Of a stretch of 64,000 nt of DNA, positions 1 to 64,000 are shown one piece after another. This DNA comes from Cupriavidus oxalaticus (GTDB lineage Bacteria; Pseudomonadota; Gammaproteobacteria; Burkholderiales; Burkholderiaceae): assembly GCF_004768545.1 (NCBI RefSeq), contig NZ_CP038634.1, positions 1,798,001 through 1,862,000 on the forward strand, given 5' to 3'. The notes beneath the pieces are model-generated. The model was given only the letters and a program-made list of their open reading frames with translations, did not search any database and was not told the DNA's origin. A program made the position numbers and the translations under genes. Position 1 is the first letter of the stretch; each line of letters opens with the position of its first letter.

Positions 1-309
1 CTGCTGGCGTTCCTGCTGCAGCACAAGTGCGGCACCGCCTGCGAGCTGTGTCCGCTGCGCGCGCGCGTGTTGCAGGGTGCCAATACCCTGCGCAACGCGC
101 TGGCGGCCCGGATGGCCGAGCCAGCCCAGGCTGGCCTGCTGGTCGCGCACCTGTGGGGCTTGCTCAGCGCCCATGCGCTGCAGCTGGCGCCGTCCGGCTT
201 GTCCGGGTGCGCGGCATCGCTGGCGCGGCTGTATGCGGCACCTGGTATGCAACGCGGTGCATGCCCGGACGGGGCCACCGGCCCGGCATTTCCTCGGGAT
301 ACCCCCTAG
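1..309 (+). CDS. C-terminal part of an unrecognised protein
   Basis: The first reading frame is open from the window edge to a TAG at 307-309, giving the last 102 residues of a gene that begins upstream. I do not recognise the family. Visible features are a Leu/Ala-rich helical composition and a small cysteine cluster (C10-x3-C14-x2-C17 of the fragment) that could bind metal. The stop codon is also the first three bases of a predicted operator (307-322). Because only the tail is present, a function cannot be assigned, and it is possible that the frame is not translated at all. Confidence 0.45.
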   Translation: MLAFLLQHKCGTACELCPLRARVLQGANTLRNALAARMAEPAQAGLLVAHLWGLLSAHALQLAPSGLSGCAASLARLYAAPGMQRGACPDGATGPAFPRDTP

Positions 310-322
310 TCTGCTCGGACGA
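307..322 (+). promoter_or_regulatory. Predicted LuxR-type operator, TAGTCT-GCTC-GGACGA
   Basis: Match to the window-wide palindrome TNGTCC-N4-GGACNA with one change in the left half. A -10-like TACGAT lies at 345-350, starting 30.5 bp from the palindrome centre. The start codon of the small exported protein follows at 390. This is inferred from recurrence, not from known binding data. Confidence 0.6.
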
Positions 323-389
323 AGAGACGGCGGCGAGCGCCGCCTACGATGCTGTCAAAGGACCCGGAAAGGGTGCGGAGGAGACAGCG

Positions 390-614
390 ATGAAGCGGCT
401 CGGATTGCGTTGGGCGGCCGGGCTGGCCGCGGTAGGGGCCGGCCTGGGAGTGGCCTGGGTGCTTGCAGGCGGGAATGGGGTCGCCGTGGCATACGGCGGC
501 CACGATGAAGCCCGTGCTGCCGGCACGGCGGGTCCGGATGGGTGCGATGCTGCCTGCGTGCGCAGCCGGGGCGTTGCGGCGATGGTGGTGCTCAGCCAGC
601 GCCCGCCGCAATGA
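390..614 (+). CDS. Small exported or membrane-anchored hypothetical protein (74 aa)
   Basis: The ATG at 390 follows a good Shine-Dalgarno sequence (GGAGGAGAC at 377-385), which decides the start. Residues 1-30 form a typical signal sequence or anchor: Lys/Arg near the N-terminus, then an Ala/Gly/Val-rich hydrophobic stretch. The rest is short, with two Cys residues (D-G-C-D-A-A-C) that could form a disulfide in the periplasm. No family is recognised. An operator and a TACGAT -10 sit directly upstream, so it is probably expressed with the steroid regulon. The frame could be spurious, but the ribosome site and promoter argue for a real gene. Confidence 0.5.
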   Translation: MKRLGLRWAAGLAAVGAGLGVAWVLAGGNGVAVAYGGHDEARAAGTAGPDGCDAACVRSRGVAAMVVLSQRPPQ

Positions 615-644
615 CGGCGGCGGGGTGGTCTTCCACGCTATGGG

Positions 645-1115
645 TCAGCCCTGGCGCTGCGCGTGCAGCGCTTCGGCGCGCGCCTTGACATCCCTTGCCA
701 CCTGGTCGAAGCCCTGTTTTACCCAGGCGCCGTGTTCGCGCATGATGGTTTCGGCGTTCAGGCCCAGGAACAGGTCGGTGGTGAAGTAGTAGGTGCGGGC
801 GGGTGCGATTGCTTCTATGTACTGGTCGCGGCGGGCGGCGTCCTTGTTTGCGTCGGTGGGGCGTTGCTCCCACGACAGCAGGCGTTCCGGTTCCCATGCC
901 ACGAGGTACTCATTGACCGGGATGATCTGGTCGGTGCCCGGGATGCGGACTTGCATGTGGACCATGTCGCCAAGCTTCGCAGTGGTTTCCAGGCCGGGGC
1001 AGAAGGTGTTCCATTCCGCGTAGCGGGGGAAGTCGGTCAGGACTTCCCATACCAGGGAAGCGGGGGCTTCGATTTCCACGGTGATTGAGGTGACCAGATT
1101 TTCTGGCTTGGCCAT
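645..1115 (-). CDS. SRPBCC (START-like) family protein, 156 aa
   Basis: This encodes a small alpha/beta protein of the SRPBCC/polyketide-cyclase type, which forms a deep hydrophobic ligand pocket. The N-terminal pattern (I-T-V-E-I-E-A-P-A-S-L-V-W-E-V-L-T-D-F-P-R-Y-A-E-W-N) is the family signature near residues 8-33. The start at 1115 is chosen because AAGGAGACA lies just upstream; a longer frame to 1382 has no ribosome site and non-coding-like composition. Family members bind or transform hydrophobic aromatics and lipids, so binding of a steroid or degradation intermediate is plausible, but the substrate is not known. A predicted operator lies 80 bp upstream at 1195-1210. Confidence 0.8.
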   Translation of the reverse strand: MAKPENLVTSITVEIEAPASLVWEVLTDFPRYAEWNTFCPGLETTAKLGDMVHMQVRIPGTDQIIPVNEYLVAWEPERLLSWEQRPTDANKDAARRDQYIEAIAPARTYYFTTDLFLGLNAETIMREHGAWVKQGFDQVARDVKARAEALHAQRQG

Positions 1116-1194
1116 TCTGTTGTCTCCTTTCATTTCTTTGTTTGGGAATCCAACACTAGGGCTGGGCTGTGCGGGGCGCATACCCTGAATGGAC

Positions 1195-1210
1195 GAGTCT
1201 GGGTGGACGA
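1195..1210. promoter_or_regulatory. Predicted operator, GAGTCT-GGGT-GGACGA
   Basis: Right half perfect, left half with two changes. It lies between the SRPBCC gene (start 1115, minus strand) and the 3' end of the first LuxR gene. No convincing -10 is seen at the usual distance on the minus strand; on the plus strand GATATT occurs at 1233-1238 but faces no gene. Its role is therefore less certain than that of the other sites. The remainder of 1116-1378 holds no gene that I can see. Confidence 0.4.
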
Positions 1211-1378
1211 TGATGATTTGGTGTTGCTGGGGGATATTGGGGGTATGCTCCGCGAGTCTCCGGATGCTGTGAGCTTGGTGCCGGCCTTGGGGGTGATGGT
1301 CGGCATTTTTTTTATGGAATGTTGGCTTGCGGCTCGGCATTGACGCGATTGTTGAACGAGCCCAGAGCTGTGGGTGCC

Positions 1379-2518
1379 TCACCCCATCCCCACCACACTA
1401 GACAACAGCATCTTCACCAACACCGCCTGCCTTGTCGCCCCGGTCTTGGCAAAGATCCCCCGCAGGTGCGCGCGTACCGTGTTCTTCTTCACGCCGAGCC
1501 TGACGGCTGCTTCATCCAGCGTCAGGCCATCGACCATCAGCAAGGCCAGCTCGATCTCCGTTGGCGTCAGGTGGAACAGCTTGCGCAGGCTGGCGTGCGT
1601 GTTGCGCGGCGACCCGGCCGGGTCGCGGATGAATACCGCGACCGCGGGGCGGCGGGCCTTGTCTTCGGTGCGGTAGCTGAGGGGAATGGGCCGCACCAGC
1701 ACGCTCAGCGGCGTGGCCGCCGCGGGGCGGCTGAGCAGCGTGACTTCGCTGCGCGAGGTGGCCAGTGCGTGGGCTTGCGCGGCGTCTTCGAGGATCTTGC
1801 GGAAGCGGCGGTTTTCCACCGGGCAGTGTGCGTGCAGCGTGCCGCCGGACAGATGGAGGCCGTCGCGCTCTTGCAGCAGGCGCCTGGCGACGTCGTTGCT
1901 GCGGATGGCCTTGCCGTGTTCGTCGAGGATGATGGTGCCGACCAGCAGCCGGTCCACGGCTTCCGCGTACAGGGCGCGCTCGGATTGCAGCAGGTCGAGC
2001 GCGGCATGCAGGTCGACCGCGCGCTTCAGGTGCGGCAGCAGGCCTTGCAGCAGCGCCCTCTCGGTGGCGCCGAAATCCTGGCCGGCCTCGCCGCGGCTGA
2101 TGAACAGCGCGCATTCCACGCCGTCGGCGGTGACGAGGTTGGCGGCGAGGATATAGCGCAGGTCCAGCGGCGCGAGGTACTGGGTATAGAACGGGTGGGC
2201 CAGCCACCCGGCTTCGCCGAACAGTTCATCGGCGCTGAAGAGGCGGTCGGGATGGAGGTCGAGGAAGGGGCACAGCGCGTAGTACTGCTCGCTGTACGAG
2301 GGTTCGCCGGGCAGGTGCGGGCCGTAGGCGGAGGCGTTGACGATCAGGCCAAGGCGGTCGGTGGCGGGGTGGCGCAGCACCAGCGTGACGAAGACGGCCT
2401 CGAGGCGCTGGCGCACGGTTTCGAGGAAGCCGGCCCAGGGGACGGCTTCGGTGGGACCCTGGTAGAGCTGGGCGAGCAGGGCGCTGAGTTCGGCGGCCTG
2501 CAGGGAATGTGGCAGCAT
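1379..2518 (-). CDS. LuxR-type transcriptional regulator 1 (TeiR/TesR-like)
   Basis: A 379-residue regulator with a C-terminal LuxR-type helix-turn-helix in the last 65 residues (L-T-P-T-E-I-E-L-A-L-L-M ... T-V-R-A-H-L-R-G-I-F-A-K-T-G). The N-terminal part starts with the Y-Q-G-P-x-E-x-V-P-W motif that all three LuxR proteins of this window share. Length and layout fit TeiR/TesR, the LuxR-type activator of steroid genes in Comamonas testosteroni. The start at 2518 was set by aligning the N-termini of the paralogues; the longer frame to 2602 would translate a palindromic repeat. An operator and a minus-strand TACGAT (2659-2654) lie upstream, so it may control itself or be controlled by a paralogue. 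The effector is unknown. Confidence 0.85.
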   Translation of the reverse strand: MLPHSLQAAELSALLAQLYQGPTEAVPWAGFLETVRQRLEAVFVTLVLRHPATDRLGLIVNASAYGPHLPGEPSYSEQYYALCPFLDLHPDRLFSADELFGEAGWLAHPFYTQYLAPLDLRYILAANLVTADGVECALFISRGEAGQDFGATERALLQGLLPHLKRAVDLHAALDLLQSERALYAEAVDRLLVGTIILDEHGKAIRSNDVARRLLQERDGLHLSGGTLHAHCPVENRRFRKILEDAAQAHALATSRSEVTLLSRPAAATPLSVLVRPIPLSYRTEDKARRPAVAVFIRDPAGSPRNTHASLRKLFHLTPTEIELALLMVDGLTLDEAAVRLGVKKNTVRAHLRGIFAKTGATRQAVLVKMLLSSVVGMG

Positions 2519-2548
2519 GGTCGAGGCGTGTGGGTTGATGGCCGGTGT

Positions 2549-2578
2549 GCTCCCTCTCCCGCAGGCGGGAGAGGGAGC
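2549..2578. repeat. GC-rich palindromic repeat (copy 1 of 4)
   Basis: Perfect inverted repeat with 14-bp arms (GCTCCCTCTCCCGC at 2549-2562 and its complement at 2565-2578) around a 2-base loop. Related hairpins occur at 16131, 25440 and 45914, all in intergenic DNA. It resembles REP-type elements and could act as a transcription barrier or mRNA-stabilising hairpin. Confidence 0.75.
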
Positions 2579-2680
2579 AAGCAGTCGGCCATGCAAGCGC
2601 ATTGGTCCCGGGTGGGCGCGGTCAGGATCTCCGGCAGAAACTCGGATTCGCCCATCGTACCCACCCCCACCACGGCCTCA

Positions 2681-2696
2681 TCGTCCATTCAGCCTA
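2681..2696 (-). promoter_or_regulatory. Predicted operator of LuxR gene 1, TAGGCT-GAAT-GGACGA
   Basis: Read on the minus strand, the right half is perfect and is followed by TGAG as at 52499; the left half has two changes. A minus-strand TACGAT at 2659-2654 begins 29.5 bp from the centre, the spacing seen at 307. The TAG at the left end is also the stop codon of cysNC. Confidence 0.55.
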
Positions 2697-4616
2697 AGTC
2701 CTATCCCGCAGCCACGCCACGATCCGTTCCGCCGCCTGCTCAGCCGTGTCGGCGGTGGTGTCGATGCGCAGCTCGGGCCGGTCGGGCGCCTCGTACGGCG
2801 AATCGATGCCGGTGAAGTTCTTCAGCTCGCCGCGCCGCGCCTTGCGGTACAGGCCCTTGGGGTCGCGCTGCTCGGCCACCGCCAGCGGCGTATCGATGAA
2901 GACCTCGACGAATTCGCCGTCGCCCGCCAGCGTGCGCGCCATCTCACGCTCGGAGCGGAACGGCGAGATGAACGACACCAGCACGATCAGCCCCGCATCG
3001 AGCATCAGCCTTGCCACTTCAGCCACGCGCCGGATGTTCTCGACGCGGTCGGCCTCGGAGAAGCCCAGGTCCTTGTTCAGCCCATGGCGCACGTTGTCGC
3101 CATCGAGCAGGTAGGTGTGGTGGCCGAGCGCATGCAGACGTTTTTCCACCAGGTTGGCGATGGTGGACTTGCCCGCGCCGGACAGCCCGGTGAACCAGAC
3201 GATGCGCGGTGACTGGTGCTTGAGCGCGGCGTGGGCGCGGCGGTCTACGTCGATCGCCTGCCAGTGGACGTTCTGCGCCCGGCGCAGCGCAAAATGCAGC
3301 ATGCCGGCGCCGACGGTGTTGTTGGTCAGGCGGTCGATGACGATGAAGCCGCCCAGTTCGCGGCTGCGCGCATAGGGGTCGAACGCCACCGGCCGGTCCA
3401 GGTGCAGGTTGCACACGCCGATCTCGTTGAGCTCCAGCGTGCGCGCGGCCAGGTGTTCGAGCGTGTTGACGTTGACCTTGTACTTGGGCTGCGCGACCGT
3501 CACGCCCACGGTGCGCGTGCCGAGCTTGAGCAGGTAGGGGCGGCCGGGCAGCATCGCATCCTCGCTCATCCACACCAGCGTGGCTTCGAACTGGTCGGCC
3601 ACCGCGGGCGGGTCTTCCGCGCACGCGAGCACATCGCCGCGGCTGATGTCGATCTCGTCGGCCAGCGTCAGCGTCACCGCCTGGCCGCGTACCGCATGCT
3701 CGCATTCGCCATTGGCGCCGACGATGGCGGCCACGCGGCTTTCGCGGCCCGAGGGCAGCGCGCGCACCCGGTCGCCGCGGCGGATTTCGCCGGCGCTGAC
3801 GGTGCCGGCGAAGCCGCGGAAATCCAGGTTGGGCCGGTTGACCCACTGCACCGGCAGCCGGAACGACTCGTCCTGCACGGGTGCGCTGTCGATCGGCACG
3901 GTTTCCAGGTGCTGCATCAGCGTCGGGCCCTGGTACCACGGCGTGCTGGCGCTGGGCGCGGTGATGTTGTCCCCACGCAGCGCGGACATCGGGATGCAGG
4001 TGATATCGGTCAGCCCGATCTGGCGTGCGAATTCGCGGTACTCGGTTTCGATGCGCGTATGGACCTCGCGCGAGTAGTCCACCATGTCGAGCTTGTTGAC
4101 CGCCAGCACCACGCGCCGGATGCCCAGCGTTGACACCAGGTAGCTGTGCCGGCGCGTCTGCGTCTGCACGCCGCGGCGCGCGTCCACCAGCAGGATGGCC
4201 AGGTCGGCGGTGGACGCGCCCGTGACCATGTTGCGGGTGTATTGCTCGTGCCCCGGCGTGTCGGCGACGATGAACTTGCGCTTGTCGGTGGCAAAGAAGC
4301 GGTAGGCCACGTCGATAGTGATGCCCTGTTCGCGTTCGGCGGCCAGGCCATCCACCAGCAGCGCGAAGTCGAGGTTGTCGCCCTGCGTGCCCATCTTCCT
4401 CGAATCGGCTTCGAGTTGCGCCAGCTGGTCCTCGAACAGCATCTTCGACTCATACAGCAGCCGGCCGATCAGCGTGCTCTTGCCGTCGTCGACGCTGCCG
4501 CAGGTGATGAAGCGCAGCAGGCTCTTGCCTTGCTGGGCATGGAGGTAGTGGGCGATCTCGCTCTGCGTGCCCGCGGGCTGCGCCATCGGCGGCGCGGTGT
4601 CGATCAGCGTTGCCAT
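2694..4616 (-). CDS. cysNC: Bifunctional sulfate adenylyltransferase GTPase subunit / APS kinase (CysN-CysC fusion)
   Basis: A 640-residue cytoplasmic fusion. The N-terminal half is the CysN GTPase, which with CysD makes adenosine 5'-phosphosulfate from ATP and sulfate: P-loop G-S-V-D-D-G-K-S at about 40-47, D-T-P-G-H-E at 119-124, N-K-L-D at 174-177. The C-terminal part is APS kinase (CysC): P-loop G-L-S-G-A-G-K-S near 477-484, followed by the [10 protein letters not shown] motif. The product is PAPS, the sulfate donor of sulfotransferases. The ATG overlaps the cysD stop (TGATG at 4618-4614), so the two are translationally coupled. The fused form is the one found in NodQ of rhizobia, which serves Nod-factor sulfation, and a sulfotransferase gene stands on the other side of the shared promoter region here. 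Confidence 0.93.
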
Positions 4617-5512
4617 CAGAAGTATCCCTCCTGCTTCTTCTTCTCCATCGAACCGGCCGAATCGCTGTCGATCAGCCGTCCCTGGCGCTCCGACGTGGTC
4701 GCCAGCAGCATTTCCTGGATGATGCCGCCGAGCGTGTCGGCCTCGCTCTCGATCGCGCCGGTGAGCGGGTAGCAGCCCAGCGTGCGGAAGCGGACCTTGC
4801 GCATCCGCGGCGTTTCGCCGGGGCGCAGCGGCAGGCGCTCGTCGTCGACCATGATCAGCGTGCCGTCGCGCTCGACTACCGGACGCTCCCTGGCAAAGTA
4901 GAGCGGCACGATCGGGATGTCGTTGAGGTAGATGTATTGCCAGATATCGAGCTCGGTCCAGTTCGACAGCGGAAACACGCGCAGGCTCTCGCCTTTGCGC
5001 TTGCGGGTGTTGTACTGGCGCCAGAGTTCGGGGCGCTGCATCTTCGGGTCCCAGCGGTGCTGGGCGGTGCGCACCGAGAACACCCGCTCCTTGGCGCGCG
5101 ACTTTTCCTCGTCGCGGCGCGCGCCGCCGAAAGCGGCGTCAAAGCCGTAGTGGTCCAGCGCCTGCTTCAGGCCCTGCGTTTTCCATACGTCGGTGTGGAC
5201 GGCCGAGCCGTGCTCGTGCGGGCTGATATTGCGCTCCACCCCTTCGGGGTTGATATGCACGCGCAGGTCCAGGCCGAGCCGGTCGGCGGTCTGGTCGCGG
5301 AACGCGATCATCTCGCGGAATTTCCACGTGGTATCGACATGCAGCAGCGGGAACGGCGGCCGCGCGGGATGGAAGGCCTTCATCGCAAGGTGCAGCATCA
5401 CGGCGCTGTCCTTGCCGATGGAATAGAGCATGACGGGGTTTTCGCATTCCGCCACCACCTCCCGCATGATGTGGATGCTCTCCGCCTCCAGTTGCTCCAG
5501 GTGGGTCAACAT
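4616..5512 (-). CDS. cysD: Sulfate adenylyltransferase subunit 2 (CysD)
   Basis: The 298-residue catalytic subunit of ATP sulfurylase, of the PAPS-reductase-like fold. It carries the pyrophosphate-binding S-I-G-K-D-S loop ([11 protein letters not shown]) near residues 30-38, the [15 protein letters not shown] motif, and the C-terminal [10 protein letters not shown] ending typical of CysD. The start at 5512 (AGGAGAACCCG upstream) gives the usual length; the frame extends to 5842, but that part is promoter DNA. It is first in a two-gene operon with cysNC. Its promoter region carries a perfect operator (5603-5618) with a TACCTT -10 at 5579-5574, so it appears to belong to the steroid regulon rather than to sulfate assimilation; no cysH, cysI or cysJ is nearby. 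Confidence 0.93.
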
Positions 5513-5600
5513 CGGGTTCTCCTCTTGGTTTGCCGGCCCATGCACGGATCTCGCGGTGGCCTGGCATGGCCACAAGGTAGCGAGCCGGGGCCCCGCGCCA

Positions 5601-5665
5601 CTTCGTCCGGGCGGACTAGGAAATCGCGGGCCGCGGCATGCAATTCCTAGTCCGCCCGGACGAGG
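5601..5665. promoter_or_regulatory. Divergent promoter region with two perfect operators in a large inverted repeat
   Basis: Two perfect copies of the palindrome, TCGTCC-GGGC-GGACTA at 5603-5618 and TAGTCC-GCCC-GGACGA at 5648-5663, face each other. They sit in a 20-bp inverted repeat (5603-5622 with 5644-5663). Towards cysD, TACCTT lies at 5579-5574; towards the DUF1214-like gene, TATCGT lies at 5687-5692. Both begin 31.5 bp from the centre of their operator. The symmetry suggests that one regulator activates both directions together. Confidence 0.7.
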
Positions 5666-5723
5666 AAGCGCTGGGCCTGCACTGGGTATCGTTGCTTCGC
5701 CGACGAACCACGGGAGCAGGCAG

Positions 5724-6833
5724 ATGGCGACCTCCGCCGAAGACCAATTGCTGAGCGGCCACACCTGGGCCGAGTTTTGCGAAGTGCTCAAGCGCAGCGG
5801 GCAGCAGATCCTGCGCCCCGAAGCGCCGACCGACGCGCTCACGCGCGCCGAGGGCTTCCGCTACCTGAGCCGCTTGCTGCGCATTGCGCTGGAGATGCAT
5901 GTGGAGTTCGCCGATCCGGCGTTTCCCGGCTTCTTCTCGCCGTCGCACGAGACCGCCAAGATCGGCGCTGACAATCCGGACAACCTGTACCGCTACGCGC
6001 GCCTGGACGGCAATGCGGCGTACCGCATCCGCGGCCGGCGCGGCACGGTGGCGTACCTCAGCTTCGGCACGCAGAAGGGTGGCTACGAAACCGATGGACG
6101 CATGGTCCAGACCGGCTTTATCGACAGCAGCCAGCTGGCGGTGGCGGCGGACGGCAGCTTCGAGATCGTCCTCGGCGCTCAGCCGCAGCAGGGCAATTGG
6201 GTGCGCATGGAGCCGGCCACCAATGCGCTGGTGGTGCGCCAGACCTTCCTCGACCGCAAGGCAGAGACCCCGGCCGAACTGCATATCGAACGCGTTGACG
6301 GCAACGGCAAGCCGCCCGCGCTGAGCGCCGAGCGCCTGCACGGCGGCCTGCTGCGCGCCGCCGGCTTTGTCGAAAGCACCGCGCGCATCTTTGCCGACTG
6401 GGCCAGGGGCTACGGTGGCCACGTCAACGCCCTGCCGCCCGCGGACCAGGCCGTGTGCCAGGCGGCGGGCGGCGATCCCAACATCTTCTATTACCACTCC
6501 TGCTGGCAGCTCGCGGATGACGAGGCGCTGGTGGTCGAGGTCGACCGGGTGCCGGACTGCGAGTTCTGGAACTTCCAGATCAACAACTACTGGATGGAGT
6601 CGCTCGACTACCGCTACCACGACATCTGCATCAACAAGCACGGCGCCCGGCTCGATGCCGGTGGCGGCGTCACCGTCATCCTCAGTGCGGGCGATCCGGG
6701 CCTGTCCAACTGGCTGGAGACCGCCGGCCATCGCAACGGCACCATGTGCTGGCGCTGGGTGGGCGCGGCGCAGCCGGCGCATCCGCGCACGCGCGTGGTC
6801 AAGCTCGCATCGCTCAGGGAGAACAACGCATGA
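5724..6833 (+). CDS. DUF1214-like protein of unknown function, 369 aa
   Basis: A soluble protein with no signal peptide. The C-terminal third has the pattern of DUF1214-type proteins: W-x-F-x-I-N-N-Y-W, a Y-H-D-I-C-I-N-K segment and a late [10 protein letters not shown] motif. No catalytic motif is recognised. The start at 5724 has a moderate ribosome site (GGGAGCAGGCAG). It is the first gene of an operon: its TGA overlaps the ATG of the sulfotransferase (ATGA at 6830-6833), so the two products are likely to act together. A role in presenting or modifying the sulfotransferase substrate is possible but is only inference from context. Confidence 0.75.
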
Positions 6834-7999
6834 AGGGCATCAACGTGAAGGGCCTGCTTGCGCAGGCGAGCGAGCAGGCCGGCGGCCTGGCCGACTTCGG
6901 CCCGGGCAACTACCGCGAGGCCCTGGACGTGCTGTCCGATTCGCTGGCACGCGAGGCCGGCCTCTCGCAGCAAGGCGAGCAACTGCTGCAAGCCAAGCTG
7001 CAGGCCCAGCTGGTGAACCGGCTGGTGATCCAGGACTACTGCAGGCGCCATCCGGGGATCCTGCAGGAGCGCGTGGAAGACCCGCTGGTCATCGTCGGGC
7101 TGCCGCGCACCGGCACCACGCTGCTGCAGCGCATGCTGGCTACCGACGCGCGCTTCTGCTCGGCGGCGTGGTGGGAAACCCGCTACCCCGCGCCGCTGCC
7201 CGGCGAGGACGTGCGCGATGCCAGCCGGCGCATTGCGCTGGCGCGCGACGAAGTGGCGCAGATGATCCGCTTCATCCCGGACATCCTCGCCATCCATCCG
7301 CTCGACGCCATGGCCGCCGACGAGGAATTCATGCTGATGGAGCATTCATTCCTGTGCGCAATGGACTCCTACGCCAACGTGCCCGGCTACACCGGCTGGC
7401 TGGCGTGCCAGGACCGCACCGAGGTCTACGACTACCTGAAGACCATGCTGCAGTTCCTTCAGTGGCAGAAGCGCCAGCGCGGCGAGGGGACCGCGCAGCG
7501 CTGGGTGCTGAAGACCCCGCAGCATTTGCATACGCTGGGAGTCCTGTTCCGGGTGTTCCCGGGCGCGCAGGTGGTGCTGACCCACCGCGATCCGGTCCAG
7601 ACCATCCCGTCGATGGCCAGCATGGCGCATACGTTGTGGAAGATGTACGCCGATGCGCCGGATCCGGTCGCGGTAGGCCGCCAATGGAGCGAACAGATGC
7701 GGCGCGGCACCGATCACGCCATGGCCGTGCGCGACGCCATGCCCGCCGGCCGCTTCCTCGACGTGCGTTTCGAGGATACGGTGCGCGATCCCTTCGGTGT
7801 GGCGCAGGCGGTCTATCGCTTCGCCGGCATGCCGCTGACCGAGGCCGCGCGCGCCGGCATGTGGGCATGGATGGAAAGCAATCCGCGCAACCGGCGCGCG
7901 GCGCACGCCTATACGCCCGAGCAGTTCGGGCTGAGCCAGGCACAGCTGGCACGCGATTTCGCCGGCTATCGCGCACGCCATGTGCTGAGCCGCGACTGA
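6830..7999 (+). CDS. PAPS-dependent sulfotransferase family protein
   Basis: A 389-residue cytoplasmic protein with the two PAPS-binding signatures of sulfotransferases: the 5'-phosphosulfate loop G-L-P-R-T-G-T-T-L-L-Q at residues 90-100 and the 3'-phosphate region V-L-T-H-R-D-P-V-Q at about 249-257, preceded by W-V-L-K-T-P-Q-H-L (225-233). It would transfer sulfate from PAPS to a hydroxyl or amine of a small acceptor, which the sequence does not identify. The start at 6830 is set by translational coupling to the upstream gene (ATGA). The neighbouring divergent cysD-cysNC genes make PAPS, and all share an operator pair with the steroid regulon, so a sterol, steroid or lipid acceptor is a reasonable hypothesis. 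Confidence 0.85.
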   Translation: MKGINVKGLLAQASEQAGGLADFGPGNYREALDVLSDSLAREAGLSQQGEQLLQAKLQAQLVNRLVIQDYCRRHPGILQERVEDPLVIVGLPRTGTTLLQRMLATDARFCSAAWWETRYPAPLPGEDVRDASRRIALARDEVAQMIRFIPDILAIHPLDAMAADEEFMLMEHSFLCAMDSYANVPGYTGWLACQDRTEVYDYLKTMLQFLQWQKRQRGEGTAQRWVLKTPQHLHTLGVLFRVFPGAQVVLTHRDPVQTIPSMASMAHTLWKMYADAPDPVAVGRQWSEQMRRGTDHAMAVRDAMPAGRFLDVRFEDTVRDPFGVAQAVYRFAGMPLTEAARAGMWAWMESNPRNRRAAHAYTPEQFGLSQAQLARDFAGYRARHVLSRD

Positions 8000-8028
8000 T
8001 ACCGAAAACACACCGAGGAGACATCCAC

Positions 8029-8820
8029 ATGCTGCTGAAAGACAAGATCGTGATCGTATCGGGCATCGGCCCCGGTCTGGGCATCAAGCTGGCGGTAGAG
8101 GCCGCGCGCGAGGGCGCCCGCGCCGTTGCCATCGCCGCGCGCACCGCCGCGAAGCTGGACGAGGCCCAGGCCCGCATCGATGCACTGGGCGCCGACTGTG
8201 AAGTGCTGAAGGTGGTGACCGACATCACCGACCGCGCCCAGTCCCGCCATCTCGCCAGCGAGACCGTGCGCCGCTTCGGCCGCATCGACGCGCTGGTCAA
8301 CAGCGCCTTCCAGCACGGCAATTTCCCCGAGCCGGTGGAAGCCGCCGACCTGGACGTCTGGCGCCAGGTGTTCGACACCAATGTCTTCGGCACCATGACG
8401 CTGACGCAGGAGGTGGCCGCGCTGATGAAGCCGCAGGGCGGCGGCGCCATCGTGATGATCAACACCCAGGCCACGCGCAAGCCGATGCCCGGCGAATCGG
8501 GCTACGCCGCGTCCAAGGGCGCGCTGGCGGTGGCGGTCAAGTACCTGGCGCGCGAGCTGGGGCCGCATGGCATCCGCGCCAACAGCATCTTCATGGGCTG
8601 GATGTGGGGCGCGCCGGTGCAGGGTTATGTGCGCCACGCCGCGGCCGAACAGGGGGTCGCCGAGGACGCTATCATCGCACCGGTGGCTTCCCAGATTGCG
8701 TTGGGCCGCATGCCGACGGACGACGACTGCGCGCGCGCGGCGCTGTTCCTGGTGTCGGACTACGCCCGTGCGATCACCGGGGCCTCGCTGGATGCCAACG
8801 GTGGCGACTTCATGCCCTGA
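8029..8820 (+). CDS. SDR-family oxidoreductase, 263 aa
   Basis: A classical short-chain dehydrogenase with an unusual nucleotide loop (V-S-G-I-G-P-G-L-G near residues 11-19 in place of the usual T-G-x3-G-I-G), the N-S-A-F-Q variant of the NNAG motif, and the catalytic Y-A-A-S-K near residue 160. Serine of the triad is replaced in the M-I-N-T-Q-A-T region by Thr or Asn, so activity cannot be assumed. The ribosome site GAGGAGACATCC precedes the ATG at 8029, 29 bp after the sulfotransferase. It belongs to the sulfotransferase operon. It may oxidise or reduce the hydroxyl group before or after sulfation; the substrate is unknown. Confidence 0.8.
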   Translation: MLLKDKIVIVSGIGPGLGIKLAVEAAREGARAVAIAARTAAKLDEAQARIDALGADCEVLKVVTDITDRAQSRHLASETVRRFGRIDALVNSAFQHGNFPEPVEAADLDVWRQVFDTNVFGTMTLTQEVAALMKPQGGGAIVMINTQATRKPMPGESGYAASKGALAVAVKYLARELGPHGIRANSIFMGWMWGAPVQGYVRHAAAEQGVAEDAIIAPVASQIALGRMPTDDDCARAALFLVSDYARAITGASLDANGGDFMP

Positions 8821-8853
8821 CCGGCCGGACCGACTGCTCTACTGCCAACTGCC

Positions 8854-9858
8854 ATGACCCGCTACTTTGCCTTCAACGGCGACGCCGACGGCCTGTGTGC
8901 CCTGCAGCAGCTGCGCCTGGCCCGTCGTTTGCACCCCGGCGATGCGGCGCTGGTCACCGGCGTCAAGCGCGATATCCGCCTGCTCGAGCGGATCGACGCC
9001 TGTGCCGGAGATACCGTGACGGCGCTGGACATCTCGCTCGAACAGAACCGCGACGGGCTGCTGCGGCTGCTCGCCGCCGGTGCGCAGGTGGACTACTTCG
9101 ACCACCACCACGCCGGCGAGCTGCCGTCGCATGCCGGTCTGCGCGCGCATATCGACGAAAGCGCGGCGGTCTGCACCAGCATCCTGGTCGACCGCCACCT
9201 CGACGGGCGCCACCGGCGCTGGGCGATCACCGCCGCCTTTGGCGACAACCTCGGCGACGTGGCGCGCGCGATGGCGGCGCAGGCGCGGCTGGACGCGCGC
9301 GAAACCCTGATGCTGGAACGGCTCGGCACCTGCCTGAACTACAACGCGTATGGCGAGTGCGTGGCGGACCTGCATTGCGATCCCGCCGAGCTGGCGCAGC
9401 ACATGCTGCCGTTCGCCGACCCGCTGGAGTTCGCCGCGCAGTGCGCCACCTACGCGCTGCTGTGCGATGGCTACGAGGACGACATGGCCCAGGCGCGCCG
9501 CCTGTCGCCCGTGCATGAAGTCCCCGGCGCCGCGCTGCTGGTGCTGCCGGACGCACCGTGGGCACGGCGCGCGATCGGTGTGCTGGCCAACGAGCTGGTG
9601 CGCGGACGTCCCGGCGATGCGATCGGCCTGCTGTCGCCCAAATCCGGCGGCGGCTTTGCGGTCAGCGTGCGCGTGCCGGCGCACAGCATCACCGGTGCGG
9701 CCGACTTCTGCCGCGCCTTCGAGACCGGAGGCGGCCGGCGCCTGGCCGGGGGCATCAACCACCTGCCCGACGCCGAAGTGGAGCGCTTCACGCGCAGCTT
9801 TGCCGACTGCTTCGGCGCGCCGTTCAACCAGGCTGGCCCGGCGGGACAAACTCCGTAA
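8854..9858 (+). CDS. DHH-family phosphoesterase, 334 aa
   Basis: DHH-superfamily metal-dependent phosphoesterase: motif F-N-G-D-A-D-G-L near residues 6-13, the D-H-H-H motif near residue 87 (Y-F-D-H-H-H), a G-D-N-L-G-D segment, and a C-terminal DHHA1-like G-G-G-R-R-L-A-G-G loop in which Arg stands where His is usual. Relatives such as NrnA hydrolyse nano-RNA and 3'-phosphoadenosine 5'-phosphate (PAP), the by-product of sulfotransferases, so PAP removal is a possible role in this operon. Against this, related DHH genes are common in beta-proteobacteria outside such clusters, and no clear ribosome site precedes the ATG. Its 3' end overlaps the converging RibBA-like gene by 35 bp. Confidence 0.75.
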   Translation: MTRYFAFNGDADGLCALQQLRLARRLHPGDAALVTGVKRDIRLLERIDACAGDTVTALDISLEQNRDGLLRLLAAGAQVDYFDHHHAGELPSHAGLRAHIDESAAVCTSILVDRHLDGRHRRWAITAAFGDNLGDVARAMAAQARLDARETLMLERLGTCLNYNAYGECVADLHCDPAELAQHMLPFADPLEFAAQCATYALLCDGYEDDMAQARRLSPVHEVPGAALLVLPDAPWARRAIGVLANELVRGRPGDAIGLLSPKSGGGFAVSVRVPAHSITGAADFCRAFETGGGRRLAGGINHLPDAEVERFTRSFADCFGAPFNQAGPAGQTP

Positions 9859-10945
9859 CCTCCAGGTCGAAGCCGGTGACCGCGCGGTAAGGCACCGGAT
9901 GGCTGAGCAGGCGCAGCTTGTGCGCGCCCACATCGCGCAGGATCTGCGCCCCGACCCCCAGCGCGCGCTGCGCGAAGGCCGGCGCCGGCGCGGCGGCAGG
10001 CGGCGCGGCCAGCCGCGCCAGCCGCTGCTGCGGCGATTCGCGCTCGTCCAGCAGCACCAGCACGCCGCAGCCCTCGGCGCCGATGCGGGCGAGCGAGCGT
10101 TCCAGGTTCCAGGCGGGCTGAGAGGTGGACTGCGCCGGCGTGCCGAAGGCCAGCACGTCGCGCTGCATTTCCACCGCCTGCACGCGCGTCAGTACCGGCC
10201 TGGACGGATCGGGCTCGCCCAGCACCAATGCCAGGTGCAGCGCGTCGGCAGGGGCGTCGTGGTAGGCGTGCACGGTGAAGCGCCCGAACGGCGTATCCAG
10301 CCCGGTCGAGCAGGTACGGCGCAGCGCGCCTTCGGTCAGCAGCCGGTGGTGGATCAGCCCGCTGATCGAGACCGCGGCTAACCCGTGGCGTTGCGCAAAC
10401 GCCAGCAGGCCGGGGCCGCGCAGCAGGTCGCCGTCGTCATCAAGCAGCATCGCATAGGCGCCGGCGGCGACACGCCCGGCCAGCCGCGGCAGGTCGGAGC
10501 AGGCCTCGGCAAAGCCGGCGCGGCGCAGCACGCCGTCGGCCTGCGCTACCACCGGAAAGATGTGTCCCGGCTGGACCAGGTCTGCCGGTTGGGCGCGCGC
10601 CGCTGCCGCCACGCGCAGCGTCAGCGCCCGGTCCGCCGCGGAAATGCCGGTGCTGACGCCGGTGGCCGCTTCGATCGACACCGTGTAGCGCTCGCGCTGG
10701 CGCTGGCTGGCGGCCATCGGCGGCAACTGCAGCCGGTCGCGGCGCGCCTCGGTGATGGCCATGCAGACCAGGCCGCGCGCCTCGGCGGCCATGAAGTTGA
10801 CGTCGGCCTCGGTGGTGCGTTCGGCGGTAACCAGCACGCAGCCGGTGGCCTCGGTGGTCTCGTCCTCGATCACCACCACGCGCTGGCCAGCGGCCAGTGC
10901 GGCAAGCACGTCGGCCATCGGCGGCAAGGCGTTGGCCGTGCTCAT
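9824..10945 (-). CDS. RibBA-like protein with degenerate active sites in both domains
   Basis: A 373-residue protein with the layout of RibBA: an N-terminal 3,4-dihydroxy-2-butanone-4-phosphate synthase domain (to about residue 205) and a C-terminal GTP-cyclohydrolase-II-like domain. The fold signatures remain (Y-T-V-S-I-E-A-A-T-G-V-S-T-G; Q-P-G-H-I-F-P-V; L-G-V-G-A-Q-I-L). The acidic loop normally reading D-D-E-x-R-E-N-E-G-D is here E-D-E-T-T-E-A-T-G-C, the usual G-G-H-T-E-A is A-G-F-A-E-A, and the GCHII zinc cysteines are missing (R-V-Q-A-V-E-M instead of R-V-H-S-E-C). Both activities are therefore doubtful. The ATG overlaps the hydrolase stop (ATGA at 10945-10942), so it is coupled to that gene. 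Confidence 0.8.
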   Translation of the reverse strand: MSTANALPPMADVLAALAAGQRVVVIEDETTEATGCVLVTAERTTEADVNFMAAEARGLVCMAITEARRDRLQLPPMAASQRQRERYTVSIEAATGVSTGISAADRALTLRVAAAARAQPADLVQPGHIFPVVAQADGVLRRAGFAEACSDLPRLAGRVAAGAYAMLLDDDGDLLRGPGLLAFAQRHGLAAVSISGLIHHRLLTEGALRRTCSTGLDTPFGRFTVHAYHDAPADALHLALVLGEPDPSRPVLTRVQAVEMQRDVLAFGTPAQSTSQPAWNLERSLARIGAEGCGVLVLLDERESPQQRLARLAAPPAAAPAPAFAQRALGVGAQILRDVGAHKLRLLSHPVPYRAVTGFDLEVTEFVPPGQPG

Positions 10946-11895
10946 GCTGCCTCCTGCCGGCTGCTGCCGAACGCGTGGCGCAGCGCCGCTGCGGCCGCAT
11001 CCAGTGCGTCGCTGGCGGCATCGATCACGCCCTGCATGCTGATGAAGCCATGGAACTGCCCCGGCCAGCGGCGCACGGTGGCGCTGCTGGCCGCGCGCTG
11101 CAGCGCTTCGCCGTAGCCTTCGCCCTGGTCGCGCAGCGGGTCGTACTCGGCGGTGATGATGGTGGCCGGTGGCAAGCCATGCAGGTCGCGCTGGCGCAGC
11201 GGGCTGGCGCGCACGTCCGCGGCATCGGCGCGATTGCCGAGATACTGGGCGCGATACCAGTCCAGTTCCGCCGCGCTCAGGAAGTAGCCGGTTGCGCATT
11301 CGCGGTAGCTGGCGCTGCCGGTCGCGGCATCGGTGCAGTCCAGGTAAGGGTAGAGCAGCAGTTGGTGCCGCAGGGCAATGCCGCTGCCGCGCACCTGCTG
11401 GCAGGCTACGGCGGCGAGGTTGCCACCGGCGCTGTCGCCCGCCACGGCGATCCGCGCCGGATCCGCACCCAGTTGCGCCGCATGCGCAGCCGCCCATCGC
11501 ACCGCCGCGACCGCGTCTTCCGCGGCGGCCGGGAAGCGCGCTTCCGGCGCGAGCCGGTAGTCGACCGACAGCACCAGCGCGCCGCTGCGGCGCGCCAGGC
11601 TGCGGCAGATGTTGTCGTGCGAATCGAGGCCGCACAGCACGAAGCCGCCGCCGTGGAAATAGATCACCAGCGGCAGCGCGGCGCTGTCGTCCGGCCGGTA
11701 CAGGCGCGCCCGCAGCGGGCCGGCCGCACCGTCCAGGATCAGGTCGTGCTGCGCGGCGATGGCATCGCCGGGTGCGAATCCGGGCATGGCCGCCAGCGCG
11801 GCACGGTAGTCGGCGGCGCGCAGCGTGGAGAAGTCGGGGCTGGGCAAGGCGGCCATGGCATCAAGCATGGCGCGGGCCTGGGGGTCGAGCGGCAT
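10942..11895 (-). CDS. Alpha/beta hydrolase of the hormone-sensitive-lipase family
   Basis: A 317-residue esterase/lipase-type enzyme. It shows the oxyanion-hole motif H-G-G-G-F (near residue 75), the nucleophile elbow G-D-S-A-G-G (near 147), an acidic residue in Y-D-P-L-R-D and the catalytic His in F-H-G-F near the C-terminus. The start at 11895 is preceded by GGGAGACACC; an upstream in-frame ATG at 11925 has no ribosome site. It would cleave a carboxylic ester of a bulky alcohol; a steroid ester is plausible from context. It is not the meta-cleavage hydrolase HsaD/TesD, whose nucleophile elbow and length differ. It is the second gene of a three-gene minus-strand operon. Confidence 0.87.
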   Translation of the reverse strand: MPLDPQARAMLDAMAALPSPDFSTLRAADYRAALAAMPGFAPGDAIAAQHDLILDGAAGPLRARLYRPDDSAALPLVIYFHGGGFVLCGLDSHDNICRSLARRSGALVLSVDYRLAPEARFPAAAEDAVAAVRWAAAHAAQLGADPARIAVAGDSAGGNLAAVACQQVRGSGIALRHQLLLYPYLDCTDAATGSASYRECATGYFLSAAELDWYRAQYLGNRADAADVRASPLRQRDLHGLPPATIITAEYDPLRDQGEGYGEALQRAASSATVRRWPGQFHGFISMQGVIDAASDALDAAAAALRHAFGSSRQEAA

Positions 11896-11940
11896 GGTGT
11901 CTCCCGGTTGCGGTTGAGGATTCAAGTTCGGAGCGCGATC

Positions 11941-12750
11941 TCAGAGCGCGAAGGCCGGCTGGCTGCCGGCGGCAATGCCTTGCGCGCGCGCCAGCGCGGC
12001 GTGCGCCGCCTGCTCGTGCGGCAGGATCCAGAAGCGGCCGGCCGACACGCCGTCGAGGATCACGCGCGCGACCTCGTCCGGCGTCATGCCGGCGGCAATG
12101 CCGCTGCGCAGCGCGCCGTTCATCTGGTTCACCTCCTGCGGCCCGGCGCCGTCCAGGCCCGCGGCAATGCCGGTGGCGACCGGGCCGGGGCAGACCACCG
12201 ACACCCGGATCGGCAGGCCGGCCGCCTGCAGCTCCAGCGCCAGTCCTTCGCTGAGCGCTACCACGCCCTGCTTGGACAGCGTGTAGGGCGCCAGCCAGGG
12301 GCCGACCGCGAGCCCGGCCATCGACGCCACGTTGACGATATGGCCCGAACCCTGCGCCGCCATGCGCGGCACGAAGCAGCGCAGTGCGTACAGCACGCTC
12401 CACAGGTTGATGCGCAGCACGCGCTCAAAGACCTCCGGCGCCAGCTCCCAGCAGCGGCCCGTGGCCAGCACCCCGGCGTTGTTGACTAGCAGGTCGACAC
12501 GGCCCAGGCGCAGGAAGGCTTCAGCGCACAGGTGCTCCATCTGCCGCAAGTCGGATACGTCGGTCGGGACCGCGATCGCGATGGCGCCCTGGCCGGCAAG
12601 CGCCGCGCGCGTCGCTTCGAGCGCGTCGGCGTCGATGTCCGCCAGTGCCAGCGCATAGCCCTGCGCCGCCAATGCATGCGCCAGCGCGCCGCCGATGCCG
12701 CTGCCCGCACCGGTAATCACTGCGGCCTGCTGCCGCGGGTTTGCCGCCAT
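11941..12750 (-). CDS. SDR-family oxidoreductase, 269 aa
   Basis: A classical SDR: T-G-A-G-S-G-I-G cofactor loop near residues 13-20, L-V-N-N-A-G near 88, active-site S (N-V-A-S-M-A-G) and Y-T-L-S-K near 155-159. The D-I-D-A-D after beta-strand 2 suggests NAD(H). It lacks the usual C-terminal D-G-G segment and instead has an extended tail (D-G-V-S-A-G-R-F-W-I-L-P), as in retinol- and sterol-type SDRs. The start at 12750 is preceded by GGAGAACCATCACC. It leads the operon SDR-hydrolase-RibBA-like, divergent from LuxR gene 2 across a 450-bp operator-bearing region. The substrate is unknown. Confidence 0.85.
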   Translation of the reverse strand: MAANPRQQAAVITGAGSGIGGALAHALAAQGYALALADIDADALEATRAALAGQGAIAIAVPTDVSDLRQMEHLCAEAFLRLGRVDLLVNNAGVLATGRCWELAPEVFERVLRINLWSVLYALRCFVPRMAAQGSGHIVNVASMAGLAVGPWLAPYTLSKQGVVALSEGLALELQAAGLPIRVSVVCPGPVATGIAAGLDGAGPQEVNQMNGALRSGIAAGMTPDEVARVILDGVSAGRFWILPHEQAAHAALARAQGIAAGSQPAFAL

Positions 12751-13204
12751 GGTGATGGTTCTCCGTAGGAAAAAGACGTGGAAAAAGGCGGGGATTGCCG
12801 CCCATGCACGACTTGTAGCGGCGCCGCGGCGGCGCGGCATCGTCTGTTTGGGTGGGGCGGCGCCACCTGGCGTCATGCGGATTCACATGGCGTCACATGG
12901 CACCCCATGACGCCTAGGGGTTTGCCCGCAGCCGGACGGCCATGGGTTGGTCCTTAGTCTGTTTGGAGTATGTGTTTGCGCCGCCGGCGCGTGAGGATTG
13001 GCCTGTCCCTCGGGACTAGTCCGGCATGCGTGCCATGCCGGCGTGGACTAGGGCAAACCATGAAGGCGGGGGGCAAGCCGCGACCCCTGCGCCGTCCCTA
13101 TAATCGGGGCACAAAAAAAGGGCCACAGAGCCCGCACAGGAAGGCCAGCCGACCGGCACGTCCGGTGCGCTGCGCACGCCACAATGGAGACAGAGGAAAT
13201 GCTG
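12751..13204. promoter_or_regulatory. Divergent control region of the SDR operon and LuxR gene 2
   Basis: No gene is seen here. The region contains several operator-like palindromes: TAGTCT-GTTT-GGAGTA at 12955-12970, CTGTCC-CTCG-GGACTA at 13003-13018, and a wider inverted repeat from CTAGTCC (13016) to GGACTAG (13051) with CATGCCGG-type arms. A weaker half-site, AGACGA on the minus strand, lies at 12845-12840. A consensus -10, TATAAT, lies at 13099-13104. The clustering suggests stronger or more complex control than at single-site promoters. Confidence 0.55.
13099..13104 (+). promoter_or_regulatory. TATAAT -10 element of LuxR gene 2
   Basis: Perfect -10 hexamer in the context CCCTATAATC, which recurs before LuxR gene 3 (30626-30631). 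No good -35 is visible 17 bp upstream, so an activator may be needed. Confidence 0.5.
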
Positions 13205-14386
13205 ATGGAGGCGAGCCACAATCAGGCAGCCGCGCACCTGTTCGCGCAGACGACGGTGTCGCTGTCTGACTTCAGCGCGTTGCTGGGCAATATCTACCAG
13301 GGACCGATGGAGCAGGTGCCATGGGGCAAGGCGCTGGAGCAGATCCGCAGGCAGCTCGACGCCAACTACGTCACGCTGATCCTGCGTTCGCCGGCCACGG
13401 ACCGGCGCGGGCTCATGATCAATGCCTCGGAGCATGGCGGTTCGACCCTGCCGGGGGAGACCTCGTACAACAACTACTACTACGCGCTCGATCCCTTCAT
13501 CGGCCTGCCGTCGGACCGGGTGGTGACCATCGACGAGCATCTAGGGCCGGGCGTCTGGTGCCAGAGCGAGATCTACCTGCAGTTCCTCAAGGACGTCGGC
13601 ATCCGCTACATCCTGGGCGCGGACCTGCGTACCGACGACGGCGTCGAATGCCGCTTCCGTGTCTGCCGCAAGCATGAGGGCCGCGATTTCTCGGCCGCGG
13701 ACAAGGCGCTGTGCACCGCGCTGCTGCCGCACCTGAAGCGCGCGGTGGACCTGCATTCGCGCCTCGACGTGGTGGAGTCGGAGCGCACCGTCTATGCCAG
13801 CGCCATCGACCGCATGCTGGTCGGCATGGTGATCCTGGACGAGACCGGCGCCATCATCAAGACCAACGCCGCGGCCGACGAGATCCTGGGCGCCAAGGAC
13901 GGCATCCGGATTGCCAAGGGCGGGCTGGACGTCGAGTACGGCCAGGAGAACCGCAAGTTCCAGCGCCTGCTGCGCCAGGCAATGATGGGGCACCTGGGCA
14001 CCGCGCCGGCGGTGATGGAGGCGATGTCGATCACGCGTCCGTCCGGCAGCGCCAGGCTGGGCGTGCTGATCCGCACCATCCCGCTCAGCGAGTGGTCGGA
14101 GGACAACCGCAAGCGCCCGGCCTGCGTGGTCTTCATCCGCGATCCGGAGCGGCGCTCGCAGGCCTCGCACGATGTGGTGCGCCAGCTGTTCGACTTCACG
14201 CCGGCGGAGACGCAACTGGCGCTGCAGCTGGCCAACGGGCTCACGCTCGACGAAGCCGCCGATGAACTCGGCATCAGCAAGAACACGGCACGCGCGCACC
14301 TGCGCGCGATCTTCTCCAAGACCGGCGTGACCCGGCAGGCCACGCTGGTGCGCATGCTGCTGAGCAGCGTGATTTCGCTGGGCTGA
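13205..14386 (+). CDS. LuxR-type transcriptional regulator 2 (TeiR/TesR-like)
   Basis: A regulator of about 393 residues, closely related to LuxR 3 throughout and more distantly to LuxR 1. The N-terminal region has the shared Y-Q-G-P-M-E-Q-V-P-W motif; the last 60 residues are a LuxR-type DNA-binding domain (F-T-P-A-E-T-Q-L-A-L-Q ... T-A-R-A-H-L-R-A-I-F-S-K-T-G-V-T-R-Q). The start is uncertain: ATG codons at 13184, 13199 and 13205 are in frame, and GAGGA at 13193-13197 is best spaced for 13205. The family parallel is TeiR/TesR, the activator of steroid genes in Comamonas testosteroni. It lies centrally, divergent from the SDR-hydrolase operon and upstream of the hsaA-kstD operon. The effector-binding region resembles no domain whose ligand I can name. 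Confidence 0.87.
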   Translation: MEASHNQAAAHLFAQTTVSLSDFSALLGNIYQGPMEQVPWGKALEQIRRQLDANYVTLILRSPATDRRGLMINASEHGGSTLPGETSYNNYYYALDPFIGLPSDRVVTIDEHLGPGVWCQSEIYLQFLKDVGIRYILGADLRTDDGVECRFRVCRKHEGRDFSAADKALCTALLPHLKRAVDLHSRLDVVESERTVYASAIDRMLVGMVILDETGAIIKTNAAADEILGAKDGIRIAKGGLDVEYGQENRKFQRLLRQAMMGHLGTAPAVMEAMSITRPSGSARLGVLIRTIPLSEWSEDNRKRPACVVFIRDPERRSQASHDVVRQLFDFTPAETQLALQLANGLTLDEAADELGISKNTARAHLRAIFSKTGVTRQATLVRMLLSSVISLG

Positions 14387-14394
14387 TGTAAGCG

Positions 14395-14739
14395 TCAGGG
14401 CTTTGCGCTGAGCACCAGCGCAAAGCCCTGCGGGGTCTGCAGTACCGCGCGGGTCTCATGCGGGCCCTGCGCCGCGGGCAGCGTCACGCTGGCCCCCGCA
14501 CCCACCAGCCGCGCAATCGCCGCGGCAAAGTCTTTCCCCTCATCCACCTTGAACGCGAGCGCGGGCTGGTCGACCAGCCGTTCTTCACCGGCCACCAGCG
14601 CCAGCGTCAGCGCGCCCGCGTCCAGCGCGCAATAGCGGTCGCCGTCGCGAAATTTCACGGCGAGTCCGAGTCCTTGCGTGAAGAACGGCAGCGCGGTGTC
14701 GATGTCCGTGACGGGGTAAAGCAGCAGTCTGGCTTGCAT
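14395..14739 (-). CDS. VOC (glyoxalase/bleomycin-resistance fold) protein, 114 aa
   Basis: A small vicinal-oxygen-chelate protein: one beta-alpha-beta-beta-beta module repeated, with the typical opening L-L-L-Y-P-V-T-D-I-D-T-A-L-P-F-F and the ending T-P-Q-G-F-A-L-V-L. Few obvious metal ligands are present, so it may bind rather than transform its ligand. The ATG at 14739 has AGGACCAGGACAC upstream. It converges with LuxR gene 2, only 8 bp apart. Its own 3' coding end forms a strong hairpin that could terminate both genes. Function unknown. Confidence 0.75.
   Translation of the reverse strand: MQARLLLYPVTDIDTALPFFTQGLGLAVKFRDGDRYCALDAGALTLALVAGEERLVDQPALAFKVDEGKDFAAAIARLVGAGASVTLPAAQGPHETRAVLQTPQGFALVLSAKP
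14397..14429. terminator. Bidirectional terminator-like hairpin
   Basis: Perfect 14-bp stem (AGGGCTTTGCGCTG at 14397-14410 with its complement at 14416-14429) and a 5-base loop, between the convergent LuxR gene 2 and the VOC gene. It overlaps the last codons of the VOC gene. No long U-tract follows, so termination efficiency is uncertain. Confidence 0.65.
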
Positions 14740-14817
14740 GTGTCCTGGTCCTTTCGAAGGTCAAAAGCGGGCATCGTTGCCCGCGAATCATGATAGGGAT
14801 GGGCCAGGCACTGCTCA

Positions 14818-14833
14818 TAATCCAATCAGACGA
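14818..14833 (+). promoter_or_regulatory. Predicted operator of the LLM oxidoreductase gene, TAATCC-AATC-AGACGA
   Basis: One mismatch in each half-site; followed by TGTT. It lies 121 bp before the ATG at 14955 in a 215-bp intergenic stretch shared with the divergent VOC gene. A weak -10 (CACACT at 14856-14861) stands at the usual distance. Confidence 0.5.
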
Positions 14834-14954
14834 TGTTGCAACGCCTTGCGCCGCCCACACTGCAAGCACACAGGCCGCTTCCGGCCCGAGGCGCGGCAAC
14901 CGGCGGCGTCCCGGCAGCGGTCCTGAACCATCAATGCCAGGGAAGGGGACTGCA

Positions 14955-16106
14955 ATGCGTTTTTCGCTGATCTATGAAGCACAGACCGTCGATGCCTCGC
15001 GCGCCGGCGACCACAAGGTGTTCGATGAAATCATGGAACAGGTGGTGCTGGCCGAGGACATGGGCTTCGACGTGGTCTGGGCGGTCGAGCACACCGCGCT
15101 GACCAACTACGCGCACATGAGCGCGCCGGAGACTTTCCTCGCCTTTGTCGCCGGGCGCACGCAGCGCATCGGCATCGGCCACGGCGTGGTGTGCCTGCCG
15201 CCGGCGATGAACCACCCGGTCAAGGTGGCCGAGCGCATCGCCACGCTCGACATCCTGTCCGGCGGCCGCGTGCACTTCGGCGTGGGCAAGGGCGGCACGC
15301 AGCAGGAGGCGGGCACGTTCGGCTACGACCTGAACAGCCTGCACCCGATGATCGACGAGTCGATGTACCTGATCCCGAGGATCATGACGCAGGACGAGAT
15401 CGAGCACGATGGCGAGTTCATCAAGATCCCGCGCCGCCCGATCCACCCCAAGCCGCGCCAGGACCCGCATCCGCTGATGTACCTGGCCTGCACTAATGCC
15501 GATACGCTGCAGCGCGCCGGCGCGCGCGGCATGGGCGCGCTGGTGCTCGGCTTTGGCGGCCCCGAGGATGTGGCGAAGAAGAACGAGATCTATCGCGCCG
15601 CGTGGGAAAGCCGCAAGGCCGAGGACCAGGTGGGCTTCCGCCCGCACCAGCACCTGGCGGCGCTGTGCCCGACCATCGTGCTGGAAGACGGCCTGGCTGC
15701 GCGCAAGATCGGCATCAAGGGCCAGCGCTATTTCATGGAGTCGCTGTCGTACTGGTATGCCGGCGGCGAGCGCCCGGATCCGTCCGCGTGGGACGACGAG
15801 CATGTCACCGCCACCGACGCGCAGGGCAAGGCCGTCATCAATACCAGGTTCGCTTCCGAGAAGGTCTCGGTCGACTTCAGCGACCCCTCGATGATGATGC
15901 TGAACCCGAACCATGCCTACGGCACGGTGGAGGATTGCATCGGCTACGTGCAGCGGCTGATCGATGCCGGCGCCGACGAGATCCTGTTTATCTGCCAGAT
16001 GGGCACGGTGCCGCAGTGGGCGCAGATGGAGACCATCCGCAATATCGGCGAGCACGTGATCCCGCATTTCCGCAAGCAGGGCCGCAAGCTGAGCGCGGTG
16101 GCGTGA
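14955..16106 (+). CDS. LLM-class flavin-dependent oxidoreductase (bacterial luciferase-like), 383 aa
   Basis: A luciferase-like TIM-barrel monooxygenase: N-terminal F-S-L-I-Y-E-A-Q, the G-F-D-V-V-W-A-V-E-H-T motif near residues 40-50, and R-I-G-I-G-H-G-V-V-C-L-P with H-P-V-K-V-A-E-R-I-A-T-L-D-I-L-S-G-G-R around 80-110, all family hallmarks. Such enzymes use reduced FMN (or F420) supplied by a separate reductase; the HsaB-type reductase of the next operon could serve. Reactions include oxygenation and Baeyer-Villiger chemistry; the substrate here is unknown. GGAAGGGGACTGC precedes the ATG; a longer frame from 14790 crosses the promoter. It is transcribed alone, ending before a palindromic repeat. 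Confidence 0.87.
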   Translation: MRFSLIYEAQTVDASRAGDHKVFDEIMEQVVLAEDMGFDVVWAVEHTALTNYAHMSAPETFLAFVAGRTQRIGIGHGVVCLPPAMNHPVKVAERIATLDILSGGRVHFGVGKGGTQQEAGTFGYDLNSLHPMIDESMYLIPRIMTQDEIEHDGEFIKIPRRPIHPKPRQDPHPLMYLACTNADTLQRAGARGMGALVLGFGGPEDVAKKNEIYRAAWESRKAEDQVGFRPHQHLAALCPTIVLEDGLAARKIGIKGQRYFMESLSYWYAGGERPDPSAWDDEHVTATDAQGKAVINTRFASEKVSVDFSDPSMMMLNPNHAYGTVEDCIGYVQRLIDAGADEILFICQMGTVPQWAQMETIRNIGEHVIPHFRKQGRKLSAVA

Positions 16107-16130
16107 ACGTTTGCTGATCGATGGTTTGCT

Positions 16131-16156
16131 CCCCTCTCCCGCGAGCGGGAGAGGGG
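16131..16156. repeat. GC-rich palindromic repeat (copy 2 of 4)
   Basis: Hairpin with perfect 12-bp arms (CCCCTCTCCCGC at 16131-16142, complement at 16145-16156) and a GA loop, 25 bp after the stop of the LLM gene. It is well placed to end transcription of that gene or stabilise its mRNA. Confidence 0.7.
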
Positions 16157-16204
16157 GGCCGGGGGAGAGGGCCGGCGCATCCACGAAGTGCCGCAGGAAA
16201 CAGC

Positions 16205-16220
16205 TAGTCCCATCAGACGA
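16205..16220 (+). promoter_or_regulatory. Predicted operator of the hsaA-kstD operon, TAGTCC-CATC-AGACGA
   Basis: Left half perfect, right half with one change, followed by TGG. It is 66 bp upstream of the GTG start at 16287. The -10 at the standard distance is poor (AAACAT, 16243-16248), which suits an activator-dependent promoter. Confidence 0.65.
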
Positions 16221-16286
16221 TGGCGCCCCGCCCGCCCGATGCAAACATCAACGCCAGCCACAAGACAAAGCGAAAAGGAGACCGCG

Positions 16287-17480
16287 GTGCATCACGACAA
16301 CAACCCCAAGGAACTGGCCGCACGCCTGATCGCGCGCGCCGAGCAGATGATCCCCGTGCTGGCGCAGCGCGCCGCGCAGGCAGAGTCCGAAGCGCGTATC
16401 CCCGCCGAAACTATCGCCGAGATGCAGGCCGCCGGCTTCTTCAAGGTGCTGCAGCCGCGCCGCTACGGTGGCTATGAACTCGACCCGCAGACCTTCTTCC
16501 GCATCCAGATGGCGCTGGCCAAAGGCTGCATGTCCACCGCCTGGGTCTACGGCGTGGTCGGCGTGCACAACTGGCAGCTCGCCCTGTTCGACGAACGCGC
16601 GCAGCAAGAGGTCTGGGGCAACGATCCCACCACGCTGATCGCCTCGACCTACATGCCGGTCGGCAAGGTCACCCCGGTCGAAGGCGGCTACCGTTTCTCA
16701 GGCCACTGGAAGTTCTCCAGCGGCAGCGAACTGTGCGACTGGATCTTCCTCGGGGGCCTGGTGCCGCCGTCCGAACCGGGCGGTGCCTACGATTACCGCA
16801 CCTTCCTGCTGCCGCGCACCGACTACAAGATCGTGCGCAACTGGGATGTGCTGGGACTGCGCGCCACCGGCAGCCACGATATCGTCGTCGATGACGTGTT
16901 CGTCCCCGACTACCGCACCCATCGCGCCGTCGATGGCGCCATGGGCACCAGCCCGGGCCTTGCCGTCAACGACGTGCCGCTATATCGCCTGCCGTTCGCG
17001 CAGATCTTCGTGCGTGCCGTGTGCACCGCGTGCATCGGCGCGCTGGAAGGCACCCTTGACGATTTCGTCGCCTACGCCGACGGCCGCGTCAGCAGCAACG
17101 GCGGCAGCAAGACCGCCGAGGACGGCGGTGCGCAACTGGCCTGCGCCAATGCCCAGGTGGCCGTCGACGAAATGCGCACCGTCCTCGAACGCAATTTCGA
17201 CGAGCTGCTGGCCGTAGCGCGTGAAGGCGGCCAGGTGCAGACGCCGCGACGGCTGCATTTCCGCTACCAGTCGTCGCAGGTGGCCGAGCGCTGCGCGCAG
17301 CTCGCCAACAGCCTGCTGCGCTATGCCGGCGGCAACGGCATCTACCGCACCAACCCGATGGTGCGCCGCTTCCTCGACCTGCACGCGGCACGCGCCCACT
17401 ACGCCAACAACCTGGACCGCTTCGGCCAGAACCTGGGCGGCGTGATGATGGGCCGCGCCAACACCGACTTCTTCATCTGA
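16287..17480 (+). CDS. hsaA: Flavin-dependent monooxygenase, HsaA-like (3-HSA hydroxylase oxygenase component)
   Basis: A 397-residue member of the acyl-CoA-dehydrogenase-fold group D flavin monooxygenases. In the steroid pathway HsaA hydroxylates the phenolic seco-steroid 3-HSA to the catechol 3,4-DHSA using FMNH2 from HsaB. Length (HsaA is about 394) and motifs fit: I-P-A-E-T-I-A-E-M-Q-A-A-G-F-F-K near 25-45, C-M-S-T-A-W-V-Y-G-V-V near 80, G-L-R-A-T-G-S-H-D-I-V near 190. The start is GTG at 16287, after AAAAGGAGACCGC; this decides the N-terminus, since the frame is open further upstream through the operator. It is the first gene of the operon, with hsaB two genes downstream. Confidence 0.85.
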   Translation: MHHDNNPKELAARLIARAEQMIPVLAQRAAQAESEARIPAETIAEMQAAGFFKVLQPRRYGGYELDPQTFFRIQMALAKGCMSTAWVYGVVGVHNWQLALFDERAQQEVWGNDPTTLIASTYMPVGKVTPVEGGYRFSGHWKFSSGSELCDWIFLGGLVPPSEPGGAYDYRTFLLPRTDYKIVRNWDVLGLRATGSHDIVVDDVFVPDYRTHRAVDGAMGTSPGLAVNDVPLYRLPFAQIFVRAVCTACIGALEGTLDDFVAYADGRVSSNGGSKTAEDGGAQLACANAQVAVDEMRTVLERNFDELLAVAREGGQVQTPRRLHFRYQSSQVAERCAQLANSLLRYAGGNGIYRTNPMVRRFLDLHAARAHYANNLDRFGQNLGGVMMGRANTDFFI

Positions 17481-17507
17481 AGCCGCGCACCGGCAAGGGA
17501 ACCCATC

Positions 17508-19262
17508 ATGACCCAGAACACAGCGCGCCTGCAGGCCAGGGAGTTTGACGTGGTGGTGGTCGGCTCGGGCGCCGGCGGCATGCTGGCCGCCTGCCGGGCC
17601 GCCGACCGCGGGCTGTCGGTGGTGGTGCTGGAGAAGAGCAGCCAGTACGGCGGCACCTCGGCGGTGTCCGGCGGCGGCATCTGGATCCCGCTCAACCACC
17701 ATATCGCGCCGGCGGGCGGGCAGGACGACTACGCCAAGGCGCTCGAGTACATACTCGCCTGCACCGGCGACGACGGCGACCCGCGGCGGATCCGCGCCTA
17801 CCTGGAGCAGGCGCCGCGCATGCTGCAATACCTGGAGCAGCAGACCGGTGTGCGTTACTACACGCTGCCGCGCTACGCCGACTACTTCCAGAAGCTGCCC
17901 GGCGCGATGCCCGGCTACCGCGCGCTCGACCCGATGCCGTTCGACGGTGCGCGCCTGCGTGAGGAGTTCGACCGGCTGCGTCCGCCGTCACCCGGCACGC
18001 TGGTGGGCGGCCGCGTGGCCGTGACCTCCGGCGAGGCGCACGCGCTGCTGTGCCGCTCGCCCGGCTGGTTCGGACTGGCGGTGCGCCAGTTCGCCCGCTA
18101 CTGGCTCGACTTCGGCTGGCGCCGCAAGACCCGGCGCGACCGCCGCCTTACGCTCGGCAACAGCCTGGCCGGCGGCCTGCGGCGGGCAATGATGGACCGC
18201 GCGATCCCGCTGTGGCTCGACACCGCGCTGCAAGACCTGGTCGTCGAAGACGGCTCGGTCCGCGGTGTGCGCGCCGTGCAGGACGGGCAGGTGGTGGAAA
18301 TCCGCGCGCTGCATGGCGTGATCCTGGCCGCCGGCGGCTTCGAGCGCAGCCAGGCCATGCGCGAGCAATACCTGCCGCAGCCGACGCAGGCCGGCTGGAG
18401 CGCGACGCCGCCCAACAACACCGGCGACGCGATCCGCGCGGGGCAGGCCGCCGGCGCCGGCGTCGCCCTGATGTCGCATGTGTGGGGCGCGCCGACTGTG
18501 CAGGTGCAGGGCGAGGAAAAGCAGCGCGCGCTCTTTATCGAGCGCGCCATGCCGGGCTGCCTGGTGGTGAACGGGCAGGGCCGCCGCTTCGTCAACGAGG
18601 CCGCGCCGTATTCCGAGTTCGTGCCGGCCATGTACCGCGACCACGACAAGACCGGCTGCAGCGTGCCGGCGTGGATGGTGTTCGACGCCACCTTCCGCCA
18701 CAAGTACCCGTGCGGGCCGATCCTGCCTGCCTCGGTGATGCCGGACCGCAGCATTCCGGCCGGCCTGTCCGGCATCCTGGTGCGCGCCGACACGCTGGCG
18801 CAGCTGGCGCAGCGGATCGGCGTGGACGCCGACGGGCTCGCCGGCAGCGTCGCCCGCATGAACCGCTACGCCGCCACCGGCGTGGACGAGGAATTCGGCA
18901 AGGGCGACAACCTGTTCGATACCTACTACAGCGACCCGGCGGTGCGCCCCAACCCGTGCCTGGCGCCGATCGGCAAGGCGCCGTTCTACGCCGTGCGGCT
19001 CGATGCCGGCGATATCGGCACCAAGGGCGGACTGGTGACCGACGCCAGCGCGCGCGTGCTGCGGGAGGACGGCAGCGCTATCGCCGGGCTGTTCGCCATC
19101 GGCAATACCAGTGCCTCGATGATGGGCACCAGCTATCCCGGCGCGGGCTCGACGCTCGGGCCCGCGATGACCTTCGGCTATATCGCTGCGGACGTGATCG
19201 CGCAGCAAGCGCGGCAGCCTGCCGCCGCGCCCCACGCTCAAACCGTACAGGAGGCCCTATGA
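17508..19262 (+). CDS. kstD: 3-ketosteroid delta1-dehydrogenase-like flavoprotein (KstD)
   Basis: A 584-residue FAD enzyme of the 3-ketosteroid dehydrogenase/fumarate-reductase family. It would introduce the 1,2 double bond into ring A of 3-keto-4-ene steroids, a step needed with 9-alpha-hydroxylation to open ring B. It has an N-terminal dinucleotide fold (V-V-V-G-S-G-A-G-G-M-L-A-A, residues 16-28), the K-S-S-Q-Y-G-G-T-S-A-V-S-G-G-G loop typical of KstD near 45-60, and the C-terminal Y-P-G-A-G-S-T-L-G-P-A-M-T-F-G-Y (543-558), which carries the Tyr and Gly that bind the 3-keto group in the family. CAAGGGAACCCATC precedes the ATG, and its stop overlaps the start of hsaB. Substrate preference within the family cannot be read from sequence. 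Confidence 0.85.
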   Translation: MTQNTARLQAREFDVVVVGSGAGGMLAACRAADRGLSVVVLEKSSQYGGTSAVSGGGIWIPLNHHIAPAGGQDDYAKALEYILACTGDDGDPRRIRAYLEQAPRMLQYLEQQTGVRYYTLPRYADYFQKLPGAMPGYRALDPMPFDGARLREEFDRLRPPSPGTLVGGRVAVTSGEAHALLCRSPGWFGLAVRQFARYWLDFGWRRKTRRDRRLTLGNSLAGGLRRAMMDRAIPLWLDTALQDLVVEDGSVRGVRAVQDGQVVEIRALHGVILAAGGFERSQAMREQYLPQPTQAGWSATPPNNTGDAIRAGQAAGAGVALMSHVWGAPTVQVQGEEKQRALFIERAMPGCLVVNGQGRRFVNEAAPYSEFVPAMYRDHDKTGCSVPAWMVFDATFRHKYPCGPILPASVMPDRSIPAGLSGILVRADTLAQLAQRIGVDADGLAGSVARMNRYAATGVDEEFGKGDNLFDTYYSDPAVRPNPCLAPIGKAPFYAVRLDAGDIGTKGGLVTDASARVLREDGSAIAGLFAIGNTSASMMGTSYPGAGSTLGPAMTFGYIAADVIAQQARQPAAAPHAQTVQEAL

Positions 19263-19783
19263 GCGCCAATCCGGAATCCAGCCAGACGTTGCGCGACGAC
19301 ATGCTGAAGGCGATGCGCCGCATGGCGCGCTCGGTGGCGGTCATCAGCTGCCGCGATGGCGAGCGCCGCTATTCGATGTCGGTGACGGCGGTCGATTCGC
19401 TGTCGGCGGATCCGCCATCGCTGCTGATCTGCATCAACCGCAACTCGTCGATCTATCCGCCGCTCGATGCCGGCACCGATTTCTGCATCAACCTGCTGGC
19501 CGCCGACCACCAGGACATCGCGGTCGATTGCAGCGGCCGCCTCAAGGGCGAGGAACGCTTCACCAGCGGCGAGTGGGAGGACGACCTGCTCGGCGTGCCG
19601 TGCCTGCGCAATGCCCAGGCCAACCTGGTGTGCCGGCAGGACGGCCGCTTCGACTATGGCACCCACGCTGTCTTCATCGGCCGGCTGCGCGAGGTGCGGC
19701 TGGCAGGCGAGGTGTCACCGCTGGTCTATGTCGACGGCGCCTATACCACCTCCGCGCCGCTGCGCGCGCTGTGTTCCGCCTGA
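19259..19783 (+). CDS. hsaB: Flavin reductase component, HsaB-like
   Basis: A 174-residue flavin-reductase domain protein that would supply FMNH2 or FADH2 from NAD(P)H to HsaA. Family signatures are present: the M-R-R-M-A-R-S-V-A-V-I-S segment near residue 22, S-M-S-V-T-A-V-D-S-L-S-A-D-P-P-S-L-L near 40-57 (flavin binding) and a G-T-H-A-V-F-I-G-R-L-R-E-V motif near 140. The ATG at 19259 lies inside the end of kstD (ATGA overlap at 19259-19262), with GGAGGCCCT upstream, so it is translationally coupled. Confidence 0.85.
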   Translation: MSANPESSQTLRDDMLKAMRRMARSVAVISCRDGERRYSMSVTAVDSLSADPPSLLICINRNSSIYPPLDAGTDFCINLLAADHQDIAVDCSGRLKGEERFTSGEWEDDLLGVPCLRNAQANLVCRQDGRFDYGTHAVFIGRLREVRLAGEVSPLVYVDGAYTTSAPLRALCSA

Positions 19784-19800
19784 GCCCCGGAGGCGCCAGC

Positions 19801-21501
19801 ATGCATCCCGATTCCGTCACGCCGGTCTACGCACCGCTGCGGCTCGATGACCCGGACGCGCATCCGTGGCAGGCCGCCTGCGATGCTGTGGTAGTGGGCT
19901 TCGGCGCCGCCGGTGCCTGCGCAGCGCTGGAAGCCGCGCGCGGCGGCGCGCGCGTGATCGTCGCCGAGCGCTTCGAAGGCGGCGGCGCCAGCGCCAAGAG
20001 CGGCGGCGTGGTGTATGCCGGCGGCGGCACGTCCTACCAGGCCGCCGCGGGCTATGCCGATACGCCGCGGGCGATGGCGGATTACCTGCGCCAGGAGACC
20101 GGCGGCGTCGTCAGCGAAGGCACGCTGCAGTCCTTCTGCGAGCGCAGCCGCGACATGCTGGCCTGGCTGGAAGACGTGGGCGTGCGCTTTGCCGCCACCG
20201 TGCCGCCGCGCAAGACGTCGTACCCGGCGCAGCCGTATTACCTCTATTACTCCGGCAACGAAGCCGTGCCGGCGTACGCGCAGCATGCCGCACCGGCCCC
20301 GCGCGGGCATCGCGTGAAAGGCCCCGGCATGTCCGGGCGCACGCTGTACGGCGCGCTGCGCGGCGCCGTGGAAGCCCGGGCGGAAATCACGGTCATGCGC
20401 CAGGCCGCGGCGCGCCGGCTGATCGTCGACAAGGACGGCGCAGTCATCGGCATCGAGCTGTGGCAGGTGCCGCCGGAACGCCACCAGAAGCGCCACGCGC
20501 GCCTGGCGCGGCTGGCCGAGCGCCTGCACAACGCCATGCCGGGCGTTGCCGACCTGCTGCGCCAGCGCGTGCTGCAGCTCGAGCTGCGCCATGCGCAGCG
20601 CGTGGCAGTGCGCACCCGCGCCGTCGTGCTGGCCACCGGCGGCTTTATCTTCAACCGCGCCATGGTGGCGCGCCATGCCGGCAAGTACCTGCAGAACTGG
20701 CGCCTCGGCGCGACCGGGTGCGACGGCAGCGGCATCCGGCTCGGCGAATCGGCGGGCGCGGCCACGCGACACCTGGAGCGCGTGTCGGCCTGGCGCTTTA
20801 TCAATCCGCCGTTCGACTGGGCGCGCGGTTGCGTGGTCGACGCTCGGGGCGAGCGCATCGGCAACGAGGAAACCTATGGCGCCACGCTGGGCCACGCCAT
20901 CTGCGAGCGGCATGGCGGGCGCGCCTGGCTGATCCTGGACCGCGCGCTGGCGCGCGCCGCACTGCGTGAATGCCTGGGCGGCCGCCTGTGGGCGTTCCAG
21001 GCCTTGCCCGCGGCGATGCTGTTGCTCGCCGGCGCCAGGCGTGCGTCCAGCATCGAGGCGCTGGCCGGCAAGCTGGGCATGCCGCCGGCCGCACTGCGCG
21101 CTACCGTCGACGCCTGCAGCGCCGCTGCCCGCGGAGAGATTCCCGACCCGGCCGGCAAGTCCGCGCCGATGTGCGCCTCGCTGGAGGCCGGGCCATGGCT
21201 CGCCATCGACATCTCGGCGAACTCCCGCGTCTTCCCCTGTCCGGCGATCACGCTCGGCGGCTTGTCCGTGGAAGAGTCGAGCGGCCGTGTGCTGGCCGTC
21301 GCAGGCGGCGCCCCCATTTCGGGCCTCTACGCCGTCGGCCGGACCGCGGTGGGCATCGCCTCCAACCATTACGTAAGCGGCCTGTCGCTTGCCGACTGCA
21401 TCTGGTCGGGGCGCAATGCCGGCCGCCACCTGACACAACAGCCCGCCGGCGAGCGGCAGGCACACACCAACGAGGAGATTACCCATGAGCCGACGTACTG
21501 A
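19801..21501 (+). CDS. FAD-binding dehydrogenase, Kst4D/KstD-like
   Basis: A 566-residue flavoprotein of the same superfamily as the preceding kstD but clearly divergent. The N-terminal fold V-V-V-G-F-G-A-A-G-A-C-A-A is at about 30-42, with G-G-G-A-S-A-K-S-G-G-V-V-Y-A-G-G-G-T near 60-77. The C-terminal part reads G-L-Y-A-V-G-R-T-A-V-G-I-A-S-N-H-Y-V-S-G-L-S-L-A-D-C, more like 3-ketosteroid delta4-(5-alpha)-dehydrogenases and related flavoproteins than KstD. It may desaturate ring A at C4-C5, but this is not proven by motifs. GGAGGCGCCAGC precedes the ATG at 19801; its 3' end overlaps the next gene by 17 bp. Confidence 0.7.
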   Translation: MHPDSVTPVYAPLRLDDPDAHPWQAACDAVVVGFGAAGACAALEAARGGARVIVAERFEGGGASAKSGGVVYAGGGTSYQAAAGYADTPRAMADYLRQETGGVVSEGTLQSFCERSRDMLAWLEDVGVRFAATVPPRKTSYPAQPYYLYYSGNEAVPAYAQHAAPAPRGHRVKGPGMSGRTLYGALRGAVEARAEITVMRQAAARRLIVDKDGAVIGIELWQVPPERHQKRHARLARLAERLHNAMPGVADLLRQRVLQLELRHAQRVAVRTRAVVLATGGFIFNRAMVARHAGKYLQNWRLGATGCDGSGIRLGESAGAATRHLERVSAWRFINPPFDWARGCVVDARGERIGNEETYGATLGHAICERHGGRAWLILDRALARAALRECLGGRLWAFQALPAAMLLLAGARRASSIEALAGKLGMPPAALRATVDACSAAARGEIPDPAGKSAPMCASLEAGPWLAIDISANSRVFPCPAITLGGLSVEESSGRVLAVAGGAPISGLYAVGRTAVGIASNHYVSGLSLADCIWSGRNAGRHLTQQPAGERQAHTNEEITHEPTY

Positions 21502-22249
21502 AGGCAAGATCGCGATCGTCACCGGGGCCGCCAGCGGCGTCGGCAAGGAAGACGCCCTGCTGCTGGCCCGCGAAGGCGCGCGCGTGGTGCTGACCGACCT
21601 GAACGAGGAAGCGGGCCACGCGCTGGCGCGCGAGATCGGCGAGACCGCGCTGTTCGTGCCGCACGACATCGCCAGCGAAGCCGGCTGGCAGCAGGTGATG
21701 GCGCGCACCGAGCAGCGCTTCGGCGCGCCCGGCGTGCTGGTCAACAACGCCGCCATCCTGATGCTGGGCTCGGTCGAGGATGCCACGCTGGAGCAATGGC
21801 AGCGCGTGATGCGCATCAACGCCGACGGCTACTTCCTGGGCTGCAAGTACGGCGTGGCCGCGATGAAGGCAGGCGGCGGCAGCATCGTCAACATGTCGTC
21901 GGTGGCAGCACTGGGCGGCATGGGTGCGTTCTGCGCCTACAGCGCCAGCAAGGGCGCGGTGGCGGCGCTGACGCGTGCCGTCGCGGGCCATTGCAAGCAG
22001 AGCGGCTACCGCATCCGCTGCAACTCGATCCATCCCGACGGCATCCTCACGCCGATGACCGCTGCCTTCCTGCCGGGCGGCGCGGCGGCCCTGCCGGAAG
22101 AGGTGGGCGGCGCCGAGCCGATGCAGCGCATGTGCCATCCGCGCGACGTCGCCAACCTGGTGCTGTTCCTGGCGTCGGACGAATCGCGCTTCATCAACGG
22201 CGCGGAACTGCGCATCGACAACGCACAGACCATCATGGGCGTGGCCTGA
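21485..22249 (+). CDS. SDR similar to Comamonas 3-beta/17-beta-hydroxysteroid dehydrogenase (copy 1)
   Basis: A 254-residue NAD(H)-type SDR. It has T-G-A-A-S-G-V-G-K (residues 14-22), L-V-N-N-A-A near 86, S-S-V-A-A-L-G-G with active-site Ser near 139, and Y-S-A-S-K near 152. The C-terminal stretches R-I-R-C-N-S-I-H-P-D-G-I and L-V-L-F-L-A-S-D-E-S-R-F with G-A-E-L-R-I-D-N-A are strikingly like the 3-beta/17-beta-HSD of C. testosteroni (R-V-N-S-I-H-P-D-G-I, L-V-L-F-L-A-S-D-E-S). It would oxidise a 3-beta or 17-beta hydroxyl to the ketone. GAGGAGATTACCC precedes the ATG. A close paralogue is at 27901. Confidence 0.83.
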   Translation: MSRRTEGKIAIVTGAASGVGKEDALLLAREGARVVLTDLNEEAGHALAREIGETALFVPHDIASEAGWQQVMARTEQRFGAPGVLVNNAAILMLGSVEDATLEQWQRVMRINADGYFLGCKYGVAAMKAGGGSIVNMSSVAALGGMGAFCAYSASKGAVAALTRAVAGHCKQSGYRIRCNSIHPDGILTPMTAAFLPGGAAALPEEVGGAEPMQRMCHPRDVANLVLFLASDESRFINGAELRIDNAQTIMGVA

Positions 22250-22276
22250 CGCCACCCCCGGCGAGAGAAGGAAATC

Positions 22277-23320
22277 ATGGCGCCAGTGCAATTCCATCGG
22301 CTGCAGATCGCCGAAGTCATCACGGAAACGGAGCAGGCGCATTCGCTGGTCTTCGCGCTGCCTGACGGCTTGCGCGACGCCTTTGCCTACCGTCCCGGCC
22401 AGTTCCTGACGCTGCGCGTGGCCGTCGACGGCGTGCCGCTGCAGCGCTGCTATTCGCTGTCGAGCACACCCGAGGTCGACCACGCCTTGCGCGTGACGAT
22501 CAAGCGGGTGCAAAGCGGGCGCGTCTCCAACTGGATCTGCGACCACCTCGGCGCGGGCGATACGGTCGAGGTGATGCCGCCGGCCGGCGTCTTCACCCCG
22601 CCCACGCTGCATGGCGATTTCCTGCTGCTGGCCGGCGGCAGCGGCATCACGCCGGTGCTGTCGATCGCGAAGGCCGCACTGCGCCAGGGGCGCGGCGCGG
22701 TGACGCTGGTCTATGCCAACCGCGACGAGCGCTCCGTCATCTTCCGCGAGGCGCTCGGCGAGCTGGCGAACAGCCACCCCGGCCGGCTGCGCGTGATCCA
22801 CTGGCTGGACAGCGTGCAGGGGCCGCCGACGCAGCGCCAGGTCGAGGAACTGGTGCGGCCGTGGAGCCTGGCCGAGTGCTTTGTCTGCGGGCCTGGTCCA
22901 TTCATGGACGCGGCGCAGGCGGCGCTGCAGCAGCTTGGCGTGCCGCGCGGCAAGCTGCATGTGGAGCGCTTCGTGTCCCTGCCGGATGTGGCAGCGGCCA
23001 AGACACCGGCGGCGCCTGTCCCGAACGAGCCCGCCGCCATGCGCGGCGCGGCGCTGACCGTGCAGCTCGACGGCGCAGCCCACCAGCTCAATGTCGCGCC
23101 CGACGAGACGGTGCTGGATGCGCTGCAGCGCGCCGGCGTCGCCGCCCCCAGTTCCTGCCGTGCGGGCCTGTGCGGCGCCTGCATGTGCCAGGTGACGCAG
23201 GGCGACGTGACGCTCGGCGAAAACCACGTGCTCGATCGCGCCGACCTCGACGCGGGCTGGACGCTGGCCTGCCAGGCGCGCCCCGCGAGCGACGAACTCC
23301 ACCTGAAGTTCCCGGATTGA
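22277..23320 (+). CDS. kshB: 3-ketosteroid 9-alpha-hydroxylase reductase component, KshB-like
   Basis: A 347-residue NAD(P)H:ferredoxin-type reductase: FAD-binding FNR domain with R-C-Y-S-L-S-S near residues 56-62, an NAD domain with G-G-S-G-I-T-P near 121-127 and C-G-P-G-P-F near 205, and a C-terminal plant-type [2Fe-2S] domain with C294-x4-C299-x2-C302-x29-C332. This order and spacing match KshB, the electron donor of KshA. The oxygenase KshA itself is 30 kb away at 52573, in a different transcription unit with its own operator. GAAGGAAATC precedes the ATG. It could also serve another Rieske oxygenase, but only one is present in the window. Confidence 0.83.
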   Translation: MAPVQFHRLQIAEVITETEQAHSLVFALPDGLRDAFAYRPGQFLTLRVAVDGVPLQRCYSLSSTPEVDHALRVTIKRVQSGRVSNWICDHLGAGDTVEVMPPAGVFTPPTLHGDFLLLAGGSGITPVLSIAKAALRQGRGAVTLVYANRDERSVIFREALGELANSHPGRLRVIHWLDSVQGPPTQRQVEELVRPWSLAECFVCGPGPFMDAAQAALQQLGVPRGKLHVERFVSLPDVAAAKTPAAPVPNEPAAMRGAALTVQLDGAAHQLNVAPDETVLDALQRAGVAAPSSCRAGLCGACMCQVTQGDVTLGENHVLDRADLDAGWTLACQARPASDELHLKFPD

Positions 23321-23321
23321 C

Positions 23322-24962
23322 ATGACCCCATCTGACACCATCGACGACATTGCGGTGCTGGCCGGCCAGGACGCCCAGGAAGCCGCCGCCAACGAGGATA
23401 TCGCTGCCACCATTCCCGAGCTGGTGCGGCGCGCGGCGCTGCGCCACGGCGAGCGTATCGCCATCCAGGAGGACGGGCTGCGCCTGAGCTACGCCGCGCT
23501 GGATGCCTGCCGGACCGAAGCGGGCCGCGCGCTGATGGCGCTCGGCGTGCAGCCGGGCGACCGCGTTGCGGTTTGGGCGCCGAACTTCTCGGAATGGATC
23601 ATCGCGGCGCTGGCCACGCACAGCGTGGGTGCCGCGCTGGTGCCGCTCAATACGCGCATGAAGGGCGCCGAAGCCGGCGCCGTGCTGGCCGACAGCGGCG
23701 CTCGGCTGCTGGTCTGCGTCGACGACTTTCTCGGCGAAAGCTATCCGCAGATGCTGGCGCCACATCGCCCAGCCACGCTGGAGCGGCTGGTGATCCTGCG
23801 GCCGGGGCAGGGCAGGGCGCTGGGCGACGGCGAGCTGGCGTGGGATGGCTTCCTTGGACTGGCGCAGCAGGTGGACATGGCGGCGTTTTCGCAGCGCGAG
23901 GCCGGGGTGCGCGGCGACACGCCGATGGACATCATGTTCACCTCGGGCACCACCGGGCGGCCCAAGGGCGTGATGACCGCGCACGCACAGAACCTGCGCG
24001 CCATCGACGGCTGGGCGGCGATCACGGGCGTGCGCGCCGGGGACCGCTACCTGATCGTCAATCCCTTCTTCCACACCTTCGGCTACAAGGCGGGATGGCT
24101 TGCCGCCTTGTCGCGCGGGGCCACGGTGCTGCCGCACCTGGTGTTCGATGCCGAAGCCGTGATGACGCGCGTGGAGAACGAGCGCATTACGGTGCTGCCG
24201 GGGCCGCCGACGCTCTACCAGACGCTGCTCAACGCGCCGCGGCTGCGCGAGTTCGACCTGTCATCGCTGCGGGTTGCGGTGACCGGCGCCTCGGCGATCG
24301 CGCCGGTGCTGATCGAACGCATGCGCGAGGAACTGGGCTTTGACACCGTGATCACCGGCTATGGCCTGACCGAATCGTGCGGCTTTGCCACGCTGACCCG
24401 CGCCGGCGACGATGCCGAAACGGTGGCCGGCACCTCCGGCCGCGCCATGCCGGGGATCGAGCTGCGCTGCGTCGACGCGCAGGGGCGGCCGGTCGCGACC
24501 GGCGAGCCGGGCGAGGTGCTGGTGCGCGGCTACAACGTGATGCAGGGCTACTTTGGCTTGCCGGAGGCGACCGCCGAAGCCATCGACGCCGACGGCTGGC
24601 TGCATACCGGCGATGTCGGCACGCTCGATGCGCGGGGCTACCTGCGCATTACCGACCGCATCAAGGACATGTTCATCGTCGGCGGCTTCAACTGCTATCC
24701 GGCGGAGGTGGAGAAGCTGCTGACGGCCCACCCGGCGGTGGCCCAGGTCGCGGTGGTGGGCATGCCGCATGAGCGGCTGGGCGAAGTGGGGCGCGCCTAC
24801 GTGGTGCTGCGCCATGGCGCACGCCTGGATGCCGAGACCCTGATCGTCTGGGCGCGCAGGCACATGGCCAACTACAAGGTGCCGCGCGAGGTGCTTTTCG
24901 TCACATCGCTGCCGGTGAGCGCGGCGGGCAAGGTGCTGAAGTATCAGCTGCGTGAAGCCTGA
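23322..24962 (+). CDS. fadD3: Acyl-CoA synthetase, FadD3-like (HIP-CoA synthetase type)
   Basis: A 546-residue ATP/AMP-forming acyl-CoA ligase of the ANL family: T-S-G-T-T-G-R-P-K-G at about 207-216, the Y-G-L-T-E adenylate motif near 347, the W-L-H-T-G-D-V-G motif near 426, the hinge D-R-I-K-D-M-F-I-V-G-G-F-N-C-Y-P near 445, and a C-terminal G-K-V-L-K catalytic Lys. The segments N-P-F-F-H-T-F-G-Y-K-A-G and V-L-P-G-P-P-T-L-Y-Q-T-L closely resemble mycobacterial FadD3, which activates the C/D-ring propionate (HIP) to its CoA thioester. That reaction would feed the ipd genes of the 33-46 kb operon. It starts 2 bp after kshB. Confidence 0.75.
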   Translation: MTPSDTIDDIAVLAGQDAQEAAANEDIAATIPELVRRAALRHGERIAIQEDGLRLSYAALDACRTEAGRALMALGVQPGDRVAVWAPNFSEWIIAALATHSVGAALVPLNTRMKGAEAGAVLADSGARLLVCVDDFLGESYPQMLAPHRPATLERLVILRPGQGRALGDGELAWDGFLGLAQQVDMAAFSQREAGVRGDTPMDIMFTSGTTGRPKGVMTAHAQNLRAIDGWAAITGVRAGDRYLIVNPFFHTFGYKAGWLAALSRGATVLPHLVFDAEAVMTRVENERITVLPGPPTLYQTLLNAPRLREFDLSSLRVAVTGASAIAPVLIERMREELGFDTVITGYGLTESCGFATLTRAGDDAETVAGTSGRAMPGIELRCVDAQGRPVATGEPGEVLVRGYNVMQGYFGLPEATAEAIDADGWLHTGDVGTLDARGYLRITDRIKDMFIVGGFNCYPAEVEKLLTAHPAVAQVAVVGMPHERLGEVGRAYVVLRHGARLDAETLIVWARRHMANYKVPREVLFVTSLPVSAAGKVLKYQLREA

Positions 24963-24978
24963 TCAACGGAGATTGAAT

Positions 24979-25425
24979 ATGACCGAGATTGCCGGCATTG
25001 CCGACCGCCTTTCACGGCTGGAAGCCGCGGATGCGATCCGGGCGCTTAAGCTGCGCTACCTGCGGGCGTGCGATGACAAGGATCCGGAAGCCATGCGGGC
25101 CTGCTTCGTGCCGGACAACGCGCATATCCACTATGACCGCATTGGCAGCTTTGCCGGGCGTGATGCGCTGGTGCAGTGTTTTGCGGAGCTGGCTTGCCGG
25201 CCTACGCTGCGGGAGATGCATTTTGCCGGGCAGTCGGAGATCCGGGTGCTGGATGAGGCGTCGGCGCAGGGTAGCTGGGATCTGGCGTATCTGGCGCTGG
25301 ATGACGTCAACGGTTCGCGCACGTTCCTGACCGGGCGCTATGCGGATGAGTATGTGCGGATCGATGGGGTGTGGTTGATCCGGTCGACGGAGTTTACGAC
25401 GGCGTTGCTGTCGCAGGGCAGCTAA
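24979..25425 (+). CDS. SnoaL-like (NTF2-fold) protein, 148 aa
   Basis: A small cone-shaped-fold protein of the SnoaL/NTF2 superfamily: I-R-A-L-K-L-R-Y-L-R-A-C-D-D-K-D opening helix near 17-32, then a F-V-P-D-N-A-H-I strand, ending in a G-V-W-L-I-R-S-T-E strand. Superfamily members include delta5-3-ketosteroid isomerase, but the Asp residues of that active site are not evident here, so isomerase function is not claimed. The start at 24979 has ACGGAGATTGAAT upstream. It is the last gene of the hsaA-kstD operon, followed by a palindromic repeat. Confidence 0.75.
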   Translation: MTEIAGIADRLSRLEAADAIRALKLRYLRACDDKDPEAMRACFVPDNAHIHYDRIGSFAGRDALVQCFAELACRPTLREMHFAGQSEIRVLDEASAQGSWDLAYLALDDVNGSRTFLTGRYADEYVRIDGVWLIRSTEFTTALLSQGS

Positions 25426-25439
25426 AACCTCGCTTGTTT

Positions 25440-25472
25440 GCTCCCCTCTCCCACTGCGCGGGAGAGCGGAGC
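25440..25472. repeat. GC-rich palindromic repeat (copy 3 of 4)
   Basis: Inverted repeat GCTCCCCTCTCCC (25440-25452) with GGGAGAGCGGAGC (25460-25472), one mismatch, 7-base loop. It lies between the converging SnoaL gene and an SDR gene, so it probably acts as a terminator for the long hsaA-kstD operon. Confidence 0.7.
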
Positions 25473-25502
25473 GTATGCGTGGGGCGTTGGCTAGCCCAGG
25501 CC

Positions 25503-26369
25503 CTACTCCACGATCGCAGGATGCACCGCCGGCGGACCGCCCAGCACCTCCCGGTACGAAGGCGGCTGCACCCCCTGCGCATCGACAATCCCATACCCCA
25601 GCGCGGCCTCCGCCGCGATCAGCACCTGGCCGGATTTCTCCATCAGCCCGGGATCGCGATACAGCGCCGCAATGACTTTCCCGGTGAATTCAGGGGTCTC
25701 CGCCACGGTGGCGAACGATGCGTACTTGTCGGGATGCTGTTCCCACACGCGCTGCGTGCGCGCGGTGCGCAACGGCCCCATCCACACCGAGACCGCCGCC
25801 ACGCCGTGCGGGCGCAGGTCGACCGCCATGTCATGGGCAAACTTGTCGATGCCGGCCTTCTGCGCCCCATACGCCGGGCCATGCATATAGCAGTTGGCGC
25901 CAAACGACGACGTGAACACGATCAGCCCCCGCCCGCGCGCCGCCATCATCGGCGCCGCATGCCAGCTGGCCACGTAGCCCGAGCGCAGGCCAACGTCGAG
26001 AATCCCGGTCATCTCCAGCGGCTTCTGCCAGAAGGGGCCGGGCATGATGAGTTCGTCATGCAGGAAGGTGGCGTTGTTGACGAGGATATCGATCCGCCCG
26101 ATCTCCTCGCGCACGCGCACGAACAGCTGCGCCACCTGCGCATCGTCGCGATGATCGCAGGCGACCGCGATGCCGCGACCGCCCAGCGCATCGATCTCGC
26201 GCGCCGTGGCGTGGATGGTGCCGGGCAGCGGCGCGCTGCCTTCCTGCTCCGTACGCCCGGTCACGTACACCGTGGCACCGGCAGCGCCGAGCGCCAGCGC
26301 AATGCCCTTGCCGGCACCACGAGAGCCGCCCGTGACGACCGCGACGATGGGCTGTTCCGTCTGCTTCAT
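25503..26369 (-). CDS. SDR-family oxidoreductase (DHRS1-like), 288 aa
   Basis: An SDR with T-G-G-S-R-G-A-G near residues 13-20, N-N-A near 97, a serine in F-T-S-S-F-G-A and an active-site Y-G-A-Q-K. The long middle and C-terminal part (W-M-G-P-L-R-T-A-R-T-Q-R and S-G-Q-V-L-I-A-A-E-A-A) is characteristic of the DHRS1-like subgroup, whose members reduce steroids and other carbonyls. CAGGAGACAGAA precedes the ATG. It is transcribed alone on the minus strand, divergent from a SnoaL-SDR-HSD operon, with an operator for each direction between them. The substrate is unknown. Confidence 0.82.
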   Translation of the reverse strand: MKQTEQPIVAVVTGGSRGAGKGIALALGAAGATVYVTGRTEQEGSAPLPGTIHATAREIDALGGRGIAVACDHRDDAQVAQLFVRVREEIGRIDILVNNATFLHDELIMPGPFWQKPLEMTGILDVGLRSGYVASWHAAPMMAARGRGLIVFTSSFGANCYMHGPAYGAQKAGIDKFAHDMAVDLRPHGVAAVSVWMGPLRTARTQRVWEQHPDKYASFATVAETPEFTGKVIAALYRDPGLMEKSGQVLIAAEAALGYGIVDAQGVQPPSYREVLGGPPAVHPAIVE

Positions 26370-26455
26370 TTCTGTCTCCTGTATCAGTGATATGCGGGCG
26401 CCGTTGGGGCCGCCCGTCCTCGTCGAAAGCTTGGGGCGGGCGAGGCACCGCTACA

Positions 26456-26471
26456 TCCTTCGTTCGGACTA
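26456..26471 (-). promoter_or_regulatory. Predicted operator, TAGTCC-GAAC-GAAGGA (minus strand)
   Basis: The left half is perfect on the minus strand; the right half has two changes. It lies 87 bp upstream of the SDR start at 26369 and 19 bp from the plus-strand site at 26490, so one divergent promoter region holds two sites, as at 5.6 kb. No good -10 is seen at the standard distance. Confidence 0.45.
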
Positions 26472-26489
26472 AACGGCATCCGTACCGGT

Positions 26490-26505
26490 TACTACACGCG
26501 GACGA
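26490..26505 (+). promoter_or_regulatory. Predicted operator of the SnoaL-SDR-HSD operon, TACTAC-ACGC-GGACGA
   Basis: Right half perfect and followed by TGG; left half with two changes. GACGAT at 26528-26533 begins exactly 30.5 bp from the centre, one base from the TACGAT found at 345. It precedes the ATG at 26602 by 96 bp. Confidence 0.55.
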
Positions 26506-26601
26506 TGGCCGGCTGCGCGGCAGGGTTGACGATAGTCGCCATCCCAACGACCGGTCGCGCATCCTGCCCCGGCCGGTCACAACCAAGGAGTGAGCCTGGC
26601 C

Positions 26602-27021
26602 ATGTCCGATCTGGAGCACAAGCAAGCCATTCACGCGCTGACCTGCCGCTATGCGCAGGCGGTGGACCGGCGCGATTTCCCGCGCCTGGCGGATCTGTTC
26701 ACCCCCGATGCGCGGCTCACCGGGCCAGGCTTCTGCATGGACGGACCGCAAGCGATTGCCGAGGGCATGTCGGCACTCGGCAAGTACAGCGCCACGCAGC
26801 ACCACATGCACCAGCAATTGGTTGAGCTCGATGGCGATGCCGCCACCGGCGAAACCTATTGCGTCGCCAACCACTTGTATGAGCAGGACGGCATGCAGCG
26901 CAAGCTGGACTGGGGCATCCGTTACCAGGACCGCTTCGAGCGATGGCAGGGCCGGTGGCGCATCGCAGCGCGCGAGCTGGTGGTCGACTGGACGCAGGAC
27001 CTGCCGCTGCGGGGGGCATGA
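26602..27021 (+). CDS. SnoaL-like (NTF2-fold) protein, 139 aa
   Basis: A second SnoaL-type protein, only distantly like that at 24979. The opening helix contains C-R-Y-A-Q-A-V-D-R-R-D-F-P-R-L-A-D-L-F, followed by T-P-D-A-R-L and a C-terminal W-R-I-A-A-R-E-L strand. His-rich H-H-M-H-Q-Q near residue 70 faces the cavity in scytalone-dehydratase-like members, so a dehydratase or isomerase role is possible. The start at 26602 follows AAGGAGTGAGCC; a GTG at 26590 is an alternative. It heads the operon SnoaL-SDR-HSD with a 4-bp overlap to the next gene. Confidence 0.75.
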   Translation: MSDLEHKQAIHALTCRYAQAVDRRDFPRLADLFTPDARLTGPGFCMDGPQAIAEGMSALGKYSATQHHMHQQLVELDGDAATGETYCVANHLYEQDGMQRKLDWGIRYQDRFERWQGRWRIAARELVVDWTQDLPLRGA

Positions 27022-27875
27022 TGACGACGAATCGTGTACTGGAAGGGAAGACCGCCCTCGTTACCGGCGGCGCGGGCGGCATCGGTGCGGCCAGCGCGCT
27101 GGCGCTGCTGCGCGACGGCGCGGCGGTAGTGCTGATGGGGCGGCGCCGCGAAGCGCTGGAAGCAGCACGGCGCGACCTGCTTGCGCAAGTGGCCGGCGCC
27201 GCGGTTGAAATCAACGTCGGCGACGCATGCCGCGAGGCGGATGTGCAGGCCGCGCTGCGGCAGGCCTGGGAGATGGAACGCCGCCTCGATATCGTCGTGG
27301 CGACGGTCGGCGGCGGCGGCTTCCGTCCCATGCTGATGCATGACACCGCGTCACTGATGGCGGAGCTGGGGCTGAATATCGCCAGCGCCTTCCTGGCGAT
27401 CCGTCACGCCTCGCCGCTGATGGCGCCGCATGGCGGCGCGATCGTCTGCATTTCGTCGAACGCGGCGCGCATGACCTGCCGCTGGCTGTCGGGGTACTGC
27501 GCCGCCAAGGCGGGCCTGGAAGCCTTCGTGCGCGCGGCGGCCGAGGAACTGGCCGGCTGCGGCATCCGCGTCAATGCGGTGCGCCCGGGCCTGACCCGGT
27601 CCGGCGCGACCGGGCCGATGTTCGACAACCCCGCCATGCTCGACAAGTTCGTCGCGCAGATGCCGCTCGGCCGCGCCGGCGAACCGGACGACATTGCCAG
27701 CGCGGTGCGCTACCTGGCTGGGCCGGAATCGGGCTGGGTCACCGGCCAGAGCATTGCCGTCGATGGCGGCAGCGAGTTGCGCGGCAATCCCATCCTCGAC
27801 GAAACCGTGGCGGCGGTGTACGGCGAAGCCGCGCTGCACGCGGTGCTGGCCGGCAGGATTCCCGACGCCGCGTGA
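27018..27875 (+). CDS. SDR-family oxidoreductase, 285 aa
   Basis: A classical SDR with T-G-G-A-G-G-I-G near residues 16-23 and G-R-R-R-E after beta-strand 2, suggesting NADP(H). The NNAG motif is replaced by A-T-V-G-G-G-G, and the active site reads S-S-N-A-A-R-M ... Y-C-A-A-K. The C-terminal G-Q-S-I-A-V-D-G-G is standard. Two adjacent ATGs occur at 27018 and 27021; the first overlaps the stop of the SnoaL gene. It is the middle gene of a three-gene operon. The substrate is unknown; a steroid ketone or alcohol, or a CoA-linked intermediate, would fit. Confidence 0.82.
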   Translation: MMTTNRVLEGKTALVTGGAGGIGAASALALLRDGAAVVLMGRRREALEAARRDLLAQVAGAAVEINVGDACREADVQAALRQAWEMERRLDIVVATVGGGGFRPMLMHDTASLMAELGLNIASAFLAIRHASPLMAPHGGAIVCISSNAARMTCRWLSGYCAAKAGLEAFVRAAAEELAGCGIRVNAVRPGLTRSGATGPMFDNPAMLDKFVAQMPLGRAGEPDDIASAVRYLAGPESGWVTGQSIAVDGGSELRGNPILDETVAAVYGEAALHAVLAGRIPDAA

Positions 27876-27900
27876 AGCGGACCACACAAGGAGAGAGAAG

Positions 27901-28659
27901 ATGGATCAGGTCAAGGGCAAGGTCGCGCTGGTCACCGGCGCGGCCAGTGGGGTAGGGCGCGCCGACGCGCTGCTGCTGGCTGCGCAAGGCGCGCGCGTGG
28001 TGCTCAGCGACGTCAATGAGGAAGCCGGGCAGGCGCTCGCCCGCGAGATCGGCGATGCGGCATTGTTTATACGCCACGACATCGCCAGCGAAGACGACTG
28101 GCGCAAGGCCGTGGCCGCGGCACAGGACCGCTTCGGGCGGCTCGATGTGCTGGTCAACAATGCGGCCATCTGCCCGCCGGGATCGATCGAGGAAACCTCG
28201 CTCGACTGCTGGCGGCAGGTCATGCGCGTCAATGCCGACGGGTATTTCCTCGGCTGCAAGTTCGGCGTGCAGGCGATGAAAGGCAATCCGGCCGGCGGCT
28301 CCATCATCGTGATGTCGTCCGTGGCAGCGCTGGGCGGCTTGCCGATGATGTGCGCGTACAGCGGCGCGAAAGGCGCCGTGACAGCGCTGGCGCGCAGCGT
28401 GGCCGTGCACTGCAAGCGCAACGGCTATCGCATCCGCTGCAACTCGATCCACCCCGACGGCATCTGGACACCGATGACGCAGGCGCTGGTGCCGGATCTT
28501 GACCCGGTGGCGCTGGGCATCGGCACGGACCCGATGGCACGCATGTGCCAGCCGGAGGATGTGGCCAACCTGGTGCTGTTCCTGGCTTCGGACGCATCGC
28601 GCTTCATCAATGGCGCGGAACTGCGCATCGACAACGCGCAACTGATCTCGGGGCTGTAA
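27901..28659 (+). CDS. SDR similar to Comamonas 3-beta/17-beta-hydroxysteroid dehydrogenase (copy 2)
   Basis: A 252-residue SDR, close paralogue of the one at 21485 over its whole length. It has T-G-A-A-S-G-V-G-R, the D-V-N-E-E-A-G NAD-type acidic stretch, L-V-N-N-A-A, S-S-V-A-A-L-G-G and Y-S-G-A-K. It also has the R-I-R-C-N-S-I-H-P-D-G-I-W-T-P-M and L-V-L-F-L-A-S-D stretches shared with the 3-beta/17-beta-HSD of C. testosteroni. Two copies in separate units may differ in specificity (3-beta versus 17-beta, or different ring substituents). AAGGAGAGAGAAG precedes the ATG. It ends just before a strong hairpin. Confidence 0.83.
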   Translation: MDQVKGKVALVTGAASGVGRADALLLAAQGARVVLSDVNEEAGQALAREIGDAALFIRHDIASEDDWRKAVAAAQDRFGRLDVLVNNAAICPPGSIEETSLDCWRQVMRVNADGYFLGCKFGVQAMKGNPAGGSIIVMSSVAALGGLPMMCAYSGAKGAVTALARSVAVHCKRNGYRIRCNSIHPDGIWTPMTQALVPDLDPVALGIGTDPMARMCQPEDVANLVLFLASDASRFINGAELRIDNAQLISGL

Positions 28660-28665
28660 GACCCG

Positions 28666-28693
28666 CCGCGGCGGCCTGCGCGGGCCGCCGCGG
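28666..28693. terminator. Terminator-like hairpin between convergent genes
   Basis: Perfect 11-bp GC stem (CCGCGGCGGCC at 28666-28676, complement at 28683-28693), 6-base loop, lying between the converging HSD and NAD-epimerase-like genes. It could end both transcripts. Confidence 0.6.
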
Positions 28694-28701
28694 TGCCGCC
28701 T

Positions 28702-29601
28702 TTAGCTGTACTGCGCCACGATTTCGCTCACCGTGCGCAGGATGTCGCGGCGGCGATAGCCGAGCAGGACAGTCTCGGCCGCGTCCGGCTCGTAGTAGAG
28801 CGTGTTGCCCCGGCCGAAGCAGATCGCCGAGTCAGGCAGCAACGGGTGCTCCTGGTCGATGACCGGCGGTACCGGGCGGCCGGCATCGCGGAAGAATGCG
28901 CCGAAGTATTCCTGGAAGGTCAGGTTCTCGTCGCCCACGAGGTAGGCCTTGCCATTCTCGCCGCGCAGCAAGGCACCTTCGATCGCTTCGGACAGCGACA
29001 TGGCCGAGATGAAGTTGACGCCGCCCGGCGGCGCGAAGTCCGGCATCGGCGCAAAGCCGCCCCTGGCGTAGTCGGTATAGGCCTTGAACATCGGAACAGT
29101 CAGGCCCGGCACCGTGCCCACGACGAACGGGGCATTGACGCTGCTGACGCGGAAGGCAGCCGTCGCCAGTGCGCGCACGCCTGCGTCGGCCAGCTTGCGC
29201 GAGCGGATATAGGCGTTGTCTTCGGCCAGTTGCGGTGCCGCCTGCGGATAGAAGCTGCCGACGTGCACCGCGACCCGGATGCCGGCATCGCGCGCGGCGC
29301 GGAAAAAACGCGGCACGCCTTCGACGTTGGCGCGTTCCCAGTGTGCCGCTTCGTCGCCGCCAGGCGGGACGTGGCGCACATCGTTGCCGGCGGCGAAAAC
29401 CAGCGCATCGAAGGCACCGAGCTGCGCCGCAGGCAGGTCGTTGGCGATGTAGTCGCAGCGCAGGAAGTCCAGCCCGCCCAGCGGCGTTCCGGGGGCGGGT
29501 CGGTTGCGGCCCGCGATGGTGACTTCGTGCCCGCGGCTGCGCAGGTGCAGGGCCGCGTGGCCCCCGATCATGCCGGCGCCGCCGACGATCAGTATCTTCA
29601 T
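28702..29601 (-). CDS. NAD(P)-dependent epimerase/dehydratase-family protein, 299 aa
   Basis: An extended-SDR protein: V-G-G-A-G-M-I-G at residues 6-13, then a Rossmann fold followed by a substrate domain. The catalytic Tyr of the usual Y-x3-K is not obvious (S-F-Y-P-Q-A-A and Y-I-R-S-R-K-L), so the catalytic centre may be atypical. Extended SDRs include 3-beta-HSD/isomerases and nucleoside-sugar epimerases; this one cannot be placed more exactly. AAGGAGACAAGC precedes the ATG at 29601. It is the downstream partner of the SDR at 29658 in a minus-strand pair. Confidence 0.75.
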   Translation of the reverse strand: MKILIVGGAGMIGGHAALHLRSRGHEVTIAGRNRPAPGTPLGGLDFLRCDYIANDLPAAQLGAFDALVFAAGNDVRHVPPGGDEAAHWERANVEGVPRFFRAARDAGIRVAVHVGSFYPQAAPQLAEDNAYIRSRKLADAGVRALATAAFRVSSVNAPFVVGTVPGLTVPMFKAYTDYARGGFAPMPDFAPPGGVNFISAMSLSEAIEGALLRGENGKAYLVGDENLTFQEYFGAFFRDAGRPVPPVIDQEHPLLPDSAICFGRGNTLYYEPDAAETVLLGYRRRDILRTVSEIVAQYS

Positions 29602-29657
29602 GCTTGTCTCCTTGGTCGGATGGTGTGGCCGGGTGGTGTGGCTGCGTGGCGCCGCCA

Positions 29658-30488
29658 TCAGAGGTTCATGCCGTTGCCGCCGATGACCGGCATGTTGGTC
29701 CACGCGCCCTGCGGATCGCGGTACCAGCCGGCGGCGGCCAGCGCGCCGCCGTTGACATGCAGCGCCGTGCCGGTGATCCAGGCGGCGCGCGGGCTGGCCA
29801 GGAACAGGATGCCGTCGGCGATGTCCTGCGGCGTGCCGAAGCGGCCCAGCGGGATCCAGCGCGGGATATGGTGCTGGTGCTCCGCGGCGACCATCTGCGA
29901 TACGGGGACCTGCGGCGTTTCGGTGGTTTCGGGGGCGATCAGGTTGACGCGGATGCCCGCGGGCGCCAGCTCCAGCGCCAGGCTCTGCGTGAAGCCGGTG
30001 ATGGCGGCCTTGAAGGCGCCGTAGACGCTGCAGTACGGAATGCCGCGGAAGGCCTCGATCGACGACACGCTGACGATGCTGCCGGCTTCACTGCGCCGCA
30101 GCAGCGGCAGCATGGCGCGCGTGACGGTGAAGACGTGGCCGAGGTTGGCCGCGTAGAGGCTGGCAATCTCGGCGTCGTCATAGTGCTCGAACGGCTTGGC
30201 GATGCGCAGGAAGTCGCCGACGTTGTTGACCAGCACGTCGAGCCGCCCGAACCGCTGTTCGAGCTGCGCGGCCAGTTCGCGTACGGTGCCGGCGTCGGCG
30301 GCGTCTCCCTGTACCACCAGCACATCGGCGCCGGCCTTGCCCAGCAGCGTGTGGGCATGGTCGGCGCGCTGCGCGTCGATCTCGATGATCGCCACGCGCG
30401 CGCCCTGGTCCAGAAAGGCTTGCGCGGTAGCGAGCCCGATGCCGGCGCCGCCGCCGGTGACCAGCACGGTCTTGTCGGTGAAATCCAT
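29658..30488 (-). CDS. SDR-family oxidoreductase, 276 aa
   Basis: A classical SDR: T-G-G-G-A-G-I-G near residues 11-18, E-I-D-A-Q after beta-strand 2 (NAD-type), L-V-N-N-V-G near 85, S-S-I-E-A-F-R-G and Y-G-A-F-K as Ser/Tyr/Lys. The C-terminal part after the N-G-G motif is extended by W-Y-R-D-P-Q-G-A-W-T-N-M. The frame runs to 30770, but AAGGAGAGCAACCGAG before the ATG at 30488 and the family's normal N-terminus fix the start. It is divergent from LuxR gene 3. The substrate is unknown; its place in the island suggests a steroid intermediate. Confidence 0.83.
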   Translation of the reverse strand: MDFTDKTVLVTGGGAGIGLATAQAFLDQGARVAIIEIDAQRADHAHTLLGKAGADVLVVQGDAADAGTVRELAAQLEQRFGRLDVLVNNVGDFLRIAKPFEHYDDAEIASLYAANLGHVFTVTRAMLPLLRRSEAGSIVSVSSIEAFRGIPYCSVYGAFKAAITGFTQSLALELAPAGIRVNLIAPETTETPQVPVSQMVAAEHQHHIPRWIPLGRFGTPQDIADGILFLASPRAAWITGTALHVNGGALAAAGWYRDPQGAWTNMPVIGGNGMNL

Positions 30489-30547
30489 CTCGGTTGCTCT
30501 CCTTCGGTTGCACTGCGGGAATGCGCGCATTTGATCCGCGGCTGGCG

Positions 30548-30562
30548 GGACGAACATCGTCC
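30548..30562. promoter_or_regulatory. Everted operator half-sites, GGACGA-ACA-TCGTCC
   Basis: A perfect 6-bp inverted repeat built from the same half-sites as the operator, but turned outward with a 3-base spacer. It lies in the 211-bp space between the SDR at 30488 and LuxR gene 3. It could bind the same protein in a different geometry, for example for repression. Confidence 0.4.
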
Positions 30563-30625
30563 GATTGCAGGTCAGGGAAAACACCGAGGGCTGCGCATTG
30601 GCGGGCAACGGGCGGGCAGCATCCC

Positions 30626-30631
30626 TATAAT
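30626..30631 (+). promoter_or_regulatory. TATAAT -10 element of LuxR gene 3
   Basis: Perfect -10 hexamer in the context CCCTATAATC, the same as before LuxR gene 2 (13099-13104). The -35 is unclear. The ATG follows at 30700 after GGAGACAAGGT. Confidence 0.5.
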
Positions 30632-30699
30632 CTGCGCTGCCTCCAGGTGCCGCAGAGCGCCGGCAGGCACACACGTGGTGTGGAAACAGGAGACAAGGT

Positions 30700-31887
30700 A
30701 TGTTGATGGCGACCGTTGAGGCGCAGGAAATGGCGTCGCCTTTGCTTGCGCAGTCAGGCCTGAGCGTCACGCAGTTCGGCGCGCTGCTGGCCGCGGTCTA
30801 TGAAGGGCCGATGGAACCCGTGCCCTGGGGCCGCGCGCTCGAAATGCTGCGCAAGCAACTCGATGCCAGCTATGTGAGCTTTATCCTGCGCTCGCCCGCC
30901 AGCGACCGCAGCGGCCTGGCGGTGCATGCATCGGCGCACGGCACCTCGCTGGAGGCAGAGGCTTCCTACAACAGCTACTACTACGCGATCGATCCGTTCA
31001 TCAACCTGCCCACCGACCGCGCGGTGACGGTCGACGAGGCGCTGGGCGCGGGCAACTGGTGCCGCAGCGAGATCTACCGCCAGTTCCTGCAGCCGCTAGG
31101 CATCCGCTACCTGCTGGGCGCGGACATTCGTACCGAGGACGGTGTCGAGTGCCGCCTGCGCATCTGCCGGCAGGACGACACGCAGGATTTCTCCGAAGTG
31201 GACAAGGCGGCCTGTGGCGCCATCCTGCCGCACCTGAAGCGCGCGATCCGGCTGCATTCCCGGCTGGACGTGGTCGAATCCGAGCGCTCGCTCTATGCGG
31301 GGGCGATCGACCGCATGCTGGTGGGCATGGTGATCCTCGACGCCTCCGGCACGATCCTCAAGAAGAATCCCGAGGCCGACGAGATCCTGGCGGAGAACGA
31401 CGGCATCCGCCTCAACGGGAACATCTTCGAGATTGCCTACGCCCAGGAGAGCCGCAAGTTCCAGTACCTGCTGCGCCGCGCGCAGATGGGACACCACGGC
31501 AGCGCGCCGGCACTGGCCGAAGCCATGTCCATCACCCGCCCGTCCGGGCGCGGCAAGCTCGGCGTGCTGATCCGCACCATCCCGCTCAGCGAATGGTCCG
31601 AAGAAAACCGGCACCGGCCAGCGTGCGCGGTCTTTATCCGCGATCCCGAGCGCAAGTCGCGCGCCTCGCACGAGGTGGTGCGCAAGCTGTTCGACCTCAC
31701 CCCCGCCGAAACGGCGCTGGCACTGGTGCTTGCCGACGGCATGACCCTTGACGAAGCCGCGGAGGCATTGGGTACCAGCAAGAACACGGTACGCGCCCAC
31801 CTGCGCGCGATCTTCTCCAAGACCGGGGTCACGCGGCAGGCCACGCTGGTGCGCATGCTGCTGAGCAGTGTCGTGACGCTCGGCTGA
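30700..31887 (+). CDS. LuxR-type transcriptional regulator 3 (TeiR/TesR-like)
   Basis: A 395-residue regulator, the closest relative of LuxR 2 in the window. Shared stretches run along the protein: the Y-E-G-P-M-E-P-V-P-W opening, S-Y-N-S-Y-Y-Y-A-I-D-P-F-I, L-G-A-D-I-R-T-E-D-G-V-E-C-R, I-P-L-S-E-W-S-E-E-N. The C-terminal LuxR helix-turn-helix is T-V-R-A-H-L-R-A-I-F-S-K-T-G-V-T-R-Q. The middle part may hold a PAS-like ligand pocket, but I cannot identify it firmly. It lies upstream of the EthD gene and the hsaC-ipd operon, both preceded by operators. TATAAT at 30626 and GGAGACAAGGT define the start. Confidence 0.87.
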   Translation: MLMATVEAQEMASPLLAQSGLSVTQFGALLAAVYEGPMEPVPWGRALEMLRKQLDASYVSFILRSPASDRSGLAVHASAHGTSLEAEASYNSYYYAIDPFINLPTDRAVTVDEALGAGNWCRSEIYRQFLQPLGIRYLLGADIRTEDGVECRLRICRQDDTQDFSEVDKAACGAILPHLKRAIRLHSRLDVVESERSLYAGAIDRMLVGMVILDASGTILKKNPEADEILAENDGIRLNGNIFEIAYAQESRKFQYLLRRAQMGHHGSAPALAEAMSITRPSGRGKLGVLIRTIPLSEWSEENRHRPACAVFIRDPERKSRASHEVVRKLFDLTPAETALALVLADGMTLDEAAEALGTSKNTVRAHLRAIFSKTGVTRQATLVRMLLSSVVTLG

Positions 31888-31910
31888 GCGCCAGCGTGTC
31901 GTCCTCCCTC

Positions 31911-31926
31911 TAGTCCGACTGGAGGA
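31911..31926 (+). promoter_or_regulatory. Predicted operator of the EthD-domain gene, TAGTCC-GACT-GGAGGA
   Basis: Left half perfect, right half with one change; followed by TGAT. TAGCAT at 31949-31954 starts 30.5 bp from the centre. It lies 23 bp after LuxR gene 3 and 166 bp before the ATG at 32093. Confidence 0.65.
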
Positions 31927-32092
31927 TGATCGCCGCCATCCACGCGCCTAGCATGCACAGGACCAGCGGGCGCGGCAGCCGGATGGCACGTCATGCGGAC
32001 GCAGCGAGGCATGGGTTCCGCAATCAATCCGGTTCCGCGCACGCTTCAACCTGTCCGGCCACGGCCGGCAACTTTACCAGGGAGCGTGGAGC

Positions 32093-32809
32093 ATGGAAAA
32101 AGTCATCTATATCGTCTGGCGCGATCCGCGGAACGAGCCGGCGGAGTTCGCGCGCCGGTTGCGCACGACGCTGGCCGACAAGCTGCTGGCGCTGGGCGCG
32201 CGCGGATTGCAGGTCAACGTGGCGGATGACGCCGTGCTGCCTGCAGCGGGCCTGCGGCAGACGAACACCCGGCCGCAAATGGAAGGGCTGGTCTCGCTCT
32301 GGATCGACAGCGCCGTCGACCGCCTGCGCCAGCCGTTCGACCAGGCGGTCGAGGCCGCGGTCGGCCGCATGGCAGCGTACCTCGTCACGGAGTCCCAGCC
32401 GATCCGCAATACGCGTTTCCCCGTCGCGACGGGGGAGCGCACCCCCGGCTTCGCGCAACTGGCCTTCCTGACGCGCCCGCCGCGGCTCACGCCGCAGGCG
32501 TGGCTGGATACCTGGCACAACCATCACACCCAGGTGGCGGTCGAGACCCAGGACAACTTCCTGTACGTGCAGAACGTGGTGGTGCGGCCGCTCAGCTACG
32601 CCGCGCCACCTTGCGACGCGATCGTCGAGGAATGCTTCCCCGACGCGGCAATGACCGACCCGCAGGCGTTCTTCGACGCCGTCGGCGATGAAGAGAAGTT
32701 CCAGCGCAACCTGCAGGCCATGATGGCCAGCTGCCAGCGCTTCATCGACTTCGACAGGATCGACGTGGTCCCCACCAGCCAGTACGTCGTCCGCCCCGCC
32801 AGCGCCTGA
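32093..32809 (+). CDS. EthD-domain-like protein, 238 aa
   Basis: A protein of the dimeric alpha-beta-barrel type with an EthD-like segment: L-T-P-Q-A-W-L-D-T-W-H-N-H-H-T-Q-V-A, starting near residue 139, is the typical substrate-side helix with conserved W-H. It then ends in a F-F-D-A-V-G-D-E-E-K-F motif. EthD proteins are small accessory proteins or enzymes of oxidative catabolism, some acting as decarboxylases or dehydratases; the exact role here is not known. GGGAGCGTGGAGC precedes the ATG. It is a single-gene unit between two operators, directly upstream of the hsaC promoter. Confidence 0.75.
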   Translation: MEKVIYIVWRDPRNEPAEFARRLRTTLADKLLALGARGLQVNVADDAVLPAAGLRQTNTRPQMEGLVSLWIDSAVDRLRQPFDQAVEAAVGRMAAYLVTESQPIRNTRFPVATGERTPGFAQLAFLTRPPRLTPQAWLDTWHNHHTQVAVETQDNFLYVQNVVVRPLSYAAPPCDAIVEECFPDAAMTDPQAFFDAVGDEEKFQRNLQAMMASCQRFIDFDRIDVVPTSQYVVRPASA

Positions 32810-32827
32810 ATCCGGCCCCGGATCGGC

Positions 32828-32843
32828 TAGTCCCACTGGACGA
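32828..32843 (+). promoter_or_regulatory. Predicted operator of the hsaC-ipd operon, TAGTCC-CACT-GGACGA
   Basis: Perfect match in both half-sites, followed by TGTG. AAGAAT at 32866-32871 starts 30.5 bp from the centre. It precedes hsaC (32915) and would drive the longest operon in the window, with no further operator until 52499. Confidence 0.7.
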
Positions 32844-32914
32844 TGTGCCGGGTGGCCGCGCACGGAAGAATAGGTCTCATCAGCCAGCAGTGGCAACGAA
32901 CAGAGGAGACCGGC

Positions 32915-33811
32915 ATGTTGGATATCCGTGCGCTTGGCTACATCGTGGTCGAGTCCACCGACCTGGAGCGGTGGCGGCACTATGCCGGGCAGGTGCTGGG
33001 CATGGCCTGCTCCGGCGCCCCGGGCGGCGCGCTGTACGTGAAGATGGATGAGCGCGACTACCGCTACCTGGTGGTGCGGGGCGCGCGAGACCGCTATCTC
33101 GCATCGGGTTGGGAACTGGCCGACGAGCTGGCCTATCGCCATGCGCTCGACACGCTGCGGCATGCCGACGTCGAAGTCGTGCACGCCAGCCCCGCGGAGC
33201 TGGCACAACGCCGCGTGCAGGCCATGGCGTGGTTCACCGATCCGTCGGGCAACCGCCACGAGATTTCATGGGGCATGCGCTCGGACTTCCTGCGCTTTGT
33301 CTCGCCGGTCGGCGTGCCGCGCTTCATCACCGACCCGATGGGCGCCGGCCATACCGTGCTGCCCGCGCCGGCCTTCGACCAGACCTACGCCTTCCTGCGC
33401 GACGTGATGGGCTTCGGCCTGTCCGACATCTACCGCGTGCGCTTCAGCGGCGATCCCGATGAGCCGGAGAAGCGCATCCACTTCCTGCACTGCGCCAACG
33501 GCCGCCACCACAGCCTGGCGATCTTCGAGATGCCGTCGGAAGCCGGCTGCATCCACGTGATGGCCGAAGTGCCCGACATGGCCGAGGTGGGGCGCGCGCT
33601 CGACCGCGTGCACCAGCACGGCGTGAAGCTGTCCGCCACGCTGGGCCAGCACTGCAACGACCGCATGACTTCCTTCTACATGAAGACGCCGGGCGGCTTC
33701 GACCTCGAATACGGGCACGGCGGACTGGTGGTGGACTGGGGCCACCACGCCGCCTACGAAGCCACGCGCGTCAGCCTGTGGGGACACGACTTCAGCATCG
33801 GATACCGCTAG
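32915..33811 (+). CDS. hsaC: Extradiol catechol dioxygenase, HsaC/TesB-like
   Basis: A 298-residue type I (VOC-fold) extradiol dioxygenase, the usual two-domain size. The iron-binding residues expected from BphC/HsaC are present: H146 (G-A-G-H-T-V-L), H198 or H199 (G-R-H-H-S-L-A) and E265 (G-F-D-L-E-Y-G). It would meta-cleave the steroid catechol 3,4-DHSA, product of HsaA, opening ring A. CAGAGGAGACCGGC precedes the ATG at 32915. The meta-cleavage hydrolase that normally follows (HsaD/TesD) is not in this window. Another catechol could be the substrate, but the ipd genes downstream favour steroid. Confidence 0.87.
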   Translation: MLDIRALGYIVVESTDLERWRHYAGQVLGMACSGAPGGALYVKMDERDYRYLVVRGARDRYLASGWELADELAYRHALDTLRHADVEVVHASPAELAQRRVQAMAWFTDPSGNRHEISWGMRSDFLRFVSPVGVPRFITDPMGAGHTVLPAPAFDQTYAFLRDVMGFGLSDIYRVRFSGDPDEPEKRIHFLHCANGRHHSLAIFEMPSEAGCIHVMAEVPDMAEVGRALDRVHQHGVKLSATLGQHCNDRMTSFYMKTPGGFDLEYGHGGLVVDWGHHAAYEATRVSLWGHDFSIGYR

Positions 33812-33816
33812 ACACC

Positions 33817-34710
33817 ATGACCAAGACAATCGACAAGACCATGAGCGCGGCCGACGTGGTCGGCCAGCTCGCCGATAGCATGACCATCGGCATCGGCGGC
33901 TGGGGCCCGCGCCGCAAACCGATGGCGCTGGTGCGCGAGATCCTGCGCTCGCCGCTGAAGGACCTGACCCTGGTCGCCTATGGCGGCCCCGAGGTCGGCA
34001 TGCTGTGCGCGGCCGGCAAGGTTCGCCGGCTCGTGTTCGGCTTTGTCTCGCTCGACGTGATCCCGCTCGAGCCATATTTCCGCCAGGCGCGCGAGCGTGG
34101 CTCGCTGGAAGTGACCGAGCTTGACGAAGGCATGTTGCAGCTCGGCCTGCGCGCGGCGGCGGCGCGGCTGCCGTTCCTGCCGACGCGCGCATCGCTGGGC
34201 ACCGACGTGCAGGCGAGGAATCCGCAGCTGAAGACCGTGCGCTCGCCCTATGCCGATGGCGAGGTGCTGCTGGCGATGCCGGCGATCGAACTCGACGCGG
34301 CGCTGCTGCATGTGAACGAGAGCGATGTGCTCGGCAACACCCGCATCGACGGCCCCGATCCGTTCTTCGATGAGTGGTTCGCCCGCGCCGCGCGGCGCTG
34401 CTATGTGAGCTGCGAAACGCTGCATCCGCGTCTTGAAGAGGAGGACCTGGCCCACGCCCGCAGCAACCCCTTCGAACGCTCGCTGGTAACGGGCGTGGTG
34501 CACGCGCCCGCCGGTGCTCATCCCACCTCGTGCGCACCCGCCTATGGCTGGGACCTGCCGGCGCTGAAGGCGTACTGTGCCAGCGCCGAGGCCGAGGATG
34601 ACGGCTTCCGCGCGTACCGCGACGAGGTGGTGGGCGCCAGCGAAGCGGCCTACCTGGAGCGCATCGGCGGCCTCGGCCACGTGCACGACCTGCCGCTGCC
34701 CGTCCTTTGA
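33817..34710 (+). CDS. ipdA: CoA-transferase-family subunit A, IpdA-like
   Basis: A 297-residue class I CoA-transferase-fold alpha subunit (M-T-I-G-I-G-G-W-G near residues 28-36; L-V-A-Y-G-G-P-E-V-G near 60). IpdA and IpdB form a heteromeric hydrolase that opens the last steroid ring (COCHEA-CoA) rather than transferring CoA. The neighbourhood (ipdB, ipdC, echA20, fadE, fadA6, ipdF) is that of the ring C/D pathway, which is why I choose IpdA over a generic transferase. The start at 33817 lies 5 bp after hsaC; an internal ATG at 33841 is possible. Confidence 0.83.
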   Translation: MTKTIDKTMSAADVVGQLADSMTIGIGGWGPRRKPMALVREILRSPLKDLTLVAYGGPEVGMLCAAGKVRRLVFGFVSLDVIPLEPYFRQARERGSLEVTELDEGMLQLGLRAAAARLPFLPTRASLGTDVQARNPQLKTVRSPYADGEVLLAMPAIELDAALLHVNESDVLGNTRIDGPDPFFDEWFARAARRCYVSCETLHPRLEEEDLAHARSNPFERSLVTGVVHAPAGAHPTSCAPAYGWDLPALKAYCASAEAEDDGFRAYRDEVVGASEAAYLERIGGLGHVHDLPLPVL

Positions 34711-34745
34711 ACCGCCGTCTGAACCCGCCAACCCAAGGAGCGACC

Positions 34746-35546
34746 GTGAGCGCCACTTATGAATTCACCCGCGCCGAGCTAATGATCGCCGCCGCCGCCC
34801 GCGCCTGGCGCGACGACGGCGAGGTGCTGGCCACCGGCATCGGCACCGGCCCGCGCATCGCCGCCGGCCTGGCGCGGCTTGCGCACAACCCAGGGCTGCT
34901 GATGACCGACGGCGAGGCCTACCTGGTGGAGACGCCGGTGCCGCTGGGTCCGCGCGAGGCCGGCTACAAGGTCCGCGCCAGCGGCTGGATGGGCTATTCG
35001 CGCGTGTTCGACTGCCTGTGGGGCGGGCGCCGCCACGCGCTGGTGATGCCGACGCAGATCGACCGCTTCGGGCAGGCCAATATTTCCTGCCTGGGCGGCA
35101 CCCATGCGCAGCCTAAGACGCAGCTGCTCGGCGCGCGCGGTTTCCCGGGCAACAGCATCCACCACGCAAACTCCTTCTTCGTGCCGGGGCACAGCACGCG
35201 CGCGTTTGTCGGCGGCGAAGTCGACATGGTCTGCAGCGCCGGCTACAACCCGGCGCGCCAGATCGAAGGCATGCGCAGTTTCGTCGACCTGCGCGTGATC
35301 GTCACCGACCTGTGCGTGATGGATTTCGGCGGGCCTGCCCATGCCATCCGCGTGCGCTCGCTGCACCCGGGCGTGAGCTTCGAGCAGGTGCAGGCGGCGA
35401 CCGGCTTTGCGCTGGCAAACGCCCCCGGCGAAGCCTTGCCGGAAACGGCGCCACCGACGCCGGAAGAGCTGCGGCTGATGGCCCGGCTCGATCCGCACAA
35501 CCTGCGCGCCACGATCGTGCGCGGCAACCCTTCCGGACGCGCGTGA
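34746..35546 (+). CDS. ipdB: CoA-transferase-family subunit B, IpdB-like
   Basis: A 266-residue beta subunit of the same complex. It has the C-S-A-G-Y-N-P-A-R type loop near 161-170, and the segments G-D-x-V-L-A-T-G-I-G-T-G near 30 and Q-I-D-R-F-G-Q-A-N-I-S near 102. The catalytic Glu of true CoA-transferases is expected in the beta subunit; here the local sequence is G-D... G-E-V-D-M-V, consistent with the IpdAB subgroup. The start is a GTG at 34746 after AAGGAGCGACC, which decides it over the ATG at 34707. It directly follows ipdA. Confidence 0.83.
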   Translation: MSATYEFTRAELMIAAAARAWRDDGEVLATGIGTGPRIAAGLARLAHNPGLLMTDGEAYLVETPVPLGPREAGYKVRASGWMGYSRVFDCLWGGRRHALVMPTQIDRFGQANISCLGGTHAQPKTQLLGARGFPGNSIHHANSFFVPGHSTRAFVGGEVDMVCSAGYNPARQIEGMRSFVDLRVIVTDLCVMDFGGPAHAIRVRSLHPGVSFEQVQAATGFALANAPGEALPETAPPTPEELRLMARLDPHNLRATIVRGNPSGRA

Positions 35547-35553
35547 AACTGAC

Positions 35554-36444
35554 ATGACATCGCCTGCCATCGAACCCATCAGCCTGGGCCCGAACGCCGA
35601 GGTGCTCTACCAGGTTACGGACGGCATCGCCACCGTGACCCTGAACCGGCCGCAGTTCCACAACGCCCAGAACTCGAAGATGACGTATGCGCTGGACGAG
35701 GCCTATCGGCGCGCTTCCGCCGACGACGCGGTCAAGGTCATCGTGCTGCGCGGCGCCGGCAAGCACTTCTCCGCGGGGCACGACATCGGCACGCCGGGGC
35801 GCGACATCAACGAGTCGTTCGAGCGCGCCTCGCTCTGGTACGACCACGTCAACAAGCCCGGCGGCGAGTTCCTCTATGCGCGCGAGCAGGAGGTCTACCT
35901 GGGCATGTGCCGGCGCTGGCGCGAATTGCCCAAGCCGACCATTGCGATGGTGCACGGCGCCTGCATTGCCGGTGGCCTGATGCTGGCCTGGGTGTGCGAC
36001 CTGATCGTGGCCTCGGACGATGCCTTCTTTGCCGATCCGGTGGTGCGCATGGGCATCCCGGGCGTGGAGTACTTCGCGCATGCCTACGAGCTGCACCCGC
36101 GCATCGCCAAGGAGTTCCTGTTCCTGGGCGAGCGCATGGGCGCGCAGCGCGCCGAGCGCATGGGCATGGTCAACCGCGTGGTGCCGCGGGATGCGCTGGA
36201 GGACACCGTCTACGGCATGGCCGCCAGGGTCGCGCAGATGCCGCGGCTGGGCCTGACGCTGACCAAGCAGGCGGTCAACCATGTGGAAGACCTGCAGGGC
36301 AAGCGTACGGCGATGGATGCGGTCTTTGCCTGGCACCACTTCGCGCATGCGCACAACGAGCTGGTCAGCGGCGACAAGCTCGGCGGCTATGACGCGCGCG
36401 CCATGGCGGCGTCGCAACGCAGCGGCGGCGAGGAGAAGGCATGA
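35554..36444 (+). CDS. Enoyl-CoA hydratase/isomerase family protein, 296 aa
   Basis: A crotonase-fold protein: A-T-V-T-L-N-R-P-Q-F-H-N-A-Q near residues 26-39, the first oxyanion loop in H-F-S-A-G-H-D-I-G near 71-79, and the second in H-G-A-C-I-A-G-G-L-M-L-A near 133-144. It is longer than EchA20 by an insertion around 85-120 and carries an H-H-F-A-H-A-H segment near the C-terminus. It would hydrate or hydrolyse a ring-derived acyl-CoA. It is distinct from the EchA20-like gene two positions downstream, and I cannot assign the exact step. Its 3' end overlaps ipdC by 4 bp (ATGA). Confidence 0.8.
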   Translation: MTSPAIEPISLGPNAEVLYQVTDGIATVTLNRPQFHNAQNSKMTYALDEAYRRASADDAVKVIVLRGAGKHFSAGHDIGTPGRDINESFERASLWYDHVNKPGGEFLYAREQEVYLGMCRRWRELPKPTIAMVHGACIAGGLMLAWVCDLIVASDDAFFADPVVRMGIPGVEYFAHAYELHPRIAKEFLFLGERMGAQRAERMGMVNRVVPRDALEDTVYGMAARVAQMPRLGLTLTKQAVNHVEDLQGKRTAMDAVFAWHHFAHAHNELVSGDKLGGYDARAMAASQRSGGEEKA

Positions 36445-37535
36445 GCACCGGCATGAGCAACGCGAGCCTGCACACAGTGCTTTGCGACCTGCTGGGCTGC
36501 CGCTACCCCATCGTCCAGACCGCGATGGGCTGGGTGGCGGACGCGAAGCTGGTCGCCGCCAGCGGCAACGCCGGGGCCTTTGGCTTCCTGGCCGGCGCAA
36601 CCATTCCGCCCGGCGAGGTCGAGCAGGAGATCCTGCGCGTCAAGGCGCTCAGCGACCGGCCCTTCGGCATCAACTTCCACATGTTCCAGCCGAACGCGGA
36701 CGAAGTGATCGAAATGGCGATCCGCCACCGGCTGCGCGCGGTCAGCTACGGGCGCGGCCCTGACGCGAAGATGGTCGGCCGGCTCAAGGCGGCGGGGATC
36801 GTCTGCATGCCGACGGTCGGCGCCGGCAAGCATGCGGCCAAGGCCGTGGAGATGGGTGCGGACGTGGTCACCGTGCAGGGCGGCGAGGGTGGCGGCCATA
36901 CCGGCGGCACGCCGACAACGCTGCTGCTGCCGCAGGTGCTGGACAGCGTCAGCGTGCCGGTGGTGGCCGCGGGCGGCTTCTTCGACGGCCGCGGGCTGGC
37001 CGCCGCGCTGGCCTATGGCGCGGCCGGCGTGGCCATGGGCACGCGCTTCCTGATGTCGGCCGAATCGCCGGTGCCGGCGCAGACGCTGGAGCGCTACGTC
37101 AAGGTGCGCGACCCGGGCCGGATCCGCGTGTCGCTGGCCATTGACGGGCTGCCGCAGCGGATGATCGACAACACGCTGCTGCTGGAACTGGAGAAAGCCG
37201 GCCCGTGGCGGCGCACCTGGCTGGCGCTGTCGGCCGCGCGCAAATGGCAGGCGCGCACCGGCATGCGCAGCGCACAGATGCTGGCGACTGCGTGGCGCGC
37301 GATGCGCGAGCAGGACTACAGCGCCGCGCAGACGCTGATGGCCGCCAACGCGCCGGTGCTGATCCAGCGCGCGATGGTGGAAGGGTGTCCGGATGAAGGC
37401 GTGTTGCCCAGCGGGCAGGCAGCGGCGGTAATCGGCGCGATCGAATCGTGCGAGCAGATCGTTTCCGGCATGGCCGCGCAGGCGCAGGCACGGCTCGAGG
37501 CGCTGGCAGGAGCCGGACTGGCTGCAGCGGCCTGA
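36441..37535 (+). CDS. ipdC: FMN-dependent reductase of the nitronate-monooxygenase family, IpdC-like
   Basis: A 364-residue TIM-barrel flavoprotein. The opening I-V-Q-T-A-M-G-W-V-A, the central V-Q-G-G-E-G-G-G-H-T-G and the F-F-D-G-R-G-L-A-A-A-L-A-Y-G-A-A-G-V-A-M-G-T-R-F-L run match mycobacterial IpdC nearly word for word. IpdC acts on the hydroxylated indane-carboxyl-CoA (5-OH-HIC-CoA) in HIP degradation. The generic label nitronate monooxygenase would be misleading. GAGGAGAAGGC precedes the ATG at 36441, which overlaps the stop of the hydratase. Confidence 0.87.
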   Translation: MSTGMSNASLHTVLCDLLGCRYPIVQTAMGWVADAKLVAASGNAGAFGFLAGATIPPGEVEQEILRVKALSDRPFGINFHMFQPNADEVIEMAIRHRLRAVSYGRGPDAKMVGRLKAAGIVCMPTVGAGKHAAKAVEMGADVVTVQGGEGGGHTGGTPTTLLLPQVLDSVSVPVVAAGGFFDGRGLAAALAYGAAGVAMGTRFLMSAESPVPAQTLERYVKVRDPGRIRVSLAIDGLPQRMIDNTLLLELEKAGPWRRTWLALSAARKWQARTGMRSAQMLATAWRAMREQDYSAAQTLMAANAPVLIQRAMVEGCPDEGVLPSGQAAAVIGAIESCEQIVSGMAAQAQARLEALAGAGLAAAA

Positions 37536-37554
37536 CCTACAGACAGAGGAGACC

Positions 37555-38346
37555 ATGCAAATGAACCACAAGACCGGGCCGTTCCGCATCGACACCGCCG
37601 ACGGCATCGCCGAACTGGTGATCGACCATCCGCCCGTCAACGCGCTCGACAACGCCGGCTGGCACGCGCTGGCGGCCGCCATTGATCGCCTGGGCGCGGA
37701 CCCCGCCGTGCGCGTGATCGTACTGCGCGGCGAAGGGCGCGGCTTCTGCGCGGGCGTCGATATCAAGGAGCTGTCCGCACACCCCGAGCGCATCGTCGAG
37801 GTCAATGCCGGCAACTACGCCACCTTCCGCGCCGTGCACCGCAATCCCAAGCCGGTCATCGTGGCCGTGCACGGCTTTGTGCTCGGCGGCGGCATCGGCA
37901 TCTGCGGCGCCGCCGACATCATCGTCGCGTCGGATTGCGCGCGCTTTGGCGTGCCCGAAATCGACCGCGGCGCCATGGGCGGCGGCGCGCACCTGCAGCG
38001 CATGTTCGGCGTGCAGAAGGTCAGGGCGATGTACTTCACCGGCGAGATGATCGATGCCGCCGAAGCGTACCGGCTCGGCGCGGTCGAGCGCGTGGTTTCG
38101 CGTGTCGAGCTGCGCGACGCGGGCATGACCCTGGCCCGCCAGATCGCCGCCAAGAGCCCTGCCATGCTGCAGCTCGCCAAGGAAGCGCTCAACGGCGTCG
38201 AAGACGGCAACCTGGAGGACAAGTACCGCTGGGAGCAGGGCTTCACGCTGCAGGCCTATATGAGTGCGGATTCCGGCGAGGCGCGCGCCGCTTTTGTCGA
38301 ACGGCGCGAAGCCAGCTTTTCACAAGGGGCGCGCGATGCAGCTTGA
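37555..38346 (+). CDS. echA20: Enoyl-CoA hydratase family protein, EchA20-like
   Basis: A 263-residue crotonase: V-I-D-H-P-P-V-N-A-L near 22-31, G-F-C-A-G-V-D-I-K-E-L near 62-72, H-G-F-V-L-G-G-G-I-G near 104-113, and E-I-D-R-G-A-M-G-G-G-A-H-L. The late motif Y-R-W-E-Q-G-F-T is also found in mycobacterial EchA20 (Y-R-M-E-Q-G-F-T), the ring-opening hydrolase of the C/D pathway that works ahead of IpdAB. GAGGAGACC precedes ATGs at 37555 and 37561. Its end overlaps the acyl-CoA dehydrogenase gene by 11 bp. Confidence 0.83.
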   Translation: MQMNHKTGPFRIDTADGIAELVIDHPPVNALDNAGWHALAAAIDRLGADPAVRVIVLRGEGRGFCAGVDIKELSAHPERIVEVNAGNYATFRAVHRNPKPVIVAVHGFVLGGGIGICGAADIIVASDCARFGVPEIDRGAMGGGAHLQRMFGVQKVRAMYFTGEMIDAAEAYRLGAVERVVSRVELRDAGMTLARQIAAKSPAMLQLAKEALNGVEDGNLEDKYRWEQGFTLQAYMSADSGEARAAFVERREASFSQGARDAA

Positions 38347-39511
38347 ATACACCGACGCCCAGCGCGCCTTCCGCGCCGAGGTGCGCGACTGGATGGCCGC
38401 GCACGTACCGCGTTCGCCGCTGGCCAGCTTCGACACCGGGGAAGGCTTTGCCCAGCACCGCGCCTGGGAAGCCACCCTCAACCAGGGCCGCTGGAGCATG
38501 GTCACGTGGCCGGCCGAACTGGGCGGGCGCGGCTGCGACCTGATCGAGTGGCTGATCTTCGAGGAGGAGTACTGGCGTGCCGGCGCGCCGATGCGCGTCA
38601 ACCAGAACGGCATCTTCCTGCTCGGTCCGACGTTGATGGAGTTCGGCACCGCGGCGCAGAAGGCGCGCTTCCTGCCGCGCATGGCCTCCGGCGAGCATAT
38701 CTGGGCGCAGGGCTGGTCCGAGCCAAACGCCGGCTCCGACATGGCCGCGATCCGCTGCAGCGCGATCCGCGATGGCGATGACTATGTGATCAACGGCCAG
38801 AAGATCTGGTCGACGCGGGCGGTTTGGGCGGACTGGCTGTTCGGGCTGTTCCGCACCGACCCGGCCTCGACGCGCCACCACGGGCTGACCTTCGTGCTGG
38901 TGCCGCTCGATACGCCGGGCATCACCGTGCGCCCGATCCGCCAGCTCAACGGCCAGACCGGCTTTGCCGAGATCTTCTTCGACGACGTGCGCGTGCCGGT
39001 GGAGAACCGGCTGGCCGCGGAAGGCGCCGGCTGGCAGGTGGCCATGGCCACTGCCGGCTTCGAGCGCGGACTGATGCTGCGTTCGCCCGCCCGCTTCCAG
39101 GAGACCGCCCGCGCGCTGGTCAGGCTGTACCAGGCCAACCGCGATGCGGCTGACCGCGACCCCTCGCTGCGCGACGCGGTGCTGCGCGCATGGATGGATG
39201 CGGAGGCCTACACGCTCTCGACCTACGCCACCGCGAGCCGGCTGGTGCGGGGCGGCCCGAATGCTCATATCGGCGCGGAATCGAGCACGAACAAGGTGTT
39301 CTGGTCCGAGCTGGACATCCATATGCACGATACCGCGCTGGCCATCCTGGGGCAGGCCGCAGAAGTCGCGCCAGCGGGCCAGCCGCCGGGTTCTCTCGGC
39401 CACTGGCTGGATGGCTTCCTGTTCTCGCAGGCCGGGCCGATCTATGCCGGCACTAACGAGATCCAGCGCAACATCGTCGCCGAGCGCCTGCTTGGCATGC
39501 CGCGCGCATGA
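38336..39511 (+). CDS. fadE30: Acyl-CoA dehydrogenase, FadE30-like
   Basis: A 391-residue acyl-CoA dehydrogenase with the FAD/substrate loop G-W-S-E-P-N-A-G-S-D near 122-131, W-S-T-R-A near 158, and the C-terminal I-Y-A-G-T-N-E-I-Q-R-N-I-V-A-E-R. The gene order after echA20 and the length fit FadE30, which desaturates the propionyl side chain of HIP-CoA. The start at 38336 overlaps echA20, with AAGGGGCGCGCG upstream. The next gene encodes a dehydrogenase of the smaller type, so the two may form a heteromer as described for steroid FadE pairs; the FadE30 label is by best fit. Confidence 0.78.
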   Translation: MQLEYTDAQRAFRAEVRDWMAAHVPRSPLASFDTGEGFAQHRAWEATLNQGRWSMVTWPAELGGRGCDLIEWLIFEEEYWRAGAPMRVNQNGIFLLGPTLMEFGTAAQKARFLPRMASGEHIWAQGWSEPNAGSDMAAIRCSAIRDGDDYVINGQKIWSTRAVWADWLFGLFRTDPASTRHHGLTFVLVPLDTPGITVRPIRQLNGQTGFAEIFFDDVRVPVENRLAAEGAGWQVAMATAGFERGLMLRSPARFQETARALVRLYQANRDAADRDPSLRDAVLRAWMDAEAYTLSTYATASRLVRGGPNAHIGAESSTNKVFWSELDIHMHDTALAILGQAAEVAPAGQPPGSLGHWLDGFLFSQAGPIYAGTNEIQRNIVAERLLGMPRA

Positions 39512-39531
39512 CGGCACCCGGGGGAAACACC

Positions 39532-40611
39532 ATGGATTTCGCATTGACCGAAGAGCAGGAACAGTTTGCCGAGGCGATCCGGCGCTTCCTGATGACCGAG
39601 ATGACGCCCGAGCTGACGCGCGAGCTGTGGAGCACCGGGACCGGCCGCTCCGACGCGCTGTGGCGCCAGCTTGCCGACCAGGGACTGACCGCGCTGATGG
39701 TGCCGCAGGAGCAGGGCGGGCTGGGGCTGGGCGAGGTGGAATGGGCGCCGCTGGCGCAGGCATGCGGCTACTTCGCGCTGCCTGAGCCGCTGCTCGACAC
39801 CGCGCTGGTGGCAACCGGCCTGCTGCGCGATGCACTGGCGCTCGGGCCACACCCGGCGCCCCACGCGGCGGCGCGCGAGCGCTGCGCCGCGCTGCTGGAG
39901 CGCATCGCCGGCGGCGATGCCCGCGTGGCGGTCGCGCATCCGCAGGAGCGGCTGGTGGCCGACGCCCATGTCGCCGACGCCATCCTGTGCGCGCATGAAG
40001 GCACGGTCCACCTGCTGCGGCCAGCCCAGGCCACGCTGACGGCGCGCAGCGGCCTCGATCCGTCGCGCCGGCTGTTCGAGCTGGCGTGGACGCCGGCCCC
40101 TGACACTGAGCTGATCCCCGCCGGCACTGGCCTGTGGGACATGGCACTGAACCGCGGCGCGCTCGGCGTGGCCGCGCAGCAGATGGGCCTGACGCAGCGC
40201 ATGCTGGACCTGGCGATCGACTACAGCGCGCAGCGCAAGCAGTTCGGCAAGGCCATCGGCGCCTACCAGGCGGTCAAGCACCTGCTGGCCGACGTGGCGA
40301 TCCAGCTCGAGTTCGCCAAGCCGGTGCTGCTGCGCGCCGCCGCGGCGCTGGCGCATGGCTTGCCGCACGCAGGAATGCATGTCTCGCATGCCCGCGTCGC
40401 GGCCGCGCGCTGCGCATGGACCGCGGCACGCCAGGCCATCCAGGTGCATGGCGCGATGGGCTACACCTGGGAGCTGGACCTGCAGATCTTCACCAAGCGT
40501 GCCTGGGCCCTGGCGGGAAGCTGGGGCGACCGCGCCTTCCACAAGGCGCGCCTGGGCGCGCACATCCTGGACGGCGAGCATGCCCTCGGCGCCGGCGCCA
40601 CGTTTGCCTGA
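39532..40611 (+). CDS. Acyl-CoA dehydrogenase, partner-type subunit
   Basis: A 359-residue acyl-CoA dehydrogenase-fold protein. The middle domain is less conserved than in the upstream enzyme (no E-P-x-A-G-S-D loop), while the C-terminal domain has R-K-Q-F-G-K-A-I-G-A-Y-Q-A-V-K-H and Q-V-H-G-A-M-G-Y-T-W-E. Such subunits form alpha2-beta2 heterotetramers with a full-length partner in steroid catabolism. The ATG at 39532 follows CCGGGGGAAACACC and matches the family's M-D-F-x-L-T-E-E-Q start; an ATG at 39508 overlapping the upstream stop is the alternative. Confidence 0.8.
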   Translation: MDFALTEEQEQFAEAIRRFLMTEMTPELTRELWSTGTGRSDALWRQLADQGLTALMVPQEQGGLGLGEVEWAPLAQACGYFALPEPLLDTALVATGLLRDALALGPHPAPHAAARERCAALLERIAGGDARVAVAHPQERLVADAHVADAILCAHEGTVHLLRPAQATLTARSGLDPSRRLFELAWTPAPDTELIPAGTGLWDMALNRGALGVAAQQMGLTQRMLDLAIDYSAQRKQFGKAIGAYQAVKHLLADVAIQLEFAKPVLLRAAAALAHGLPHAGMHVSHARVAAARCAWTAARQAIQVHGAMGYTWELDLQIFTKRAWALAGSWGDRAFHKARLGAHILDGEHALGAGATFA

Positions 40612-40634
40612 ATTGCCCGATCCCAAGGAGAACC

Positions 40635-41792
40635 ATGACCATGAAAGACGCCTATATCGTTGATGCCCTGCGCACGCCCACCGGGCGCCGCAAGGGCGGA
40701 CTGTCGCACGTGCACGGCGCCGACCTGGGCGGCTTCGTGCTGGCCGAGCTGGTGCGCCGCAACGGCATTCCCGCGGAAGACTACGACGACGTTGTGTTCG
40801 GCTGTGTCGACACCATCGGCCCGCTGGCCGGCAATATCGCGCGCAGCGCGTGGCTGGCCGCCGGCCTGCCGCTGACGGTGCCGGGCGTGACCGTTGACCG
40901 CCAGTGCGGCTCGTCGCAGCAGGCCGTGCACTTTGCCGCGCAGGCGGTGATGAGCGGCACGCAGGACGTGGTGATCGCGGGCGGCGTGCAGACCATGACG
41001 CAGATCCCGATCTCGTCGGCCATGCTGGCCGGGCAGGCGCTGGGCTTTGCCGATCCGTTCTCGGGCAGCAAGGGCTGGCAGGCGCGCTTCGGCGATGCGC
41101 CGGTGTCGCAGTTCCATGCCGCGCAGCGCATTGCCGAGCACTGGAAGCTGTCGCGCGAGGCGATGGAAGCCTATGCGCTGCAAAGCCACCAGCGCGCCGC
41201 GGCCGCGATCGAGGGCGGCCGCTTTGCCCGCGAGATCGTGCCGTGCGAGGGCGTGAAGCATGACGAGACGCCGCGCCCCGATACCACGCTGGCCAGGATG
41301 GCCGCGCTGGAGCCGCTGATGCCGGGCAGTGCGCTGACCGCCGCGGTGTCCAGCCAGACCGCCGACGCCGCCGCCGCGCTGCTGATCGTTTCCGAAGACG
41401 CGCTCAAGCGCTACCAGCTCAAGCCGCGGGCGCGCATCGCGCATATGAGCGTGATGGGCGACGACCCGCTGTGGATGCTGACGGCGCCGATCCCCGCGAC
41501 CAAGCGCGCGCTGGAGCGCAGCGGCTTGCGCCTGGCGGATATCGACGTGGTCGAGATCAACGAAGCCTTCGCCTCGGTGGCGATGGCCTGGCTGGCCGAG
41601 ACCGGCTACGCGCCCGAGCGCACCAACCCCAACGGCGGCGCGATCGCGCTGGGCCACCCGCTGGGCGCCACCGGCGCGCGCCTGATGACCACGCTGCTGC
41701 ACGAACTCGAACGCACCGGCGGCCGCTACGGCCTGCAGACCATGTGCGAGGGCGGCGGGCTGGCCAACGTCACCATCATCGAACGGCTGTAA
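40635..41792 (+). CDS. fadA6: Thiolase, FadA6-like
   Basis: A 385-residue thiolase. The nucleophilic cysteine lies in V-D-R-Q-C-G-S-S-Q-Q near residues 86-95, with N-E-A-F-A near 304 and G-G-A-I-A-L-G-H-P-L-G-A-T-G near 335-348. The C-terminal L-Q-T-M-C-E-G-G-G-L-A-N-V-T-I-I-E-R-L is almost identical to mycobacterial FadA6, as is Q-I-P-I-S-S-A-M. FadA6 is the thiolase of the C/D-ring pathway. AAGGAGAACC precedes the ATG at 40635. It stands between the first dehydrogenase pair and an SDR. Confidence 0.87.
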   Translation: MTMKDAYIVDALRTPTGRRKGGLSHVHGADLGGFVLAELVRRNGIPAEDYDDVVFGCVDTIGPLAGNIARSAWLAAGLPLTVPGVTVDRQCGSSQQAVHFAAQAVMSGTQDVVIAGGVQTMTQIPISSAMLAGQALGFADPFSGSKGWQARFGDAPVSQFHAAQRIAEHWKLSREAMEAYALQSHQRAAAAIEGGRFAREIVPCEGVKHDETPRPDTTLARMAALEPLMPGSALTAAVSSQTADAAAALLIVSEDALKRYQLKPRARIAHMSVMGDDPLWMLTAPIPATKRALERSGLRLADIDVVEINEAFASVAMAWLAETGYAPERTNPNGGAIALGHPLGATGARLMTTLLHELERTGGRYGLQTMCEGGGLANVTIIERL

Positions 41793-41802
41793 GGAGACCG
41801 CC

Positions 41803-42678
41803 ATGGGAATCTGCGACGGACGCACTGTCATCATCACCGGCGCCGGCGGCGGGCTGGGGCGCGCCTATGCACTGGCCTTCGGCGCCGAGGGCGCTAATGT
41901 GGTCGTCAACGACATCCGGCGCGAGGCGGCCGAGGCGGTCTGCGCGGAGATCCGCGCAGCCGGCGGCAGTGCGCTGGCCAGCGATGACGACATCACGCAG
42001 CTGGCCACCGCGCAGCGCATCGTCGATGCCGCGGTCGAGGCCTTCGGCGAGGTGCACGTGCTGGTCAACAACGCCGGCATCTGCCGCGACCGCATGTTCG
42101 TCAGCCTGACCGAGGCGGACTGGGACGACGTGATGCGTGTGCACCTGCGCGGCCACTTCTGCCTGGCCAACCTGCTGGCCAGGCGGTGGCGCGATGCGGC
42201 CAAGGCCGGCCGCGCCGTCGACGCGCGCATCATCAACACCAGCTCCGGCGCGGGCCTGCAGGGCTCGGTCGGACAGTCCAACTACGCCGCCGCCAAGGCC
42301 GGCATTGCCGCGCTGACGCTGGTGCAGGCCGCCGAGCTGGGCCGCTATGGCATCACCGCCAACGCGCTGGCGCCGGCCGCGCGCACCGGCATGACCGAGC
42401 AGGTGTTCGCCGCCATGATGAAGGCGCCGGAAGGCGGCTTCGACTACTACGATCCGGCCAACGTTGCGCCGCTGGTGGTGTGGCTCGGCAGCGCGGACTC
42501 GGCGCAGGTCAACGGCCGCATGTTCGAGGCGGCCGGCGGCATGGTGTCGCTTGCCGATGGCTGGCGCACCGGGCCGAAAGCCGACAAGGGCGGGCGCTGG
42601 CAGCCGGCAGAAGTGGGCGCGGCGGTGGCCGGACTGCTGGCGCAGGCGCAGCCGCCGCAGGCGGTCTACGGCACCTGA
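41803..42678 (+). CDS. SDR-family oxidoreductase (Rv3548c/HSD17B4-like)
   Basis: A 291-residue SDR: T-G-A-G-G-G-L-G-R near residues 12-20, V-N-D after beta-strand 2, L-V-N-N-A-G near 88, I-I-N-T-S-S-G-A-G-L-Q-G-S-V-G-Q-S-N-Y-A-A-A-K as the active-site run. The pattern is that of the dehydrogenase domain of peroxisomal multifunctional enzymes and of the mycobacterial Rv3548c gene in the KstR2 regulon. It probably oxidises a 3-hydroxyacyl-CoA to the ketone before thiolysis. TAAGGAGACCGCC precedes the ATG. Confidence 0.83.
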   Translation: MGICDGRTVIITGAGGGLGRAYALAFGAEGANVVVNDIRREAAEAVCAEIRAAGGSALASDDDITQLATAQRIVDAAVEAFGEVHVLVNNAGICRDRMFVSLTEADWDDVMRVHLRGHFCLANLLARRWRDAAKAGRAVDARIINTSSGAGLQGSVGQSNYAAAKAGIAALTLVQAAELGRYGITANALAPAARTGMTEQVFAAMMKAPEGGFDYYDPANVAPLVVWLGSADSAQVNGRMFEAAGGMVSLADGWRTGPKADKGGRWQPAEVGAAVAGLLAQAQPPQAVYGT

Positions 42679-42689
42679 GCGCGACGGCC

Positions 42690-43850
42690 ATGGACTTCTC
42701 TCATTCCGTGGAATTTGGCGTCGAACACCAGATGGTCCGCGACAGCGCGCGCGACTACCTCGCCGTGCACAGCGATTCGGCGGCGGTGCGGCGCGCGACC
42801 GAGGCGGGTCCGGCGCACGATGACGCGCTGTGGCGCGCAATCGCGGGCGAGCTTGGCTGGTGCGGCATCGCGTTGCCCGAAGCGGTGGGCGGCGCCGGCC
42901 TGGGCGCTCCCGGGCTGGTGCTGCTGCAGGAGCAACTGGGACAGCGCCTGGCTTGCGTGCCGTTCTGGTCGACGGCGTGCGTGGCGGCGCCGTGGCTGCA
43001 GGGCAGCGTCGGCCACAGCGCGCAGTGGCTGGAACGATTGGCTGCTGGCGAGTGCCGCGCCGCGGCAGTGCTGCCGGACGATGGCGGCTGGCACTACGAC
43101 GGTGTCGCGATCACCGCGCAGGCAGGCGCGGACGGCTTCGTGCTGCGCGGCAGCGCCGGCCAGGTGGCCGATGCCGCTGGCGCCGACTGGTTGCTGGTGC
43201 CGGCACGGCTCGATGACGGCTCGCCCGCGCTGTTCCTGCTGGAACCCGCTGCGCTGGCGCAGGATGTGCGTTTCGTGCTGGCGCCGCTGGACACGCTCGA
43301 CCGCACGCGGCCGCTGGCATCGCTGCAGCTGGACGGCCTGTCCGTTGCGCCAGGTGCCTGCCTGGTACGCGGGAACGACGCGGCGCAGGGCCTGGCCCGG
43401 GCCTGGTGGCACGGCAAGCTGATGCTGGCGGCGGAGCAGCTCGGCGCGGCCCAGCAGTGCCTGGACCTGACCGTCGCCTATGCGTCGGAGCGCATCCAGT
43501 TCGGCCGCGCCATCGCTTCGTTCCAGGCGGTCAAGCACCGCTGCGCGCAGATGATGGTGCTGGTCGAGGCCGCGCGCTCGGCGGTGTATGGCGCGGCGCA
43601 GGCGTGGGAATCGGAGCCTGCCGACCAGGCCCGCCTCGACATCGCCGCCGCTTCCGTCGCGGCCGACGATGCCCTGCGCTTCTGTGCGCAGGAGGCCATC
43701 CAGCTGCATGGCGGCGTTGGCTTTACCTGGGAATATGACCCCCAGCTCTATTTCAAGCGCGCACAGGCTGCCGGCCACTGGCTGGGCGGCGCCCGGGCAG
43801 CGCTCGCATATCTCGCAGACCATGGCCCGCAAGCCTGGAGGACAGCATGA
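42690..43850 (+). CDS. Acyl-CoA dehydrogenase, partner-type subunit
   Basis: A 386-residue acyl-CoA dehydrogenase-fold protein with a poorly conserved N-terminal and middle part and a clear C-terminal domain (R-I-Q-F-G-R-A-I-A-S-F-Q-A-V-K-H near 270; Q-L-H-G-G-V-G-F-T-W-E-Y near 335). It resembles the smaller subunit of paired steroid dehydrogenases (FadE32/FadE33 type). Its last 4 bp overlap the start of the full-length dehydrogenase that follows, supporting a heteromeric complex. No strong ribosome site is seen before the ATG at 42690. Confidence 0.8.
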   Translation: MDFSHSVEFGVEHQMVRDSARDYLAVHSDSAAVRRATEAGPAHDDALWRAIAGELGWCGIALPEAVGGAGLGAPGLVLLQEQLGQRLACVPFWSTACVAAPWLQGSVGHSAQWLERLAAGECRAAAVLPDDGGWHYDGVAITAQAGADGFVLRGSAGQVADAAGADWLLVPARLDDGSPALFLLEPAALAQDVRFVLAPLDTLDRTRPLASLQLDGLSVAPGACLVRGNDAAQGLARAWWHGKLMLAAEQLGAAQQCLDLTVAYASERIQFGRAIASFQAVKHRCAQMMVLVEAARSAVYGAAQAWESEPADQARLDIAAASVAADDALRFCAQEAIQLHGGVGFTWEYDPQLYFKRAQAAGHWLGGARAALAYLADHGPQAWRTA

Positions 43851-45049
43851 GCGCGCATGAAGAGCAGGCATTCCGCGCCGAGGTGGCGCAGTGGATGGTC
43901 GCCAACCTGGCCGGCGAGTTCGCCTGCCTGAAGCACCGCGGCGGCCCCGGCGACGAAGAGGCCTTCCCCGAACTGCGCAAGGCGTGGGAACGGCGCCTGG
44001 CCGAGGGCGGCTGGACCGGGCTGGGCTGGCCGCGCGCGCATGGCGGGCGCGAGCTGCCGGTGATGCAGCAGGTGATCTTCCACGAGGAATACGCGCGCGC
44101 CGGCGGCCCGGGCCGCATGGGTCATATCGGCGAAGGGCTGATTGGCCCGACCCTGATCGCCTTCGGCACCGCGGACCAGAAGGCGCGCCTGCTGCCCGGC
44201 ATCCGCAACGGCACCACATTCTGGTGCCAGGGCTATTCAGAGCCCGGCGCGGGCTCGGACCTGGCCAATGTGCGCACGCGCGCGGTCCGCGATGCCGCCA
44301 GCGGCGACTGGCTGGTCAGCGGCCAGAAGGTGTGGACCTCGCTCGCGCACGACTCGGACTGGATCTTCGTGCTGGCGCGCTGCGAGCCCGGCTCGCGCGG
44401 TAGCAAGGGGCTGGTGTTCCTGATGCTGCCGCTGGGCCAGCCCGGCATCGAGATCCGCCCGATCCGCCAGATGGGCGGCGGCGCGGAATTCAATGAGGTT
44501 TTTTTCGACGGCGCGCGCGCCGCGGCCGCCGACGTGCTGGGCGAGCCCGGCGACGGCTGGCGCATCGCCATGGCGCTGCTCGGCTTCGAGCGCGGCATCT
44601 CCACGCTCGGCCAGCAGATGCAGTTCACGCATGAGCTGGAATGGGTGGCGCAGGCCGCGCGCGACAACGGCAGCAGCCGCGACGCGCTGGTGCGCCAGCG
44701 CATCGCGCGCGCCTGGGCCGGCCTGCGCGTGATGCGCGCCAATGCGCTGCGCATGCTGGCCGGTGCGGCGCAGGCCGGGCAGGACGGCGGCACTGCCTTG
44801 CAGCGGGAGGCGCTGATCTACAAGTACTACTGGTCCAACTGGCACCGCGACCTTGGCCAGCTCGCGCTGGACGTGCTGGGCCCGCTCGCCAACGTGCTCG
44901 ACCCCGGTGACACGCGCCGCACCCGGCTGCAGCAGATGGCGCTGTTCTCGCGCGCCGACACCATCTACGCCGGCACCAACGAAATCCAGCTCAACATCAT
45001 CGCCGAACGCGGGCTGGGCATGCCGCGCGAGGCCCGAGGACAGTCATGA
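43847..45049 (+). CDS. Acyl-CoA dehydrogenase, FadE31-like
   Basis: A 400-residue acyl-CoA dehydrogenase with G-Y-S-E-P-G-A-G-S-D near residues 126-135, W-T-S-L-A near 162 and the C-terminal I-Y-A-G-T-N-E-I-Q-L-N-I-I-A-E-R-G-L-G-M-P-R. It is the full-length member of the second dehydrogenase pair. GGAGGACAGC precedes the ATG, which overlaps the upstream stop (ATGA). In mycobacteria the corresponding FadE31-FadE33 proteins act on late C/D-ring intermediates; assignment to a single FadE number is tentative. Confidence 0.8.
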   Translation: MSAHEEQAFRAEVAQWMVANLAGEFACLKHRGGPGDEEAFPELRKAWERRLAEGGWTGLGWPRAHGGRELPVMQQVIFHEEYARAGGPGRMGHIGEGLIGPTLIAFGTADQKARLLPGIRNGTTFWCQGYSEPGAGSDLANVRTRAVRDAASGDWLVSGQKVWTSLAHDSDWIFVLARCEPGSRGSKGLVFLMLPLGQPGIEIRPIRQMGGGAEFNEVFFDGARAAAADVLGEPGDGWRIAMALLGFERGISTLGQQMQFTHELEWVAQAARDNGSSRDALVRQRIARAWAGLRVMRANALRMLAGAAQAGQDGGTALQREALIYKYYWSNWHRDLGQLALDVLGPLANVLDPGDTRRTRLQQMALFSRADTIYAGTNEIQLNIIAERGLGMPREARGQS

Positions 45050-45849
45050 CCCTGAACACCGAAGCTCCCGCAGTGCCGGCCTATGTGCCCGGCCACCAAC
45101 TGCTCGCCGGCAAGAGCGTTCTGATTACCGCCGCGGCCGGCGCCGGCATCGGCTTTGCCGCCGCGCGCCGCTGTGCGGAGGAGGGCTGCCGCGCGCTAAT
45201 GATTTCCGATATCCATCCGAAGCGGCTGGACGAGGCGGTCGAAAGCCTGCGCGCGGAAACCGGCCTGCAAGCCATTCACGGCCAGCTGTGCGATGTGTCC
45301 GACGAAGCGCAGGCACGCGCACTCGTGGCCGCTGCCGAGGAAGCGCTCGGCGGTACCGACGTGCTGATCAACAACGCCGGCCTGGGCGGCTCGCGCCGCC
45401 TAGTTGATATGGACGATGCCGAGTGGTCGCGCGTGATCGATATTTCCCTCACCGGCACCTTCCGCATGACGCGCGCGATGCTGCCGCATATGCAGGCGCG
45501 CCGGCGCGGCGCCATCGTCAACAACGCGTCGGTGCTCGGCTGGCGCGCGCAGAAGGAGCAGTCGCACTATGCCGCGGCCAAGGCCGGGGTGATGGCGCTG
45601 ACGCGCTGCAGCGCGATGGAGGCCGCGGAATTTGGTGTGCGCATCAATGCCGTGGCGCCGAGCATCGCGCTGCACGACTTCCTGAAGAAGTCGGCGCCGG
45701 CGGACCTGCTGCGGCAACTCAGCGAACGCGAGGCGTTCGGGCGTGCGGCGGAGGTGTGGGAGGTGGCCAATGTGATGGTGTTTCTGGCTAGTGACTATGC
45801 GTCGTACATGACGGGGGAAGTGTTGCCGGTGAGCAGCCAGCGGGCCTGA
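45046..45849 (+). CDS. ipdF: SDR, IpdF-like (5-hydroxy C/D-ring dehydrogenase)
   Basis: A 267-residue SDR. It has T-A-A-A-G-A-G-I-G in place of the usual T-G-x3-G-I-G, then I-N-N-A-G-L-G-G, N-N-A-S-V-L-G-W-R-A-Q and S-H-Y-A-A-A-K-A-G-V-M-A-L-T-R-C-S-A. These unusual runs, and the ending S-D-Y-A-S-Y-M-T-G-E-V, are shared with mycobacterial IpdF (Rv3559c), which oxidises the 5-hydroxyl of the HIP-derived CoA ester before IpdC. GAGGACAGTC precedes the ATG, which overlaps the dehydrogenase stop. It ends 65 bp before a palindromic repeat. Confidence 0.87.
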   Translation: MTLNTEAPAVPAYVPGHQLLAGKSVLITAAAGAGIGFAAARRCAEEGCRALMISDIHPKRLDEAVESLRAETGLQAIHGQLCDVSDEAQARALVAAAEEALGGTDVLINNAGLGGSRRLVDMDDAEWSRVIDISLTGTFRMTRAMLPHMQARRRGAIVNNASVLGWRAQKEQSHYAAAKAGVMALTRCSAMEAAEFGVRINAVAPSIALHDFLKKSAPADLLRQLSEREAFGRAAEVWEVANVMVFLASDYASYMTGEVLPVSSQRA

Positions 45850-45913
45850 AAGGCTGAAAGTTGGTGCCGGCGGTATGCGAAAGCGTTGGGGCTAGCCACC
45901 ACCCCTCGCAGGC

Positions 45914-45945
45914 GCTCCCCTCTCCAGCGCGCGGGAGAGGGGAGC
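45914..45945. repeat. GC-rich palindromic repeat (copy 4 of 4)
   Basis: Hairpin GCTCCCCTCTCC (45914-45925) with its complement (45934-45945), 8-base loop, in the 165-bp gap between ipdF and the MaoC gene. It may attenuate transcription or protect the upstream mRNA rather than end the operon, since no operator is seen before the next gene. Confidence 0.7.
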
Positions 45946-46014
45946 AAACCAGACGGGAGTGATGGACTCGTCGGCAAGTCAGGCCGCCATGGTGAAGAAA
46001 CACAGGAAACAGCA

Positions 46015-46470
46015 ATGCCAAGAATCTTCCGTTCAGCCGAAGACATCCACGCCGCCGTCGGCCAACCCCTCGGCGAAAGCGCCTGGACGCGCATCACCCA
46101 GGACCAGGTCACCCAGTTCGCCCACGCCACCGGCGACCACCAGTGGCTCCACGTCGACCCCGAACGCGCCGCGCAAGGTCCCTACGGCGCCTGCATCGCC
46201 CACGGCTACCTGACGCTAGCGCTGGTCAACCAGTTCCTGCCCGAGCTGGTCACCGTCGAAGGCATGAAGTTCGGCGTCAACTACGGCTGCGACAAGGTGC
46301 GCTTCCCGGCCCCGGTGAGGGTGGGCGCCCGCGTGCGCGGCGTGGGTGAGTTGATACGAGCCGAGCCGTTGCAGGGCGGCGTGCAGTCGGTGGTGCGCAT
46401 GACGGTGGAGATTGAAGGCGAAGCCAAGCCCGCCTGCGTGGCCGAGACGATCAGCCGCTACTACTTCTGA
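46015..46470 (+). CDS. MaoC-family (R)-enoyl-CoA hydratase, 151 aa
   Basis: A hot-dog-fold hydratase with the hydratase-2 motif [12 protein letters not shown] near residues 35-46, whose Asp and His are catalytic, and the [14 protein letters not shown] substrate loop near 55-68. It would hydrate a trans-2-enoyl-CoA. CAGGAAACAGCA precedes the ATG at 46015; the open frame further upstream crosses the repeat. It is followed 14 bp later by a thiolase, so the pair could complete one beta-oxidation round. Confidence 0.87.
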
Positions 46471-46484
46471 AACAGGAATCCAGC

Positions 46485-47687
46485 ATGAATGAAGCAGTCA
46501 TTGTCGCCGTCGCGCGCACCCCCATCGGCAAGGCGTTCCGTGGCGCCTTCAACGATACCGAAGCCCCGGTGCTGGGCGGCCACGTGGTGCGCGCGGTGGT
46601 CGAGCGCGCCGGCGTGGACCCGGCCGAGGTGGACGACGTGCTGATCGGCGCGGCCGCGCAGCAGGGCACGCAGGGCTACAACCTGGGCCGCCTGTGCGCG
46701 GTCGCGGCCGGCATGCCGGACAGCGTGCCCGGCATGACCATGGACCGCATGTGCGGCTCGGGCCTGATGACGATCGCCGCGGGCGCCCGTGCGATCCAGT
46801 GCGGCGAGGCCGGCATCATCGTCGCCGGCGGCGCGGAGTCGATCTCGCTGACGCAGAACAAGCATAAGAACGGCTACCGCGCCCAGTCCGAAGCGGTGGT
46901 GGCGCGCCAGCCGGCCGCCTACATGGCGATGATCGAGACCGCCGAGGTGGTGGCGCGCCGCTACGGCATCAGTCGCGCCGAGCAGGATGCCTACGCCTGG
47001 CGCAGCCAGCAGCGCACCGCCGAGGCGCAGCGGCGCGGCGCCTTCGACGACGAGATCGTGCCGCTGGCAACGCGCCGCGCGCTGTTCGACAAGGCCGGCG
47101 CACTGGCCGGGCACGAGACCGTAACGCTGGCGCAGGACGAATGCAACCGGCCCGATACCACGGCTGCAAGCCTGGCTGCGCTCAAGCCGGTCTGGAGCGG
47201 CGGGCAGGCGGTGGCCGAGGGCGAGCACATCACCGCCGGCAATGCCTCGCAACTGTCTGACGGCGCCGCCGCGGTGCTGCTGATGAGCGCGGACGAGGCG
47301 CGCCGCCGCGGCCTGCGCCCGCTGGGCCGCTATCGCGGCATGGCGGTGGCGGGCTGTGCGCCGGACGAGATGGGCATCGGTCCGGTGTTTGCCGTGCCGA
47401 AGCTGCTCGCGCGCCATGGCATGACGGTGGCGGATGTGGGCCTGTGGGAGCTGAACGAGGCCTTTGCCTGCCAGGTGCTGTACTGCCAGCGGGAGCTGGG
47501 TATCCCGGATGCGCGGCTGAACGTGAATGGCGGCGCGATCTCGGTTGGGCATCCGTTCGGCATGTCGGGCGCGCGCATGACTGCGCATGCGCTGGTCGAA
47601 GGGCGTCGCCGCGGCGTGCAGCAGGCGGTGGTGACGATGTGCATTGGTGGCGGGATGGGTGCTGCGGCGCTGTTCGACGTCCTGTAG
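46485..47687 (+). CDS. Acetyl-CoA acetyltransferase-family thiolase (FadA5-like)
   Basis: A 400-residue degradative thiolase: catalytic Cys in M-D-R-M-C-G-S-G near residues 86-93, L-N-E-A-F-A near 325, [14 protein letters not shown] near 347-360 and C-I-G-G-G-M-G near the end. It is different from the FadA6-like thiolase at 40635 and may cleave side-chain or shorter acyl-CoA intermediates. CAGGAATCCAGC precedes the ATG. It closes the enzymatic part of the operon. Confidence 0.85.
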
Positions 47688-47771
47688 CAAACATTCAGCT
47701 TATGGAAGCAGCCCCGGCACGGACGGCCCGCCACGAGGCCACCTGCCACCGCTCCACACGGAGGACACATC

Positions 47772-48743
47772 ATGAAACGACTGATCGGCCTCGCCATATC
47801 GCTGGCGGTGCTGGCCACCGCGGTCTGGGCCTTCGCGCCGCGCCCGCTGCCGCCGTTCCCGGCCACCGCACTGCGCGCCGACGGCCTGCAGATCAACGGC
47901 ATCGCCCGCGCCGGCGAGCGCCTGGTGGCCGTGGGCGAGCGCGGCAAGATCCTGTTCAGCGATGACCGGGGCGGCGACTGGCGCGTGGCCGCCGTGGACA
48001 AGCCCCAGGGCGCCACGCTGACGCAGGTGGCCTTTGCCGACAGCCGCCATGGCATCGCCGTCGGCCACAGCGGCCTGATCCTGCGCACGGAAGATGGCGG
48101 CACGCACTGGCAGCAGGTCGCCTTCGACGCGAAATCGTCCGACCCCTTGCTGGGTGCCCTGGCGCAACGCAACGGGCCGTGGTTCGCCGTGGGCAGCTTC
48201 GGGCGGTTCCTGGTCTCGCGCGACCAGGGCAGGCATTGGGAAGAGGCCGCCCGCAATGCCAACTCAGCCATGCAGGACCGCCATCTCAACGCCATCGCCG
48301 GCGACGGGAACGGACGCCTGATGCTGGTCGGCGAAGCCGGGCTGGTGCTGCGCTCCACCGATGGCGGCAGCCGCTGGGAGCCAGTCAAGACCCCCTATGA
48401 AGGCTCGCTGTACGGCGTGCTGCCGCTGCGCGACGGCGCCTGGCTGGCCTTCGGCATGCGCGGCAATGCGCTGCGCAGCGACGACTTCGGCACCACCTGG
48501 CAGGCCGCGGAAACCGGCTTGCGGACCTCGTTCTTCGGCGGCGCCGAATTGCCCGATGGCCGCATCGTGCTGGCCGGGCAGGGCGGCACGCTGGTGATGT
48601 CCGCGGATGGCGGACGCCACTTCGCGCCGTTGCCGGCCGGCAGCCCGCAGACGCTGGCCGCGCTGGTGCCTGCCGGCACGGACAAGTTGGCGCTGGGCGG
48701 CAGCAGCGGCCTGGCCGGCGCGACGCTCGCCGCAAATCGCTGA
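47772..48743 (+). CDS. YCF48-like beta-propeller protein, exported
   Basis: A 323-residue protein with an N-terminal signal sequence ([20 protein letters not shown]) and a series of about six short repeats of the BNR/YCF48 type (for example D-R-G-G-D-W, E-D-G-G-T-H-W, T-D-G-G-S-R-W, D-F-G-T-T-W). It should be a periplasmic beta-propeller. Genes of this type often sit next to an RND transporter, as here (42 bp gap), and may serve as a periplasmic partner. CGGAGGACACATC precedes the ATG. It is not a photosystem protein despite the family name. Confidence 0.82.
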
Positions 48744-48785
48744 ACCCCCGGTTGAACCCCCGCCTGACCGAACGCGAGAACGATC

Positions 48786-51230
48786 ATGACCCGCCCCCAA
48801 TCCTCCGGCCGCCTGGGCCGCTTCGTCGATGCCTGCGCCAGCGTGCTGATGCACCGGCGCCGCCTGCTGCTGTTGCTGTGCCTGGCCGTGACCGTGGCGC
48901 TGGGCTTCTCGGCCACGCGCCTGCGGCTCGATCCCGGCTTCAACAAGATGATCCCGCTGCAGCACCCCTACATGCAGGTGTTCACCAAGTACGCGAGCAC
49001 CTTCTCCGGTGCCAATACGGTGCTGGTAAGCCTGCGCTGGAAGGGCGACGGCGACATCTACAACGCCGCCTTCATGGACAAGCTGCGCCACGCCACCGAT
49101 GAAGTGTTCTTCATCCCGGGCGTGGACCGCTCGCGCGTGTTCTCGCTGTTCACGCCCAACGTGCGCTACACCGAGGTGACGGAGGCCGGCTTCCGCGGCG
49201 ACGTGGTGGTGCCGGGCCGTTTCTCCGGCGCGCCGGACGAGCTCGACAAGGTGCGGCGCAACGTGGCGCGCTCCGGGCAGATCGGCCGGCTGGTCAGCAA
49301 TGACCTCAGGTCCGCGCTGATCCGCGCGGAGTTGCGCGAGACCGATCCGGCCACCGGCAAGACCATCGACTACGGCTCCGTCGCGCGCCAGCTGGAGAAG
49401 ATCCGCGCGCAATTCAGCGGCCAGGACGTCGAAGTCAATGTCGTCGGTTTTGCCAAGCTGGTGGGCGATGTCGAGGAGGGCATCGCCGGCGTGATGGGCT
49501 TCTTCGCGCTGGCCTTTGCCGTCACGGCGCTGCTGCTGTGGCTGTACACGCGCTCGCTGCGCATCACCGTGCTGGCGCTGGTGGTAGCGCTGCTGCCGGT
49601 GGGCTGGCTGCTGGGGCTGCTGCCGCTGCTGGGCTATGGCATCGACCCGATGTCGATCCTGGTGCCGTTCCTGATCTTCTCGATCGGGGTTTCGCACGCG
49701 GTGCAGATGACCAATGCCTGGAAGCAGGAGGTGGTGCAGGGGCACAGCCCGCGGGAGAGCGCCAGCGCGGCCTTCCGCAAGCTGTTCATTCCCGGCACGG
49801 TGGCGCTGCTGACCAATGCGCTGGGCTTCATGGTCATCATGCGCATCGAGATCGATATCGTGCGCGAGCTTGGCATCACCGCCTGCCTGGGCGTGCTGCT
49901 GATGATCGTGACCAACAAGGTGTTCCTGCCGATCCTGCTGTCGTACACGCGGCTGGAGCCGTCGGCGCTGGCACGGTCGCAGGCGCGGCGCGCGCAGGGT
50001 GGCGGCGGGCTGTGGCACAAGTTCGGCGCGTTGGCCCGTCCGGCTCCGGCACTCGGCGTTTTCGTCGCCGCGCTCGCCCTGCTGGCGGCGGGCGCGATCG
50101 AGTCGCGCGGCCTGAAGATCGGCGATGTCGGCAGCGGCGCGCCCGAGCTGCGCGCGGATTCGCGCTACAACCGCGACAGCGCCAGCATCGTCAGCCAGTA
50201 CAACATCGGCTCGGATGCGCTCACCGTGGTGGTGGAGCCGACCGGCTTCGACGACGGCTGCCTGCACTACCCGGTGATGAGCGCGGTGGAACGCTTCGAA
50301 ATGCATATGCGCGGCGTGTCCGGCGTGCAGTCGGTGGTGAGCGTGTCGTCGCTGGCCAAGGTGGTGATCGGCGCCTACAACGAGGGCAACCCGCGCTGGG
50401 AGGCGCTGCCGCGCAGCAGCGAGGGCCTGGGGCAGGGCGCCAAGGCCTACGACCCGGACAACGGCATGAACACGTCCAACTGCCAGGCGATCCAGGTGCT
50501 GATCTACACCGCCAACCACGAGGGCGCCACCATTGCCCATATCGTCCGTGAGATCCGCCGCTTTACCGCCGCCGACAAGACTCCCAATGTCGCGTTCCGG
50601 CTGGCAGGCGGCAATATCGGCGTGATGGCCGCCACCAACGAGGCCGTGGAAGAGGCCGAGGTGGCAATGCTGCTGGCGATCTTCGGCGCGATCACGCTGC
50701 TGTGCCTGCTGACGTTCCGCTCGTGGCGCGCGGTGCTGTGCATCATCGTGCCGCTGACGCTGGTGTCGGTGCTGTGCAATGCGCTGATGGCGCGCCTCGG
50801 CATCGGCCTGAAGGTATCGACGCTGCCGGTCATCACGCTGGGTGTTGGCGTTGGCGTGGACTATGGCATCTACCTGTACGAGCGCATCCAGCACCAGATC
50901 CGCGAGGAAGGGCAGGCGTTGCCGCAGGCATTCGCCGAGGCGATGCGCCAGCGCGGCTCGGCGGCGCTGTTCACGGCGCTGACGATGTGCATCGGGGTCG
51001 GCACATGGGCCTTTGCCGCGCTCAAGTTCCAGGCCGACATGGGGATCCTGCTGGCCTTCATGTTCCTGGTGAACCTGTTCGGCGCGGTGTCGCTGCTGCC
51101 GGCGCTGGCCGCGTGGCTGGGTGTCGAGCAGGAGGAGCGCGCCCGCGTGAAGGCAGGCGTTGCGGCAGATATTGCGGCAGGCGGAGACACGACGCCGCCC
51201 GCGCGTGCCCTCAAGTCCGATGCGGCTTGA
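48786..51230 (+). CDS. RND/MMPL-family transporter (HAE3-like), 814 aa
   Basis: An inner-membrane protein with the RND layout: one N-terminal membrane helix (about 20-40), a large periplasmic domain, a block of five to six helices (about 235-400), a second helix and periplasmic domain (about 420-600), and a final helix block (about 620-780). The segments F-L-I-F-S-I-G-V-S-H-A-V-Q and G-V-G-V-G-V-D-Y-G-I-Y-L-Y-E-R-I are family signatures. Such proteins move hydrophobic molecules (hopanoids, lipids, sterols). In this operon it may import or export steroids or their intermediates. Direction of transport is not determined by sequence. Confidence 0.87.
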   Translation: MTRPQSSGRLGRFVDACASVLMHRRRLLLLLCLAVTVALGFSATRLRLDPGFNKMIPLQHPYMQVFTKYASTFSGANTVLVSLRWKGDGDIYNAAFMDKLRHATDEVFFIPGVDRSRVFSLFTPNVRYTEVTEAGFRGDVVVPGRFSGAPDELDKVRRNVARSGQIGRLVSNDLRSALIRAELRETDPATGKTIDYGSVARQLEKIRAQFSGQDVEVNVVGFAKLVGDVEEGIAGVMGFFALAFAVTALLLWLYTRSLRITVLALVVALLPVGWLLGLLPLLGYGIDPMSILVPFLIFSIGVSHAVQMTNAWKQEVVQGHSPRESASAAFRKLFIPGTVALLTNALGFMVIMRIEIDIVRELGITACLGVLLMIVTNKVFLPILLSYTRLEPSALARSQARRAQGGGGLWHKFGALARPAPALGVFVAALALLAAGAIESRGLKIGDVGSGAPELRADSRYNRDSASIVSQYNIGSDALTVVVEPTGFDDGCLHYPVMSAVERFEMHMRGVSGVQSVVSVSSLAKVVIGAYNEGNPRWEALPRSSEGLGQGAKAYDPDNGMNTSNCQAIQVLIYTANHEGATIAHIVREIRRFTAADKTPNVAFRLAGGNIGVMAATNEAVEEAEVAMLLAIFGAITLLCLLTFRSWRAVLCIIVPLTLVSVLCNALMARLGIGLKVSTLPVITLGVGVGVDYGIYLYERIQHQIREEGQALPQAFAEAMRQRGSAALFTALTMCIGVGTWAFAALKFQADMGILLAFMFLVNLFGAVSLLPALAAWLGVEQEERARVKAGVAADIAAGGDTTPPARALKSDAA

Positions 51231-51259
51231 ACGTCGCGGATAAAAAGCGGAGAGACAGC

Positions 51260-52501
51260 ATGCACGACACCCAGGCATCCGCAGCAACGGCTTTCACGCC
51301 GCTGCGCATCGGTCCGCTCACGCTGCGCAACCGCTTCATCAAGGCGGGCGCCAATGAAGGCATGACGCCGCACGGCTTGCCGACGCAGGCGCTGGTCGGG
51401 CACCACCGCGATCTCGCCGCCGGCGGCGTGGGCATGACCACGGTGGCCTACGCCGCCGTGGCCGACGACGGACTGACCTTCGCGCACCAGCTCAGCATGC
51501 GCCCGGAGCAGGTGCCATACCTGCGCGTACTGACCGACGCAGTGCATCGCGAAGGCGCGGCGGCCTGCCTGCAGATCACGCATGCAGGGTCGTTCACCAC
51601 CATGCGCCACGGCGGCAGCCGCGCGCCGGGCAGCGCCTCATCCGGTCTCAATGCCTTCGGCATGATGCACGGCGTGTATTTCCAGCGCGCCATGCGCGAG
51701 GCGGACATGGCGCGCGTGGCCGGCCAGTTTGCCGCGGCGGCCAGGCTGGCGCGCGAAGCCGGCTTCGACGCGGTCGAGATCCATATGGGCCACGGCTACC
51801 TGCTCAACCAGTTCCTGTCGCCGCTGAGCAACCGGCGGCGCGACGCGTTCGGCGGCAGCGTGGAGAACCGCACCCGCTTCCCGGCCGCGGTGCTGCGGCA
51901 GGTCAAGGATGCCGTCGGCAACGGACTGGCCGTCTGCTGCAAGCTCAGCGTCAGCGACGGCGTGCCGGGCGGCAACCAGCCCGCGGACTCCGCCGTGACC
52001 GCGCGCATGCTGGAGGCGGAAGGGGCCGACCTGCTGACGCTCAGCGGCGGCCGCAACGTGGAAAGCCCGTGGGTGCTGTTCGGCAGCCCGATGCCTACGG
52101 CGCAGATGAAGGCCGCGGCCCCGACCGCGCTGGCGCGCTTCGGCATCACCATGCTGGAGCGCAGCACGCCGCGCGACCTGGCGTTCCGCGAGCTGTATTT
52201 CATCGAGGCGTCGCGCGTGGTGCGGCAGGCGGTGCACATGCCGCTGGCTTATGTCGGCGGCGTCAAGTCGCTCGACAACGTGGCGCAGCTGATGGCGGAA
52301 AGATTCGACTGCATCGCGCTGGCACGCGCGCTGATCCACGATCCCGCGCTGGTCGCCAACTGGCGCAGCGGCGCGGTGCGGCGCTCGGCCTGCGACAGCT
52401 GCAATGGCTGCGTGGCCAGGATCTACGATCCCGCCGGCGTCAGCTGCGTGCATGGCCCGGGCAACGATCCGGCGCTGACGCGCCTGGTCGCACTGCAGTA
52501 G
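51260..52501 (+). CDS. Old-yellow-enzyme-family NADH:flavin oxidoreductase (BaiCD/BaiH-like)
   Basis: A 413-residue FMN TIM-barrel enoate reductase: L-R-I-G-P-L-T-L-R-N-R-F near 16-27, Q-I-T-H-A-G-S near 99, E-I-H-M-G-H-G-Y-L-L-N-Q-F-L-S-P near 174-189, N-R-R-D-A-F-G-G-S near 194. The C-terminus keeps a cysteine motif, C-D-S-C-N-G-C and a later Cys, as in the Fe-S-bearing 2,4-dienoyl-CoA reductase and BaiCD/BaiH group, but lacks their second (FAD) domain. It could reduce a ring double bond. GCGGAGAGACAGC precedes the ATG. Its TAG stop is part of the next operator. Confidence 0.83.
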   Translation: MHDTQASAATAFTPLRIGPLTLRNRFIKAGANEGMTPHGLPTQALVGHHRDLAAGGVGMTTVAYAAVADDGLTFAHQLSMRPEQVPYLRVLTDAVHREGAAACLQITHAGSFTTMRHGGSRAPGSASSGLNAFGMMHGVYFQRAMREADMARVAGQFAAAARLAREAGFDAVEIHMGHGYLLNQFLSPLSNRRRDAFGGSVENRTRFPAAVLRQVKDAVGNGLAVCCKLSVSDGVPGGNQPADSAVTARMLEAEGADLLTLSGGRNVESPWVLFGSPMPTAQMKAAAPTALARFGITMLERSTPRDLAFRELYFIEASRVVRQAVHMPLAYVGGVKSLDNVAQLMAERFDCIALARALIHDPALVANWRSGAVRRSACDSCNGCVARIYDPAGVSCVHGPGNDPALTRLVALQ

Positions 52502-52514
52502 TCCGATGGGACGA
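52499..52514 (+). promoter_or_regulatory. Predicted operator of kshA-hsdA, TAGTCC-GATG-GGACGA
   Basis: Perfect match in both half-sites, followed by TGAG. TATCTT at 52537-52542 starts 30.5 bp from the centre. It overlaps the stop codon of the upstream reductase gene and precedes kshA (52573) by 58 bp. Confidence 0.7.
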
Positions 52515-52572
52515 TGAGGCAGCGGCCGGAGGCTCTTATCTTGAAGTTCCCACGGGATTTCAAGGAGACACC

Positions 52573-53658
52573 ATGAGCCAAACCGGCATCAGCGGCTACA
52601 AGATCGAATCACGCCCGCCCGAGGCCCGCTACGCGCGCGGCTGGCACTGCCTCGGCCTGGCCGACGCCTATCGCGACGGCAAGCCGCACACACTCGATAT
52701 CTTTGGCAGGCGCCTGGCGGCGTTCGCCGACTCTACCGGCGCCATCCGCGTGATCGACGGCTTCTGCCCGCACATGGGCGCGGACCTCAGCACCGGCACA
52801 GTGCAGGGCGACAACCTGGTATGCCCGTTCCACGGCTGGCAGTGGGGCGGCGACGGCGGCTGCAAGTCGATCCCTTATTGCAAACGCGTGCCGCCCAAGG
52901 CGCGCGTCGGCGCGTGGCAGACCTGCGAGCAGAACCGGCTGCTGTTCATCTGGCACGATCCAGAGGGCCGTCCGGCGCCGCCGGAGGTGGCGATTCCGCG
53001 CATCGAGGCCTGCTTCTCGCCGGAGTGGTCGGAATGGGCCATGGACGAGATGGTGATCCGCACCAACTGCCGGGAGCTGGTAGACAATATCTCCGACATG
53101 GCGCATTTCGGCACCGTACACGGGTCGCCGGTCGACTATTTCGCCAATCTGTTCGAAGACCACAAGGCCACACAGCTGATGATCGGGCGCAGTGCCCGGC
53201 TGTCGGGCGATGCGCAGCTGACGGCGTTGTCGACTTACTTCGGTCCGGCGTACCACATCACCGACATGAGCGGCCGCATGGGCGACCAGGAGATCCACTC
53301 CGTCCTGCTCAACTGCCATGTGCCGATCGACCTGAACAGCTTCGTGCTGCGCTACGGCGTGCTGGTGAAGAAGATTCCGGGGCTGAGCGACGAGCAGAAC
53401 CGCGCCATGGCGCAAGCCTACGTCGAGCAGGCGCGCCAGGCCTTCTATGAGGACGTGGCCATCTGGGACAGCAAGATCCGCATCGACAACCCGCTGCTGT
53501 GCGAAGGCGACGGGCCGATCTACCAGATGCGTGACTGGTACCAGCAGTTCTACACCGACATCGAGCAGGTGCGGCCGTCCAGCGTGGCGCGCCGCGTGAT
53601 CGAGCTGAACCCGGGCAATATCGTGCCGCCGGCCCTGCGGCACGTGTTCGAGGACTGA
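52573..53658 (+). CDS. kshA: 3-ketosteroid 9-alpha-hydroxylase oxygenase component, KshA-like
   Basis: A 361-residue Rieske non-haem iron oxygenase. The Rieske ligands are C65-x-H67 and C84-x2-H87 (F-C-P-H-M-G-A-D; V-C-P-F-H-G-W-Q-W). The mononuclear iron site is H178 and H183 in N-I-S-D-M-A-H-F-G-T-V-H and probably D294 in F-Y-E-D-V-A-I-W. The D-P-E-G-R-P, L-L-C-E-G-D-G-P-I and W-Y-Q-Q-F-Y runs match KshA of Rhodococcus and Mycobacterium. With KshB it hydroxylates C9, which with delta1-dehydrogenation splits ring B. CAAGGAGACACC precedes the ATG. It is expressed with hsdA, from its own operator. Confidence 0.9.
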   Translation: MSQTGISGYKIESRPPEARYARGWHCLGLADAYRDGKPHTLDIFGRRLAAFADSTGAIRVIDGFCPHMGADLSTGTVQGDNLVCPFHGWQWGGDGGCKSIPYCKRVPPKARVGAWQTCEQNRLLFIWHDPEGRPAPPEVAIPRIEACFSPEWSEWAMDEMVIRTNCRELVDNISDMAHFGTVHGSPVDYFANLFEDHKATQLMIGRSARLSGDAQLTALSTYFGPAYHITDMSGRMGDQEIHSVLLNCHVPIDLNSFVLRYGVLVKKIPGLSDEQNRAMAQAYVEQARQAFYEDVAIWDSKIRIDNPLLCEGDGPIYQMRDWYQQFYTDIEQVRPSSVARRVIELNPGNIVPPALRHVFED

Positions 53659-53660
53659 CC

Positions 53661-54452
53661 ATGAAAACCGCAGTCATTACCGGTGCCGCGTCCGGCATGG
53701 GCGCGGCCGTGCGGGCGCGCATGCTGGCCGACGGTTGCCGGGTCATCGGCGTCGACCTGCGCGACGCGGACATTCTTGCCGATCTTTCCACCGGGCCAGG
53801 CCGCGCTGCGGCGATCGATGCTGTGCTGTCGCATTCGGACGGCCGCATCGACCAGTTGATCTGCTGCGCCGGCCTGGGCCCGCATGTCGATCCTGCAACA
53901 CTGGTGGCGTCGGTCAACTACTTCGGCGTGGTGGCGTTGCTGGATGGCTTGTTCGATGCGCTGCGCCACGGGCGGGATCCGTGCGCCGTGGTGGTGTCTT
54001 CCAGTTCCGCCACGCTGCAGTGCTGGGAGGGCAGCCCTTTGCGCGATGCCTACCTCGCCGTCGATGAGGCCGGCGTGCGTGCCTTGCTCGAAGCTGCCGC
54101 GGCGGCGGAAGCGACGCGGGACCAGGCTGGCTATATCGCCTATGCCAGCTCCAAGCATGCGGTGACGGCAGCTGCGCGGCAACGTGCCGGAGCCTGGGGG
54201 CAGGCGGGTGTTCGCCTCAACGTGGTGGCGCCGGGTGCGGTGGAAACACCGCTGCTGCAGGCGGGGTTGAAGGATCCGCGCTACGGCGATGCCATACGCG
54301 ATTTCCTGCCACCGCTGGGTCGCCGTGCGCAGCCTGAGGAGGTGGCTGGTCTGATTACTTTCCTTTGCGGGCCGCAGGCAGGCTATATGCATGGCAACGT
54401 GGTGTTCATCGACGGCGGCGTCGATGCCGCGCAGCGTCCGCTGACGTTCTGA
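53661..54452 (+). CDS. hsdA: 3-alpha-hydroxysteroid dehydrogenase/carbonyl reductase, HsdA-like
   Basis: A 263-residue SDR that resembles HsdA of Comamonas testosteroni over its full length: T-G-A-A-S-G-M-G near residues 7-14, G-V-D-L-R-D-A-D-I-L-A-D-L-S-T (HsdA: G-I-D-I-R-D-A-E-V-I-A-D-L-S-T), L-I-C-C-A-G-L-G-P, S-V-N-Y-F-G-V, Y-A-S-S-K, and E-T-P-L-L-Q-A-G-L-K-D-P-R-Y-G. HsdA interconverts 3-alpha-hydroxy and 3-keto steroids, including bile acids, at the entry of the pathway. It starts 2 bp after kshA and ends before a hairpin. Confidence 0.9.
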   Translation: MKTAVITGAASGMGAAVRARMLADGCRVIGVDLRDADILADLSTGPGRAAAIDAVLSHSDGRIDQLICCAGLGPHVDPATLVASVNYFGVVALLDGLFDALRHGRDPCAVVVSSSSATLQCWEGSPLRDAYLAVDEAGVRALLEAAAAAEATRDQAGYIAYASSKHAVTAAARQRAGAWGQAGVRLNVVAPGAVETPLLQAGLKDPRYGDAIRDFLPPLGRRAQPEEVAGLITFLCGPQAGYMHGNVVFIDGGVDAAQRPLTF

Positions 54453-54458
54453 AGCGGT

Positions 54459-54480
54459 GGCGGCATGTGCCAATGCCGCC
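54459..54480. terminator. Terminator-like hairpin after hsdA
   Basis: Perfect 8-bp stem (GGCGGCAT at 54459-54466 with ATGCCGCC at 54473-54480), 6-base loop, followed by TGGTTTG. It lies between hsdA and the converging TpsB gene and marks the end of the steroid island. Confidence 0.55.
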
Positions 54481-54530
54481 TGGTTTGCCCTCGCGACACG
54501 GCCGGAAAGCCTTGCCGTGGCATAGGGGGA

Positions 54531-56261
54531 TCAGAACTCGAGCCCGACCTGGGCGGCGACGTTGTGCGATTTGGTGCGGAACAGTTCCGGCTTCTTGACG
54601 GGCCAGCCAAGCGTCACTTCGTAAGTCAGCGCCGCATCGTGGCACATGGCCCAGCGCCCGCGCGCCCCGATCACCGCGCCGATCAGTGTCTGGCCCACCA
54701 GGAACTGCGCGGAGGGACCGCCTACGTGACCGGCGTCAAAGCCGACGAACGCCTCCTGACGGGCGTTGCCGAGTTGCCAGGCGAGGTCGTTGCGCCAAGT
54801 GATGCCGTTTTCGGCCGCCAGGGTGAGTTGCTCATCGAAGCCGCGCACCGAATAGCGGTTGCCGATGGTGTAATAGTCGGATGGCAGGATGCGTGTGCGC
54901 GCGTACTGCATGCGGACATTGGTCTGGTAACGCAGGTGCTGGCCAGCCACCTGGAGCGGCACCATCAGACCGGCATTCGCCAGCACGATCTCCGATTTGC
55001 CAGCCCAGGACGGATCGCCGAGGACGAAGCCCGGCGCCTTCGAGTGCGCCGGCAGCGATCTGCGCCACGCCGCGCCAATGTCGAACACATTGGCGCCGAA
55101 GAACTGGCGGTGTGCTGCGCCGAACTCCAGGCCGACGAAGTCGCGGTGCTGCACGGCGAGGTCGATGCCGTCCAGCGTGCTGCTCGCTGTCTTGCGGAAA
55201 ACCTTGCCGTACAGGCTGGTCTTGCCCGAGGCATTGCGGAATGGCACATAGCCCAGGCCCGCCTCGATCTGCGTGCTGCGCCCGCCGTAGACGATATCGC
55301 CCTCGAAGCCCGCTACGGTCTGGTGGTATTTCGACTGGTTGGCATCGACGAATGCGTTCCAGTAGCCAAACGGAATGCTGTAGTTGATGGCCGACGAGCG
55401 CGTGCCGGCGGCGCCGTTGCCGACGTCGGCATTGGTGTTGCCCGAGATCGTCAGGCTGTCATACAGGAACAGCGGCGAATCTACGGTCAGCGTGCCGCCC
55501 ATCTGGTACTTGCCGGTGGACTCCAGGCCGCCGTTGTCGCCTGTCACCAGCGCATGCCAGCGCTTGCCCGTGCCGGGCTTGACGACCAGATCGGTGTCGC
55601 CTGGATTGTCACCGGGCACGAGGTCGATGCCGGCATCGGCCTGGCCCTGCAGGCGGCGCATGTTCTCCATGCCCTGGTCGAGGTCGCGCTGGTTGACCAG
55701 TCCGCCGGGACCAGTCGGCAGGGCCGTGCGCCACCAGCCGGGCGTGCCGTCGGCCTTGACGCCGGTGATGCGCCCGGCCACCACGCGCAGGCGCAACGTG
55801 CCGCTGGCGAGGTTTTGTTCGGGGATCAGCACGCGCGTGGTCACATAGCCCAGGGCGACGAGGCGTGCGGCGAAGTATTGCTGAATAGTCTCCAATCCCT
55901 TGCCGCCGACGCATTGGCCGGGCAGGATGCCGGCCTCGGCGCGCAGCCATTCGAAGTCTTCGGCGCCTTCCCATTCCGCGGTCAGAATCGGGAAGCACGG
56001 CGCCTCGGTGGGCAGGATCAGCTGCCCGGTTACGGTGGGTGTCTCGGGCGCGGGCGTCAATACGTCGGGACGGGCCAGGGCGCGTTCACGCGCGGCCCCC
56101 TGCTGTTGTTCCTGGCGGCGCTCGATGGCGTCGTTCGGAGTGACGGCCGGGAAGAACGGCAATGCCTGGGCAACCGCCAGCGAGGGGAACGACAGGAGGA
56201 ACGGGACAAATGGAGAGGTAGCGCGCGCCTTGTGACGCGCGTTCTTGGTCTTGGGAAGCAT
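54531..56261 (-). CDS. Two-partner secretion transporter (ShlB/FhaC/CdiB family)
   Basis: A 576-residue outer-membrane protein that would secrete the adjacent TpsA/CdiA-like protein. It has an N-terminal signal sequence ending near A-V-A-Q-A (about residue 32), two POTRA domains (about 75-230), then a 16-strand beta-barrel with the conserved loop-6 motif V-R-G-F (Y-S-V-R-G-F-D-E-Q) and a C-terminal aromatic residue (G-L-E-F) as outer-membrane signal. The ribosome site before the ATG is weak, so it may depend on transcription and coupling from the genes before it. The order adhesin - small ORF - transporter is that of Burkholderia-type CDI (bcpAIOB) loci rather than the E. coli order. Confidence 0.88.
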   Translation of the reverse strand: MLPKTKNARHKARATSPFVPFLLSFPSLAVAQALPFFPAVTPNDAIERRQEQQQGAARERALARPDVLTPAPETPTVTGQLILPTEAPCFPILTAEWEGAEDFEWLRAEAGILPGQCVGGKGLETIQQYFAARLVALGYVTTRVLIPEQNLASGTLRLRVVAGRITGVKADGTPGWWRTALPTGPGGLVNQRDLDQGMENMRRLQGQADAGIDLVPGDNPGDTDLVVKPGTGKRWHALVTGDNGGLESTGKYQMGGTLTVDSPLFLYDSLTISGNTNADVGNGAAGTRSSAINYSIPFGYWNAFVDANQSKYHQTVAGFEGDIVYGGRSTQIEAGLGYVPFRNASGKTSLYGKVFRKTASSTLDGIDLAVQHRDFVGLEFGAAHRQFFGANVFDIGAAWRRSLPAHSKAPGFVLGDPSWAGKSEIVLANAGLMVPLQVAGQHLRYQTNVRMQYARTRILPSDYYTIGNRYSVRGFDEQLTLAAENGITWRNDLAWQLGNARQEAFVGFDAGHVGGPSAQFLVGQTLIGAVIGARGRWAMCHDAALTYEVTLGWPVKKPELFRTKSHNVAAQVGLEF

Positions 56262-56308
56262 GAATTAAAATGCCAGAAACATCAAACGGGCTTGCACAAC
56301 CTGTAACG

Positions 56309-56443
56309 CTATGCAATCCATTTTTCGTAGGCGAAATAGAGAATCACGCCGAAGACGAATGCAAGGAATAGGACGTAGGAGATCTTTTCCGATCGACTCA
56401 TCTTCTTCCATTGATCCGGTGTTGGGCCACCGCCGATTGCCAT
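56309..56443 (-). CDS. Small inner-membrane protein, candidate CDI immunity protein (44 aa)
   Basis: A 44-residue protein with a polar N-terminus (G-G-G-P-T-P-D-Q-W-K-K-M-S-R-S-E-K) and a single C-terminal membrane helix (Y-V-L-F-L-A-F-V-F-G-V-I-L-Y-F-A). AAAGGAAAAAAC precedes the ATG at 56443, 11 bp after the stop of the adhesin gene; a longer frame to 56494 lies inside that gene. No family is recognised. Position between the CdiA-like and TpsB genes, small size and lower GC content than the surroundings fit an immunity protein against a membrane-acting toxin, or an accessory (BcpO-like) protein. Confidence 0.65.
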   Translation of the reverse strand: MAIGGGPTPDQWKKMSRSEKISYVLFLAFVFGVILYFAYEKWIA

Positions 56444-56454
56444 AGTTTTTTCCT

Positions 56455-59400
56455 TTACCTTGAATTCTCTTTTGTCGGTGAGGAATGACCCCATGGCATT
56501 AAGCCAAAGCTGATCCTTCCTGGTGACGCAACGCCAAACTCAATTGCCGTGGCACCGCCGTACGCGTGCGTAATCGCGGCATAACCATTGACGCGGAAAG
56601 GTGTTGGAATAGAAATGAAGGCTTGGTTTCCGTCGCCATTTATGAACGAATTGGTATCATTCCCATTGTTTGCCCCGAATATCCAGCCAAAGCTCATTGC
56701 TCCACCAAGTGAAAATGAAACTGCGGATGGATTTGTCAGGACCACCCCCGTGGAAAGATACTTCGTGCCGTCATGAAGATTCATCGCTCCGCCGACGGTG
56801 CCCGACAATGCTCCTCCGCTGACTGTTACGTAGTCGGGTAGCAAGCCACGGCCACCGGTACCTCCGATGCCAGCGGCACATTCCGCAGTGATACATCCGC
56901 TAGCAGCAGGGGTAAACAGGTTCTGCGGAGAAGTTGATGTCGATGCAGTTGACTGACCGAGGGTATCCGTACTCCAGTTGTAGGGCGACATTTCTCCCCC
57001 GGTCTTCCCCTGAATATAGGCGGCAAGCCCGGGATCAACGTTGGACTGAACCTGCTGAACCAAATAGCGGCCATTTCCGTTTTCGTCCTGACCCACCTCC
57101 CATTTTGCGCCCATGTCGCTGACACCGTTGGGGTTGTTCTTACCATCGACAACCATGCCGCTCGTCACATTCTCGCCACGCAGGGAGTTGCCACCCGCGC
57201 GCATCGCGTTCTCGATCTGCTCTGTCGTGTACTTTCCGCCGCTGTCTTTTGCCAGCTTGATCGCCAATGCTCGTTCGTCATTGCCGAGCTGGCGGTTGAA
57301 GCGATCCGTAGTGGACGCCGTAGCCGCGCCGGAGCCGCCGCCGAGAACCGCACCAATACTGCCTGCAGCAATATTGGCTGCAAGGTTACCAATCGCTTGA
57401 TCAAGTTCGCTGCTGCCGGTGCTAACTGCGCTATTGGCGGCGTTAGCCAACTGGCTTAAATTGCCGCCGGCCAAGGATGCCGCGCCCGCGCCAGCCGCTC
57501 CGGCCAACGCATTGCCTCCACCCAGGCCGGCGACGAGTGCACCGCCCGCGCTGTGGAGTGCAGCGCGATACTCACCCCCTTCCTTCCAGCCGTCGATATC
57601 GGACTGGGCTGCCGCCATGGCCGCCTGGTTTTCGGCGCTCGGATCCTGGCGATACGCCTCCGCAGCAGCCTTGTACCGTTCTTCCGCCGCCGCCTGCTTA
57701 GCATTGGCAACCTGACCTACCGTCTTCGCTATTGCCTCGCCCGCCGCCAGCGCCGCAGCCATCGTGTCCGCCTGCTTGTCGAGCACGTTCTTCAGGTCGG
57801 GATTCTTTTCCACCGTAGTGTTCGTGGCGGCGGTGTCGCGCTTGAGGCTCGACAAGTCCTGCTTCTGATGCGCCTCGTCTCGGATCGCGATGGTGCCATC
57901 CGCAATGGCGCTGAGCGCCACGCCGTCCTGGCTGCCGCTCTCATGCTGCGGGATCATCGGGCTGATGCCGCCGGTGTTCCTGCCCGAGGTCTGGCCGCTG
58001 TTCTTCTCGCTGTTCTGTGGGCCAGCGGTAATGCCACCCGAAACGCCGAACGAGGTTGCGCTGTAGTCGGAGTGGCTCCGGATATCGCTGAAGCTGAGCG
58101 TGCCGGTGTCGAGCTGGTTCTTGTCCTTGCCGGCGGCGCTGGCGATCACCGCGCCCTTGAGGTCAGTATTGCCCTCCACCCGGATGTCGAAGCCGCCTTC
58201 TCCTGCGTAGATGCCCGATTGCTCGCTCACGTTCGCGTAGTTGCCGCTGGCCTTGCCCTGGCTCGCGGAGCCGCTGGCCGAACCGCCGCCCTGGCTGATG
58301 CTGAAGCCGCCACCCGTGCTTTCCTGCCGGGCGCGCACCTTTTCGGTGTCCTGGCGGCTGGCAATGTTCAGGTTGCCGCCGACATCGCCCAGCACCTTGC
58401 CACCGCTCACCGTGGCGCCCAGGATATTGGTGTCGTTGCCCGACACCAAGGTGACGGACTCCTTGCCGGTCACATGGCTGTTGGCCTGCGTGGCGCCCTG
58501 GCTGTCGGCGTTGCCTCTGGCCGTCGAGGCCGAGGCCGAGGCGCCAAAGCCTGCGTTGTTCGGACCCATGCCGTAGGAGACACCGACGCTGGCGCTGCTC
58601 GACTTGTTGGTGCTGTGGCTCTCGTTCGTGTCCGTGGCCGACACGATGTTGATGTCATTCTTCACACCGAGCACCACCTTGTTGGCGTCGATGTTCGAGC
58701 TGATGATGTTCAGGTTGCCGGCCGTCCCGTTGCCATTGGCATCCACGCCCGTGGCAGTAAAGGCGGTCGTGCCGCCCGCTGACACGTTGGACCCATTGTG
58801 AAGGGTGCTGTCCTCGGTAAGGGTTTGCTTGCTCCGGCTATTGCCGAAAGACAGGGTAAGCGCGGCGCCGCCGGCAAGTCCATCCTTGGCGAGCGATGTG
58901 GCGGCGTCGTAGGCATCGCGCCCGGCGGCCATGCCCCACAGCGCCGAGGCGCGTCCGTCCTGGCTCTGGCTGGCCGAGATGACTTTGTTGCCCGCATTGA
59001 TCGCCGCGCCGATGGCGCCGCCCGACACGCCCAGCGTGAAGCCGCTTTGCTTGACCTCATGCGTCTCGTCATGGTGCTGGCGGTTCTGCGCGGCCTCGAT
59101 GGTCACGTCGGCGCCCACACCGGTGATGTCCTTGGCGGCGATCAGGTCGCTGCCAGTGAGCTTCAGCGTACTGCCCGCATTCATGTGCACGCTGCCACCC
59201 GTGGAGCCTACCAGGCTGCCCACTTGCTGCGTGCTGTTGTCGCTGACGGTGTCCTTCTGTTCGCGCTTGCCGTAGGAGAGGCCGGAACCGGTGGCGCCAA
59301 ATCCGGTCTTCTTCTCCTCCTTGAAGCTGTAGGACGAGGACGTGGTCTCTGCCGTGCCGATGGCGATATTGCGTCCGGCGTCGAGGGTCACGTCGTGCGT

Positions 59401-62400
59401 GGCGGCAATGGTGCTGCCAGAGGTGTTCAGGTCACGACCCGCCGTCATGTCAACCGTGTCGCCCGAGAAGGTGCTGCCGAGCGCCTCAGTGCGGCTTGCC
59501 GCGTCGATGGTATGGGTGGACTTCTTCGACAGGACGCCGCCGCTTTGCTTCGACTGCTCGTCGCGTATCGCCGCGCTTGCCTCAACGGCCTTCACGTTGA
59601 TGTCACGGGTCGCGCTGACGGCGAGGGCGCCGTCAGCGTTCACGTACGCGGCCTTGGCATTGATATCCCGGCCGGCAACGAGCGCTACATCGTGGCCGAT
59701 GATCTGTGAGCCGAGCTCCGCGCTGCGCGCCACGCTGGAGCGGTTCTTCGCGTCCGCGACGGCATCGAAGCTCTCGGCGACCTTCACCGTGTCCAGGTTG
59801 ATATCCCGCCCGGCGCCCATGCCGAGGCTGCCGGTTGCCGTGATGCTGGCCGCCTGGCTATTGATATCCCGGCCCGCTACGAGCACGGCATTGTCCACGT
59901 CCACGCTCGCGACGCCGCTTATTACGGTGCGGCTGGCGGTGGATTCGCCGGCCTTGTTGCTGTCCGAGGCTGTGGTGGTGGACAGGTTGATGTCCCTGCC
60001 GGCCGTGGCTGCCAACTCGCCGGCACTGATCCTGCCCGCCAGATTCTCGATATCCTGCTTCGCGTGCAATTCCATGTTGCCGGCTGACAGCGTGCCGCGC
60101 TCGTTACGGATATTGCCGGCATCGATCAGCATCACGTCGCGCGCCGCGATGGTGCCGGTGTTCTTCACATCCCCGCCGGTCTGGATCGCCATGTTGCGCG
60201 CCGTGATCAGCGTGCCGTCGCCCTTGAGGTCGCCCTCGCGCACCTTTAGGTAAACCTGTGGCACCAGCACCTGCTGCGTGGAGCCGTCCGGCAGCGTGAC
60301 GGTCTTCTCGACCAGCCAGACGATGTCGGTGGTGAGCGCCTGCATCTGCTCAGCGGTGAGTGCCGTCCCAATGGTCAGGGAGAACTGTTTGGCGAATTCG
60401 GCGCCCAACTGCATTAGCGCCTTGTACTGGGCCTCATTGTCGGTGTAGTCCCCAACGAAGCGCTGGCCGGTGCCGAGCATCACGGCGTCGGCCACCAGCC
60501 GCGCCTCATAGAAGCCGTCGCCCAGGCGCTTGAGGGCCCTGGTCGGGTCCTGGCCGAGCTGGGTCAGCATGTAATCGCTGGACAGCCACTGGCGCTGGTT
60601 GGTGAAGCGCGGGTCGGTCTCGATCAGGTAGCGCGCGCCGGGGTCGGTGCGCGTGACGAATAGCGCGTTGCCGGGCATCGCCAGCGACGGGGTGACAGTG
60701 CGGATCAGCTCGCCGCCCAGGCGCCCTCCGGCCGTACTGCCGCCGGGATTTAGCGACACCTGCATCAAGCTTGGCGCGCTGGCAATCGGGCCGGTGCCGG
60801 CCTTCGGGTCGACGGACGCACCGCTGCCAGGGACCGTTTGCAGATGCTCCTGCGTGGTGCCCGTTGCCAGAACCAGCGGAAGCGTCAGATTGAGCGGAGC
60901 CAAGGGGGAGCTGTCGCTGCGCCGGTCCGGTGCGTTGACGCCGCGATTGATGTAGTGCCACGCCTGGGTGCCGGTGCTAGTCTCGAAGCGGGTGCCGGTA
61001 TAGCCTTCGTTGCGTACTGGTGCCGGCGCGGTCAGTGTGCCGCCGACGGCAATCTCGCTCTTGTCGTTGGCCACGGCCCCGTTGATCGTGGCATTGCCGC
61101 CAACCAGCAATCGGGCGGGATCGGTATGCAAGACCACCTCCTCGCGCACTTGCGTCTGCTTGTCCACGGAATAAAAGTTGTCGACAGTGCGCGCGTGAAA
61201 ATCCTTGTTGAAGGCAACGATCCTTTCGTTTAGCGCTTCATATTTCGCAACATTGGCGCCTTGCCAGTCGCGGTACTTCTGGTATGCGGCATTGCACGCC
61301 GGCGGGGCGTCGATCTCGCACGGTGCGGCATAAGGAGGAGGCGCACTGTCGGGACGCTCGACCTTCAGCTTGTCCCAGATCGGGTGGTCGGGTGGATAGT
61401 TGTACTGCTGCGTCACCAGCACCGGATTTCCGTTTGCATCCTTCTCGTAGTGCGAGGTGTAGGCCAGACCCAGCGGCGACCACTGTTCTTGTGGCAGGCC
61501 GCCGTAGTAGTCCAGGTAATAGGGGTCCTGCCAAGGCATCACTGGTCCGGCCTCGCCGTCGGGGCGGCGCGACCAGTCGAACGGCGGACCGAATTCAGCA
61601 AATGGATATTGCTCCGAGGGCAGCAGCAGCACGCGTGCCACGCCTTTCTGGTTGCCATCGCGGTACAGCCAGCCAAGGTCCGTGCCTGGATGGAAGTAAT
61701 CGTCCTTGCCGCTCCAGTCGAAGATAAGCGCTGTGGTCGGGTCGATATCGTCCATTGACCCCTTGAGGCGGTAGACCAGAGTCCTTTTCACGCCGGTGTC
61801 CGTCTCCTGGGCCTCGAAATGGCTGTTTTCGTTGCGGATGCTGGCCGCGTTGATGTTGGCGTCGCGTGCCACATCGATGACGGCCGAGGCGTTGGTGAGC
61901 GAGCTGGCCTGTCCCGTGGCTTTGCCCTCGGCGTCCAGCGCACCGCCGACGTTCAGGTCCTGCGACGACAGGATGAGCGCGTGCTCGCGGTTGACGATGT
62001 CCGGCGCGCCCAGGTTGACATCCCCGGTGCGCGAGGCGATCACGGCCCCTTTGCCAGTGGCGGCGTCCTGGTCGTTCAGGATCTGCACGCCTGCGCCGAT
62101 GGCAACAGCGTCCCCGAAGATGCGGTCGGTATTGGTGACCGTCGTGCCGGCCTGCACACGCACCGTGCCGCCTTCGATCAGGCCGCTGTTGGTGACTGCC
62201 TCGTCGGCGCGCACGGTGTTGGCGACTTCGCCGTACAACTCCCCCGAGTTGTCGACATTGCGGGCATGTACGTCGATCGAGTTGGCGGACAGCATCTTGC
62301 CGCTGTTGACGATATTGCCAGCGGTGTCGAAGGTCAGGTTCCCGCCGGCGGCGAGCGTTTTGGTGTTGGTGAAGTCGTTGGTCAGGTGGATATCAACATC

Positions 62401-64000
62401 CCCCTTGGACCGCACTGTACCGTCGCCGGAAAGGCTATTGCCAACGATGGCGAGCCGGGTGTCGGCCGCCAGCAGGCCATCGGTGTTGGTGGTGGCGCCG
62501 ACATTGAACTGCGCGGTGCCGCCCGAAGTCATCTCGCCCCGGGTGTTGTTGAACGTCGCCGAGGCGACCGTCATGGCTGTGTCGGCCCGTAGGGCACCAT
62601 CGATATTGTCGATGGTGCTGGCGGCGATCCGGACGCTGCCGCCTTCCATACCTTTCGGCGCCGCGTCGGTCCCGCCGAGCGTGCTGCGGTTCACCACCGT
62701 GCTCGCTTGAACGTCGAGCAGGCCGCCGGCATGGGCAAAGCCCGCCGTGTTGTCGAAGCCGCCGGTCAGGCGGATTGTCGCGTCGCCTTTCGAGGCGAGA
62801 TAGCCGCTGTTGTTGGCCAGGCTCCCGGCGGTCACGTCAAGCGGCCCACCGGTAACGAACTTGCCTCCGGAGTTATCGAGGATCGTCGCATTGACCTTAG
62901 CCGACTGCTGCCCGGAGACCGTCCCGGCCTGGTTGCTGAAGACCCCCGTGGCGAGCGTCAATGGCCCGTCGGCGACTGTCAGGCCACCGTTGCCGTTGTC
63001 GTACAGGTGCCCGTGCGTGTCTGCCACCAGCAGTCCGGTGGACTGCACCACACCTCCGCGGTTGTCGAAGAGGCCCGTGTCGGTTTGGACGCTGGCACCC
63101 GAGATCTCACCGGCGTTGTTCGTGAGCGCCTGGCCGCCGGTATCGGCCTTGAGCGCCTGGACTGCCGACAGTTGCCCATGGTCGTTGGTGATGGCGCCGC
63201 CGACAATGACCAAGTCCCTGGTCGCCAGGGCCTTGCCGGCGGTGTTGTCCAGAGCGCCATTCAGGGTCAGGTTGTCCTGCACGGAGCCGATCACGCCGCC
63301 GCGGTTGGCGATGGTCGCCCCAGCTACAGTCGTCGCTCCGGTGCCGGCTACGGTGGCGCAGGCATTGTCCACGGTATGCGATGCGGCGACGCGCAGTGCG
63401 CCGGCACTGGTGATGGCGCCGTTCTGGTTCAACACGGTAGCGCCGCTGACCTGGCCGCCGTTGGTGCCGGCCACGATGGCGCCGCCCCGGTTATCCACCC
63501 TGCCGCCGGCATTGACCTGCAAGGCAGTGGCTTCGAGCCGCGCGTTCTGGAGCGTGATGTCACCCGAGGCGTTCAGGGTGGCAGTGTTGTGCGCGACGGT
63601 CGTACCGTTGGACAGGTCCAGCGTTGGCGCCGACAGGTTGGAATCGGCCCCGGTGACGAGCTTGCCGCTGGACTGGATGGCGGTGCGCGCGGCAAGGCTG
63701 GCCGTGCCCGCGCCGGTGACGCTGGCATTGGCATCGACCCCGGCGCCGATGGTCCCGGTGTTCACAATACGCTCGGCGAAGCCCAGCAGATCCGTGCCGG
63801 CCGCCATCGTTCCGCTGTTGGCCAGCTGCCCCGGCGTGCTGCCATTGATGGCGCCGCGCGTAGTGATGGTGCCGGCGTTATCGATGTTGGTCCCGGCAAC
63901 GTTGGCGCCACCCTCGGACTGCAGGCGGCCACCCGGCACGATGCGCACGTCCCCATTGTTGTCCACGACGATATCGCCAGCGCGGGTTGTGATGCCGCCG
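56455..64000 (-). CDS. Filamentous haemagglutinin/CdiA-like TpsA exoprotein, N-terminus outside the window
   Basis: The frame is open from the window edge to a stop at 56455-56457, giving about 2,514 residues of a giant secreted protein; its signal peptide and TPS domain lie beyond the edge. The visible part starts with many FHA-type repeats (for example N-x-G-x-I, L-D-N-x-x-G, V-x-N-x-G) up to about 61 kb on the map, then a non-repeat insert, then a second repeat block rich in G-R-D-I-N and G-N-L-N motifs. The C-terminal 250 residues (56455 to about 57200) differ in composition and are AT-richer, as expected of a toxin tip. No VENN motif and no nuclease motif is seen; the end is Gly- and aromatic-rich. 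It is exported by the TpsB at 54531. Confidence 0.88.
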   Translation of the reverse strand, partial: GGITTRAGDIVVDNNGDVRIVPGGRLQSEGGANVAGTNIDNAGTITTRGAINGSTPGQLANSGTMAAGTDLLGFAERIVNTGTIGAGVDANASVTGAGTASLAARTAIQSSGKLVTGADSNLSAPTLDLSNGTTVAHNTATLNASGDITLQNARLEATALQVNAGGRVDNRGGAIVAGTNGGQVSGATVLNQNGAITSAGALRVAASHTVDNACATVAGTGATTVAGATIANRGGVIGSVQDNLTLNGALDNTAGKALATRDLVIVGGAITNDHGQLSAVQALKADTGGQALTNNAGEISGASVQTDTGLFDNRGGVVQSTGLLVADTHGHLYDNGNGGLTVADGPLTLATGVFSNQAGTVSGQQSAKVNATILDNSGGKFVTGGPLDVTAGSLANNSGYLASKGDATIRLTGGFDNTAGFAHAGGLLDVQASTVVNRSTLGGTDAAPKGMEGGSVRIAASTIDNIDGALRADTAMTVASATFNNTRGEMTSGGTAQFNVGATTNTDGLLAADTRLAIVGNSLSGDGTVRSKGDVDIHLTNDFTNTKTLAAGGNLTFDTAGNIVNSGKMLSANSIDVHARNVDNSGELYGEVANTVRADEAVTNSGLIEGGTVRVQAGTTVTNTDRIFGDAVAIGAGVQILNDQDAATGKGAVIASRTGDVNLGAPDIVNREHALILSSQDLNVGGALDAEGKATGQASSLTNASAVIDVARDANINAASIRNENSHFEAQETDTGVKRTLVYRLKGSMDDIDPTTALIFDWSGKDDYFHPGTDLGWLYRDGNQKGVARVLLLPSEQYPFAEFGPPFDWSRRPDGEAGPVMPWQDPYYLDYYGGLPQEQWSPLGLAYTSHYEKDANGNPVLVTQQYNYPPDHPIWDKLKVERPDSAPPPYAAPCEIDAPPACNAAYQKYRDWQGANVAKYEALNERIVAFNKDFHARTVDNFYSVDKQTQVREEVVLHTDPARLLVGGNATINGAVANDKSEIAVGGTLTAPAPVRNEGYTGTRFETSTGTQAWHYINRGVNAPDRRSDSSPLAPLNLTLPLVLATGTTQEHLQTVPGSGASVDPKAGTGPIASAPSLMQVSLNPGGSTAGGRLGGELIRTVTPSLAMPGNALFVTRTDPGARYLIETDPRFTNQRQWLSSDYMLTQLGQDPTRALKRLGDGFYEARLVADAVMLGTGQRFVGDYTDNEAQYKALMQLGAEFAKQFSLTIGTALTAEQMQALTTDIVWLVEKTVTLPDGSTQQVLVPQVYLKVREGDLKGDGTLITARNMAIQTGGDVKNTGTIAARDVMLIDAGNIRNERGTLSAGNMELHAKQDIENLAGRISAGELAATAGRDINLSTTTASDSNKAGESTASRTVISGVASVDVDNAVLVAGRDINSQAASITATGSLGMGAGRDINLDTVKVAESFDAVADAKNRSSVARSAELGSQIIGHDVALVAGRDINAKAAYVNADGALAVSATRDINVKAVEASAAIRDEQSKQSGGVLSKKSTHTIDAASRTEALGSTFSGDTVDMTAGRDLNTSGSTIAATHDVTLDAGRNIAIGTAETTSSSYSFKEEKKTGFGATGSGLSYGKREQKDTVSDNSTQQVGSLVGSTGGSVHMNAGSTLKLTGSDLIAAKDITGVGADVTIEAAQNRQHHDETHEVKQSGFTLGVSGGAIGAAINAGNKVISASQSQDGRASALWGMAAGRDAYDAATSLAKDGLAGGAALTLSFGNSRSKQTLTEDSTLHNGSNVSAGGTTAFTATGVDANGNGTAGNLNIISSNIDANKVVLGVKNDINIVSATDTNESHSTNKSSSASVGVSYGMGPNNAGFGASASASTARGNADSQGATQANSHVTGKESVTLVSGNDTNILGATVSGGKVLGDVGGNLNIASRQDTEKVRARQESTGGGFSISQGGGSASGSASQGKASGNYANVSEQSGIYAGEGGFDIRVEGNTDLKGAVIASAAGKDKNQLDTGTLSFSDIRSHSDYSATSFGVSGGITAGPQNSEKNSGQTSGRNTGGISPMIPQHESGSQDGVALSAIADGTIAIRDEAHQKQDLSSLKRDTAATNTTVEKNPDLKNVLDKQADTMAAALAAGEAIAKTVGQVANAKQAAAEERYKAAAEAYRQDPSAENQAAMAAAQSDIDGWKEGGEYRAALHSAGGALVAGLGGGNALAGAAGAGAASLAGGNLSQLANAANSAVSTGSSELDQAIGNLAANIAAGSIGAVLGGGSGAATASTTDRFNRQLGNDERALAIKLAKDSGGKYTTEQIENAMRAGGNSLRGENVTSGMVVDGKNNPNGVSDMGAKWEVGQDENGNGRYLVQQVQSNVDPGLAAYIQGKTGGEMSPYNWSTDTLGQSTASTSTSPQNLFTPAASGCITAECAAGIGGTGGRGLLPDYVTVSGGALSGTVGGAMNLHDGTKYLSTGVVLTNPSAVSFSLGGAMSFGWIFGANNGNDTNSFINGDGNQAFISIPTPFRVNGYAAITHAYGGATAIEFGVASPGRISFGLMPWGHSSPTKENSR

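Follow-up and report, generated by a model that had tools for sequence, protein, structure and literature searches.

A candidate PAPS-dependent sulfation module associated with a steroid-degradation regulon in Cupriavidus oxalaticus

In a 64 kb stretch of the Cupriavidus oxalaticus genome (the window), genes for the synthesis of PAPS diverge from a group of genes that includes a PAPS-dependent sulfotransferase (STF), and the same stretch carries genes resembling those of steroid ring degradation. This arrangement raises the question of whether sulfation belongs to steroid degradation and, if so, what is sulfated and to what end. Judged from gene content, operators and distribution, the genes probably form a dedicated PAPS-dependent sulfation module belonging to the steroid-degradation regulon. 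A complete sulfation gene kit is found in many predicted steroid degraders, often with the operator of their steroid-breakdown genes, which suggests a previously undescribed steroid-linked sulfation step.

Gene content and conservation of the module

One arm of the module encodes CysD and a CysN-CysC fusion, which together would supply PAPS, and the other encodes a DUF1214 protein, STF, a short-chain dehydrogenase/reductase (SDR) and a DHH-family protein (Table 1). The gene list and the boundaries (2694-9858) that had been drawn from the letters alone were borne out by profile matches, except for the DHH protein's own Pfam result. CysN-CysC matched the fusion model over its full length, as a bifunctional CysN/APS kinase does. 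The unit is, however, larger than first drawn, as the adjacent LuxR-type regulator gene (LuxR1) and the SRPBCC gene belong to it. The gene label START was also backed by Pfam.

Table 1. Genes and operator sites of the module and its surroundings, in window coordinates
Feature	Position	Strand	Remarks
SRPBCC/polyketide-cyclase-like protein	645..1193	-	Pfam PF10604, 41.7 bits; part of conserved module
LuxR-type regulator (LuxR1)	1379..2602	-	GerE domain
CysN-CysC fusion (ATP sulfurylase large subunit + APS kinase)	2694..4616	-	bifunctional model, 1089 bits (cut-off 715)
CysD, ATP sulfurylase small subunit	4616..5512	-	573 bits (cut-off 413)
Operator copy 1, TTCGTCCGGGCGGACTAG as read on +	5602..5619	-	CysD/DUF1214 gap
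Operator copy 2, CTAGTCCGCCCGGACGAG	5647..5664	+	CysD/DUF1214 gap
DUF1214 protein	5724..6833	+	Pfam 30.5 bits (cut-off 25); solved relative 6ans, 650 bits
PAPS-dependent sulfotransferase (Sulfotransfer_3)	6830..7999	+	144.5 bits (cut-off 27)
SDR	8029..8820	+	gene call upheld
DHH-family phosphoesterase, proposed pAp phosphatase	8854..9858	+	conserved GDADG and DHH motifs
Operator-like site between SDR2 and second LuxR gene	13002..13019	.	also in most Cupriavidus loci
Operator-like site, start of acyl-CoA dehydrogenase/KstD-like genes	16204..16221	+	also in Cupriavidus loci; lies 16 bases into the longest ORF, which may in truth start further downstream
Operator-like site upstream of EthD gene	31910..31927	+	palindrome scan
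EthD-domain protein between two operator-like sites	32093..32809	+	sequence comparison with module loci
Operator-like site upstream of HsaC-like and IpdAB-like genes	32827..32844	+	palindrome scan
Operator-like site upstream of Rieske/KshA-like gene (matched from 52570)	52498..52515	+	palindrome scan

Conservation was assessed in the best 80 of 195 confirmed STF stretches, which represent ten genera and were taken with flanks of at most 10 kb. CysD, CysNC, DUF1214 and STF were found together in 77 of these best 80 loci. DUF1214 accompanied STF in all 80, an SDR homologue (at least 52% identity) in 78, an SRPBCC homologue (at least 44%) in 70 and a LuxR1 homologue (at least 52%) in 62 of the fetched loci, the last sometimes several kb away. 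The same 80 loci can be split into group A (64 loci) and group B (16 loci, from Comamonas, some Pseudomonas, Halopseudomonas and Aromatoleum). SnoaL and EthD proteins accompany the module in some lineages: the EthD protein of the window has a 70% identical counterpart in a Collimonas module locus (L028), EthD genes flanked by STF and SRPBCC in group B are 31-44% identical to it, and a 57% identical gene occurs in locus L082, away from the module. Distant STF/DUF1214/SDR sets with no KstD match nearby also exist.

PAPS supply and removal of its by-product

Because sulfate assimilation also uses CysD and CysN, the cluster might be a second assimilation set, an extra CysDN with CysC among unrelated neighbours, but we consider this highly improbable. 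A second, housekeeping cysD adjoins cysH on contig 2, and this CysH contains ECC and CxPC cysteines, which we take as the mark of APS reductases; it thus looks like the APS reductase type, with which assimilation should not need PAPS. Plain sulfate assimilation was rejected on these two grounds. The conservation of the module tells against it as well, as of the best 80 of 195 loci 77 keep the PAPS genes alongside STF and DUF1214 and 79 have a DHH or CysQ gene. In addition, the genome has one strong APS-kinase match, the CysC domain of the fusion; a second match, at C3:1022039, is weak (23.3 bits, just above its cut-off) and is taken as a different kinase. STF is likewise the sole PF00685/PF13469 sulfotransferase that a profile search found in the genome. 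The sole sulfotransferase, the sole strong APS kinase and the APS-type CysH together indicate that PAPS is apparently made for sulfotransfer and not for assimilation, in agreement with the sequence-only reading.

The assignment of STF itself, described earlier as a sulfotransferase with both PAPS motifs, was upheld: its Sulfotransfer_3 match is far over the cut-off, and the PRTGTT and THRxP...S regions, presumably the PAPS-binding loops, are invariant among 14 aligned STFs. By sequence, the solved structures closest to it are 2zq5 and 2z6v, both named just 'putative uncharacterized protein'; a literature search by PDB code yielded one unrelated paper. 2zq5 may be Rv3529c, which would make Rv3529c the STF relative.

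For the DHH protein the profile evidence is slight, as no Pfam model matched the window's own member. Among 36 aligned DHH members, this one included, DHHA1 was matched by 28 and DHH by 12 at E up to 1, the best E values being 8e-6 and 0.004, respectively, and PDB sequence searches with the protein and its profile returned chance-level matches alone (RecJ, E 0.73). The GDADG (DxD) and DHH motifs are invariant across the 36 proteins. In the best 80 of 195 loci, a DHH gene is present in 64 and a CysQ-like gene instead in 15, with both in none; one CysQ checked against TIGR01331 scored above the cut-off. Because DHH and CysQ replace each other in this way, the DHH protein probably removes the by-product pAp, and the argument for a pAp phosphatase derives from this exchange, which amounts to essentially one swap within the STF family.

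Operators and the link to steroid genes

Two identical inverted operators lie in the gap between the arms. A search of the 7.97 Mb genome found CTAGTCCGNNCGGAC at two places only, both of them in this gap, confirming the earlier description of two perfect copies. Exact CTAGTCCNNNNGGAC occurs five times in the genome, with four of these inside the window (binomial P ~2e-8); at up to one mismatch there are 55 matches in the genome and 11 in the window (P ~8e-13), the 11 corresponding to 9 distinct places because two palindromes were counted on both strands, and both tests assuming a genome of 7 Mb. The reversed pattern of CTAGTCCNNNNGGAC gave 641 genome matches at up to one mismatch, compared with 55 for the motif; the motif is therefore rare genome-wide, and just its position is notable. 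An 18-base palindrome was found at 5 places in the window with up to two mismatches and at 10 places with up to three, compared with means of 0.07 and 1.0 (largest 1 and 3) in 30 resampled sequences. Some of these palindrome places fall within genes.

Operator-like sites, taken at up to four mismatches in the window and up to three in other loci, are common to the module and the steroid catabolic genes of the window, as members of one regulon would be; the latter include a CoA-transferase pair whose best PDB matches are IpdAB-like. Upstream of DUF1214, at least one site was present in 60 of the 64 group A loci and two or more in 45, in contrast to just 1 of the 16 group B loci even at three mismatches (best 80 of 195 throughout). 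LuxR1 is the likely regulator of the module: a LuxR-type protein, probably this adjacent one, would control both arms via CTAGTCC-N4-GGAC operators, which are also placed at the steroid ring-degradation genes.

Physical proximity to steroid genes proved to be the exception. Flanks with steroid genes were seen in 21 of the best 80 of 195 loci: 13 with KstD-, LLM- or acyl-CoA-dehydrogenase-like genes, and 8 others with a flanking Rieske gene, whose cluster's one tested member matches KshA_C. Adjacency as a general rule was rejected with these counts. At the genome level, in contrast, IpdB (at least 56% identity) is encoded by 47 of the 48 module genomes searched, with one genome lacking it; these genomes come from 50 of the 80 loci, hand-picked for genus spread, with L025 and L075 left out. 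Homologous clusters without steroid genes, named in the sequence-only reading as evidence that would count against it, are thus frequent among immediate neighbourhoods but not among genomes.

Two samples place this association in context. In an order-wide sample of 399 genomes, including that of the window, steroid-type IpdB (at least 50% identity) was found in 4 and a close STF in 2, both with IpdB and one of them the window's own genome; 2 of the 4 IpdB genomes show no STF. Among 298 genomes of one Pseudomonas genus, a sample that includes its STF-bearing centre, 52 have IpdB, and all 14 STF genomes are among those 52 (P ~5e-12, ignoring kinship); the other 38 show no STF. At most four to six candidates were scored per genome in these samples, so that misses are possible. 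The IpdB genomes without STF in both samples indicate that the sulfation step is accessory.

Operator positions were also compared in 30 of 36 genomes (G024, G025, G028, G033 and G039 were left out, and G000 was read separately). Of the 144 TAGTCCNNNNGGACGA sites, 49 fall in the module locus, meaning the whole fetched locus of about 21 kb or less and not just the intergenic gap; another 49 are no more than 60 kb from IpdB, and 46 lie elsewhere. An exact operator outside the module but within 60 kb of IpdB is present in 18 of the 30 genomes: Cupriavidus 2/2, Ralstonia 1/1, Pandoraea 1/1, Paraburkholderia 1/3 and Pseudomonas 13/14. None was found within this distance in Burkholderia (0/8) or Collimonas (0/1), and beyond Burkholderia 4 of 22 genomes gave none. 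Operator totals across genomes do not exceed those of reversed-pattern controls, so the striking feature is location alone. Common operators in several genera, together with the co-occurrence with IpdB, support the proposal that the module is wired into a steroid regulon.

These distributions also bear on what is sulfated. The module might be induced by steroids and yet act on a cell lipid or envelope component, thereby protecting against membrane-active steroids or signalling their presence. The Burkholderia genomes, with an exact operator at the module and none found near IpdB in 8 genomes, the accessory nature of the module among IpdB-bearing genomes, and the uninformative names of 2zq5 and 2z6v, which leave the acceptor class open, would all be compatible with this. 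We nevertheless regard a lipid acceptor as distinctly unlikely, because SDR, DUF1214 and SRPBCC (with SnoaL and EthD in some) would resemble small-molecule conversion and not envelope assembly, and because close STF in the Pseudomonas sample was found exclusively with IpdB.

Proposed sulfation step and comparison with known systems

In the sulfation step proposed here, the CysD protein and the CysN domain would make APS, the CysC domain would phosphorylate it to PAPS, and STF would transfer the sulfonate onto a hydrophobic acceptor at a hydroxyl (or enol); this acceptor is most likely a steroid or steroid-derived intermediate. The inhibitory by-product pAp would be destroyed by the DHH protein, or in other lineages by CysQ, and SDR, DUF1214 and SRPBCC, with SnoaL and EthD in some relatives, would prepare or further convert the acceptor.

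One version of this explanation, the odds of which overlap with those of the whole, is that sulfation is a terminal conjugation and serves to detoxify steroids or dead-end metabolites or to export them; we hold it to be plausible but short of probable. In Bacteroides, BT_0416, which adjoins putative PAPS genes (BT_0411-BT_0416), sulfates cholesterol, and BT_0412 and BT_0416 are upregulated by cholesterol, according to the portion of the source drawn on here (PMC9417993). No window ORF of at least 250 aa matched a single sulfatase regular expression, in keeping with a product that is not used again. However, PAPS genes and STF would suffice for conjugation, whereas SDR, DUF1214 and usually SRPBCC (SnoaL or EthD in some) travel along, suggesting further chemical steps. 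We can speculate, as a somewhat doubtful possibility, that sulfation is a catabolic activation, in which STF would sulfate a recalcitrant hydroxyl (or enol) on the steroid and so make it a leaving group, the SDR/SnoaL/SRPBCC/EthD/DUF1214 set would remove it by elimination, and built-in PAPS regeneration and pAp disposal would sustain the flux. If true, this would add a new type of chemistry to steroid breakdown by bacteria, and it would have spread in the form of an accessory module.

Sulfation makes a hydroxyl a leaving group in CurM/Ols-type systems, in which a sulfotransferase works with a thioesterase, and catabolic activation would resemble them in this respect. Unlike STF, the CurM/Ols-type sulfotransferase is a polyketide synthase domain, and the similarity is weak (STF profile against 4gox, E 3e-5, 25.9 bits). 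In rhizobia, NodP (a CysD) and NodQ (a CysN-CysC fusion) provide PAPS for a single sulfotransferase, NodH, the acceptor being a lipochitooligosaccharide. The module has the same CysD and CysN-CysC fusion, predicted to feed one sulfotransferase, and the label 'NodPQ/NodH-like' is an analogy only; a NodA search gave no match in 14 genomes, where its control also gave none.

In Mycobacterium tuberculosis, Rv3529c-Rv3531c are consecutive entries (conserved hypothetical, possible oxidoreductase and hypothetical protein) in a table of cholesterol-catabolism genes, and Rv3531c is predicted to be specifically required on cholesterol; in contrast to the module, the part of the source used here mentions no PAPS genes beside them (PMC6429209). 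Our results may bear on this mycobacterial set. More generally, they give the gene set of ten genera of predicted steroid degraders a directly testable role, provide DUF1214 with a context and predict a pAp phosphatase. Within Cupriavidus, growth on testosterone is reported for C. necator ATCC 17699 (PMC4810484). Should steroids undergo sulfation in the environment, part of the removal that is measured could be conjugates that escape notice.

A literature search for a sulfation step in steroid degradation found none. The earlier remark that no pathway described for steroids in bacteria is known to include this kind of step needs qualifying, given that BT_0416 sulfates cholesterol (PMC9417993). 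As in Bacteroides, the PAPS genes of the module adjoin the sulfotransferase; unlike the module, BT_0411-BT_0416 are described, in the same portion of that source, without a steroid-degradation regulon (PMC9417993). The module may link steroid degradation in soil to what is known of steroid sulfation by Bacteroides in the gut.

Conservation of the module and its PAPS supply

The genome that harbours the window (7.97 Mb, 7 contigs) has Cupriavidus as its closest relatives, as judged by the PAPS-dependent sulfotransferase of the module (STF). Every gene that the sequence-only reading had placed at 2694 to 9858 was recovered, and gene order was compared in relatives, of which 195 with a confirmed STF were found in a species-genome collection. 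In the best 80 of these 195 loci, DUF1214 and STF were present in 80/80, CysNC (the CysN-CysC fusion), CysD and SDR in 78/80 each, and DHH in 63/80 at half coverage or 64/80 at any coverage (lowest identities of counted homologues 44 to 78%, depending on the gene); CysNC, CysD, DUF1214 and STF occurred jointly in 77. Some genes are missing (for example, in L036 and L080) because the loci are short contigs. The core genes of the earlier reading thus stood but its limits did not, as the conserved unit extends to SRPBCC (70/80) and LuxR1 (62/80).

The proposal that the module makes PAPS for sulfotransfer is supported by whole-genome searches, in which STF was the single sulfotransferase of the two main families and the CysN-CysC fusion the one strong APS kinase, a second locus scoring 23.3 bits. 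Separate housekeeping cysD and cysH genes lie side by side on contig 2, and the cysteines of this CysH, in ECC and CEPC, are arranged as in APS reductases; therefore, assimilation should not require PAPS.

Predicted features in the window (palindrome sites with at most 3 mismatches)
Feature	Position	Strand	Remark
SRPBCC	645-1193		
LuxR1	1379-2602		
CysN-CysC fusion, CysD	within 2694 to 9858	minus	
DUF1214, SDR, DHH-like protein	within 2694 to 9858	plus	
STF	6830-7999	plus	
Inverted CTAGTCCGCCCGGAC copies	5605-5619, 5647-5661		between the module arms
RibB/RibA-like gene	9824-10957		convergent with DHH gene
Palindrome site	13002		by second LuxR gene
LuxR-type regulator	13184-14386		C-terminal GerE domain, as in LuxR1
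Palindrome site	16204		start of acyl-CoA dehydrogenase/KstD-like genes
LuxR-type regulator	30700-31887		C-terminal GerE domain, as in LuxR1
Palindrome sites	31910, 32827		flank EthD gene; 32827 precedes HsaC-like/IpdAB-like genes
EthD	32093-32809		
IpdB-like protein	34707-35546		
MMPL transporter	48786-51230		in steroid region; matches sterol-sensing and Patched domains
Palindrome site	52498		precedes KshA-like gene
Further palindrome sites	306, 10043, 55697		

Sixteen loci (group B; Comamonas, some Pseudomonas, Halopseudomonas and Aromatoleum) have an altered gene order and lack DHH, and in 15 of them a CysQ-like gene adjoins CysD; the one CysQ tested scored 292.7 bits against TIGR01331 (cut-off 228.8). 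DHH and CysQ never shared a locus among the best 80 of 195, and the sole locus with neither was L080, a 9.9 kb contig beginning within CysNC. In a quick tree of 87 STFs, whose outer branches are long, two DHH/CysQ changes are required, and therefore essentially a single in-family swap plus CysQ in the distant module of Paraburkholderia sprentiae; the exchange would thus be suggestive, not an independent replication. Group B units also include an EthD gene and SnoaL genes; the EthD of the window is 31-44% identical to group B EthD genes and 70% identical to that in a Collimonas module locus.

In three genera, a TauE/SafE-family transporter gene (assignment Pfam-tested for L028) adjoins or lies within the module (L027 13846-14724, L028 2081-2866, L082 7422-8207), possibly for sulfate or sulfite transport. 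The predicted RibB/RibA-like gene is kept in 11 Cupriavidus loci (L011-L021); if this label is true, the gene would supply flavin within the steroid island, in keeping with the flavoenzymes there.

An operator shared with steroid genes

The two operator copies described between the divergent arms are both present, and in their CTAGTCCGNNCGGAC form they are found nowhere else in the genome; the looser CTAGTCCNNNNGGAC occurs five times, four of them inside the window. When up to 3 mismatches were allowed, the 18-base palindrome was also placed beside genes whose HsaC-like and KstD-like products match NCBIfam steroid models strongly, yet below cut-offs. LuxR1 and the two further LuxR-type proteins are three candidates for binding one operator.

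Among the 64 loci with DHH (group A; Cupriavidus, Ralstonia, Paraburkholderia, Burkholderia, Collimonas, Pandoraea and Pseudomonas), 60 carry one site or more (up to 3 mismatches) directly before DUF1214 (all except L027, L060, L067 and L069) and 45 at least two, as against 1 of the 16 group B loci (L085). The exact TAGTCCNNNNGGACGA was sought in 36 genomes; 144 sites were counted in the 30 that were fully listed, the window's own excluded. Of these, 49 sites, from 27 genomes, fall in the module locus, another 49, from 18 genomes, lie no more than 60 kb from IpdB, and 46 are elsewhere. All 8 sites of P. laurylsulfativorans (G034) are in the module locus or near IpdB, on two separate contigs. 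Speaking against a shared operator, in eight Burkholderia genomes (G014-G021), as in two Paraburkholderia, one Collimonas and one Pseudomonas, no exact extra-module site lies within 60 kb of IpdB; total operator counts do not exceed those of a reversed control pattern in the window's own genome or in those of relatives. Clusters of five exact sites (G026 contig C3) and four (G030 contig C24), each on a contig without an IpdB match, are perhaps additional regulon parts.

Co-occurrence with steroid degradation

The proposed wiring into steroid degradation was supported at the genome level, but adjacency is not the general rule, as steroid genes were found in the fetched flanks (up to 10 kb) of only 21 of the best 80 of 195 loci. 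In 13 of these, the genes are homologues of the window's KstD-, LLM- or acyl-CoA-dehydrogenase-like genes; the other 8 have a Rieske gene from a cluster of which the single member tested matches KshA_C. The genome-level marker was the IpdB-like protein, whose best solved relatives are chains of 6con and 6co6, which we take to be steroid IpdAB; the neighbouring gene matches their alpha chains. Fifty loci picked by hand led to 48 genomes, and IpdB was found at 56-95% identity in 47, Paraburkholderia solitsugae (L024, G010) alone having no match.

In an order-wide sample of 399 genomes, the window's own included, IpdB (at least 50% identity) occurred in four and a close STF (at least 60%) in two, both IpdB-bearing; the other two IpdB genomes had no STF match, and four further genomes had a distant STF (32-36%) and no IpdB match. 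Within one Pseudomonas genus (298 genomes), IpdB was found in 52 and STF in 14, all within the IpdB set (5 of the 14 overlap the earlier set); the two share a contig in seven, six spaced about 14 to 60 kb and one 1.2 Mb. These distributions argue strongly for a genome-level link. As nearly all module genomes searched carry IpdB and many IpdB genomes show no STF, the module is accessory among predicted steroid degraders.

Judged from sequence, sulfation is probably wired to steroid degradation, and the putative acceptor is rather likely to be steroid-derived. The partner proteins, like the PAPS cycle that is built in, point to a genuine metabolic step; that sulfation would serve activation, and not conjugation, seems unlikely.

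Wider family and known systems

More distant STF sets lie on plasmids in Tsukamurella (DUF1214, SDR and STF with CysD and CysNC), P. sprentiae (DUF1214 and STF with CysQ, CysD and CysNC), sphingomonads and Mycolicibacterium (STF and SDR matched, DUF1214 unmatched). On Novosphingobium pNL2 (L096), a KstD-like gene (6589-8271; 46% identity to that of the window) lies ~2 kb from the distant STF; no KstD match came from the stretches of Tsukamurella and P. sprentiae. In L094 (4345-5484), the P. sprentiae module lies close to an acyl-CoA reductase gene and to one annotated as 'ecdysteroid 22-kinase family'. Rv3529c, Rv3530c and Rv3531c may be orthologues of STF, SDR and DUF1214, respectively. All three appear in a cholesterol-catabolism gene list, Rv3531c being predicted as specifically required, according to excerpts of PMC6429209.

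Among openly licensed papers listed for sulfotransferases together with steroid degradation, and judged by titles, abstract beginnings and term counts, none dealt with a sulfotransferase in a steroid-degrading proteobacterium, and term searches in two Comamonas papers were likewise negative. Passages of PMC4810484 report that testosterone, but neither cholate nor cholesterol, is a growth substrate for both C. necator ATCC 17699 and P. resinovorans NRBC106553. For comparison, Bacteroides BT_0416, which according to sections of PMC9417993 sulfates cholesterol and is induced by it, likewise adjoins putative PAPS genes.
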